From Urechis unicinctus (lineage: Eukaryota; Annelida; Polychaeta; Xenopneusta; Urechidae): a stretch of DNA of 64,000 bases. The stretch spans positions 17,518,913 to 17,582,912 of the forward strand of contig CM067350.1 in assembly GCA_034190875.2 (NCBI GenBank), in the 5' to 3' direction. The position numbers were made by a program, and so were the translations under genes. Every line of letters begins with the position of its first letter. The stretch's first letter is position 1. Positions 1 to 64,000 of the stretch are shown here, in pieces. Below the pieces are notes generated by a model, which worked only from the letters and a program-made list of their open reading frames with translations, did not search any database and was not told the DNA's origin.

Positions 1-1149
1 GAAATTTTAAGTATCTGTAAGTCTATTTGATTTATTTCTATAATATTAGTTCTTTAATAACCCTGCAAGAGTACGATGAGTTAGCAATTCAAGGTCTGAA
101 ATAAAATGATTAATTCGCAGTTATGGATATGTGCCTTTTGGTTGACAGCTACACTTAGCTTAGTTGCTTTATCACCTCAACAATCATTAAATGTATGAAG
201 GTCAAAACTTCTCTAATTCGCAGGAAGGACAGCTTATAATAGTGGATTGTTTTTTTTCAACTAGACTTCCTTAATCTATTATGTAGGCTCGCTGGACATC
301 CAAATCCTTAAATTTTTAACAATCATTGAAGAAGAAACAAGCAATTCACTACATTGTGAATCCCAAAGAAGTTTCTGAAATTGCCTTTTCTATGTAACGT
401 GGATTACCAGTATTGACATAATCTCAATTTCATGTTCTGGTTATGAGGTCTTTTATCTGCATTGCAGCGCGCTATATTTTCAGATTTGCTTGCCTGTCAT
501 AGGACAATTCGCTTCCAAGTAGCCGTTTTTCTATAACGACACACACATAGCATAAGCGATTAAATAATCAGAGCAGGATGAAATTTGTTATTAATCATCC
601 CTTGCCTGTATAATACTGGTACAGTTTTATTAATTCCGATCACAGCTATGCGGTTTTGTCCATCGTTCTATTTTTTTCAGGAGTGCATATAAAGTTAAGG
701 AAGAATATAATTTACAAAAACGTACCAAGCTAACGCCATTTCGTTGAATAACAAAACACTTCGCAGCCTGGGCAGCATATAAATCATCCCTCCACAAAGT
801 TTTGATATGACAATAATTGCATGCGTAGTCCTGGTCAGCGGCAGAGAAAATAACTGCGTATGATATTGATATGATGTCCAGGAAGATATATATCTGCATG
901 AAAGCAATGTTACAGTTGTGAGCCGGTCATAAATTTTCTGCTTCCTTTCTGACGTACGGTATCTGCCACATTCTAGGATTTTTGTCTGGTATTTGAGGCA
1001 AACTTAATTGCTTTACTAATGCAAATAAACGCATTGTATAGTTGTTGCAAGTGCTCAATATGTCACGCACTTTAGTGCGCATAGGGATAGTGCAACCATG
1101 ATATATGATATGCGGCTGGCATTGCGAGATCCCGAATTCCGTTATCAAA

Positions 1150-1600
1150 GCTATATCTTTTCTTGTCTGTGGTTTGAACTATGCTATTGTTATTGTGTTG
1201 ATGAAATCGTCATTGAGCTGTGGTAGCATCATTGCACAATATGAATTACAATGTGAACAAACTTTAATGTCTAGCTGCTGACAGTACAATATCGTATGCA
1301 GCATTATGTTGCCATCATGGCGACCACAATTGTCAAAACCATAATAAGCAATTGAATTCAGGCTATGTTTTTCATCGTATAGACCGCATTAATGGATACC
1401 TTAGATTGCCTGAGATTTTTACATTGCACACATTTATTAGTAAGCACAACACTTATACCTCGGTCGATATAAATAAATGAAGTGTATTGACCAGATTCTG
1501 CTTGGGTCGGTTCGGCTCCATGTATCCAATTTAGGTTTTCTGCGAGTTCTTGTGATATTCATCGTGTTTATATCTGGCCACCGCGGTAGCTAGTGGGCCA
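1150..1600. repeat. Internal sub-repeat A of the macro-unit
   Basis: This segment is recognisably related to 3355-3745 in the same unit. Shared landmarks in the same order are the string tagctgc followed by cagtacaatatcgta, then attgtcaaaaccataataagcaattgaa, then tacctcggt, then gcttgggtc and ggctccatgtatcc. The two differ by many substitutions and small indels, so this duplication is much older than the triplication of the whole unit. The relationship extends leftwards: 535-850 resembles 2730-3080, including a shared ctgaataacaaaacac-like core. The spacing is about 2.2-2.5 kb. Confidence 0.75.
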
Positions 1601-3354
1601 GGTAATAAGTTTCAATGACATTATTACCTACCAGAGTTACCGGTTGACAAGAGCAAAATAAAAGTATGCACGGATCTAAAGAACACGTCTTGGTTAGTGT
1701 CAATTTTTGTTAATTGTTGCTTTAGCTTGATATATTGATTCGTTTTGCATTTGGACACGTTTTTCAGCAATCAAAAATTAACCTACTTTCATTAAACAGC
1801 ATGCAAACTTTGATTCATTTGGTTCCGATATTTATGTTAATGAAATGATTGTTTTTGAATGGATGTGTCAATTAAGGCTAAGTTTAGTGATTATTCTGTC
1901 ACTAAATAGTTTAAGTAAAACCGGCGAATACTTGCAGGCGTTTGAGTGTGCAGCTAAACTTGGGGCTGTAATGATGACAACGGAGCATCAACGGCTCATC
2001 CTTTCATGTCAACATATGGAGGAGGTGAAGCAGGAAGTGTATGCAATACCAAAGTGTAATCCGGTTTGGTAACAAACACTACGATGACACGCTTTACATA
2101 ACAAGCAACATTGCTTCTCTTGGTATGTCACTGATACATTTATGAGACCTGCGGCCGCTCAAAGCAGACTGTATCAGCAAGAAAGTCCATCGCGTCAAGA
2201 CAAGCATATTGTAACTCGTTAAATCTTCCCCGCTAATATAATAAACCAGTTCAAGAAGTCATTTTTATTAAGCTTATTTGCGTTCTTGGGTATCCGATAA
2301 CTCAGCAAATATTGCACTTGTTTTGTTGTGCTTTGTAATAACATGATTAAGTTACCGATTTACACTGCAAGACATTGCCTCATTACCATGGGCTTGATAC
2401 AAATACTTCAATCAGATATATCTGGGCCATTCAAGACGTCCGTTGATATTGAGATATTTGCACTGCATAAGTGTTTGGGCTGCATAAAATTAATAACTGA
2501 TTACGTTAAGTTTTTGTTCACCATTAAATAACAGTCAGTTAAATGCATATTAAAATACATCATGGAGCCAAATCCAAATATCTGCAAGGTAATTTAACTC
2601 ATTTCATCGACTTTGATTATCTAGTGGTTGATTGGTTGTCCGTATTGCATTAACCCTGTTAGAGTATGATAGATTAACATTCAAAGTGTGAATTAATCAG
2701 ACTTCTTAATTCTGAGTAACCGTTGTACCATAAAAGCGCACTCACAGCGTAAGCGGTGAATTAATCGGAGTACGTCAAGGGGTTTTATGAAGCACGTGTA
2801 TTCAATGCCGATCCCCCATTGCCGGCATAGCATTGCATCATTCATGGTACCATTTTATGAAAATAAAAGACAAATCAATTATAAAACTAGACGAAGCTAA
2901 TAATATTCTACTGAATAACAAAACACATCACATCCAAGCAGCATTTAAATCAGCCTTCCACAATTCTGGATATTACAAGCCTGTCTGTTAACCTAATTGC
3001 ATTCACCTATCGTGGACCTCAGAACAGCACCATGCAATTGAATAAATTTTGTTGCCTTAGGAAGCGGGCAGAGAAGATAGCGAGCACGATATTCATCTGA
3101 TGTACCGGTAGATTAATTATCTCAAAGTACGGTAACAGTTGCGAGATAGCCAAAAACTCTCTTCGTCTTTTCTCAGATGCTGTATCGACCATATGCTTGG
3201 GTCTTCTGCGTGCAAATAGTATTTCTGTCAAAGTCAGTTGTTTGTCCAATACAAGTCAGTTTTCGCACGTATTTAATGTGTTACAGTTCAGTGCACATAT
3301 CGGTTGGGCATCCACGATATTTATTAAGCCAGGCATTGCTTTTACTATTGCTGT

Positions 3355-3745
3355 TGTTTTTATGTGACTTGAATTGAAGTAGCATCGTTGAAAATATATA
3401 TTACAACATGAACAAATTGTACGGTCTAGCTGCGGACAGTACAATATCGTAAGCTTCATTGCGTGTAACTCCATCCCCGCGACCTCGATTGTCAAAACCA
3501 TAATAAGCAATTGAAGTCACACAATGTTTTCGATGTTAAAATCCATACTAACGCATATCCTTGGCTGCATGAGATTATTATATTCAATGAGGACTTCAGT
3601 AAACAAACGACATACCTCGGTAGAAATTAACATATCAGTTGTATTAACCTTGTCCGTGTACCTAGGCAGATTATGCTTGGGTCACTTGGGCTCCATGTAT
3701 CCTATTGGAGTGATCAGCGAGCTCTTCTGAGATGCATCGAATGTA
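3355..3745. repeat. Internal sub-repeat B of the macro-unit
   Basis: This is the diverged partner of 1150-1600 (see that entry). The matching tract begins further left, around 2565, where the aaatatctg...aag and taaccctg...agagta motifs of position 1-90 recur in order. Both partners are carried in all three macro-copies, so the internal duplication preceded the amplification of the unit. Confidence 0.7.
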
Positions 3746-6700
3746 TAGCAGGTCACTTCGCGGAGCATGAATAATGAATTAAACTGTTTGCAAACTGTTT
3801 AATAATATTCCCAGCATAAACATATTGACATATGATTCAATATCTAAATATGCCAAGAATATAACAGCAACATAAAGCATAGTCGTTCTCGCACGAAATA
3901 ACAGCTTCAATATTACATGAACTGCTCCTTGTTTGTAACCCTCAACAAGCACAAAACATGGTCACTCATATGTTTTGTGCAGCGCTTTGCCAATATAGCG
4001 AACGTGAGTCCTTTAATTTTAACAGCGCACACTGCCTCCACCAAACACTTGATAATATGGTTTTCAATTAAGCTATCACCTTTGTGTTCCATTAAATCAC
4101 ACTGCCATAATAAATGCAAGAACTTGCACGTTAACATACCGTGTGCTTAGCCACAAATTGACGTCGATAACATAAATAATCCTCATACAGTCCGTTCGTG
4201 ATGTACAGCTTTGGAAGTCAAAGTCTGTGGAATGAAAGACGGAACGAATTCCGTATTACGAGGGCTATGACCCATTCCCTGCTACTATGCTTGAAGATAA
4301 TTGGTCACGTTTATACCTCATACAGTTATTATAACATTGGACCCCCACGGCAGGACGTTGTCATTAAAAACCAAATATTTGGCAATTCACACATACATCA
4401 CGTGACCTCTAGTAATACCTCTTTGATAACATATCAAGCTACACAGCTGTTTGTATAGTAAATCGAGGCCATCGATCAGACTAGATTGATCCCAGTACAT
4501 TAGTTTGCGAGTTCATGTCTGGCCAGTTTTACCAGCTAGAAAAAAAATAGTGCAGTATGGCATGATTATAGCAGCGTTGTGTGGGCAATGCATGCTAAAA
4601 TAATGGCATTCATTTGCATATGAGACTTTTACTAGGGGAGAAGATAGCCAGTTAATTATGCGTTCTTGTGTGAGGCAAGCAATAAGAAATCCACAGCTTA
4701 ATCAAGATAATGCATCGTTCGTAGTTTGCATAGATCTCACCCTGGGACCAAAAGAAATATATAGAGAAGAGAATAGTGAGAACCGTTATTTAAAAACAGT
4801 ATGTGATTTGCAAACTGAGTTGTATGAGGTGATATAAAGCCTCCATGCCACGGACTACTAAACAGATTACCAAATCAGGAAGTGTCTAGAATCGTCGATA
4901 GCATTGTCAATAGTACCCAATGATAAAATACGTTTTATTGCGATGCGTGAGATAAATCGAGAGGATTTTCAATTTTTATGTGGGAATATGGTATTGATTG
5001 AATTTATTCAAGTTATAGTATTAACACTATGCGTAAACTGTTCTCGTTTTCTGCTCTTTCATGCGACTATTTATAGGTTAAATAGTCCTATCACGGTTCT
5101 GCTTCACGTCCTCTTTCAAGTTAGAGATTAGTATGTATCGTGATTACATGATGTTTATGATTTCTCTATTTTAATCGTTTATCAAAACCGCTACCAAATC
5201 ACTGAAGAAAGCTTTACATTGAGTAAGCTAATTAGTCGACTGATTCATGCTTTCTGTATTGTTTATCTCGCAGAATATAGATAGTTAATCTATCGTGATC
5301 TTAACCCTATAAAGATTGCCCCTTTCTACTATTGCAAAGACCACGCTTGGTTAAAAAAAAATAATTACAAAGTCTTTGTTGAATACAATTTGTCTGGTGA
5401 GTTCAATCATAGGACTACATTAACATCAGACGTATATCATATTATTGTACTAAACCTTTGGAACAGGTGTGAACTTACATCCATGTTATAAATTAACTTC
5501 AAGAACTGTTTATATAACATTAAACATGTTTGAACAGTCGCGTTAGAGGCATTTGGGAAAGGATTTGATTGGAAAGGAATCTATTTATATTTTCTGAATG
5601 GACAGGGCTTAAGTCGTAGGACTTATTTAATGCCATGACCAGCACAATGCAAACACGCCTCATTTACAGAAATTACCTGACCATGCAAAATACATATCTA
5701 ATCATTATTGTGAAGCCCTATTTGCACAATAGATGTAATTCACTTCCGTATACTAATTTCACAAACATAATGATAGCTGGTAATATTTTACGACTAATCG
5801 CAGGATATTGCTGCGCACTATAAACCTTGGTTGTAAACTTTTGCCGTTAGCATTTGACTGCATGTCTTGGTAGATATATTTTTTACCGCCACTTATCACA
5901 AATACTGTAGCAATTGTAAATGGGCAGAGAGTCTGCTCTGTGGAATCGGATAAAGGTGTAAATGCGGACAATGTTACACGGTTGAGATCACAGAGCTTAT
6001 AATGCAAGAGCAGCAGATGATTGTGGCTCTTGTCTTACTCTTTGACCATATGCATCATCCAATTTTCAACGTTAAGTGATCAAGTTAAAGAACAAACGAA
6101 TGATGAAGGCGAACTCCAGGTGCGGGTGTCGAGCTGGCCTGCCAGTAATGTGTTGGCTGCTGTGTTGCCTTTTTAAATATTGGCGCTACTGAATCGCATT
6201 CCAAGTCCCCAACAACATGCTTGCCATTTATGATTAAATGTAAAGACAAATGGATGCGATATTTCGGTTGATTATTGTAGAATCCGCAGATAGAGTTAAC
6301 CTCAGTATTGTGGCTCGATACGGTTTTAAGCAGTTATCAGTTTTAGGACATCGTTCTTAATAAAGGGAGAATTGTCTAGTTTGTCCTCATCTCTGCTACT
6401 GCGCAGACGCAAATAGCATCGATTAGGCGAAATGTTGCGTCAAGATCCACTCAAGTGTAAGTACTACCCTTTGCTTATGCTAACTTCAGCAATATATAGC
6501 CTTGACATTCAGAGCCTTTGCAGTGGCATGCTAACGCATGCAAAGATAGAGAGCCTGGAATACTTTGAGGCATGTCCAACCAGATCATGCCATTTTGTAT
6601 GTCTCCTGCTGCTTTTAGTACAGACCTAATGCAATCGCTTTATCCATCAAGGATAGATGAATATTTTGCTACGATATTAAAAGGAACCGATATGTTTAAA

Positions 6701-7812
6701 AATGCGATTTATGTGCTGATGTGATGGAAGCACACGTCATGCTTCGTTAGGTCACATGTTCTCTGCCTAACTGATAATATTCAGTAGCATTTGATATGGT
6801 GCATGGAATATTTAGCTGCTTGTGACACAAAATACACTTAATATTTACGCACTAATCTCGGTCAGACATTCAACCTCTCAACTTTAGACAATTCAAGAGC
6901 AGATAGCTGGTAAATTCAGCCCGGTTGAGCACGTTATTTTTATTCCCACCTTTAACTGACATTTGACATTCAATAACATCCTCATTTATTCTAAACGCTT
7001 AAGCACTTCTTGCAGATACGGATCTACACCATGAGACTGAATAGTAATGCATTAACATTGTGTAAGTTTGTCAATAGTGATATTGCTGTACACAATTACG
7101 CAATTAAGCTCAGTGAACGCGGGATTTATTATAATACGGTGAACACTACTCAGTGTGCGCTCGATTCGATTAGTCACATGAGCGTAGTGATAGCAATGTT
7201 ACATACATGCAACGTTTTGCCTTCGATATATGCGCGCTAGTCTTGGTTAGACATGCAAGCTTATCCTTAAGCAATACACGCAGGGGGTGATTAGTCTTGG
7301 AAATATATTCATCCCTTCGTTGCATACCATTTCAATTGGCACTTGTCCATATTATCGTTAATAATCACAAACGCGGTAGAAATTGAAAGAGGTAGGGGCG
7401 TTCTGTTTTGGACAATGAAATAGCAATACTTTGTTAATTTGCAGATTATGTAATACCCGATGCTCGATACTCAATTCGTCTAATTACGGTCCTTCCAGAA
7501 TCTCATATTTTGGATTGCTAATTACAAAGCGGTTGAACATTAATTGTGGGAATCACTTGAGGAGCATTTTTATTTCATGTAATGAATAATTGCGAATAGA
7601 ATAAAGTTGACCATGTATGACGCAAATATCACTCCCACTTATTCATGGCAGTGTGTATTGCTCTCTGACCGCTATCCAGACAATACATAGTACTTCAATA
7701 TCAAATATTTGCATTGCATAAGAGCTTGGATAGCATTGCATAAATAATTCAAAGCATAAGATTCCGTCAGTTAATGCGTATTAATATTTTAAACCCTTTC
7801 CACAAATGCATA

Positions 7813-10800
7813 GAAATTTTAAATATCTGTAAGTCTATTTGATTTATTTCTATAATATTAGTTCTTTAATAACCCTGCAAGAGAACGATGAGTTAGCAAT
7901 TCAAGGTCTGAAATAAAATGATTAATTCGCAGTTATGGATATGTGCCTCTTGGTTGACAGCTACACTTAGCTTAGTTGCTTTATCACCTCAGCAATCATC
8001 AAATGTATGAAGGTCAAAACTTCTCTAATTCGCAGGAAGGACAGCTTATAATAGTGGATTGATTTTTTTCAACTAGACTTCCTTAATCTATTATGTAGGC
8101 TCGCTGGACATCCAAATCCTTAAATTTTTAACAATCATTGAAGAAGAAACAAGCAATTCACTACATTGTGAATCCCAAAGAAGTTTCTGAAATTGCCTTT
8201 TCTATGTAACGTGGATTACCAGTATTGACATAATCTCAATTTCATGTTCTGGTTATGAGGTCTTTTATCTGCATTGCAGCGCGCTATATTTTCAGATTTG
8301 CTTGCCTGTCATCGGACTATTCGCTTCCAAGTAGCCGTTTTTCTATAACGACACACACATAGCATAAGCGATTAATTAATCAGAGCAGGATGAAATTTGT
8401 TATGAATCACCCCTTGCCTGTATAATACTGGTACCGTTTTATTAATTCCGATCACAGCTATGCGGTTTTGTCCATCGTTCTATTTCTTTCAGGAGTGCAT
8501 ATAAAGTTAAGGAAGAATATAACTCACAAAAACGTACAAAGCTAACGCCATTTCGTTGAATAACAAAACACTTCGCAGCCTGGGCAGCATATAAATCATC
8601 CCTCGACAAAGTTTTGATATGACAATAATTGCATGCGTAGTCCTGGTCAGCGGCAGAGAAAATAAATGCGTATGATATTGATATGATGTTCAGGAAGATA
8701 TATATCTGCATGAAAGCAATGTTACAGTTGTGAGCCGGTCATAAATTTTCTGCTTCCTTTCTGACGTACGGTATCTGCCACAATCTAGGATTTTTGTCTG
8801 GTATTTGAGGCGAACTTAATTGCTTTACTAATGCAAGTAAACGCATCGTATAGTTGTTGCAAGTGCTCAATATGTCACGCACTTTAGTGCGCATAGGGAT
8901 AGTGCAACCATGATATATGATATGTGGCTGGCATTACGAGATCCCGAATTCCGTTATCAAAGCTATATCTTTTCTTGTCTGTGGTTTGAACTATGCTATT
9001 GTTATTGTGTTGATGAAATCGTCATTGAGCTGTGGTAGCATCGTTGCACAATATGAATTACAATGTGAACAAACTTTAATGTCTAGCTGCTGACAGTACA
9101 ATATCGTATAGAGCATTATGTTTCCATCATGGCGACCACAATTGTCAAAACCATAATAAGCAATCGAATTCAGGCTATGTTTTTCATCGTATAGACCGCA
9201 TTAATGGATACCTTAGATTGCCTGAGATTTTAACATTGCACACATTTATCAGTAAGCACACCACTTATACCTCGGTTGATATAAACAAATGAAGTGTATT
9301 GACCAGATTCTGCTTGGGTCGGTTCGGCTCCATGTATCCAATTTAGGTTTTCTGCGAGTTCTTGTGATATTCATCGTGTTTATATCTGGCCACCGCGGTA
9401 GCTAGTGGGCCAGGTAATAAGTATCAATGACATTATTACCTAACAGAGTTACCTGTTGACAAGAGCAAAATAAAAGTATGCACGGATCTAAAGAACACGT
9501 CTTGGTTAGTGTCAAATGTTTTTAATTGTTGCTTTAGCTTGATATATTGATTCGTTTTGCATTTGGACACGTTTTTCAACAATCAAAAATTAGCCTACTT
9601 TCATTAAACAGCATGCAAACTTTGATTCATTTGGTTCCGATATTTATGTTAATGAAATGATTGTTTTTGAATGGATGTGTCAATTAAGGCTAAGTTTAGT
9701 GATTATTCTGTCACTAAATAGTTTAAGTAAAACCGGCGAATACTTGCAGGCGTTTGAGTGTGCAGCTAAACTTGGGGCTGTAATGATGACACTGAGTATC
9801 GTCTTGTGCACACATTTCAAACAATTGTTTACATGTGCATAGGAATAGAAATGTTTAGATCCGCATTGCTCGGCAGTGTATACCTTCGCAGTTCACCAAT
9901 GATATTTTGTAAACATTTTATCATCTTTTTACGACTTACGGAAAATATGTTGCCGGCTTGTTAGTCAAGTGTTGTGTGTGAAAGATACCGTATTATGGCG
10001 CTTCCTAAATTTTAGATCATTCTTGTTTTAATTCCCTGAATTATCAATATTTCCACCACGAAAGTCCCACCCAAGAGCCTTTACATGTTAATTACAACCG
10101 TATCAGATCATTAACCCATTGTAAGGCATCAAAGTTATTTTTTTGTGACAGCAGTGTGCACGGTTAATCACAAAATCATTAACCATTAATTATCGTCATC
10201 ATCAGCTGAAATCGTCTTAGAGTAACCATGAAAACCAAAATCTCCATTACCTTTGAGTGATTAGGTAGTAACAAATTTCCTTGATTGATTATTGGAAGCA
10301 TTGTTCGATTTTTGTACGATATCATGGTGAGCATATGTTTTGCATCCCGTTTAAGCTGCTCATTTTAGACGACGGTGCATCAACGGCTCATCCTTTCATG
10401 TCAACATATGGAGGAGGTGAAGCAGGACGTGTATGCAATACCAAAGTGTAATCCGGTTTGGTAACAAACACTTCGATGACACGCTTTACATAACAAGCAA
10501 CATTGCTTCTCTTGGTATGTCACTGATACATTTATGAGACTTGCGGCCACTCACAGCAGACTATATCAGCAAGAAAGTCCATCGCGTCAAGACAACCATA
10601 TTACCTATTGTAACTCGTTAAATCTTCCCCGCTTATATAATAAACCAGTTCCAGAAGTCATTTTTATTAAGCTTATTTGCGTTCTTGGGTATCCGATAAC
10701 TCAGCAAATATTGCACTTGTTTTGTTGTGCTTTGTAATAACATGATTAAGTTACCCATTTACACTGCAAGACATTGCCTCATTACCATGGGCTTGATACA

Positions 10801-13800
10801 AATACTTCAATCAGATATATCTGGGCCATTCATGACGTCCGTTGATATTGAGATATTTGCACTGCATAAGTGTTTGGGCTGCATAAAATTAATAACTGAT
10901 TACGTTAAGTTCTTGTTCACCATTAAATAACAGTCAGTTAAATGCAGATTAAAATACATTATGGAGCCAAATCCAAATATCTGCAAGGTAATTTAGCTTA
11001 TTTCATCGACTTTGATTATCTAATGGTTGAGTGGTTGTCCGTATTGCATTTACCCTGTTAGAGTATGAAAGGTTAACATTCAAAGTGTGAATTAATCAGA
11101 CTTCTTAATTCTGAGTAACCGTTGTACCATAAAAACGCACTCACAGCGTAAGCGGTGAATTAATCGGGGTACGTCAAGGGGTTTTATGAAGCACGTGTGT
11201 TCAATGCCGATCCCCCATTGCCGGCATAGCATTGCATCATTCATGGTACCATTGTATGAAAATAAAAGACAAATCAATTATAAAACTAGTCGAAGCTAAT
11301 AATATTCTACTGAATAACAAAACACATCACATCCAAGCAGCATTTAAATCAGCCTTCCACAATTCTGGATATTACAAGCCTGTCTGTTAACATAATTGCA
11401 TTCACCTATCGTGGACCTCAGAACAGCACCATGCAATTGAATAAATTTTGTTGCCTTAGGAAGCGGGCAGAGAAGATAGCGAGCACGATATTCATCTGAT
11501 GTACCGGTAGATTAATTATCTCAAAGTACTGTAACAGTTGCGAGATAGCCAAAAACTCTCTTCGTCTTTTCTCAGATGCTGTTTCGACCATATGCTTGGG
11601 TCTTCTGCGTGCAAATAGTATTTCTGGCTAAGTCAGTTGTTTGTCCAATACAAATCAGTTTTCGCACGTGTTTAATGTGTTACAGTTCAGTGCACATATC
11701 GGTTGGGCATCCACGATATTTATTAAGCCAGGCATTGCTTTTACTATTGCTATTGTTTTTATGTGACTTGAATTGAAGTAGCATCGTTGAAAGTATATAT
11801 TGCAACATGAACAAATTGTACGGTCTAGCTGCGGAGAGTACAATATCGTAAGCTTCATTGCGTGTAACTCCATCCCCCCGACCTCGATTGTCAAAACCAT
11901 AATAAGCAATTGAAGTCAGGTTATGTTGTCGATGTTAAAATCCATATTAACGCATACCCTTGACTGCATGAGATTATTATATTCAATGAGGACTTCAGTA
12001 AACAAACGACATACCTCGGTAGAAATTAACATATCAGTTGTATTAACCTTGTCCGTGTACCTAGGCAGATTATGCTTGGGTCACTTGGGCTCCATGTATC
12101 CTATTGGAGTGATCAGCGAGCTCGAACGTATTACGAGGGCTATGACCCATTCCCTGCTACTATGCTTGAAGATAATTGGTCACGTTTATACCTCATACTG
12201 TTATTATAACATTGGATCCCCACGGCAGGACGTTGTCATTCACACATACATCACGTGACCACTAGTAATACCTCTTTGATAACATATCAAGCTACACAGC
12301 TGTTTGTATAGTAAATCGAGGCCATCGATCAGACTAGATTGATCCCAGTACATTAGTTTGCGAGTTCATGTCTGGCCAGTTTTACCAGCTAGAAAAAAAC
12401 ATAATGCAGTATGGCATGATTATAGCAGCGTTGTGTGGGCAATGCATGCTAAAATAATGGCATTCATTTGCATATGAGACTTTTACTAGGGGAGAAGATA
12501 GCCAGTTAATTATGCGTTCTTGTGTAAGGCAAGCAATAAGAAACCCACAGCTTAATCAGGATAACGCATCGTTCATAGTTTGCATAGATCTCACCCTGGG
12601 ACCAAAAGAAATATAAAGAGAAGAGAATAGTGAGAACCGTTATTTAAAAACAGTATGTGATTTGCAAACTGAGTTGTATGAGGTGATATAAAGTCTCCAT
12701 GCCACGGACTACTTAACAGATTACCAAATCAGGAAGTGTCTAGAATCGTCGATAGCATCGTCAATGGTACCCAATGATAGAATACGTATTATTGCAATGC
12801 ATGAGATAAAACGAGAGGATTTTCAATTTTTATGTGGGAATATGGTATTGATTGAATTTATTCAAGTAATAGTATTAACACTATGAGTCTGCTCTGTGGA
12901 ATCGGATAAAGGTGTTAATGCGGACATTGTTACACGGTTGAGATCACAGAGCTTATAATGCAAGAGCAGCAGATGATTGTGGCTCTTGTCTTACTCTTTG
13001 ACCATATGCATCATCCAATTTTCAACGTTAAGTGATCAAGTTAAAGAACAAACGAATGATGAAGGCGAACTCCAGGTGCGGGTGTCGAGCTGGCCTGCCA
13101 GTAATGTGTTGGCTGCTGTGTTGCCTTTTTAAATATTGGCGCTACTGAATCGCATTCCAAGTCCCCAACAACATGCTTGCCATTTATGATTAAATGTAAA
13201 GACAAATGGATGCGATATTTCGGTTGATTATTGTAGAATCCGCAGATAGAGTTAACCTCAGCATTGTGGCTTGATACGGTTTTAAGCAGTTATCAGTTTT
13301 AGGACATCGTTCTTAATAAAGGGAGAATTGTCTAGTTTGTCCTCATCTCTGCTACTGCGCAGACGCAAATAGCATCGATTAGGCGAAATGTTGCGTCAAG
13401 ATCCACTCAAGTGTAAGTACTATCCTTTGCTTATGCTAACTTCAGCAATATATAGCCTTGACATTCAGAGCCTTTGCAGTGGCATGCTAACGCATGCAAA
13501 GATAGAGAGCCTGGAATACTTTGAGGCATGTCCAATCAGATCATGCCATTTTGTATGTCTCCTGCTGCTTTTAGTACAGACCTAATGCAATCGCTTTATC
13601 CATCAAGGATAGATGAATATTTCGCTACGATATCAAAAGGAACCGATATGTATAAAAATACGATTTACGTGCTGATGTGATGGAAGCACACGTCATGCTT
13701 CGTTAGGTCACATGTTCTCTGCCTAACTGATATTATTCAGTAGCATTTGATATGGTGCATGGAATATTTAGCTGCTTGTGACACAAAATACACTTAATAT

Positions 13801-14770
13801 TCACGCACTAATCTCGGTCAGACATTCAACCTCGTAACTTTAGACAATTCAAGAGCAGATAGCTGTAAATTCAGCCCGGTTGAGCACGTTATTTTCATTC
13901 CCACTTTCAACTTACATTTGACATTCAATAACATCCTCATTTATTCTAAACGCTTAAGCACTTCTTGCAGATACGGATCTACACCATAAGACTGAATAGT
14001 AATGCATTAACATTGTGTAAGTTTGTCAATAGTGATATTGCTGTACACAATTAAGCTCAGTGAACGCGGGATTTATTATAATACGGTGAACATTACTCGG
14101 TGTGCGCTCGATTAGATTAGTCACATGAGCGTAGTGATAGCAATGTTACATACATGCAACGTTTTGCCTTCAATATATGCGCGCTAGTCTCGGTCAGACA
14201 TGCAAGCTTACCCTTAAGCAATATACGCAGGGGGTGATTAGTCTTGGAAATATATTCATCCCTTCGTTGCATACCATTTCAATTGGCACTTGTCCATATT
14301 ATCGTTAATAATCGCGGTAGAAATTGAAAGAGGTAGGGGCGTTCTGTTTTGGACAATGAAATAGCAATACTTTGTTAATTTGCAGATTAGTCGATAATGG
14401 CATTTATGTAATACCCGATGCTCGATACTCAATTAGTCAAATTACGGTCCTTCCAGAATCTCATATTTTGGATTGCTAATTACAAAGCGGTTGAACATTA
14501 ATTGTGGGAATCACTTGAGGAGCATTTTTATTTCATGTAATGAATAATTGCTAATAGAATAAGGTTGACCGTGTATGACGCAAATATCAATCCCACTTAT
14601 TCATGGCAGTGCGTATTGCTCTCTGACCGCTATCCAGACAATACATACTACTTCAATATCAAATATTTGCATTGCATGAGAGCTTGGATAGCATTGCATA
14701 AATAATTCAAAGCATAAGATTCCGTCAGTTAATGCGTATTAATATTTTAAACCCTTTCCACAAATGCATA
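7813..14770. repeat. Tandem macro-repeat, copy 2 of 3
   Basis: This is the second copy of the array unit, 6958 bp long. It keeps the roughly 580-bp segment missing from copy 1 but has two private deletions. About 520 bp are lost at the junction near 12121-12130 (equivalent to 3722-4245 in copy 1). About 900 bp are lost near 12885 (equivalent to 5032-5928). Adding these back gives about 8.4 kb, the same full length reached by restoring the copy 1 deletions. No coding function is recognised. Confidence 0.93.
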
Positions 14771-17700
14771 GAAATTGTAAATATCTGTAAGTCTATTTGA
14801 TTTATTTCTATAATATTAGTTTTTTAATAACCCTGCAAGAGTACGATGAGTTAGCAATTCAAGGTCTGAAATAAAATGATTAATTCGCAGTTATGGATAT
14901 GTGCCTCTTGGTTGACAGCTACACTTAGCTTAGTTGCTTTATCACCTCAGCAATCATCAAATGTATGAAGGTCAAAACTTCTCTAATTCGCAGGAAGGAC
15001 AGCTTATAATAGTGGATTGTGGTTTTTTTTAACTAGACTTCCTTAATCTATTATGTAGGCTGGCTGGACATCCAAATCCTTAAATTTCCAACAATCATTG
15101 AAGAAGAAACAAGCAATTCACTAAGTTGTGAATCCCAAAGAAGTTTCTGAAATTGCCTTTTCTATGTAACGTGGATTACCAGTATTGACATAATCTCAAT
15201 TTCATGTTCTGGTTATGAGGTCTTTTATCTGCATTGCAGCGCGCTATATTTTCAGATTTGCTTGCCTGTCATCGGACTATTCGGTTCCAAGTAGCCGTTT
15301 TTCTATAACGACACACACATAGCATAAGCGATTAATTAATCAGAGCAGGATGAAATTTGTTATGAATCACCCCTTGCCTGTATAATACTGGTACAGTTTT
15401 ATTAATTCCGATCACAGCTATGCGGTTTTGTCCATCGTTCTATTTCTTTCAGGAGTGCATATAAAGTTAAGGAAGAATATAATTTACAAAAACGTACAAA
15501 GCTAACGCCATTTCGCTGAATAACAAAACACTTCGCAGCCTGGACAGCATATAAATCATCCCTCGACAAAGTTTTGATATGACAATAATTGCATGCGTAG
15601 TCCTGGTCAGCGGCAGAGAAAATAACTGCGTATGATATTGATATGATGTTCAGGAAGATATATATCTGCATGAAAGCAATGTTACAGTTGTGAGCCGGTC
15701 ATAAATTTTCCTTTCTGACGTACGGTATGTGCCACATTCTAGGATTTTTGTCTGGTATTTGAGGCAAACCTAATTGCTTTACTAATGCAAGTAAACGCAT
15801 TGTATAGTTGTTGCAAGTGCTCATAGGGATAGTGCAACCATGATATATGATATGTGGCTGGCATTGCGAGATCCCGAATTCCGTTATCAAAGCTATATCT
15901 TTTCTTGTCTGTGGTTTGAACTATGCTATTGTTATTGTGTTGATGAAATCGTCATTGAGCTGTGGTAGCATCATTGCACAATATGAATTACAATGTGAAC
16001 AAACTTTAATGTCTAGCTGCTGACAGCACAATATCGTATGCAGCATTATGTTTCCATCATGGCGACCACAATTGTCAAAACCATAATAAGCAATTGAATT
16101 CAGGCTATGTTTTTCATCGTATAGACCGCATTAATGGATACCTTAGATTGCCTGAGATTTTTACATTGCACACATTTATCAGTAAGCACACCACTTATAC
16201 CTCGGTCGATATAAATAAATGAAGTGTATTGACCAGATTCTGCTTGGGTCGGTTCGGCTCCATGTATCCAATTTAGGTTTTCTGCGAGTTCTTGTGATAT
16301 TCATCGTGTTTATATCTGGCCACCGCGGTAGCTAGTGGGCCAGGTAATAAGTTTCAATGACATTATTACCTAACAGAGTTACCGGTTGACAAGAGCAAAA
16401 TAAAGTATGCACGGATCTAAAGAACACGTCTTGGTTAGTGTCAATTTTATTCAATTGTTGCTTTAGCTTGATATATTGATTCGTTTTGCATTTGGACACG
16501 TTTTTCAGCAATCAAAAATTAACCTACTTTCATTAAACAGCATGCAAACTTTGATTCATTTGGTTCCGATATTTATGTTAATGAAATGTTTGTTTTTGAA
16601 TGGATGTGTCAATTAAGGCTAAGTTTAGTGATTATTCTGTCACTAAATAGTTTAAGTAAAACCGGCGAATACTTGCAGGCGTTTGAGTGTGCAGCTAAAC
16701 TTGGGGCTGTAATGATGACACTGAGTATCGTCTTGTGCACACATTTCAAACAATTGTTTACATGTGCATAGGAATAGAAATGTTTAGATCCGCATTGCTC
16801 GGCAGTGTATACCTTCGCAGTTCACCAATGATATTTTGTAAACATTTTATCATCTTTTTACGACTTACGGAAAATATGTTGCCGGCTTGTTAGTCAAGTG
16901 TTGTGTGTGAAAGATACCGTATTATGGCGCTTCCTAAATTTTAGATCATTCTTGTTTTAATTCCCTGAATAATCAATATTTCCACCACGAAAGTGCCACC
17001 CAAGAGCCTTTACATGTTAATTACAACCGTATCCGATCATTAACCCATTGTAAGGCATCAAAATTATTTTTTTGTGACAGTAGTGTGCACGGTTAATCAC
17101 AAAATCATTAACCATTAATTATCGTCATCATCAGCTGAAATCGTCTTAGAGTAACCATGAAAACAAAAATCTCCATTACCTTGAGTGATTAGGTAGTAAC
17201 AAATTTCCTTGATTGATTATTGCAAGCATTGTTCGATTTTTGTACGATATCATGGTGAGCATATGTTTTGCATCCCGTTTAAGCTGCTCATTTTAGACGA
17301 CGGTGCATCAACGGCTCATCCTTTCATGTCAACATATGGAGGAGGTGAAGCAGGACGTGTATGCAATACCAAAGTGTAATCCGGTTTGGTAACAAACACT
17401 TCGATGACACGCTTTACATAACAAGCAACATTGCTTCTCTTGGTATGTCACTGATACATTTATGAGACTTGCGGCCACTCACAGCAGACTATATCAGCAA
17501 GAAAGTCCATCGCGTCAAGACAAGCATGTTACCTATTGTAACTCGTTAAATCTTCCCCGCTTATATAATAAACCAGTTCAAGAAGTCATTTTTATTAAGC
17601 TTATTTGCGTTCTTGGGTATCCGATAACTCAGCAAATATTGCACTTGTTTTGTTGTGCTTTGTAATAACATGATTAAGTTACCCATTTACACTGCAAGAC

Positions 17701-20700
17701 ATTGCCTCATTACCATGGGCTTGATACAAATACTTCAATCAGATATATCTGGGCCATTCATGACGTCCGTTGATATTGAGATATTTGCACTGCATAAGTG
17801 TTTGGGCTGCATAAAATTAATAACTGATTACGTTAAGTTCTTGTTCACCATTAAATAACAGTCAGTTAAATGCATATTAAAATACATTATGGAGCCAAAT
17901 CCAAATATCTGCAAGGTAATTTAACTTATTTCATCGACTTTGATTATCTAATGGTTGAGTGGTTGTCCGTATTGCATTTACCCTGTTAGAGTATGAAAGG
18001 TTAACATTCAAAGTGTGAATTAATCAGACTTCTTAATTCTGAGTAACCGTTGTACCATAAAAACGCACTCACAGCGTAAGCGGTGAATTAATCGGGGTAC
18101 GTCAAGGGGTTTTATGAAGCACGTGTTTCAATGCCGATCCCCCATTGCCGGCATAGCATTGCATCATTCATGGTACCATTGTATGAAAATAAAAGACAAA
18201 TCAATTATAAAACTAGTCGAAGCTAATAATATTCTACTGAATAACAAAACACATCACATCCAAGCAGCATTTAAATCAGCCTTCCAAAATTCTGGATATT
18301 ACAAGCCTGTCTGTTAACCTAATTGCATTCACCTATCGTGGACCTCAGAACAACACCACGCAATTGAATAAATTTTGTTGCCTTAGGAAGCGGGCAGAGA
18401 AGATAGCGAGCACGATATTCATCTGATGTACCGGTAGATTAATTATCTCAAAGTACTGTAACAGTTGCGAGATAGCCAAAAACTCTCTTCGTCTTTTCTC
18501 AGATGCTGTATCGACCATATGCTTGGGTCTTCTGCGTGCAAATAGTATTTCTGGCAAAGTCAGTTGTTTGTCCAATACAAATCAGTTTTCGCAAGTGTTT
18601 AATGTGTTACAGTTCAGTGCATATATCGGTTGGGCATCCACGATATTTATTAAGCCAGGCATTGCTTTTACTATTGCTATTGTTTTTATGTGACTTGAAT
18701 TGAAGTAGCATCGTTGAAAATATATATTACAACATGAACAAATTGTACGGTCTAGCTGCGGAGAGTACAATATCGTAAGCTTCATTGCGTGTAACTCCAT
18801 CCCCCCGACCTCGATTGTCAAAACCATAATAAGCAATTGAAGTCAGGTTATGTTTTCGATGTTAAAATCCATATTAACGCATACCCTTGACTGCATGAGA
18901 TTATTATATTCAATGAGGACTTCAGTAAACAAACCACTTATACCTCGGTAGAAATTAACATATCAGTTGTATTAACCTTGTCCGTGTACCTAGGCAGATT
19001 ATGCTTGGGTCACTTGGGCTCCATGTATCCTATTGGAGTGATCAGCGAGCTCTGCCGAGATGCATCGAGTGTCACTTCGCGGAGCATGAATAATGAATTA
19101 AACTGTTTGCAAACTGTTTAATAATATCCCAGCATAAACATATTGACATATTATTCAATATCTAAATATGCCAAGAATATAATAGCAACATAAAGCATAG
19201 TCGTTCTCGCACGAAATAGCAGCTTCAATATTACATGAACTGCTCCTTGTTTGTAACCCTCAACAAGCACAAAACATGGTCACTCATATGTTTTGTGCAG
19301 CGCTTTGCCAATATAGCGAACGTGAGTCCTTTAATTTTAACAGCGCACACTGCCTCCACCAAACACTTGATAATATGGTTTTCAATTAAGCTATCACCTT
19401 TGTGTTCCATTAAATCACACTGCCATAATAAATGCAAGAACTTGCACGTTAACATACCGTGTGCTTACCCACAAATTGACGTCGATAACATAACTAATCC
19501 TCATACAGTCCATTCGTGATGTACAGCTTTGGTAGTCAAAGTCTGTGGAATGAAAGACGGAACGAATTCCGTATTACGAGGGCTATGACCCATTCCCTGC
19601 TACTATGCTTGAAGATAATTGGTCACGTTTATACCTCACAGTTATTATAACATTGGATCCCCACGGCAGGACGTTGTCATTAAAAAACAAATATTTGGCA
19701 ATTCACACATACATCACGTGACCACTAGTAATACCTCTTTGATAACATATCAAGCTACACAGCTGTTTGTATAGTAAATCGAGGCCATCGATCAGACTAG
19801 ATTTATCCCAGTACATTAGTTTGCGAGTTCATGTCTGGCCAGTTTTACCAGCTAGAAAAAAACATAATGCAGTATGGCATGATTATAGCAGCGTTGTGTG
19901 GGCAATGCATGCTAAAATAATGGCATTCATTTGCATATGAGACTTTTACTAGGGGAGAAGATAGCCAGTTAATTATGCGTTCTTGTGTAAGGCAAGCAAT
20001 AAGAAATCCACAGCTTTATCAGGATAATGCATCGTTCATAGTTTGCATAGATCTCACCCTGGGACCAAAAGAAATATATAGAGAAGAGAATAGTGAGAAC
20101 CGTTATTTAAAAACAGTATGTGATTTGCAAACTGAGTTGTATGAGGTGATATAAAGTCTCCATGCCACGGACTACTAAACAGATTACCAAATCAGGAAGT
20201 GTCTAGAATCGTCGATAGCATCGTCAATGGTACCCAATGATAGAATACGTATTATTGCGATGCATGAGATAAAACGAGAGGATTTTCAATTTGTATGTGG
20301 GAATATGGTATTGATTGAATTTATTCAGAGTAATAGTATTAACACTATGCGTAAACTGTTCTCGTTTTCTGCTCTTTCATACGACTATTCATAGGTTAAA
20401 TAGTCCTATCACGGTTCTGCTTCACGTCCTCTTTCAAGTTAGAGATTAGTATGTATCGTGATTACATGATGTTTATGATTTATCTGTTTTAACCGTTTAT
20501 CAAAACTGCTACCAAATCACTCAAGAAAGCTTTATATTGAGTAAGCTAATTAGTCGACTGATTCATGCTTTCTGTATTGTTTATCTCGCAGAATATCGAT
20601 AGTTAATCTATCGTGATCTTAACCCTATAAAGATTGCCCCTTTCTACTATTTCAAAGACCACGCTTGGTTAAAAAAAAATAATTACAAAGTCTTTGTTGA

Positions 20701-21148
20701 ATAAAATTTGTCTGGTGAGTTCAATCATAGGACTACATTAACATCAGACGTATATCACATTATTGTACTAAACCTTTGGAAAAGAGTTACAACCATATAT
20801 GTTCAGGAACAGGTGTGAACTTACATCCATGTTATAAATTAACTTTAAGAACTGTTTATATAACATTAAACATGTTTGAACAGTCGCGTTAGAGGCATTT
20901 GGGAAAGGATTTGATTGGAAAGGAATCTATTTATATTTTCAGAATGGACAGGGCTTAAGTCGTAGGACTTATTTAATGCCATGACCAGCACAATGTAAAC
21001 ACGCCTCATTTACAGAAATTACCTGACCATGCTAAATACATATCTAATCATTATTGTGAAGCACTATCTGCACAATAGATGTAATTCACTTACGCATACT
21101 AATTTCACAAACATAATGATAGCTAGTAATATCTTACGACTAATCGCG
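14771..21148. repeat. Tandem macro-repeat, copy 3 of 3 (right-truncated)
   Basis: The third copy aligns with copy 1 from its first base to about 21148 (equivalent to about 5805 in copy 1). There the sequence switches abruptly to unrelated DNA, so roughly the last quarter of the unit is missing. It keeps all three large segments that are deleted in one or other of the first two copies. It is the best guide to the ancestral order, but it ends early. This is the right edge of the array. Confidence 0.9.
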
Positions 21149-23633
<2,485 letters not shown>

Positions 23634-23635
23634 CA

Positions 23636-23683
23636 ATGAAGCCATTCCATGTTATTTTAAGAGCCATTCCATGTTATTTTAAG
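23636..23683. repeat. Small tandem duplication next to (AT)n
   Basis: The string gccattccatgttattttaa occurs twice in direct succession, immediately after the microsatellite. This looks like a local slippage duplication. Confidence 0.9.
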
Positions 23684-23749
23684 AGACGCATGACAAAGCA
23701 GCGCGCTGCACACAGGTTGCTTGTTCATATAATTTGTTCGCGCGAATGA

Positions 23750-25928
23750 GCTCACTTATCATAGCTTTAATCTAGGAGTTATGATCTAAAGTAGTGCTTG
23801 TCCATCAATTAGCGCAAAACCCAGCATAGGTTGGTTTTAAGCAGGAATCTTATTGCCGAGTGTTTCCCGAGCGAGACTGAGCGGCGGCAGGGACTTCTTA
23901 CAACGAATTCTCATTATCTGATGTCATACAAATATTAATTATTCGTAGACATTAGATGCTTTTTCACATTACCCCGTTCCAATGAAAGACCGACGGAATG
24001 ATCTGGTATTGTGGTCAATTATCCGCAAAGACGTCTTTGTCAAGGCCAAGACCTCACAATTGCTCTCATAAATATATTTCCGTAGCTCCACTAAGTATCA
24101 GTGACTCATGCGTTCTGGTATCAGTTACGCCAGCAATAATTGGCTGGTGCCTAGCACGGGACAAATAACACATGTGTTGTAAAAATCGAATGAAGCAGAA
24201 ACTTGTTAAATGTGACAATATCATATAACAGTTGTTGCGAATGTTGCATTTTATTGTGCCCCATAATGTTTACGTTTAACATACCTTTTACAAGAATACA
24301 AGTGTAGACAGTCTCTGGCACGGTCAGGTAGACCAAGTAACAAGTGTCAACGTCAAAATAACCCGAAGGAGCTAATTGCAGACTAGAGCATAGCAACATT
24401 ACGCACACATCTAATGAACGCGTCTTGGTTATTGTCAAATGACTCACATTGTTGTTTGATTTTACAATATCAAATTGTTTTGCTTTTGAACGCGCTGTTC
24501 GGCATTTATTATTATAGCTGCTTTCACTAACACCACGCAAAAAAGTTAGTGTTTGAATGGAGCAGTAAAATGTATGTCTGCTGATGATTATATCACATTA
24601 TAGCTCTTGTAAAACACCAAATACTAGCAGGTATTTGAGCGTGTAGCTAAAGATTACCAAGTGATGGTTATGATAGTATTAGGTATCGCCTGGTGCATAC
24701 AATTCCAACCATTAATTGTTCTATCGTCATGAGATATGATAATGTAGTTGGCATCGTAATAGGACACCCATTAGTCCCATTTTCACATACGACCATGCTT
24801 AAATAAGTAATTCATTATTCCACTAATTACTTCACTGACACTCCAGCACGCGTTATCAGACAACAATAATTTCTGCTGCCCGTTGTTGAGGTCTGATATC
24901 TTTCTCTGATTCTATTTATTTTTGCAGCTTTTAACAATTATACGAATGGACTGCATTTAAAGAGGCTGAAACTCTGCTTTTTATATAAGGTGACTGTGAA
25001 TTAATATGTTTAATTGGTTTTCCGTGATATCAGCTATCAAAGTGTGAATCTACTGAGCCGTTACAGAACTACCAGCGCATCCAGTGACGACAGACGTTTG
25101 CGTTCATGCGTACACAAGCATCGGCCGTCTTCTGCACATAGCAATTACTTAATCGAGACAATCTACGGCTCATTGTGATATGTCAAATCTTCTGTGTTTG
25201 CTGACCTATTGATGGAGGCCATTAGATGATGCAATCGACCAGTTCCAAATGGATGGGATGGGCAATAAATCCCGCGCACCGACGGCTTAGCAGGTCATCT
25301 TGCTGGCGTTAGACTATTTAACGGGAGAATGGTCAACCAAGCCTGATGTGCTGCAAAATGGGTAATTTGTAGCGACCACTCAGCACCTGGTGATATGGCG
25401 CAATGACCTCGACAAGACAGCCATGATGAGATGGAGGGCTTTAACAAAGGTGAACAGGTGTTGTGAACAAATCGCTGGATTTCAGTCAGGGAGACGGTAA
25501 TTGAAATTCAACAACCAAACGAGCGCTTAGTGCGTGAACATTAATCGAACTGATGAAAGGGGATAGATATAATATAGCTGTTGGACATATTGATATTCAT
25601 CAACATAACGAAGCTTTTAATCTCACGCTTACGATGTATTTACAAAATGCTGATAACGAATGTAGGAAAGCTTATTGTCAAAAAACACATGTTGAGAGAT
25701 GTAATGGTAAGGAATGGGGCATTTACAATTATTAATTCTAAGCAAACAAATATAGTGTGGAGAATAGGAAAAAATATCCAATTGACGTATAAAGAATTTT
25801 ATGCTGCAATGTCAAGCAACTTCCTCCGAACATAAAACGCATGGTTTGTGCTATTTCACGTAGGAGATGTCTTCTTATTCGAAGGCGGCATTCATAATTC
25901 GAACACAATGGAGAGAAACAAATACACT
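23750..25928. other. Gene-free stretch with a diverged array relative
   Basis: I recognise no gene here. Its one supported element is the diverged macro-unit piece at 24380-24740. The part at 25230-25500 is somewhat richer in GC but has no frame with a recognisable domain. Confidence 0.55.
24380..24740 (+). repeat. Diverged copy of macro-unit segment (1670-1990 / 9470-9840)
   Basis: Ordered matches to the array unit include acacgtcttggtta-gtcaa versus acgcgtcttggtta-gtcaa, then ttgttgcttt/ttgtttgat, then ttcgttttgcattt/attgttttgctttt, then the ctttcattaaaca/ctttcactaacac block. They continue with atacttgcaggcgtttgagtgtgcagcta versus atactagcaggtatttgagcgtgtagcta, and end in the part that copy 1 has lost. 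Divergence is far higher than between the three tandem copies. Confidence 0.75.
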
Positions 25929-26074
25929 ATGCGGATATACATGCATGCACACATCAATACACCCTCACACACTGAAACGTATATAAACGCACACATATAT
26001 GTGTGTCTTCGTTTGTATACATTTGTGTATGTGTGTGTGTATGTATAAATGTGTATGTGTGCATGTATCCGCAT
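25929..26074. repeat. Imperfect palindrome with (CA)/(TG)-rich arms
   Basis: The left end atgcggata and the right end tatccgcat are reverse complements. The arms are rich in CA on the left and TG on the right, and the exact centre is a perfect 16-bp palindrome, cacacatatatgtgtg (25990-26005). The whole 146 bp could fold as one long imperfect hairpin. It carries no ORF of note; His-Thr-Tyr-rich frames here are repeat artefacts. Confidence 0.8.
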
Positions 26075-26880
26075 GGTTCCTTTCTAAATATCGTCTGGAT
26101 CCCATAAAGCGCTGTTATTTGAATAATTAACGAACACACGCCCTCCACGATCATGTTGTATAAACCCCTTAAAAGAAAGGTATAATTGTGGCCAGGAAAC
26201 TACTATAGACCAAAGGGTTTTAACACAAGACCTTCACTATAAAGCCATGTGTGAACTTATTTTGAATCATCACGCATAGGCGCTATCATGATAAGAATAT
26301 CATTCGATGATCGCTGAGTAAAAAACTCTCACTGAAATATTTCCAAATTACACATTGTAACCCATGTGATCATGCACACAATCTAACCCTGTGCACATCC
26401 TACAACGTGAGCATTTAATACATTCAGAACATACATGAACAGTTCAATAGACAAGTAACCCCCATGTGTACTGAGCACTTGTCGACACATCGCAAAGCAA
26501 ATTCATTACCAATTCTGTATGTTACAACAATCACATACTCTAACGTGTTAAACGAAGCTAGTTGTCATCAATTTCTGCTCTCTCTAATGTCAAATGAGCT
26601 GCTTGCTCAGATATGAGTATATAATTAGTTCTTCATACTTGAAGAATCTGAACTATCTCACCTCAAATTAGGGATCATGAACAGAATAGATAGATGATGT
26701 TAATCATGGTCACAGCTGGCAACTTCAGTCGATCCAATAAGCCAAGCCTGTGTGTGAAGCTTTAACTAATATGACTGAGTCCATGGGAGACATCAATGAC
26801 GTATTTACGGCGATACATGTTACTTTATTATTAAATTAATATCACATCAAACTGTATGCAGAAACTTGTTATGTAGTAGG
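26075..26880. other. Gene-free stretch
   Basis: No gene is recognised. The part at 26265-26500 weakly resembles 52405-52610 (gcgctatcatgataagaat versus gtgctatcacgataagaat, and gagcacttgtc followed by cgcaa). This suggests another diverged member of the repeat background. Confidence 0.5.
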
Positions 26881-29330
26881 AACAACCATATCGTAGTCAC
26901 TCTGTGACATCATTTCATATGTCATATGAACGCGGCATTAGGAGAGGTGAAAGTTAGCGTTTATCTTTTTGTTCTTATTGATTTTAACAAAAAGGCGTTC
27001 CCTGCACGCCTTGGGCGTAGACTCTTTAAAGCAGATGCAATATCAGATTATTGCTTGTGCGCATACATTATAGCTCTATTATCAAAGAACCCTATTAAGT
27101 GCCTTAAAGCGAATACCTCTAGGTCATTTATACGACGACGATATAGACTATTTCATCCATAGAGAACAAGATGCCATCTCTCCTAATACGTGTCTCTCTA
27201 CCTGGCAGTTTTCCACAGCCTGTGGCATTTCGCCATAATGGTCCTAGGTTTACACCACTAACGTCCAATAGCATTCACCGTCAGGTATGGTATGGTTCTG
27301 GTGTAACTTGATTAAATAAGGATAAGAATGACAATGCTGTGTTAATGAGTAGGATAAGTAAAGCACCTTTCATATGCTATGATTATCTTTTCAATTTAAT
27401 CCACGTAACCATGCAAAAAAACACAGCACGGTGACATACCTTACAATGTGCAGCACATCCTATGATATTGAGAACTGGTCTAAATGTCGCAAAAACTATT
27501 GTATGCATAACAAAATACTCACGTTCATGTTCAAATGTCATTTTAATGTCAATTAATTATTTTGTTCCAGTGGCGGGAAATGGCAATATCGCGATGATTT
27601 CATGAAGTCTGTCGAAGTCGAAACATGGTATCAGAAATACATTTTGCGACAGGTTACTGACACCCATCTGTGTATAGAATAACAGACTCAAGCATTTTTC
27701 AATATAAGACACTATTTACTTTGTGACTCCGATACACCGGACCACTGACGGCAATAGATAATGGTTGCGAACGGAATGATTCTTAGCTTGTCGTTATGAG
27801 AGGAAAATATTATTTATTATCGACTTGAACGGAATGAAACACGTTCGTCAAACGTAACAGTATTAGTCACTGTACACTGAAAGGTCAAGTTAAGTTATAT
27901 AATCATGCAGACGTCAAAATTCGCAGATGCATTGCGCGCAAAATGGACAATTTCTATGCCGCTACCCGTTGAATATAGCACTATAATTTACAATCAATAG
28001 CCCTTTTGTTTTAACCGGCCATCAATATCGTTTTTATTGATCAGATGTACATATTGAGACGACAGCTATTACTGCATTGAGCACTAAATCGTGGAATATG
28101 AAATGCTTAAAGAAAGGAAATAGGTAACGTTTTGCATCAACGGAATTCTCAGATATCCGTATATAGCTATTCGTGGGTTGCTGTTGGTCTAAACGCCAAT
28201 CATGACAACTCACATCATAAGCAATATATCTGGCTCATAGATACTCTTGACTATTCGGTCTAAGATATTTTAAAAAAACATGATTAATCCATATACTACA
28301 GACTCTGTTTAAAAACATTCACCTTTGTCCCGTGACAGTGTAGTGTCTTGGTGTTTATCTGTTGCACTATGTTATGCATAAAATATATCTATTCATAGCA
28401 ATTCAGCAAACTGTAAGCGGCGCATAATATGCGTGTTAAATAAAGGGTGTGTGCCTAAGATTTCCATGCTCGTTTGGATTATATTAATACATTACAACAG
28501 CTTGTATCCAGCACAATGCATGCCATACGTCTACTAACGCGGATTAATGATAAAGGAAGGTGTGCGTAAAAACCACTTTATGCAATCATACAACCATGTA
28601 CTCTATATCCTTCCTATAGGTGAAAACATTGAACATAAACGAAACTAACAGTCGAGTCGGTTAGCTATTTTTATTTGACCAAATCTTGAAATAGATCAAT
28701 CTTGTATAGCCTTATAACATGTAGCTGCCTATGACAAGTAGCATAAAAATGTTCATAAGAGAAGGAACACATTACGCATCCACATATATTTATATCGATT
28801 CGCACAATTGTTGAATTTGTCACTTTGCGCCGTTATCTGAGGCAATTATTCCTCGCAAACTGCCTGTAGTTGTTTCTGGCAAAACTATAAGGTGATTTTT
28901 TGCAAACTTTTATAACCATCCACAATATCTGCATTAAGTAATTGCTTGGTTGTTTTCATGTTATCATGATATCAATGTGCGCATTGGAATCTGCATCAGT
29001 GTAGATATAGCGCTAGTGCAATAAAGACTGGCGAAGCGTTTATCGATGTTTATAGGAACATTTCATTAATGTACAATACAATGATGCTATTAGAATTTGA
29101 AAACCGTGAGTAGTATTGTCCATGAATGATTTTTTTTGGTCCGAGGCCTCGTTTTATTTGTCGGTCAGCGCATAAACCCAAAAGCTCTTGTCTACGTATA
29201 TCCTTTTGATATCCCCTAAGATGACGACGCCTAAGCAATAACCGATTGTTATTCAAACTAACAACATGAGCTTTGCGGTTTAAGGGCATGAAATTGCCTG
29301 GTTTTCCGATTAGTATCCTGCTGCACGCAG
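26880..29330 (+). repeat. Duplicated 2.4-kb block, copy 1 (partner 52050-54280)
   Basis: A collinear series of matches runs through this block and 52050-54280. They include ctgtgacatcatttcatatg/ctgtgacaccatttcatatg, ctttaaagcagatgc/ccttaaagcagatac, gtccaatagcattcaccgtca/gttcaatagcattacccgtca, taaatgtcgcaa, aatataagacac/aatataagacat, and acgtctactaacgcg. The last are attcctcgcaaactg/atccctcgcaaactg and tgacgacgcctaagcaataaccga. Both copies are in the same orientation and clearly diverged. No coding frame is conserved between them. Confidence 0.85.
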
Positions 29331-32300
29331 ATCACAAATGGAACATTCATCAATTACCTGTGATAGATTATGGTCGAAATATGAAAAACTGCACATTATT
29401 GTAAGAAAACATGTATAGGCATGTGTTTATTCGGTAGTGCTTAATGATATCATCTTGATAAAATACCTACTCAGGGAAGCTTATATAAACGTTTCTGTCA
29501 ATTTCGTATATGCGATTTCCCCCTCAACATATATGATTCGCATGCTTTATTTGATGCCGTGGCATTGCCTTTTATTAAGCCATTTGAAAGCACCGACTGC
29601 GGGTTCTTTGCTAATATGAATTTGTGTGATGGCATGCTTTGTACATTCCAAATACCATTATGTTAAATCTTGCCCACTTTCAAAAGGCCATAGATGGTTT
29701 GCATTGTACCAGGATTTCTGTATGGTCCACTAGCATACATAATGATCCATCAAAATACTTTAATAGCAAGAAGACAGATTCGTCTTGAACAAGGCGGAAG
29801 GGTCTGGAGGTTCCTTATGAATATGTACCGCGATGGGATTGGTCGCTACATGCGTGAACAACTTTAGGTTTAGATAAGCAGAAGCATCATAAATAAATGA
29901 TGTTTAAGCCAGCGTGTCAGATAACTGCGTTTGTGCACTAACAAAATGCACTTGCACCAACCAACTTTCTATTGCTTTTCTGCCTTTCGTGCTAGCATGT
30001 GTCCTAGATGCCAGGCATGGTCGGCTTGATTATTGGTGCGTGTTGTTTGAACATTATATGCGTATGTAAGTCAAGCAAATGACGCAAAAGATGACCCACA
30101 TTTCTTCATAGCGGTAACAAAGATCCGTGACACCGTAGTACCTGATCATCCCGACAGTTAAAAAAATGACATACCCACGTAGTCGCTTGCAGCTACATTT
30201 GTGAGATCTAAAGCTATTAAAGAAAAGGAGACCTATGGCAAGTAATATAACCACAACAACATGTATATTTTAACTGAGGGACATGAGCTTCTTTGAGTGG
30301 ATAAGCTCATGCCTCTAGTTAAATCCTAGATATGCTGGCGTTCAAATTTCATATCATACCAGCTAAAAATAACTTTCTTTATATCATTAACGGCGGTGAC
30401 AACCAATACATTACGAATCAAAAGGTTTTTTTTTGTTTCAATGAAGATACATCATGCATATAATTCCCTAAATTATACACTCGTTATCAAGTCGTTATCT
30501 GGTGCTCGTATTTACGTAGTAGTGTCTGACTTCGAATGCTGATATTTATTGGCGCACGCACAACCAGTCAATTTCAGTGGTACACTAATTGTTCTGTTGT
30601 CAACGATTAGCCAATAATGCTATCGATGTGCAACTCGTCCGGTGTTGGATTTTCAATTAAAGAGCACATAGATTACGCATGTTTCACAGATACGACGAGA
30701 AAATCAACGCTTGAATTTCTACTGGTGTGGTCTCTAGAACTGCACTGTTTATTCATCCATTTAGCGATAATCACAGAGCCTGGATGATTCATCTGCCAAC
30801 AAATTGATGGCTGTGCTGCTCCCGTTATTATGGATCAAAACGTAATAAGGTAGGGCACCTCATGCCTACCACGCGTACATAAATGCAATGCAATAATAAT
30901 TCATCATTGACCTTGTAAAACAGTCGCCGAAAAAACAAAGGAATCCCAATTCAGTCTTTTCAAGCAAGCATAACTCTTATCGACAAAGATGTAACGTGGA
31001 TCCTCCTTGATTATTTACTTAGCACTGCCTATGCCTAGTCCGGACACTGCATGATTACTCTAGAAGTTTGTGCATATATTCTCTTTGCAGAGAGATAACG
31101 CGAACTCATAGGGCCCAGCACTATTTTTGGGAGCAGCACCGAATTCCAAGGTTATCCTATCTCACATTTTGCTAATTAATTAACGGATATGTAAATATGG
31201 GTAATGTATCAACCAGACAATAAACCCTTATTCTTAAACTAACCTATTTTATAATACTAAATCGGCAATTAACTCTTTCCCGCTGCCAAATAACATAGTA
31301 GGCTATGATATTAGAAAATATAAAGCAATATATGCTCTTACAAACAAATGGCACACGACCATTCCTTCGACGCCCATGTGCATCATAGCAATTCCATATA
31401 AAAATATTCATTTTAGCAATCTATTCAGGACATCCGTTGCTCTGTTGTATCCACAAAGGTACTTGTGTCATACACATATTAATTGCCATTAGATTATATA
31501 GATATGCTTATAGTCATATATGTTGATATGATGATCACAGTAATCTCATCATGAAATCTGCACTATGCAAGGATAAAATATAATTGATGATTTTCAACAT
31601 TGAAGGGATGCCTATCTGGGTTTGGTTTGCAAATTTCCTTTGCTCGATCTATATACATGTAGAATTATGTATACATGTGGGGTAGCACTAACTTGTGTTG
31701 TAGTCACTATTGTTTGGCTAATGCTGACCTTTCGTGATAAGCGTCACTTTAGCCATATAATCATAAACCGAACAGGGTATGCACAGATACAGTGGTTACC
31801 CTTGCGTTGGTTGCTGCATCAGTGCCTGATCATACAAAAATGTATAGCATATCTGCAGATGTGAAAATCAAATTCCAACAACGGAGTTAGTCTTTGCTAA
31901 GTGAGGGTTGTTGATAATTTCGTCCATACAGTGCAATTATATTTGCCAGTGGGCTGATTTCTTTCATTCCAGATGGTAGCATTTCTCTTACAAAATTGGA
32001 ATCAACGACATTGTCAGGATTTGCAAACTCGTCAAGATGTCTTCATATCCCGACACAGAAAATAGCTAGCCTGTATATGCATTACGAAACACGGTACGTA
32101 AGATTGGAAAACCAGATTAGATATTTATATCTGCTCACACTGGATATGAATACAGATTGAACAGTGGTTATCATCGCCCTAACCGGAGTGACACTTTCAT
32201 TAGGGAAGTTTTGCTGTTGCATATTGGACCAATCTATTTAAATACGGCTAACCATCGTGTTGTGACTCTAAAGGCCAAAGGGCATAGATGAAAACTAGCA

Positions 32301-33980
32301 AGGTGAAGCAAGTTTACGACTGTGATTGATGCGAACTAACAAGCGTCGATAATGATATGCATAGGCAATGTGATGACAAGTGCGCAGGACAGAGAAGAAG
32401 CCTGTCTATTTCACTTATTTCGATGTGTTATTGATAAAATTGAACGCATGAAACGCTCCCGTTTTAGGTTTGTCCTCATTGTCACATGGCTTAAAAGAAA
32501 ACCAAACTAGTGTATCAGGATTTTTTTCCGTGCCGTGACAATGCAATTGCATTATTACTACAAAAACACCTTTGCGTGATTATTCATATCATGTAACACA
32601 TTACCCTCACATATTCTAAAGAAAACTATATATTCAAATCTAGCATGTGGCTCCACTAAGTTGACATTACCATCGTTTGCTGACGCACAAGGTCTCCAGG
32701 ATGCTGCGGCTATTTGTTTATAACTGATATTATGATACGATAACTTGAGATATGTCACATGGTAATGTCACAATGGACAAGGCTCGGATTCACGCACCCC
32801 ACACCAAGACACTTGAAATAGGCCAAAGACATGTTGTACTGGCTATACGGTGGTGCGTCGATAATTCATTCATCACATAAGGGCTAGTGATTGAGTAAAA
32901 TGTTCACTTAGACGCTTGACCGTAAGCTTTTATTAAGGTATGTTTTAGAAAATGTCATTCATCGATGTTTGTTGTAGTCTAGGTACAACCTGCTGTTTAT
33001 GAGGCGTTGGTTACTCTCGGAGCGTTCCTTCTCAGATACAATATTGCAAGCGGTCATAGTGTAGCCACAGCGCAGTTTTAGGCACAGTCGTGATTGTACA
33101 TTGCTTACTGAAGAAATACTACATCAAAATTCAATATCGTCAAGTAACACTTATTGTATTTGTTTTGACAACAATCAAAACAACAATGTTTTTTTTCTGA
33201 TTAGCCAAACCCACTATTTAGTCAGTCGATCTAGCAAGCATCAACGGAATCGTATCAACATTTTCGTAAAATATAACGCACACAGAAGACAGATTGCTTA
33301 GAATTGGCAATTGAAACACTTAACCAACATGCCGGCACAGCGTTTTCCATAACTTGTAGGTAAGCTGATCAGTTGTGTAAAGAATATCAAGGGAAAATTT
33401 AATTCGCTAACAGCGTTGACATATATGTCAATTACACTATGTAAATATCATTAATTTTAATGTAATGTATGACAGTGTATGAAAACACGACGCTTAATCA
33501 GATCATTACAATCACATGTCAAACGCAATAACTGAATGAAATCTGATTTGAGGCACACTGAAAGGGAATCTACTGACTAGCATTCACCCATGTGGATATG
33601 TGGTCTTGTGTTGCCATCAAAAACATGGAGCAATGTGAAATGTGTTTAAAGGGCTGTGTATTCGCCGTTGTCTATGCCTCTGAAGTTCAGAAGCATAGAC
33701 AGCCGCGCATATTGCTGTGAATTACTCTATAAACTAGGAGCGAATAGGTCTAAACAATAATTCCAAATTAAAGAGTAGTTCATACACTATTATTGATTAT
33801 TTGATGGTTAAACTGGAATTACATTATGATAACCTCGCCAGATATAACGTCATCTAAAGTGACTCATTCCCCAAAGACAAATTGAGATTTTGCATAATTG
33901 ACAAAATGTGAAGAATGCGTTTCGTTAAATGTTTAAATCATTTCTTTGAACTTCAGCGAACAAGGTCACTTACAAAACAA
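29331..33980. other. Gene-free AT-rich stretch
   Basis: I see no gene, RNA or mobile-element signature in this 4.6 kb. The one clear structure is the palindrome at 33658-33712, listed separately. Short frames such as 31622-31864 have no domain and no conserved partner. Confidence 0.55.
33658..33712. repeat. Near-perfect palindrome, about 27-bp arms
   Basis: The core is tgtctatgcctctgaa, one base (g, 33685), then ttcagaagcatagaca. These 16-bp arms pair with a single mismatch. Pairing extends outwards with a few more mismatches to about 33658 and 33712. The one-base centre makes it a DNA palindrome rather than a classical stem-loop RNA. No coding context is seen. Confidence 0.85.
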
Positions 33981-33989
33981 AACAATAAT

Positions 33990-34470
33990 ATTTAATTTGT
34001 GACAATGTTAGAATTGTTTAGATCTGTGTTCAGCGAATACTTGCGTATTTATATGGTGCTTAGTTGGTTTAGTTTCATCGGCATCGAAACTGAACACCAG
34101 ATCCACATGGCATCTCTGGAAAAAGCCTGCACGTGCATATTATCTCCAACAGATTTTGTGCACAGCAATGAGCAAGTTTGGGTCTGGGGTTAATATTTGA
34201 CAATTTCGCCGGAGACACTGGCATCACGTCATTTCATATTCTCTGTACAGCTCGTGCTAGGCGCCAGTTAATCAATGCCCGCACAATTTGTTTAAGGAGG
34301 TATGAGTCATTAACACGGGAGAAACAGAGGAAATATGTAATGAAAGCAATTGTGCTCTGTTTGCGGTCGTGGCCTTGAAAAGACGCTTCGCATTCCAAAT
34401 AATCGAGTTGTTCTGTTGACCTATGTCAGCTGCAACAAAATACGACGTCTATGACAAATTGGTTTTTGCA
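33990..34470 (+). repeat. Duplicated block left of the retroelement (partner 43820-43945 plus 44915-45150)
   Basis: The part 34070-34200 matches 43820-43945: cgaaactgaacaccaga/caactgaataccacat, then gcctgcacgtgcat/gcctgcaagtgcat, then acagcaatgagcaag/acagcaacaagcga, then gtcaatattt-like. The part 34240-34470 matches 44915-45150: ctcgtgctaggcgccagttaatc versus ctcgtgctgggcgccagttaatc, then gatgaaagcaatt-like, tggccttgaa/tggccttgat, and gctgcaa followed by acgtct/acatct. The partner is interrupted by about 970 bp that include a (TA)n tract. Confidence 0.78.
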
Positions 34471-35255
34471 TGGCATCGTAATATAATATTTCTCAGTAGG
34501 AATTAACTGGTGATGCTTAATCGCATTAAGGCAAAACTAGGTTTCACGACCTAACAATGGTTGGTAAACTGGGATGGACATCTGTTATAAGCTTGTTCGC
34601 AGAAAATGGTAAGGTGGATTACATCATCCATTGACCCAGTGCAACCGCCATATAATAATCAGGTGTCAATAATTAAGTAAATGATATCAACCATCGTTAT
34701 TATAAAGGGTGAATGCTCCGCTAAGGAGGTGTGATTGTTAAAAAAATGTTTTTCTTTTAGTGAGAAAACTGATATTGGATAGTGAAGGGCGTGGAGAGAA
34801 TATAAAGATATATACATTCTTCTCCCTTATTCATGTAACATATCATATCATTTAGATATCGGGCAAGAAAGTCATACATACAGCATTAACGCATCTTCCA
34901 CCAGCCACCCTCACATACACAACACAATCGTCCACAGAAACACCATTGAATTATCCCGTCAAAATATCCGCACATTTCGTCCTAGACATCATAAATATCG
35001 GCTTACCCCTCATAAAAATATCCATTTCTATTACTTACATCTAGTATCCGTGGTGCTACTACCTTCAAAACGATGCTTGTACTATGCGCATTTGGTTATC
35101 GATTACATTTTTCAGACGCCATACTTTTGATTGGATAAATAAAAATATTTGAGATATCAAAGGTGGTTTTCTATATTGCTTACTAACTTCTATAGCCCTG
35201 TGTACATGCAGCAGTATGTATCCTAGTACTAACACACAAAAAACACATGACAACA
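34471..35255. other. Gene-free stretch before the retroelement
   Basis: Non-coding AT-rich sequence with nothing recognisable. It passes into (TA)n. Confidence 0.5.
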
Positions 35256-35326
35256 TATATATATATATGTATCCTAGTACTATATATATATATATATATA
35301 AATACACATGACACATATATATATAC

Positions 35327-35370
<44 letters not shown>

Positions 35371-35514
35371 GTATATATATATATAACATATGTATATATA
35401 TTTATATACATATATATAATATACAAAATACATATGTACATATGTATAGAATATATATATATATATATAAATAAATGTATAAATATACATGAATCATATA
35501 TATATATATATATA
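35256..35514. repeat. Complex (TA)n tract abutting the retroelement's left end
   Basis: Alternating TA is interrupted by a short duplicated phrase (tgtatcctagtac at 35217-35229 and 35269-35281) and acatgacacat/acatgacaacat units. The tract runs directly into the first base of the retroelement at 35515. Long Tyr-Ile frames across it are artefacts. Confidence 0.93.
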
Positions 35515-35703
35515 GTGAAGGCTTGCGCCTTATCGTGGTTGCCTTTCTTAGCGGTTTTCCATATCTCGCGCGCCAAGTTGGTAAGTCGCTTCACTCCCGC
35601 TAGGGGCGTTAGCGACCATCCAATCACAGGCGTTGCACCAGGCACGCGGCCTGTTCTCTTCGCGCATCGCCCTTTGGAAAACTTTGCAGCAAAAAGTTCT
35701 CAT
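35515..35703 (+). repeat. Split direct repeat A1 (left terminus)
   Basis: This 189-bp repeat matches A2 (41640-41824) with no substitutions, only a 3-nt and a 1-nt indel (ggttgcctttctt versus ggttgttctt; cgcccttt versus cgccttt). It starts gtgaagg at the (TA)n boundary. A small inverted repeat sits at the very terminus: aaggc (35518-35522), loop ttgc, gcctt (35527-35531). It presumably holds the 5' transcript start region. Promoter elements are not identifiable by eye. Confidence 0.95.
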
Positions 35704-35866
35704 AACAGTTTCTCAAAGTTTTCATTGTTGTTTCTACCTGATTTTTCTTCGCTCATCACCGACTCATTTCTGCTTCTTGGCCACTTCATCCAGTTACGAA
35801 CAGCACTTATCGAGGTAATATAAACATTACTTATTTGGCTGCGAAATAGTCTGTTTACTAGTTATC

Positions 35867-36445
35867 ATGGCTGTTGCCATCATCGGCCATTCGTACGTTC
35901 GCCGTTTGAGTGATTATGTGGCGAACAATGGAGTGCAAACGCACAATCTTCGTTTCAATGACGAAGAAGTTTTGTTTCATGGGTTTGGAGGTGCTAAACT
36001 TCGTGGCCCAAAATCAATAATACCCCATTTACATGGCTGGTTAGGGTCCCGGGTTTGGAAGGTTGTGTTCCTTCAGTTAGGAAGTAATGACCTGTGCAAT
36101 CAGTCATATCCACCCGAGGAGGTTGCGGGAGATTTGTTGGCCATTGCCAAGTTCATCATCAATTGCTATCATGTCTCAACAGTTGTTATTGGCCAGGTCC
36201 ACTATAGAATTACCTGTGTCAAAGGTTTTAATGACCGAGTTCTTGAAGCAAACAAGCACCTCCGTTTCAAAATCAATGACTACCCAGGAAACTCGATTCA
36301 GTTTGCTTCTCTGCGAGGTTTGGCCCACCCTTACAAGTCTCAATTCTCGAGCGATGGCGTCCACTTCAATAACTTTGGTAACAAGAAACTGTTCAATGGT
36401 ATAAGAGGTGCAATTCTCCGTGCAATCAAACCAAGGGAATTGTAG
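35867..36445 (+). CDS. SGNH/GDSL-type hydrolase ORF of the retroelement
   Basis: This is an intact ORF of 192 codons starting at ATG 35867. The four SGNH blocks are visible in order. GHSYVRRL holds the nucleophile Ser9. FHGFGGAKL supplies the block II glycine (G41/G42). LQLGSNDL gives block III with Asn74. SSDGVHFNNFG gives the block V Asp163-x-x-His166 pair. The length is close to a minimal single-domain SGNH fold; there is no signal peptide or membrane segment. Family members are esterases or lipases. SGNH domains are known as accessory ORFs in some Ngaro elements and in some LINEs, but their role in retrotransposition is not established and the substrate is unknown. It lies 163 bp after A1 and upstream of gag, and is followed by an AATAAA and a 16-A run (36524-36542). 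It is the only one of the element's genes with an uninterrupted frame. Confidence 0.9.
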   Translation: MAVAIIGHSYVRRLSDYVANNGVQTHNLRFNDEEVLFHGFGGAKLRGPKSIIPHLHGWLGSRVWKVVFLQLGSNDLCNQSYPPEEVAGDLLAIAKFIINCYHVSTVVIGQVHYRITCVKGFNDRVLEANKHLRFKINDYPGNSIQFASLRGLAHPYKSQFSSDGVHFNNFGNKKLFNGIRGAILRAIKPREL

Positions 36446-37170
36446 TCACTGCAAGTTATGCCCCCCCCCCCTTTTCATTCCCCATGGTAATGGTGCACCT
36501 GTTTATAATTTTGATGCAGTCTTAATAAAAAAAAAAAAAAAATTGTTTGTTTGTTTGCACTGCTAATGTTTTTCGCCAGTGCTGTCATGTGTTACAGTTT
36601 GATAGCCTTGCCATTGGGCACCGCAATTCCTGGCACATGTTCAGATGGGCTAAGCAGACAGTTCAGTTGGTAGTCGGAGAGAAATATGTGCAGTTGTGTC
36701 ATAACACATTGCAAGATCATTTCCCTCATTAAAAAATTTATTATGGTCAATGATGTTTGTCTCGGTCATTTGCCATTACAAGCCCCTCTTTGGCTTGATT
36801 GCAAAGTTTGGGTTGGCATTTGCCTTTGTATTCGTAAATATCTGACCTAGTTTTTTTGTGTGCTTATGCTGTTTTCTTTAGCTGGCATAGCACCATTTAT
36901 ACTGTCTTGCTTTGTTGTTGTATTGTTTGGTTTAGACCATTATTGGTCTACAGTACAGTGCATTTAGGCGACCAGTGCGGTCTTGTGTTTCAGTTGTATA
37001 GCCTTGCTACTAATGTAAATCAGTTTGTGGCATATGCGCAGATGGGCAAAGTTGTCAGTAGCTTGGTTGTCATTTATCGTTATGGGGTTGTGGCATACTG
37101 AGTCACAGTACACTCAGATTCTTTTGTACTGTTCAGTTTCATTCAAAACTTCGTCTTGTTTGGTTTGGGC
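36446..37170 (+). other. SGNH-gag intergenic region with C11, AATAAA-A16 and an internal duplication
   Basis: It contains a run of 11 C (36461-36471) and an AATAAA merging into 16 A (36524-36542). It also holds an imperfect direct duplication: 36574-36675 matches 36969-37075, sharing ccagtgc-gtc, tgtgtt-cagtt, atagccttgc and cagatgggc. A perfect inverted repeat lies between the two copies: tagacca, loop ttat, tggtcta (36933-36950). No coding frame is evident. The AATAAA-A16 could be the fossil end of a processed transcript that brought in the SGNH ORF, or simply a homopolymer. Confidence 0.7.
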
Positions 37171-38213
37171 ATGTATGTTCGCAGAATGCCACCAACACGG
37201 AGGAACAGACGGGGACGTTCTGCAAGCGCAGTAGACCCACCTGATGGCCCATCTACTTCTTCTGGCACCGGAGCTGATGTCGCAGCAGCCGCCCCCTTCC
37301 CAGCTTTTCCCCGGATGCCTCGGTCACCTGCAGCAGAGTTCCAGCTGGACCAGGAAACCCTCATCGATGGCATCTATACTAGGATGCGCCGCGATGGTCT
37401 TCTCCCATCATTCCCTACGCCTGTGGTTTCGCAACCACAACCAGATCCTACGCCGCCAATTAATCAGCAAGAACCAGAAGTGGTTAACCAGGCATTGGCG
37501 TCAATATTAGGTTCAGGTGAGTTGCAGGACACTGAGCCTCAGGCCCCAACCAAAAACCCTGTTAGACTCGCCGCTCCATTGGGTGCGCACATCCCATTGC
37601 TGACTAAGCAACTAATATGGGAAGGGCGTTTTGTTCACCTGCAGGAGCTTGTCAATCCCATCCCCAAAAAACCCCAAGATGGTAAAGACAAACCCAAGCA
37701 ATTGCTCTCAATTGGGGAATGGGCCGAAGCATTTGAGATATTTACATCTATTGCATGTGAACAAGACCCTCAACTGGCTGGGGGCCTGCTGAAATATATG
37801 GCCACAGTCAAAAAAATGGCTAAACTTACGGGGCAGAGGCGTGGCGCCACTATGATGATAATTTTCGGTGGGCAAAGCAATTTGACACTAGCCTAACATG
37901 GGGTCATGTTGACCTCATGCTGTATACAGAGGCTTCACACCTCGCATTACAATATGCCCCAGCCAGGCCACTCCTCTCAAAACCTTTTAGTGCAGGGCGT
38001 GTGGGACAACACCAGCAGCCCTTTCGTCCAGGCACTTGCTGGGCCTACCAGCGATTTGGTCAATGCACCAACAAGCAGTGCCGCTTTCAAAACACCCATT
38101 GCTGTTACAAGTGTCAAGGGCCCCACAAAACATCAGCCTGTCAGGGTAACGGTCAATCCCGAATTGCCTCACAGTCTGCAAAAAAAAGAGGTGGTCACTC
38201 CAGTAAAAATTAA
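37171..38213 (+). CDS. Gag-like nucleocapsid protein, zinc-finger C-terminus (frameshifted)
   Basis: The N-terminal part reads in one frame from ATG 37171: a basic start (MYVRRM), then a Pro/Ala/Ser-rich region. An alternative start is ATG 37186. Near 37824-37830 the frame must change by -1, equal to loss of one base. The continuation reads WRHYDDNFRWAKQFD and then a zinc-binding tail. Its residues are C-x8-C-x4-C-x5-H followed by the knuckle C-x2-C-x3-H-x4-C (38037-38141). This YD-x2-FR plus two-module tail is the usual layout of Gag-like proteins in DIRS-order elements, where it is thought to bind the element's RNA. The 7-A run at 37810-37816 cannot be the shift site, because a stop (37821-37823) follows in the second frame. 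The protein ends at 38213 and overlaps pol. Confidence 0.82.
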
Positions 38214-39763
38214 ACAATTGGAGCAGTTCCTGTCCGGGTATCATGCATCCACTTTAAACTACATTTTACAGGGTTTTCGATTTGGTTTCAGCATTCAATA
38301 CCAAGGCCCATTGCAAAATCAATTGTCAAAAAATCACAAAAGTGTTCAGCAATTTCCACAAGTGGTGCAAAATATGATACAAAAGGAGCTTCAGCTCGGC
38401 AGGATTTCGGGGCCCTATGATTCTCCTCCTTTCCCAAACTTTGTGGTTTCCCCTTTAGGCGCGTTGTACCAAAAAAGAAGTTAACAAATTTAGGCTTATT
38501 CATGACCTTTCGGAACCGCCATTTTCTTCAGTGAATTATTTCATCGACCCCAAAGACAGTTCAGTCAAATATGAAACTCTTGATGATGTCATTCAATTAG
38601 TTCAATCGTTTGGTTCAGGCTGCACATTGGCAAAATGCGACATCGAAGAAGCTTTCCGCATTATACCAGTAAGGCCTGAAGAAAGACACCTGCTGGGTTT
38701 CCAATTTAAGGAAAAAATCTATTTTGACAAATGCTTGCCAATGGGATGCCGCATGTCTTGTAGCATTTTTGAAGCCTTCAGCTCTGCCTTACAATGGGCA
38801 GCCTATAACAAACTCAATGTCGCTGGTCTGAGCCACATACTAGATGACTTCATCTTTGTCGGCCCTCAAAATTCCAATAAAACAGCAAAAGACCTCAATA
38901 GTTTCCTTGCCATGTGCAAAAATTGCGGTATTCCCATCAAACAGGAAAAAACTGTCCCTCCCTGCACAAAATTAACTGCTCATGGCATTGAGCTCGATTC
39001 GTTAGCAATGCAGGCTAGATTACCTATGGACAAGGTGCAAAAGTGTGTCGCCCTCCTTACTCAATTCAGAACAAGGAAAAAGGTCACGCTAAAGGAATTA
39101 CAATCCTTGGTAGGGGTTCTTAACTTCGCTTGTCGAGTGATTCAACCAGGTCGGGCCTTCCTTCGTAGGATAATTGACCTGACAGTAAAGGCAAGCAAAC
39201 CTCATCACAAAATAAGGCTCAATTCCCAGTCAAGAGCAGACATGCAAGCGTGGTTAGATTTCCTTTCTGTTTATAATGGGATCTCCTTGTTCCTTGAAGA
39301 ATCCTGGACTCGTTCAGAGGACCTCAAACTCTTCTCTGATGCATCTGGTTCGCTGGGTTTTGCCGCAGTATGCGGAACACATTGGTTTGCTGGAAAATGG
39401 CCAACCTCCTGGGACAAATATCACATAACTCTTAAGGAACTGTTCCCAATAGTAGTCAGTATTGAAATTTGGGGAGATTGTCTCTCACGTAAAAAGATTC
39501 TTTTTAAAACCGACAATACTGCGGTCGTTGCTATAATAAACAAACAAACTTCCAAAGACCCAGTCATAATGATTTTGGTGCGTCGTCTGGTGGTTGTTGC
39601 CCTCAAATTCAACATAATGTTCAAAGCTCAGCATGTTCCTGGTTTTCAAAACGTTGTGCCTGACAAATTGTCCCGTTTCAATTTCCAGGAAGCCAAAAGA
39701 ATTGCTCCTTGGCTGGATCCACATCCCACTCTAATTCCCAGGCACCTGGTCTCCCTTCACTGA
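37954..39763 (+). CDS. Reverse transcriptase-RNase H polyprotein of the Ngaro element (frameshifted)
   Basis: The N-terminal part is open in a frame overlapping gag (open from 37897; first ATG 37954). It carries the region just before the fingers (GYHAS, GRISGPYDSPPFPNF, VSPLGAL). A net +1 shift at about 38465-38476, next to a 6-A run, moves to the frame that ends at 39763. Downstream motifs, numbered from codon 38531, are motif A AKCDIEEAF (D37), motif B LPMGCRMSC (69-77), motif C ILDDF (D105, D106) and KQEKT (137-141). RNase H has its full acidic set: D270 in LFSDAS, E303 in LKEL, D328 in KTDNT and D378 in PDKLSR. Motif B and the LDD box are of the DIRS/Ngaro type, not gypsy or LINE. The enzyme would make cDNA from the element RNA. 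All catalytic acids are present; the frame break is the only defect seen. Confidence 0.94.
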
Positions 39764-40723
39764 GGCAACAAGCCGCTAAGCTCCTTTCGGAATCCTTGGC
39801 TCCTTCCTCAAGGCTAGTTTACCGCCGTGCAGTAGTTAAATATGCTAGTTTCGTAGATTCAGTCCACTCATCTCGCTCTTTCTTTCCAGTGTCAATTGAT
39901 TTTCTGATCACTTTTATCACTTACTTACATTCTCAAGGATTTGCTTCCTCTTCCATACTTACGTATTCTACTGCTGTTTGCTTCTTCAACAAGATGCTGG
40001 GGTTCAAAGATCATTCATCTTCATTCATTGTCAAAAAATTATTGAGCGGTGTACAACGGGCAGGTATTGCAAAACCACAACGTAGCCCTATACACCTATC
40101 TCTCCTTCATACCCTAGTAGACTCCATAGCAAAGTCTGGCCTTTCCAACTTTAATATCTTGCTATTCCAAAGTATGTTCCTTCTGGCTTTTCATGCTTTT
40201 CTCAGAATTGGGGAAATCACCATTCGAAATCAGCACATCACTTCGCAATGCGTGCAACTTCATGACTGCAGTTTTACTTTCTCCTCTGTTCCGCCAGGCA
40301 ATACACCTACAGGTGTAGAAATAACACTGCGCTATTTTAAAGGAAATACCTCACGACAGCCCTTTGTTATTCGCATCAACTCCTCAACAGTGTCTCGTTA
40401 TTGTGTGGTGTCAAAACTACAGCAATATACATCCCTTCGCGGAACAACTCCGGGACGCTTTTTTTTGCTACCCTTGTGGCATTCCAGTTTCACGTAGTGC
40501 GTTTAGCAATCAGCTTAAAGCTACTCTTCGTCAGGCAAACATCAGGGACGCGCATATTAAACCACATTCCTTCCGCTTGGGAGCCGCTACCTCAGCTTGT
40601 GCACAAGGCGTCTCTGACCAGGACATTCAAAAACTAGGTCGGTGGAAGTCCGATGCATACAAGCGATACATCCGCATTCCACATTTTCAGGCGGTCACTA
40701 GCGATCCCCCATCCTCAATCTAA
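39664..40723 (+). CDS. Tyrosine recombinase of the Ngaro element (one frameshift in an 8-T run)
   Basis: The frame opens at 39664 and overlaps the end of pol by 100 nt in the -1 frame. There is no ATG near the N-terminus (a TTG is at 39709; the first in-frame ATG is well inside the domain). Translation would therefore need ribosomal frameshifting or reinitiation. The N-terminal half resembles the helical core-binding part. The catalytic residues are present: Arg in FHAFLRIGEI (codon 40204), His and Arg in PHSFRLGAAT (40565 and 40574), and Tyr in the YKRYIRIP box (40667) after LGRW. The frame breaks in the T8 run at 40459-40466. Seven T would join the two halves exactly, so this is a one-base insertion or a consensus error. 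The enzyme would insert a circular DNA copy by strand exchange, without target duplication. Confidence 0.93.
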
Positions 40724-41285
40724 ATCACTTTTAAGTGGTATGTTCATTTCATCTTAATAGAGGTTTTTCTTTGTTAGCAACACGGTCCAGGCATCAGTTG
40801 TAGCCTGGTGGCTAGCTGACCACTGGATTGTAGAGCTATCAAGTTTGCCAATAAAACACCATAAAATAGCCACAGTTGTAGCCTGGTGGCTAGCTGGGGC
40901 TTAATACTCTAACATTTTGTAACTGCCATAACAGAATTCAGTAATAAAGGCATGATCCACGTCTCAGTTGTAGCCTGGTGGCTAGCTGAGGAATCATTTC
41001 CTTAACATAGTGTTTTAGATGGTCTGTTTCGGCAGTTGTAGCCTGGTGGCTAACTGTTGACTGACTAAAGAGGCTCAGTGATATATTCCTCCTGCAACTC
41101 CACACTACTACCTCAGTTAGCGTCAGTTTTTGTAATCAGTTCACCATTCACATCTGTGTGTCATGCTCTCTGATATTGTCTTGTAAAATCCAGATATGGA
41201 TTGTTACATTATCGTCATTGCTATTAGTCTATTGTACATTGGATACTTTGGGTGGGGGAAGGCGAGCCTGGCTTGCCTTGTGCGA
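40724..41285 (+). other. 3' non-coding region of the retroelement with hairpin array
   Basis: Between the recombinase stop and the B1 repeat lies non-coding sequence. It holds four copies of a hairpin motif (40795-41056, listed separately). An imperfect 21-bp palindrome, aaggcgagcc t ggcttgcctt (41259-41279), sits just before B1. It has no coding frame. Confidence 0.8.
40795..41056 (+). repeat. Four dispersed copies of a 24-nt hairpin motif
   Basis: Copies lie at 40795-40818, 40873-40896, 40965-40988 and 41033-41056, all in sense orientation, with unrelated spacers (start-to-start 78, 92 and 68). Each can fold as stem cagtt/agctg, a 2-nt gt bulge on the 5' side, stem agcc/ggct and loop tggt. 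Copies 1-3 are identical. Copy 4 differs at a single base (agctg to aactg), which converts a G.U pair to A-U and so keeps the stem. The spacers do not match each other. A retained RNA structure is the simplest reading, for example a binding site for the element's Gag, reverse transcriptase or an export factor. The function is inference. Confidence 0.9.
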
Positions 41286-41606
41286 GCCGTATTCTGGCCG
41301 TATTCCCCCCCTTGCTGCCAACTCTTGTATTATATTGTATGAATTGTATAATTTACCATGATATGCTAAATATATATGTATAATGTTAGCACATGCTATT
41401 GTATATAATTTTAGTCTGTATTTTGATTTTAAATCTGTAATAAAACGTCACTCAATTCATGAGTGACAATATACAACAACATGATTTCTGTTTGATGCAA
41501 TAACATTGTCAGCAACAGAGCAGCAGTATCCAACGTAGCTAGCATTATTTACTCGGTATTCTCATACAACAATTATTGTTATCCTGGCAGCAAGCCATGA
41601 GCATAA
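41286..41606 (+). repeat. Split direct repeat B1
   Basis: This repeat matches B2 (41878-42188) with only a handful of substitutions and small indels (for example ataattttagtctg versus ataatgttagtctg, ccaacgtag versus ccaatgtag, ttctcatacaacaatt versus ttcttaacaatt). It contains AATAAA at 41439-41444, followed by the perfect hairpin gtcactca-attca-tgagtgac at 41447-41467. It ends gagcataa. Confidence 0.93.
41439..41467 (+). terminator. Poly(A) signal plus hairpin in B1
   Basis: AATAAA (41439-41444) is followed two bases later by an 8-bp perfect stem with a 5-nt loop (41447-41454 / 41460-41467). The same pair occurs in B2. The placement after the genes and in the B repeat fits transcript 3' end formation, though no cleavage site can be proved from sequence. 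Confidence 0.55.
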
Positions 41607-41623
41607 TGATTAATTATGGCATG
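41597..41623. promoter_or_regulatory. Candidate recombinase site at the B1-A2 junction
   Basis: The inverted repeat cataat (41602-41607), spacer gatta, attatg (41613-41618) has outer catg (41597-41600) and catg (41620-41623). It straddles the end of B1 (41606) and the first bases of the 33-bp linker before A2. Inverted arms around a short spacer are the usual form of a tyrosine-recombinase core site. The same left half (catgagcataa) forms the right end of the element at 42178-42188. The assignment is inference. Confidence 0.4.
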
Positions 41624-41639
41624 TCATAATGTATTTTAT

Positions 41640-41824
41640 GTGAAGGCTTGCGCCTTATCGTGGTTGTTCTTAGCGGTTTTCCATATCTCGCGCGCCAAGT
41701 TGGTAAGTCGCTTCACTCCCGCTAGGGGCGTTAGCGACCATCCAATCACAGGCGTTGCACCAGGCACGCGGCCTGTTCTCTTCGCGCATCGCCTTTGGAA
41801 AACTTTGCAGCAAAAAGTTCTCAT
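41640..41824 (+). repeat. Split direct repeat A2
   Basis: This is the internal copy of A (185 bp), without substitutions relative to A1 and shorter by two small indels. It lies 33 bp after B1 and 53 bp before B2, giving the B1-A2-B2 block that in Ngaro-type elements serves as the template for rebuilding full-length ends. Frames across it (for example 41616-41969) are not genes. Confidence 0.95.
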
Positions 41825-41877
41825 CCCACCACCTCCCCTGTCTCCTCCATTTGGTTTAATTGTATTATTTGGGTTGG

Positions 41878-42188
41878 GCCGTATTCTGGCCCCCACCTTG
41901 CTGCCAACTCTTGTATTATATTGTATGAATTGTATAATTTACCATGATATGCTAAATATATATGTATAATGTTAGCACATGCTATTGTATATAATGTTAG
42001 TCTGTATTTTGATTTTAAATCTGTAATAAAACGTCACTCAATTCATGAGTGACAATATACAACAACATGATTTCTGTTTGATGCAATAACATTGTCAGCA
42101 ACAGAGCAGCAGTATCCAATGTAGCTAGCATTATTTACTCGGTATTCTTAACAATTATTGTTATCCTGGCAGCAAGCCATGAGCATAA
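41878..42188 (+). repeat. Split direct repeat B2 (right terminus)
   Basis: This copy of B ends at gagcataa, after which the sequence passes into TA-rich flanking DNA. It starts with the small inverted repeat gggcc-gtattct-ggccc (41876-41892), which is less perfect in B1. It carries AATAAA at 42025-42030 and the same 8-bp hairpin at 42033-42053. Confidence 0.94.
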
Positions 42189-42503
42189 AGGCAAATATAT
42201 ATGCATATATATAGGTATATATATTTATACTTAAATAATTATTTATATATCAATGTTAAAAGGTGTATATCAACATATGCATATATATAGGCATATAAAT
42301 ATATGTATTTGCACGAATATACTGAATTATATTTATATATATACATATATATCTATATGTATAAACATATAAATATAATCATACATTTATATGTATGAAT
42401 GTATATATATATAAATACACATATGTATATACATATACATTTATGTATTAACCTGAATATATATCTATAGGTATATATGTATTATAAATATGTATACATA
42501 CTT

Positions 42504-42541
<38 letters not shown>

Positions 42542-42686
42542 TATATATATAAATTTATGTATTACATATGTATATATTTATATACATATATAAATGTATA
42601 TATACGGATACATATATATATATATATAAAGATATACATAAATATAGATATACATATATTTATATATATACATATATATATATATT

Positions 42687-42728
<42 letters not shown>

Positions 42729-42731
42729 ATA

Positions 42732-42784
<53 letters not shown>

Positions 42785-42790
42785 CATTTT
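42189..42790. repeat. Complex (TA)n tract right of the retroelement
   Basis: About 600 bp of TA with interspersed tatgta/atacat phrases, ending in long pure TA. With the tract at 35256-35514 it brackets the element, so insertion occurred within or at the edge of TA-rich DNA. Tyr-Ile-rich frames are artefacts. Confidence 0.94.
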
Positions 42791-43819
42791 TATGCCGAAT
42801 ATTAATCAATGGAAGCCGCACTTACTTAAACATCAATACGTGGGTTATTCGTTAAGCTGCTGCATTGTTTAAACCATGCATTGACCATGGAACCCGTCTC
42901 TCGGGGTGCATAATTGCTTACTGGAGGGCCATCCTGGAAGCATACATATAAGTCAAATGGGCAATTTTGCATGTCGTAAGGCCAAGGAACGCGTCGTTAA
43001 GGGGAGTTGCTCGCCCAATCGTTAACAAACATGTAGCACATATGCCAATGTGACACTGTAAATAGAATCCCTGCAGAGTGTGTCTTTCATAAAGTTTCTG
43101 CTATGCGTGAGATGATGCTGATAATTCCATAAAGCTCAATGAAAAATAAATATTTCAGTATTTTGTCTGGCTGAGTTCGTCCTATGAACGAGGTGTAAAT
43201 TTTCACGCCACATCACAATCAATGACATCCCCAGGCTAAACAAACTCGTGCTATGTGTTCATATCCTGGAGCAGAGATCAACTATGCAAAGCGTAATATT
43301 GTATATATGCCTACGCTGTGCATCAAAACAGAGAGAACAGTGCCGCGTTAACACCGTTTGCTCTATCCAGACATGAATGATACGATAATACATTCAAAGA
43401 GTTTATAGATTCGCTCAGAGCACTTACTCAAGCCCTACACCCGAGGAAATATGTGATGACGCCACCTGTTAACCGAAGCATTTGGCCAGAGCGTCTTATC
43501 ATAGCGTTTTTTAAAACCACCGCTTAATTTGGACCCTTGGTCGCCTAGACAAATCAGATGACTCCATATCCTAATCAGACGCCGAGCCTCGGGGAATAGA
43601 ATCATGCGCTATTGTTGATTTCATGGTATCGTCGCCTGATGACCGGGGTGTATTTTGTGTCATTTCATAATCACCACACAGATTTGCGTAGCTATAAACT
43701 ATTTGCTCGAGACCGCAACGTGTCTCTAACAGGCCAACCAATGTCAATGTCTACACCAGGTCAGTTCCCTCGCTCTGGACAGTCATTACAACCACCATCT
43801 ACAGCGCGGCCGGTTCAGT
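42791..43819. other. Gene-free stretch
   Basis: I recognise nothing definite. A frame of 104 codons at 43612-43926 has a Ser/Pro/Gln-rich middle but no known domain. Its 3' part falls in the duplicated block shared with 34070-34200, where the frame is not conserved. Confidence 0.5.
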
Positions 43820-44534
43820 CAGGTTTCATTGGTATTGCAACTGAATACCACATTTCAGCTCTGGCGACTGCCTGCAAGTGCATGTTCTCATTTAGCGGTA
43901 TACAGCACAGCAACAAGCGACCATGAGTCTATAGTCAATATTTATTAGCATATCTGTTCTTCCGACTACGCCGTATATCGACATTTTGGAAATAAATTTA
44001 TGGCTTCATTCATTCAAATTAGATAGTCTTTTGCTCATCGATCCAACATTAAAAACCTTTGATATGCTCGACTACTTGTAATTCTTTCTGAGTTACACGT
44101 TGCTGCCATATATCATTCCTGATAAACACATGAACATCTGAGCGACAGCGACCAACCTGAAACGAAAACGTATTGAATGTACCCAATACACAAAACGAGT
44201 GCATTTTGCAATGATTTATTTCACACCTTAACACTCACGGCCAATATGTCCATACCTATCCATGTTGGATCGAGTAATGTTGCTGCTCTTGAAGGTTGCA
44301 CAGTATTGAGATAGTTAAGGCAAAAGTTTGATGCTGACATAAACCTAACCGTACAAGTTAACGACCATTTCGATTCAAATGGTTTTGTTTTGTAAAAATT
44401 GAAGCATATATATGTATATCGCGATATCTAAATATCTATATATCTAAATATATATATATATATATATTAATATATTTATATATAAATGTATATAAATATA
44501 CATATATATATATATGTATATTTATATATATAGA

Positions 44535-44572
<38 letters not shown>

Positions 44573-44653
44573 ATATATATATAAAGACATATATATTTAT
44601 ATATATATATAAATATGTGTATATATATATATTGTTGAAAATTTGAATATATA

Positions 44654-44732
<79 letters not shown>

Positions 44733-44753
44733 CTCCTTCTATATATATATATT

Positions 44754-44838
<85 letters not shown>

Positions 44839-45150
44839 GTATGTGTGTGGTCAATATCATGTCATGATAGGTATAACGTTTATATGTAGTACATTATTTA
44901 CAGACAAGTGTTATAACCTCGTGCTGGGCGCCAGTTAATCGATGCTCGCGCAACTGGTTTTAATGTAAGAGTCATTTACTCTGAGAGGAACAGGGGACGT
45001 TTTTGATGAAAGCAATTGCTAGCTGCGTAAAGTCTTGGCCTTGATAGGACGTCAGTGTGGATAATTGACAATCATTCCAGATAATAAAACTGGGTCTTTT
45101 ATTTGCCCTGGGTAAGCTGCAATAGGATATGACATCTGCGAATAATTTGT
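43820..45150 (+). repeat. Duplicated block right of the retroelement, interrupted (partner 33990-34470)
   Basis: The two homologous parts are 43820-43945 and 44915-45150. Between them is unrelated sequence (43946-44404) plus the (TA)n tract at 44405-44850. See the partner entry for the matching strings. Both partners are in the same orientation, about 10 kb apart, with the Ngaro element between them. Confidence 0.75.
44405..44850. repeat. (TA)n tract with variant phrases
   Basis: TA repeats are broken by agaca, gtgt and tctcctt phrases. The purest part is at about 44656-44728. No coding content. Confidence 0.95.
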
Positions 45151-46265
45151 CTTTGCGGACATCACAAAATGAGATTGCCCAGTACGAAAGCCCTGGTGAC
45201 ACTCAGACACATTTGGAAAACACTAGGTTACAAGACGTGGGGTTGCTGAAAATCCAAGCGGATCATACTACTATGACTAATCACCCCCCCCCCCCACAAG
45301 CACACACACACAAAACACTCACAAAACGAGCTCACGCGCAGACTCAGGCAAATATCCATTTATACTCTTATGTGTATACGATATGCCCAATTAAGGTTTT
45401 TAGTCAGTTGTTCTTGCGGATCATTAAACAACTAAAATTATCACATGTTTTATATTTGATACTGCAGAAGATATCGCAAACCTTCATTTACATTCTGCAG
45501 AAATGAAATCACTCTTGATATACACTGCCCAATGCTTCATCATTTGAGTCTGCTGTTGACAACAAAACTAAATCAGATTGCCCAAACATTTTTACAATCA
45601 TATATAAAGCTATAATCAAATAAACATAAACTAAAACGAATCTGTAAACATTACTCAGGGAGCTGGCAATATGGCAAACCCATTACGACGTTAAAAGGTC
45701 CAATGACAGGCCAAATTAGATTTTTCATGGAATAAGCTGCATGAATAATAATGAAATTCGTGTCGGAACCCAGTTATCAATGAAATGAGGCATACCAGTG
45801 ATAGCTTAAAAAATAACCAGATCTTCGAATGATTAAAGAATTTGGCAAAACATTTGATGTGCACAAAAGCCTATACAAAACTACATACATTTCTCAATTA
45901 AACATATTCTTTATGGAGTTTTGTCTTCTTTTTCTTTATCAAACTAAATGCCAACTTTCATATGATATGTGAGCATTAACAAGATGCAGCCGATTCATCT
46001 CCTGCAAAAGCAAGGCAAGCGGATGGGTTATGGCACAGGCTACAAAGCCTGTTTTTCGACATTTGACCGACAGCATTTTGTCGTTTAACATAACATAATC
46101 ATCTATGACCAGCTCAACATTCAAAGGTATACGTTCTACGCCCATTACTATCCCAAAGTGTGTGCAACGCAAGACCATTTTCTCACAAGAGCAAGAAGAA
46201 TATTCTCTGGGATATGTTCTTTAGAGAGGGGTGGGGCTGGTAACATGTAACATTACAATCAGACT
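45151..46265. other. Gene-free stretch with a C-run and CA repeat
   Basis: A C-run followed by (CA)n lies at about 45285-45320. Otherwise I see nothing recognisable. Confidence 0.5.
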
Positions 46266-46522
46266 TTAATGCTGCATGATGATGCGGTTTGGTTCGTATC
46301 ACAATAAGGTAGACGGTACTGCAGAGAGTATATACGCTGCTTAATGATTTACCGTAACGTTTCATGGCCCAAAGAAGTGAATAAAATGTGGGACATTAAT
46401 GCTGCATGATGATGCGATTTGGTTCTTATTACCAGCAGGAAGAAGGTACTGCAGAGAGTATATACGCTGCTTTACAAATTTCCGTAACGTGTCATGGTCC
46501 AAAGAATTGAAACAATGTGTGT
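46266..46522 (+). repeat. Tandem duplication, two units of about 129 bp
   Basis: The strings taatgctgcatgatgatgcg, ggtactgcagagagtatata and cgtaacg-ttcatgg/cgtaacgtgtcatgg occur at the same spacing in both halves (46266-46393 and 46395-46522). The units differ by scattered substitutions, so the duplication is not very recent. No ORF spans it. Confidence 0.9.
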
Positions 46523-47735
46523 CTTTAATGTCACTCCCGATATAAAAATACTTCTCTTAAAAGTGATTGACGAAGATAATTATATGGATTAGGCAGGGCC
46601 CCTTATGGGTCGTCACTCACTTGGAATCGCTGTTGCTTCCTTTGGGCTGAGAACCCAAGCTAATGCGACGGATGACTAATGCAGACCACAGAGATGGCAG
46701 ATCTATGCTTCCTCTTATAGGTAGCCAGAGACAACAGCCCATTCATTCGAGAGTGCAGATTTATCTCGCAATAGTCACTGATACATTTGGTATATCCATC
46801 AGACGTGCAATTTGAAAACTTACTGCAATTCCTATAAGGTCTTATACCTTATTCTTTGACGAACTTTGGGTTAAGGAAAAGAAAACCAGAGAATATCTAG
46901 GTACCGATGTAATATATTTAACATGCACATGCCTCAATAAATGCAATCAGAGCTGTCACGCTGTGCAATGTTTGCAGTGAATTCTATTGCATTTTATTCT
47001 CTAATAATACGTACGTGATCTGGAACCAAATGTAGTAAGCTACGCCTCGGAATGTTCGAACGCAATTTCCAGGGAAAAAAATGATTTACTTTATCGATTT
47101 GTATATAGTACACGTGGCTCTGGCGCCGCAAATTCATCGTAACATATTCGCATATAGCGCTTAAAGATTTTACAGGTGTGTTTATCGCCGTAGATTTCGG
47201 TACGTAGAACAATATTTGGGGTTATCTTGATTATGATTGCTAATGCATGTTTATATGGTAGATGGCATAATTCGTTGAACCTTAGAAGCTTATGTCTAAT
47301 GGGAGTAAAGACTTCTCACCCGATCAGCCATGAGCTACCTTGTACATACCGCGTGGTAACAATATTATTTATTGCCAGCATCTGACTTGGCTGCATGATA
47401 AGGATGACTGCCCAGCAATCTACAGTTTACAAAGCAGACACGCATGCGTGGACAGATGCTCATCCACGCACATGACAACATCATTATCGACGTGACCACC
47501 GAATGGTGATTACATAGCAGTGCCCAAGTAATAAACATCTTAGGGCTTTTAATTGAACACTCGAGAACCATCCTGGAAGAAGGCATAAAAGCTAAAAGAG
47601 CAATATCATACGTAATAATTACATGTCCAACGTCTTGAAGGCGCAATTCTCGTCATGTTTTTCTGCATGAGAGCCCAATCAAACTGGCATATGAGAGCAC
47701 TAGTAAACTTGGTCAGAGATTGAATAAGATCATAC
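46523..47735. other. Gene-free stretch
   Basis: No gene is recognised. The part at 46590-46740 is locally richer in GC but has no RNA or protein signature that I can support. Confidence 0.5.
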
Positions 47736-47779
47736 GCACACACAAACAAACACACACACACACGCGCGCGCGCGCGCAC
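47736..47779. repeat. (CA)n-(CG)n microsatellite
   Basis: An acacac tract passes into an alternating cgcgcg run (about 47763-47778). Alternating purine-pyrimidine DNA of this kind can adopt the Z form. Confidence 0.93.
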
Positions 47780-47897
47780 CCAAACATACACATTTATGTA
47801 TATTTGAACAACCGCTCATGATCGACCATAACTAGACGCTCTACCATGCTTTCCCCAGGTCGCAGTAAACTAAATTTCAGATTGCTACATGGTTTCT

Positions 47898-47963
47898 TGT
47901 TTGGTTTTAATAAGTGGTTGTTATAGACATTGTTTGGTTTTAATAAGTGGTTGTTATTGACAT
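47898..47963. repeat. 33-bp unit, two tandem copies
   Basis: The string tgtttggttttaataagtgg followed by ttgttat(a/t)gacat occurs twice, head to tail, with one substitution. Confidence 0.92.
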
Positions 47964-48555
47964 AACCTGTGAAGACTGATACATTTCTTTACGAGGACTT
48001 CATGGTGGTAGTGAGGAAGCATTGAAGCTGCAGTGTATATGTGCCATAACTCACCATCCACACTAAAATGTGCTACTCGTCAGTTTTTTAACGGTCATTT
48101 CCTAATAGATTAGCTTTTTAGTTGGTTCATTTGTGTACATAGTGGTGTAAGAGCGGGCAGGTTATTCCCATATTTGCGTTTAATGTAAAGTTTATTACAT
48201 CATTGGTGGGTGATAATGCAAGAATGTTAATATAATTACCCACTTAAGCGAAACTAGTTTCTTCGTACGGATAGATAGTAAGTGGCAAACTAACTGGGCA
48301 GTCGTAAAATCAAGTATTTGTGGTATTTTTACATCACTGCTCCCTTGCCTATCACCTTTGAATATTTACTTAGGGGCTACAGAATTTAGTAATCTAAATT
48401 GTCTGAATCAATCGCAATAAAAATTATAACATTGGTTAACTAGAACCAAGATTTCTAATATTGATTAAACTTTGTTATAATTATTTACATCTAGTTAATT
48501 TAGATACAAAATTTATAATTAAAATGTATTACACGCCGGTAGTGAGCTAAGCATA

Positions 48556-48780
48556 ATGGGCCGAGGACGTCTTGATTTTCGTGTATTTTGCGTATTTGAG
48601 TTTAAAGGACCAGCTGCTTGTTTTAGTCTGGCATCGCCTCGTCTGGAGTGTGGTAAAAATTACAAGCAAAGGGAATCTGCCAAGTTTTCGTGTTGGATGA
48701 ACTCATTAAATGCTGATTGCCATTTTGGTTACTATTGTCAAACTGGCCCTTTTTGTTGTATTCTAAACACCACTAAATAA
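48556..48780 (+). CDS. Cys-rich short ORF, doubtful
   Basis: An ATG-initiated frame of 74 codons with six cysteines in its second half, spaced C-x13-C-x8-C-x5-C-x6-CC, ending in FCCILNTTK. The clustering is a little reminiscent of small secreted Cys-rich modules, but there is no signal peptide and no family I can name. It has no second copy in the window. Splice sites and a promoter are not evident. It may well be a chance frame; it is listed because it stands out from the other short frames. Confidence 0.12.
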   Translation: MGRGRLDFRVFCVFEFKGPAACFSLASPRLECGKNYKQRESAKFSCWMNSLNADCHFGYYCQTGPFCCILNTTK

Positions 48781-49798
48781 TAGTAATTTTGGTATTGGTG
48801 TGTTTTTATCTTTAACATAACCCATTCAACGTGACAAGTATGCTAAGCAGAAGCTTGTCAAATCGACAACATTGCTTAATAATGAAATACCATTTCAATC
48901 TGAAGACCGACCAAGGGGAATTATATCATAACTAACTATGCATTGCATAATTAATCGTAAATAACGTTTAATCATAACATTACACAACCAATTACACCAA
49001 CTTATATTTACTCAAATTTACTGATATTACATAATATTAATAATGTAAATAACAAAATACAATGAGTAATGAGAAATCCCAAGAGGGTAAGAGTTAACGG
49101 TTATGTAGCTAGAGGTACATTTGAATAAAATTGGGCAAGGGAATGGCATCACGGTCGGAGGATCTTTTAAGACCTATTTTAATTGTTCACATTCCTGCTA
49201 CACCCACCATTTATAGATGACTCATAATATAATTGTTATATTCAGGCATAATTCTAAAATACTAGGATATACGAGGCACCTTCCTCAATGAGAGTATAGT
49301 ATCAAACATACGAAAACGTAAACTGCTTGTAACTTATTTAAAATTCCAGGCATATTACGCTCGGTTCTCTGAGTTAGGTGTCCATGCGTCGGAAAATGCA
49401 TCTTTACGCCATTTTGTGTGGAGGTGCTTCTTACATCTGCAACGAAAAAGCTGAATAAAGTTGAGCTCTTTGAGAAAAGTATGAATGCTACACATCAATG
49501 TAAGACTTGTTTTGACCAGGCGAATATATTGGGGACCAACTCCAAACCATATATGGATTGTTAAAGACGTCGGTCTCCCCAACCCCAATCGTTAATACCA
49601 AACGAGACCCTCGCCGATTGGATTAGCCATTAGTAGTATATCGCCACAAGAATGTAGTTCAGAAAGTTTAAAATATTAATTGCGCACGATTCTCGAGGAA
49701 AGTTTGTACATTAATTGCACCTACGAATTGAAAACATCTAAGCAAAAACGAAGCTTCATCTGGTATTGTAACAAAATAAATTAAGCTTTATTAGGCGT

Positions 49799-49828
49799 CC
49801 AGGCGTGTGTGCGCGCAGGCGCGCCTGG
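49799..49828. repeat. GC-rich inverted repeat
   Basis: The arms ccaggcg (49799-49805) and cgcctgg (49822-49828) flank a gtgcgcgc-type centre. It is an isolated GC island in very AT-rich DNA. Confidence 0.7.
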
Positions 49829-51133
49829 TTTGCTTTTTGAATGGGCTGCATAGGTGTTCATAACAAGGCTTGGTCTTCAAATGACGTGATATTTGGTTTC
49901 TCTGCAGTGTCGTTATTTTCGCAAAGTTAGAAGGAGGAATCATGAAGAGAATTGATGTGCAAATTAAATTTAACCAAAATATGCCATATGAGCTTCAGCT
50001 AATATTCTATTTTGACACCTCGATGGAATGATGCACTGTCTATGATGACATTGAAATGACGTTTGCTAGTATATGTAGGTGTAGAATTCCGATTGTGCCC
50101 TAGTATCAGATGCGACTGTATATGCCAACTTATCGGATAAGAAGCATAAATAAAAGACAGACAGTGCTGTGCGTTTATGATTGTCGCCAGGTGCATCACT
50201 ACTATAAGCCAATAAACATAATTCACGTGGGTCGATTGTAGTCAGCTACTACGATCAGTGCTATCGCAAAGGGAAGCTTCTTAAGTTTGCATCTCCTGAT
50301 ATGCATATTGGTACTATTATGGTTGTTTTAATGTATTCATCAGTGCACGTGCGCATTACCTTAAACTACAAGTATGAAGAAAGCTCTCTTTTGCCTGGAA
50401 CAAAATCACGTCGAACAGGTGCTTCAAGCATAATAACAGCGTAACAATTACCAACCTGTCCGCACCTACAGGCATGCCATAGATACCTCGTGCAGTTGAT
50501 GAAAACTTATCGATTGCGGAATATGAGTTCATTTGCATTGTTTGCACTAATATCTGCGTGGGACAAAGCCTAAGGAGAGCAAGCAGTTATTAAATGAAAA
50601 CCACAGGCAAGTGGGAGCTGTTGTATTTTTGCTGTCAATAAATCAAAAGAATGCTAGCCAAACATGCATCGCCGCTCTTTTTTATAACCAAATAACACAT
50701 GATTAGTTGCCATGACTTGAAACACATGCTTGCTACGCAAATATGGGGAACCTTGATATGGTAAATCTGTGTATGAGGATTTACGACCAGGCCCAATTGG
50801 TAGATCAGCGAATGGATACAGAGAATAAGCACGACTCTGCTAACATAGGGCACTAGTGTAAAACGAATGTGCTAATGCATATCTGTCTCACGGAAATCTA
50901 TCTCATTGTAAACTCTGGTCTGTGAGGTACGCATTGATCGGGAATGCATTATCGGCCAAAAAATGCGATCCAAACCGTGAACAACTGATGCAGAATCATA
51001 TAACGAAATGAATCAAAACAGAATACAAGTGGTTTGTGATGTCGGCTCTACTGGGTACGCTATTGTGATGCACGTAAAACCTTTGTCGAATATTATTCCC
51101 AGTTGTACCTGACCACATTTGACGGACAATGCA

Positions 51134-51235
51134 TCAATATTATCCTCAATAATCACAAATGCTCCAACAGTTGCCACTGAGAAATGACGTCTTGCATGGA
51201 CAATGAAGATGATTTTATAGTGTTGTATTTACTGT
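51134..51235 (+). repeat. Diverged copy of macro-unit segment 7345-7435
   Basis: The string atattatcctcaataatcacaaa versus atattatcgttaataatcacaaa is followed by a purine-rich stretch with gaaat/gaaatt, and then ggacaatgaa in both. Same orientation as the array. Confidence 0.65.
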
Positions 51236-51651
51236 GAGCAAACCTGCCGATACTGATATTAACTTTACACGGGCGAGATAAGTGAACGCTTGGTCAAATG
51301 TATATTAATCAGTGTGCGCGATACATAATTGAACTTAAACCAGTCCATTTTAATGATTTAATATGTAACTAGTGACATGCACTAGATTTTAAGTCTTGGG
51401 AAGTGCAAACTTAAAATGTGTTCTTACAATGTGGTCTCAGACAACGCGAGATATCAATGTTAACATCATCCTAAATTTCCGTTTTCGGTTCGTAATTTCG
51501 ACCGTAGTTACACACAAATCATTACACTATCACTATGTAAATGACTAGAACTGCGTTGCGTGCAGCATTAGCAATGCTAACAGAAACAATGGCTTGGCTC
51601 CGCAAATTTTTGGATTTTTCAGCTTATGGTGTTCAAATTAATGTTATATGT

Positions 51652-51902
51652 CGAGTTATGTGTTGGCTGCTGTGTTGCCTTTTTAAATATTGGCGCTACA
51701 GAATCGCAGAAGTCCCCATCAACATTTTCGCCATTTGTGATTAAATGTAAAGATAAATGGGTGCGATATTTCGGTTGATCATTGTAGAATCCATAGACAG
51801 AGTTAACCTCAGCATTGTGGATTGATATGGTTTTAAACAGTAATCAGTGTTAGGACGTCGAGGGAGAATTGTCCTCATCTCTGCCTTGTGCAGACGCATA
51901 CT
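51652..51902 (+). repeat. Well-preserved isolated copy of macro-unit segment 6148-6416
   Basis: It begins at gtgttggctgctgtgttgcc followed by tttttaaatattggcgcta, exactly as at 6150 and 13107. It continues with gattaaatgtaaaga-aaatgg, atatttcggttgat and agagttaacctcag, and ends near cctcatctctgc and gcagacgca. It is clearly more similar to the array than the other scattered relatives are. It lacks a short part (attcttaataaa-like) near its right end. Confidence 0.88.
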
Positions 51903-52049
51903 CTTTCAGTTTAATGTTCCTAGAAACAGAGCATACAGCAGATGCTGTATATTACACTAGAGATATCGGGGAGATCTATCTAGCTTCAGTAGCTTGGTTT
52001 CACTTCTACTGCATAATTACCCTTATGTTCATCGAAACCATTTACAGTC

Positions 52050-54280
52050 AGTCGTTCTGTGACACCATTTCATATGAACACGGCATTTGGTGAGATGACC
52101 TGTAGGCTGTGGGTGTGGACTCCTTAAAGCAGATACGTTATCGGCTGATTGGTTTTAAGCATATGTTATCTATATTAACAACAAACCCTACTAAGTGACT
52201 TAAAAAGATCAACTCTTTGTCATTTATGCAGCACCGATATAGAATAGTGAACCCATAGTGAACAAGATACCGTCTCATCTTATACATGTCTAATATCTAC
52301 TTCGCCTGATTGTTCTCAGCATCCTGCAATTACATGAGGGTTTAACGAATGACGTTCAATAGCATTACCCGTCAACTTGGTGTAACTTAACTCCAGATAA
52401 AGCCGCATTGGTGCTATCACGATAAGAATGACAGTATATTGGCAATGGGTAATGAGAAAAGCAAACTTCTCATTCTGGGGATAATCTTTTTAATTTTATC
52501 CGCGTGAGCAAGCAACATAATTAAAACACGGTGATAAACTAAGTAAGCATTTGATATATGTAAGGTAATACCAAATGTGCAGCAGAGCACTTGTCTAAAT
52601 GTCGCAATTGAACGAATGAATGCATTAATCAGCTATTGAATGAATGAATGAATGAATAACAAAATACTCGCTTACATAAGTATCAATATCCATTACTTCA
52701 CATTGGGTGGGTGGAGGGGGGGGGGTTACTCGTTTCGGGAAATGACATTATCGCTAAGTCACCTACCCATCGTACCAATCAAGCCGACAGCTCACTATTA
52801 CACATCAGTGAAGTGAACAACAATCTCAAGTATGCATCAATATAAGACATTATTGACTTTGCAAAGCTGATGCACAGGACCACCAACGGTAATATTTAAA
52901 GACTGCTTATGGGATAATTCTTACCTTGTCGAGAGGGATATCTAATTGATCATCGAATGAATTGTATGCAAACTTGCTGCTAAATAAAAGAACTTAATTT
53001 ACAATTGATAGCCATTTGCAACTGGCGCCTCAGTCGTGTTAATTGATCTGATATGAATATTGAGCATTGAGCAGTGAATCGTGGAGTATGAAATAGGCAA
53101 GTAGTATATTTTTGAAAAGCGTTTTTTTTCATCAACAGGCCTCTTTAATATCCATATATAGATACTGCTGATGTTGGTGAAAATGGCCAATTATGACACG
53201 GCACCGTTCAAAATTGCTAGTCAAATTCTAGTTTTTGGTTACTCGGTCAAAGATATGGTAGAAATACAAGATTCATCTACATACTCAAAACTCCATTTGT
53301 TGTTTTGTTAATTTGTTTCATTATACTATGCATGAAACCCAAACCTAGATAGCAATGCAGTAAAGAGCAGGCAGCATAAATTATGCGTGTAAAATAAAGG
53401 GTTTGGCGTGACATTTCTTTGCTCGTTGGGATTGTATGGATGCAAAACGACAACCTGTACCCAAAACATGCCAACACGTCTACTAACGCGAATTATTGAT
53501 AAAGAATGATATGTGTTAAATCCATTTTAATCAATTATTCAACCATGAACTCTATATCCTTCATTTAGGTGAACGCAATGATCATTCATCCAGCCAAAAT
53601 TACATCCGGCTATCTATATTGAATTGACCAAATATCGAAATAGAAAAATCTTGTTTAGCCTTATAAAATGAAGTTGCCTGTGACATATAATAAAGCAACT
53701 AAAATAGCACCTAACACATCTACACATAGTTATATCAATTCATGCAATGCATTCATCGCATAGCGCCATTCGTTGAGGTAATTATCCCTCGCAAACTGTC
53801 TGGTAAAAATATGTGGTGAGTTTTTGTTAACGTTGATTACCCTCAGCGATTGCTGCTTTAAGTTATCGTTTGATTTGTCTTCCTGTTATCATGATGCCAC
53901 AATGCTCATGGAACTCTGTGTCATTGTAGATATCGCGCTAGTGCAATAACAAGTGGTGAAACGTTAGCGATGTTTTCAGGAGCTGCCATCATCTCATTTA
54001 CGTGCCATAGAACAATGCTACTAGAGTTTGAAAACCGGTACAAGTATAGCTCGGGAATGATTTGTGCATAGTCTCGTTTGTGTTCCGGTCTGAGGATAGA
54101 CTCGAGTATATTGATATTTGCTGGTATTCCCTAATATGACGACGCCTAAGCAATAACCGAGAATTATTCTAGCTGGCGATGTGAGATGTGCGGTTTCAGG
54201 ACGTGGTATTGCCTGGTTATTACGTTTACGCCTGCAGTAAATAAATTGAACATTCACGAGAGTAACTGAAAATGACATGT
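52050..54280 (+). repeat. Duplicated 2.3-kb block, copy 2 (partner 26880-29330)
   Basis: Collinear with 26880-29330; the matching strings are given there. Private features of this copy are a (GAAT)n run at about 52637-52660 and a G-rich run at 52705-52725. It starts shortly after the array-derived piece at 51652-51902. Confidence 0.85.
52705..52725 (+). repeat. G-rich run with G-quadruplex potential
   Basis: ggg, t, ggg, tgga, then ten G: enough G-tracts for a four-tract quadruplex. The partner block has no such run at the matching place (near 27560-27585), so it arose after the duplication. Confidence 0.75.
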
Positions 54281-55770
54281 TTTGTACTACGTAGCTGTAC
54301 CAAATGAAATAACATTATGCATCCCCTTCCAAAAGTCAATCACGGAAGATATTCAGTAACTCAGCTCTTCTTATAGAAAAGCGGATGTATTGTCGTAGTT
54401 GCCAAGTATACATTCTATTAGAGTTAGCACACCATATGTACTTCTGCAACGGAATGTCAAATACCAAATGATGTTCTACGTCTCGAAATATATTGATCGA
54501 ATTAGACTAACATGAACATATCACCGTTGTGATAGATGCTCGTTTCAGGAGACTCGGCTGCTGCAAGTATTGATGCCTATATTTCTGGTATGCCGTAGGT
54601 GGCTTATGCGAGTAATGGCAGTTATTGGATGGACGGAATTCACCCAAGCATGGTACGTGCTGCGCAAAACATATCATCAAATCAACTTGATGGAATGATA
54701 TAATATATGATTTGTTCATGATTGGCATAACGTATTCATCTATATCTTTAGCCACAAGTAACTATCGGTTGGATAGCTTTATATTAGTCACATAAAAGCA
54801 AGCTGATTAAATTTATGAATCCTCGATGCATTTATGATGATGTTTTGTTTTGTTTGTATAATGCACTTTAAAGTGAACGAACGGTTTATGTTAGTTTTAA
54901 GTGACATAAAAGGTTTTCATTTGCCTCACAAATTGTCACAGAATATATGCAGTTGCTTATATGTGTTTCAGATACAAAAATTCGACTTCATCTTTACAAC
55001 CTTGGCCATACTAGCTAGCAGCTGTACCGCGAGCTATTAACATTACGAGGTAGCCAGATATGCATTCGTTCTCATAATAACGTGATTTATTGATATTCCT
55101 GGGGTACCTCCAACACTGGATTGAAGTGAATAAGTCGATCTAATTTACCTATCTAGTCACGCAGACGTATAATGGTACAATCAAGCTTACCACAATTGGT
55201 GCTATATGTGTTAAACCCACGTATCTACTGCATTATAATACGCGTTGCAGGTGGGTAGAGTGGGTAAAGTCATAACTCAAGGATCGAAATGGCTATTGAC
55301 ATATTAGGTCGCCTCACACCTAAAAACTCGCTATGTAGGCTGAAAGTGACTCACAAGGTGTGAATTGGTGCAAGATGCTGTTAAGATATTGTGAATGAAG
55401 AAATGTATGCGAGTTGAACGAATATGGACATACATGGTACGCATCGCGCAAGTTAGATTCAGTAGGTAGAGTCATGTCATGTTTTAGCTCTGTGACTAAG
55501 CAGACCTCAAATCTGTGCATGCATAACAGCAGTTCACATCATCTATGGTATAATGTTACATTGTTAGTACACATACATTGCGCGGAACTACCATGTTAAA
55601 TGTACCTTAGCAATGTCATGTGTTACTTTTCGTAACCTTGCAGTCCTCATACCATGAACACATTGCAGTATACTCGAAGGCCACACTTGTAGTGCATGGT
55701 ATTTCCGTTCCTCGCAGTCACAGCTGATTAGTTCTTAGCAGGTATATGAGTCTCATTTAAGGTAAGACAT
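54281..55770. other. Gene-free stretch with a short dispersed repeat
   Basis: The part at 54510-54785 is related to 57640-57805: acatatcac-gttgt, atgctcgttt/atgttcgttt, gctgct(g)(c)aag/gctgcttgcat, tggctt-tg, gccacaagt/gctgcaagt and ttggata. Otherwise nothing is recognised. Confidence 0.55.
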
Positions 55771-55858
55771 TGATGCTTGCTATCCCGTTACTTCCCTCGC
55801 CCAGCTTCAATCAGAAGGACCGGGCAGATCGGTGTCCTTAAGAAGAAAACAATGGTTA
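55771..55858 (+). repeat. Short dispersed repeat, partner at 22786-22870
   Basis: Same orientation as the partner; see that entry for the shared ordered strings. Confidence 0.65.
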
Positions 55859-58800
55859 GAAATAATAAGATAATCGTCGCATTGCTTTATGCGAAATCTG
55901 AGAAGCATTATCTGGGCCAAATACCTCAAAGATCACATTAACTAGGATGATTATGAGGTCAACAGTGATGTCTCATAAAAACGGTGAAGCATCTAACGTG
56001 AAGGCTGTTGCCTATATGAGGTCCTCATTTTCTACCAAAGTATTTCTAATTTTCATAAGGGGGCTCACTTCAGCAAGCTGAACGGGGAGTATGACAATGA
56101 GTGAAACACACTCCCGTTACAAGTGACAATACCCACAAAAGCACATAGGGACTGTTGCTCTTACATTTCGGGACTCGGTGTCTGTTACAGATATGGAGTA
56201 TTCTGATTTGTCGAGAAGACCGCGCCCCCTAATTAATCAGAGAATTCCATGGGGGTTTAAGAAACACTACGGCAAAGATGCCCACAGGTGATTGATTCAC
56301 ATATACATGGTTCTACCACGAATCACGAAATCTCCAATCAGTTTCCGTTTCTATTTCAGAAAACATCTCCAATGCTTTTCAGCTTATTCGTTCTGATAAG
56401 ATGGGTATCACGCAATGCTATCAGACATCCAATCTTAAGGGCTAGGACAGTATTATTGGGCGTTAATGAATTACCATTTTATAACGCAAAATCTTTTGCG
56501 AGATACTTGTACTGAACCGGTTCAATTGTAAATATAAAGAGCACCTTAATACATATTTTCATTCTGTTTGAATCTTTTAATCCATATCGGTAATATCTGC
56601 GAATTCCATAAGCCACAGGAGTACAAATACACACATACCAGTACTCCCATGCCCAAACGTATGCTCTGTCGAACCATTCTAGAATCTACGCTATAACAAG
56701 CAGGGTATATACCTGTAGGCATAGTTTGCATAGATTTATGTGTTCACTCTAAATTTAGAGAAAAGACTGAAGAAAATGTCACGCGGATTATTTTTGTAAC
56801 AGAACAACTACATGAAATGATCACGATTGTCACCAACCCTTGGGTGAAGGCAATAACACATTGATTGCAATCGCCTCAAAAGCAAAGCTGAATATTGTCA
56901 CTTATATCGCGGAGGGATTACACAGACTTCATATTTGTTTTGTGTCAACCAACCTCAGTCAACTTACATCTGTAAATGGCTTGTGCTAAATTTCAAGGAA
57001 CAATTGACATCGTCGGATATTATACATGGAATTAACTAGCTGATGCATATAAAGTCAAGCCAAATGTTTTCTATGTGTAATATTTCTTTGAGCCAAAAGC
57101 AACTGAATGGTGCAATAGTTATGTTTATCGCTGCGATTGTTCAGTTTTGTATCTTCTATTTGGGGCTCATGGACTATTTATTGAACCAAACCCGTAATGA
57201 TCCATGTACCATGGCATATGCCACTGAAGAATGTCGACTCCAGAGAGAACTTACTCAGTGTGATGTAAACATTCTATGCGTCACATCTTAAACCAGGACC
57301 TACGTAACATATCGACTTTCTTTTGCGTCATTTGCATGGTTTTAGTATACCATGTCAAGATTTGGTAAGGAAGCCACGCAACATCGAAACTGAAGTGCGT
57401 TATTAACAACATAATCTATAATGCCAGCAACCTTTCCCTTAACGAGAAAAGAATGGCTTTTATGGTCAAAATTATGTTGTAGTTTATGAGGAGTTTTTTC
57501 TGACCTTATCGTGGAGCTGTATTGATTGTAGAGAGACCGAGGCTTCGCTTAGCATTGGAGCTGGACAGTTCCTGATAAATCTGGAAGCCAATCACACAGG
57601 CATGTCACGTTAAACAAGACCGGTTAAACGAGTACTAACGAATACATATCACTGTTGTTATCTATGTTCGTTTAAGGGGAACCAGATGCTGCTTGCATGG
57701 ATTCTCATATCGCTTCCTGAAATCCTACAGATGGCTTTGATGGGCATAAGAACATTGTTATATGTAGCTGCAAGTTTTCTTTTTATTGGCTAGCTCTATT
57801 GGATAGATATATAGAACGGTGCATATTAATTTGATAAATCATTGATGTACTTGCTAACATTATGTTAATATTAGCGTACTATTAAGAGTATGAACGCCTT
57901 ACGATGGTTACATAGTTTATGGCGGTTAATAATCTCAGGAGCGAAGTAATGTTTTAGTATAAGATCACATAACTCCCTAACAGACATGTATATTATACCA
58001 CGAATTTGCCTGCAGAAATCCTAGCAAGTCTTGGTGCGCTGTTATGCTTTATCTACCGTGCGTGATATTATCACTGATTTTGCTGGATTGCGTTAGCCAT
58101 GATAAGCTGATTTTTTCAACTGTTGTGATAAAGTACTATGTGGGTTCTGTCTGCTGTGCTGTATTTGTGTATGTAGAGAATCTTGGTCAATGTTTGATAG
58201 CTCTTACCACAATCTTCTGGTATGTCATTTCGATCAGAGGGATCCATAATAGGTCTGCAAACGATAATGGACTGCAATGAAAGGCAAAACCAAACTCACA
58301 GGTCGGTCTGAATATATCAATTAATGCTTGACACACTGATATTAAAGCTTAACTGCAACGACTATTATGATTAGTTTTATGACCGTATTGTATGTCAATG
58401 AGATATTAAATTGGGAGAGATGTGACATATAAATGCGAGCTGCACAATTATGCCATGTGTTTTCATTGCTGCACTGTCTAGTATCACTTGATTGTACACT
58501 GGTTAAAAACAAATTGGCACACTAGGCCCTTTATTTCACTTATACGAGTTATTTCTTTATTGGGTGACGCGCGAGAGCTTCCATTCTCTAGCAGTTTGAC
58601 CATCCAATAAATATGTCTACGCCCTAAGTTATACAACGTTTCATGACCTCTTATACAAACCTTAACTGCACAACCAAATCGCTGTTTCTGTTATACGCTT
58701 TAAGTTTAAAGAATACGGTGCAAGTGATATGAACGACATGGCTCTTTGAGTAGACATAACAGTATATAAAAAAATGATGGTTCTGTGACCATTATATGTA
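55859..58800. other. Gene-free stretch
   Basis: It contains the 57640-57805 relative of 54510-54785. Frames at 57043-57291 and 58044-58280 have hydrophobic runs but no recognisable domain, and I do not support them as genes. Confidence 0.5.
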
Positions 58801-58900
58801 GTATAAAATAAGAGATAGAGAAGAAGAGAGAGAGAGAAGATTGCAAAATATAAAGAGAGATAGAAGAAGCCAAAGAGGAATAGATAGATGAACAGAGGAA
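58801..58900. repeat. Purine-rich (GA) tract at the gap edge
   Basis: A GA-rich stretch with agagagagagaag runs straight into the N block. Low complexity at this point probably caused the assembly break. Confidence 0.85.
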
Positions 58901-59000
58901 NNNNNNNNNNNNNNNNNNNNNNNNNNNNNNNNNNNNNNNNNNNNNNNNNNNNNNNNNNNNNNNNNNNNNNNNNNNNNNNNNNNNNNNNNNNNNNNNNNNN
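58901..59000. other. Assembly gap, 100 N
   Basis: Exactly 100 N, the conventional size for a scaffold gap of unknown length. Features across it cannot be judged; frames that run through it are meaningless. Confidence 0.99.
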
Positions 59001-62785
<3,785 letters not shown>

Positions 62786-64000
62786 AGATTTTAGGTAGAG
62801 TGACCTGCCATGTGCAAGTGTGAACTCAATTAGATGTATTCAACATGATCAATATAAATGGCAACATAAATAAGGCTGTTGATAGGTATTTGAGATATAT
62901 TCGGCTCTGGGACTTCTGAATTTCTGGGATTTAGGCAGCAAATATTGTCGTCGCACTGGGCCAGTCCCTCACAAAACGTTGTCTTTCATGTTGTGTCATT
63001 CTTAAATCTATAGTCTAAGCAGCACAGCCAAACACATCGACACTGTTTTTATTGCATGAAAACAGGGTACTTAGAAGAGCCTTACTGATAGAAGCCAATG
63101 TATCAATTCACATTGAATGAGAATGCGTTATTCTCTTATAAAAGATCTTCCACCATGATCTGGTCTGTAGTTTCTCAATATCTTGATTATGAGCAGCCAG
63201 AAACCGCGATGATGGCTGTAGGCGCTAACCCTGTTATTATACGGATATACAGCATTCCTAGCATAGTTACTATTAGGAAATTGAATCAAATATCGACATT
63301 TTTAAACAACTGACTCAGCCTATATGCAACTAAGCATATATAATTATGTGTCTGCATGGCTCACTGTATTTCTCACGCTGAATATTAGAAAAGCATCTGG
63401 CTCAAACACAGCAACATTGGCGACAGCTTGACAGCTTTTTTAACCCTAATGTTGTGAAATCGTAATCTGAGTAACTGTTAACCGGAAAAGCAAAATCCAA
63501 ATCATAATCCGATTAATCAGGTGATGGCTTCGTAATCAATTATGCAAATAATTTTGAGAAGCCAGCAATATTCGTACAATCATGGCTTGATCACCATATA
63601 TCACATCAGATCACAAAAACATTTTTGATGGCATTAAATTGCATCCAGCAAATGATGTTAATATGCTTAATGTGAACCGATACTCTAGTAAAAACAGACT
63701 ACAGACTGTGTTAATACAATACAGTCAATAATTGATTGGCAATTTGAAAACTTGAGCTGACAGGTAGAGGATATAGCGCTAGACGTTAAGCTCGCCAGGA
63801 CGCGCTTCAACGTGAGGAAGGTACCGATTCCAATTATCTTACTTACTTAGTGGCACACACAATTCCTTATAATGGTTTATTTGCTTCGAATAAACTGCCA
63901 TTGTGAGGTTTGGAGGTAATGCGGAAGTAGCACAGGAAGTACTATATGTATGAATGACGGGTTCAAATGGATGTCTACTGACTACAACGAAAACAAAAAT
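62786..64000. other. Gene-free stretch to the window end
   Basis: I see nothing recognisable. The frame at 63098-63313 has no known domain. Confidence 0.5.

Follow-up and report, generated by a model that had tools for sequence, protein, structure and literature searches.

A multi-copy bulged RNA hairpin between the recombinase gene and the terminal repeats of Ngaro-type retroelements in Urechis unicinctus

Why should a retroelement carry several copies of one short hairpin, set in unrelated sequence, between its recombinase gene and its terminal repeats? The question is raised by a 64,000-nt stretch of the Urechis unicinctus genome (the window), for which an earlier note had described four sense-strand copies of a 24-nt hairpin at 40795-41056, with spacers of 44-68 nt. 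The four copies were found as described, between the stop of the tyrosine recombinase (YR) at 40723 and the repeat B1, and their spacers measure 54, 68 and 44 nt. No other site within three mismatches of the 24-mer occurs in the 64,000-nt window, and at the same threshold each of 100 dinucleotide-preserving shuffles of the window gave 0 matches. Copies 1-3 are identical, and the variant seen in copy 4 also terminates many other arrays.

40795..40818, plus strand: hairpin copy 1, with an outer stem at about 40784-40833
40873..40896, plus strand: hairpin copy 2, with the outer stem UAGCC-A / G-GGCU
40965..40988, plus strand: hairpin copy 3, with an extended outer stem
41033..41056, plus strand: hairpin copy 4, with one G to A change that turns U.G into U-A

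The minimum-energy fold is CAGU - UG bulge - UAGCC - UGGU - GGCUA - GCUG, and the same shape was obtained when the first and fourth 24-mers were folded alone and when all four copies were folded with 10 nt of flank. The shared stem, bulge, stem and UGGU loop that had been proposed therefore stand, as does the claim that the substitution in copy 4 preserves the structure (U.G to U-A); the bulge, however, is UG, the GT register given for it being slightly off. The UG register is supported by columns 7/20, which go from U-A to C-G in the CAGAC/GUCUG lineage described below. The stem also extends outward, in that the copy-specific flanks pair, though they differ among the four copies. The true matching of left with right flanks was the best of the 24 permutations (1 in 24 being the smallest value that this test can return), and pairing as good was reached by 0 of 1000 mononucleotide shuffles for flanks of 15 or 20 nt, 2 of 1000 for 10 nt, 6 of 1000 for 8 or 6 nt and 19 of 1000 for 4 nt. 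At the gathering score, Rfam 15 had 0 matches in the window, and eight weak matches fell in AT repeats, in the B repeats and on the minus strand of the YR region. The iron-responsive element, which has a CAGUGN loop over a C bulge, was rejected as an identity for the hairpin, which has a UGGU loop and a 2-nt bulge instead.

The element that carries the array is a copy of a Ngaro-type (tyrosine recombinase) retroelement, as the earlier note had supposed. Its parts are as follows.

35515..35703, plus strand: A1, left part of the split direct repeats, 97.9% identical to A2
35867..36445, plus strand: GDSL/SGNH hydrolase-like ORF upstream of gag (Pfam Lipase_GDSL, E 1.2e-07)
37156..38213, plus strand: gag-like region with interrupted frames and, in its C-terminal part, a Cys/His cluster (37824-38213)
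38459..39763, plus strand: reverse transcriptase and RNase H (Pfam RVT_1, E 7.6e-10; RT_RNaseH, E 0.00045, a match below the curated Pfam cut-off)
39664..40723, plus strand: YR, in two frames in the window copy (Phage_integrase, E 1.5e-08, at 40364-40720)
41305..41606, plus strand: B1, 97.7% identical to B2
41640..41824, plus strand: A2, direct-repeat partner of A1
41890..42188, plus strand: B2, direct-repeat partner of B1

The split direct repeats thus run in the order A1 ... B1 A2 B2, with the inner repeats after the YR, and both a reverse transcriptase (RVT_1) and a tyrosine recombinase (Phage_integrase) were matched, the YR motifs HSFR and YIR being readable in an element whose reading frames are in several cases interrupted. 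Six ORF stretches scanned against Pfam gave no match to a methyltransferase domain, which is a trait of DIRS elements, and the RT-RNase H and YR frames abut. The gag-like region matched no Pfam domain, zinc fingers included, even at E 5; it also recurs in a related element (L044).

Some features around the array are recorded here in their own right. AT-rich microsatellite stretches flank the element on both sides (35250-35513 and 42200-42800), which suggests that it inserted into such a repeat. Between the GDSL ORF and gag lies a diverged repeat pair (36576-36662 and 36972-37059), both copies of which hold CAGTT..TAGCCTTGC; the two fold no better than their shuffles do (z 0.70 and 0.01), and the pair, considered as an array member, was for that reason not counted. 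At or just before the start of B1, a larger GC-rich inverted stretch (41240-41320; GGGTGGGG..CCCCACC or GGATGCC..GGCATCC) was noted by eye, and by eye also at the same place in L044, L057, L051, L056 and L066; it is possibly a second structured element. Elsewhere in the window, positions 1-21200 contain long direct duplications that are 94-98% identical (e.g., 5929-12123 with 12885-19052) and in which no gene was identified, and 28395-29106 and 53349-54037 are two copies of one repeat, 72% identical.

How widespread is the hairpin? The first 20 nt of the motif, with at most two mismatches, occur at 2558 sites on one strand and 1056 on the other of the 1.19-Gb assembly, counts that take in satellite DNA; the reversed control gave 1 and 3. 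Starting from the head of the list of exact matches, we sampled 20 regions, or 20 of about 27 clusters listed; since each was chosen by an exact match, every region necessarily holds one good hairpin or more. In close copies of the window element, the number of hairpins reaches 12 (L037). Their arrays consist of a two-hairpin, 174-nt unit (about 78 + 96 nt), which several of them repeat in tandem, and then steps of 92 and 68 nt, and the window copy is a short version with the same 92- and 68-nt steps. Among 122 cores from the window and these 20 exact-match-chosen loci, each position is conserved in 105 to 122 of the 122, and the loosest is the site of the G.U to A-U change. The 14-mer of the upper hairpin occurs in the sense direction only, and in the 3′ array only, in the three elements L038, L041 and L044. 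One internally deleted copy (L033) has its 5′ part joined to the last two hairpins and B1-A2-B2. It was considered as the representative of a non-autonomous family and rejected; its junction had one full-length match among 40 scored candidates (111 were found), so that it looks like a lone deletion and is uninformative on any requirement in cis. Outside the host genome, relatives were found neither in viral contigs, by searches with the RT, the hairpin pattern and YR alignment, nor in genome contigs, by pattern and YR alignment, in collections without other animal genomes.

Within the same genome, the motif is present in further families as well as in further copies. A second family (L039, L044 and L050) shares the same 22-nt core. 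L039 and L044 are 35-69% identical to the window element over RT pieces and 44-59% over YR pieces, and the YR of L050 is lower, at 38-40%; the three carry 10, 12 and 4 hairpins, respectively, for the most part 50-55 nt apart, and the outermost pair of the 24-mer is mostly U-A in place of C-G. We also sampled elements blind to the hairpin, by a pattern for the YR active region that excludes the window's family; it found 124 genome places (control 0), and from 100 places listed we opened 17, picked to differ; a different YR pattern yielded 3 more. Three of the 17 (L058, L059 and L067) form a third family, with 6, 14 and 16 hairpins of the same class (class 1), the main run 44-47 nt apart. Compared with the YR of the window, theirs are 54-58% identical in the larger pieces, and 78-84% across 23-38 C-terminal residues. 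In the last two hairpins of this family, the lower stems CGU/ACG and GGU/ACC replace AGU/GCU. Such lower-stem variants occur at 194 genome places (control 0). Outside C10:31.6-32.2 Mb and C68, 49 of them were listed, comprising 28 with two-sided compensated changes, most of which are copies of the same family-3 hairpins, 14 with G.U and 7 with broken pairs; among the 27 distinct sequences listed, 9 are compensated, 11 have G.U and 7 have a broken pair. An AGU/GCU to CGU/GCG variant at C16 lies in a family-2-like context. Across families, the compensating changes in the lower stem are A-U to C-G or G-C, and C-G to U-A.

Might such arrays be functionless products of neutral tandem duplication, by slippage and template switching? 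The 174-nt unit is indeed tandemly amplified in several copies, and the 3′UTR tandem repeats of plant Ogre elements are described, in the available part of PMC7004042, as seeding satellites. Satellite DNA has also arisen from an array of the present kind: a 401-nt stretch (L080, C10:31611330-31611730) consists of seven units of about 55 nt, each a family-2 type hairpin and a spacer, and among the matches listed the satellite also occupies C10 31.600-32.167 Mb and contig C68. It may account for part of the strand imbalance of 2558 versus 1056. This satellite is, however, a natural neutral control, in which core and spacer drift alike (84.7 versus 81.5% identity), and the arrays behave otherwise. 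Neutral duplication would carry the spacers along with the cores. In the window, as the earlier note had supposed in saying that the repeats are kept while the spacers diverge, the cores are 97.7% identical and the spacers 44.8%, which is the level of shuffled spacers (43.4%). Spacers are likewise far less conserved than cores in other elements, with identities of 95.7 versus 67.6% in L044, 95.7 versus 64.2% in L039, 98.9 versus 57.9% in L038, 94.5 versus 52.8% in L031, 90.0 versus 66.1% in L059 and 88.3 versus 69.9% in L067. Moreover, the same core is found across families whose YR identity is near 50%. We therefore give neutral duplication almost no credence.

Hairpins of the same shape and different sequence occur in other lineages. 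Two elements of YR clade I, L057 and L065, have two hairpins each of the form CAGU - NN - CAGAC - AGGU/AAGG - GUCUG - RCUG; the YR of L057 is 50% identical to that of the window over the aligned piece, and both hairpin copies of L065 are partly decayed. Relative to class 1, the upper stem has changed from UAGCC/GGCUA to CAGAC/GUCUG (U-A to C-G and C-G to A-U). A strict pattern for this type matched 28 genome places (control 0), four of which were examined: L057, and L077-L079, which have three hairpins each with varying bulges, loops and outer stems, one or two of the three in L079 being partly decayed. More distant are the elements of YR clade II, whose YRs are 36% (L051) and 33% (L054) identical to that of the window. 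In 6 of the 17 sampled YR loci (L051, L053, L054, L056, L063 and L064), clade-II hairpins of the form CAGY-loop-RCUG, below which 1-3 nt bulge out on the 5′ side, lie at the same place. The 10 kb of sense 3′ regions from 20 loci hold 14 of these hairpins, against 2 on the reverse strand; the background is 2 in 114 kb of sequence from the window, and 200 shuffles gave a mean of 0.15 and a maximum of 2. Looser variants were seen by eye in L052, L055 and L062, and in 3 of the 17 loci (L060, L061 and L066) no such hairpin was found, L061 looking truncated after the YR. For most of the distant elements, about 1.35 kb at and downstream of the YR motif was covered, most clade-II loci being seen for 1351 nt, and B1/B2-like repeats (57 nt, 98% identical) were found in L051 alone. 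L051, L054 and L056 have their own tandem or near-tandem repeats after the YR, with one bulged hairpin per repeat. One copy in L054, CAGU-GU-CAGC-UUCU-GCUG-ACUG, resembles a bridge between the hairpin classes, which would suggest that the classes have a common origin.

Is it the RNA, and its pairing, that is maintained? We took 58 distinct 24-mers from the two types (45 + 13), choosing them on sequence similarity and without regard to pairing. Standard pairs fill 484 of their 522 pair cells, so that substitutions in the arms mostly keep the pairing. There are 54 G.U cells (41 of them in the pair under the bulge) against 14 A.C cells, and this excess indicates that it is the sense strand that pairs, which bears out the selection on the sense RNA that the earlier note had suggested. 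Further statistics were drawn from 97 distinct class-1 hairpins out of 158, or 51 after merging equal stems, with shuffles and slid controls and no tree model. Pairing in the lower stem is 93.3% (90.7% in the set of 51), against a maximum of 88.9% (88.7%) in shuffles that ignore the tree. For the three outer pairs it is 65.6% (63.4%), against shuffled means of 45% and maxima of 52.6 and 56.2%, again with the tree ignored, and when right arms were re-dealt within a family, the observed outer pairing was reached in 3 of 500 trials for family 1, in 4 for family 2 and in 11 for family 3. Because the upper stem of class 1 is nearly invariant, the case for upper pairing rests on the CAGAC lineage, where the change was perhaps one event of two pairs.

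These observations also bear on the possibility that the repeats are double-stranded DNA sites, bound by the YR as accessory sites or by a chromatin protein, the hairpin being a by-product of their dyad. Tyrosine recombinases bind inverted repeats, and TAGCC-TGGT-GGCTA is a dyad. A DNA site is, however, weakened as an explanation by the covariation. Of the 58 distinct 24-mers, 55 have U.G or U-A as the pair below the bulge, outer stems of unrelated sequence pair, and the array lies in the sense direction before B1, with the 14-mer nowhere else in the three elements noted above. We regard DNA binding as very improbable. The array consists of a sense RNA hairpin that is selected for both sequence and pairing, and that is present in multiple copies at one position of the element in three families and, in shape alone, in others. 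None of the three outcomes that the earlier note had named as refuting it was obtained: the motif is present in relatives, changes in the arms mostly keep the pairing, and motifs are far better kept than spacers.

What might such an array do? Its probable role is to dock a protein that acts on the element RNA. We propose, with about even confidence and on the strength of comparative sequence data, that it works in cis as a multivalent RNA element with the element's own Gag as its most likely ligand, through which the genomic RNA would be selected or packaged. Each 24-nt hairpin would be one putative protein-binding site of the common form CAGU - 2-nt bulge - YAGMC - NGGU - GKCUR - RCUG, set on a freely varying outer stem, and several hairpins per element would give higher avidity. 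The ligand would be an RNA-binding protein encoded by the element. Gag comes first among the candidates, most likely with its Cys/His-rich C-terminus, since the Cys/His cluster there recurs in families 1 and 2. The array would then mark the genomic RNA as the one to be packaged and reverse transcribed, and packaging or template selection would be the most economical use of the array.

A host RNA-binding protein, acting in export, localisation, translation or stability, might be bound instead. One candidate would be the Smaug/SAMD4 SAM-domain family, through which the array would steer the transcript in germ cells or embryos, and many copies per transcript would suit an additive regulator. According to the part of PMC4053848 available to us, Smaug recognises a CNGG-N0-4 loop whatever the stem. 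Class 1 conforms to CNGGN0-4 with its loop C-UGG-UG, which UAGC/GCUA closes, and most copies of the CAGAC lineage have C-AGG-U. A reader indifferent to the stem, however, has no need of the upper-stem sequence that is fixed in three families, and neither the CAGAC copies with AAGG, ATGT or ACGT loops nor the clade-II loops UUUC, UUCU, GCAC and GUAU fit CNGG. In addition, the hairpin sequence tracks the element lineage, and so varies, within one host, which favours a ligand encoded by the element over a shared host factor. We consider a host factor unlikely, though a serious candidate.

The reverse transcriptase itself, rather than Gag, might recognise the array or start from it. Some LINE reverse transcriptases read a 3′ stem-loop, and the array lies 3′ of the coding region, ahead of the terminal repeats. 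The array lies inside the RNA, however, rather than at its end, and the number of hairpins differs widely from one copy of the element to another. The present observations fit the reverse transcriptase and Gag alike, and on balance we think a reverse transcriptase site improbable.

Returning to Gag, we tentatively extend the proposal to a lineage-specific RNA recognition code, which we hold somewhat less probable than its alternative. Each family's own multivalent array would co-evolve with its Gag, making packaging specific in cis, and the classes of the code would be UAGCC/UGGU (class 1), the CAGAC/AGGU lineage and clade-II CAGY/RCUG. Copy number would be tuned by tandem amplification, and arrays would occasionally escape as satellite DNA.

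No RNA hairpin array between the YR and B1 is described in the available text of the Ngaro/DIRS literature searched, which included few subscription papers: the accessible parts of PMC9210276, PMC4157794, PMC8547959 and PMC6681497 contain no such array, and that of PMC3783388 no occurrence of the terms sought. If true, the recognition code would give tyrosine recombinase retrotransposons their first proposed packaging signal, within the literature searched. A short, conserved, multi-copy hairpin should offer a direct handle, since it can be synthesized, mutated at single pairs and used as bait, and it should also serve as an RNA signature for annotating such elements. The satellite illustrates how an RNA array with a function becomes satellite DNA when selection is lifted. 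To our knowledge, the way in which tyrosine recombinase retrotransposons pick out their own RNA and copy it has not been worked out.

Several known systems resemble the array in part. The operator or packaging hairpins of RNA phages (MS2 type) mark the phage RNA for the coat protein; like the present hairpins, they are short, have a tetraloop and a bulge on the 5′ side, are specific in sequence and shape, and exist in family-specific variants, whereas here 2-17 tandem copies lie in a retrotransposon and are known from sequence alone. The tandem 3′ hairpins of alfalfa mosaic virus and the ilarviruses bind coat protein. They too stand in a row at the 3′ side of an RNA, in keeping with the multivalent protein binding proposed here, but the hairpin and the spacing are different, and the likeness is one of form. 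The Smaug recognition element, as given in the part of PMC4053848 at hand, is like class 1 in its CNGGN0-4 loop; the array differs in its fixed upper stem, its conserved bulge and its clade-II loops. Judging from the available portions of PMC9210276, PMC4157794 and PMC8547959, the Ngaro superfamily has the same RT-RNase H, YR and A1 ... B1 A2 B2 organisation, and the difference is the hairpin array between the YR and B1, which goes unmentioned in the Ngaro text searched; the GDSL/SGNH ORF lies ahead of gag here, and after the YR in the amphibian Ngaro elements covered by the accessible text of PMC9210276. Finally, plant Ogre/Tat LTR retrotransposons also have 3′-side tandem repeats that give rise to satellites, repeats that the portion of PMC7004042 consulted calls hypervariable in sequence and length. 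Unlike those repeats, the array has a 22-nt core that is common to families and that forms a hairpin with compensating changes.
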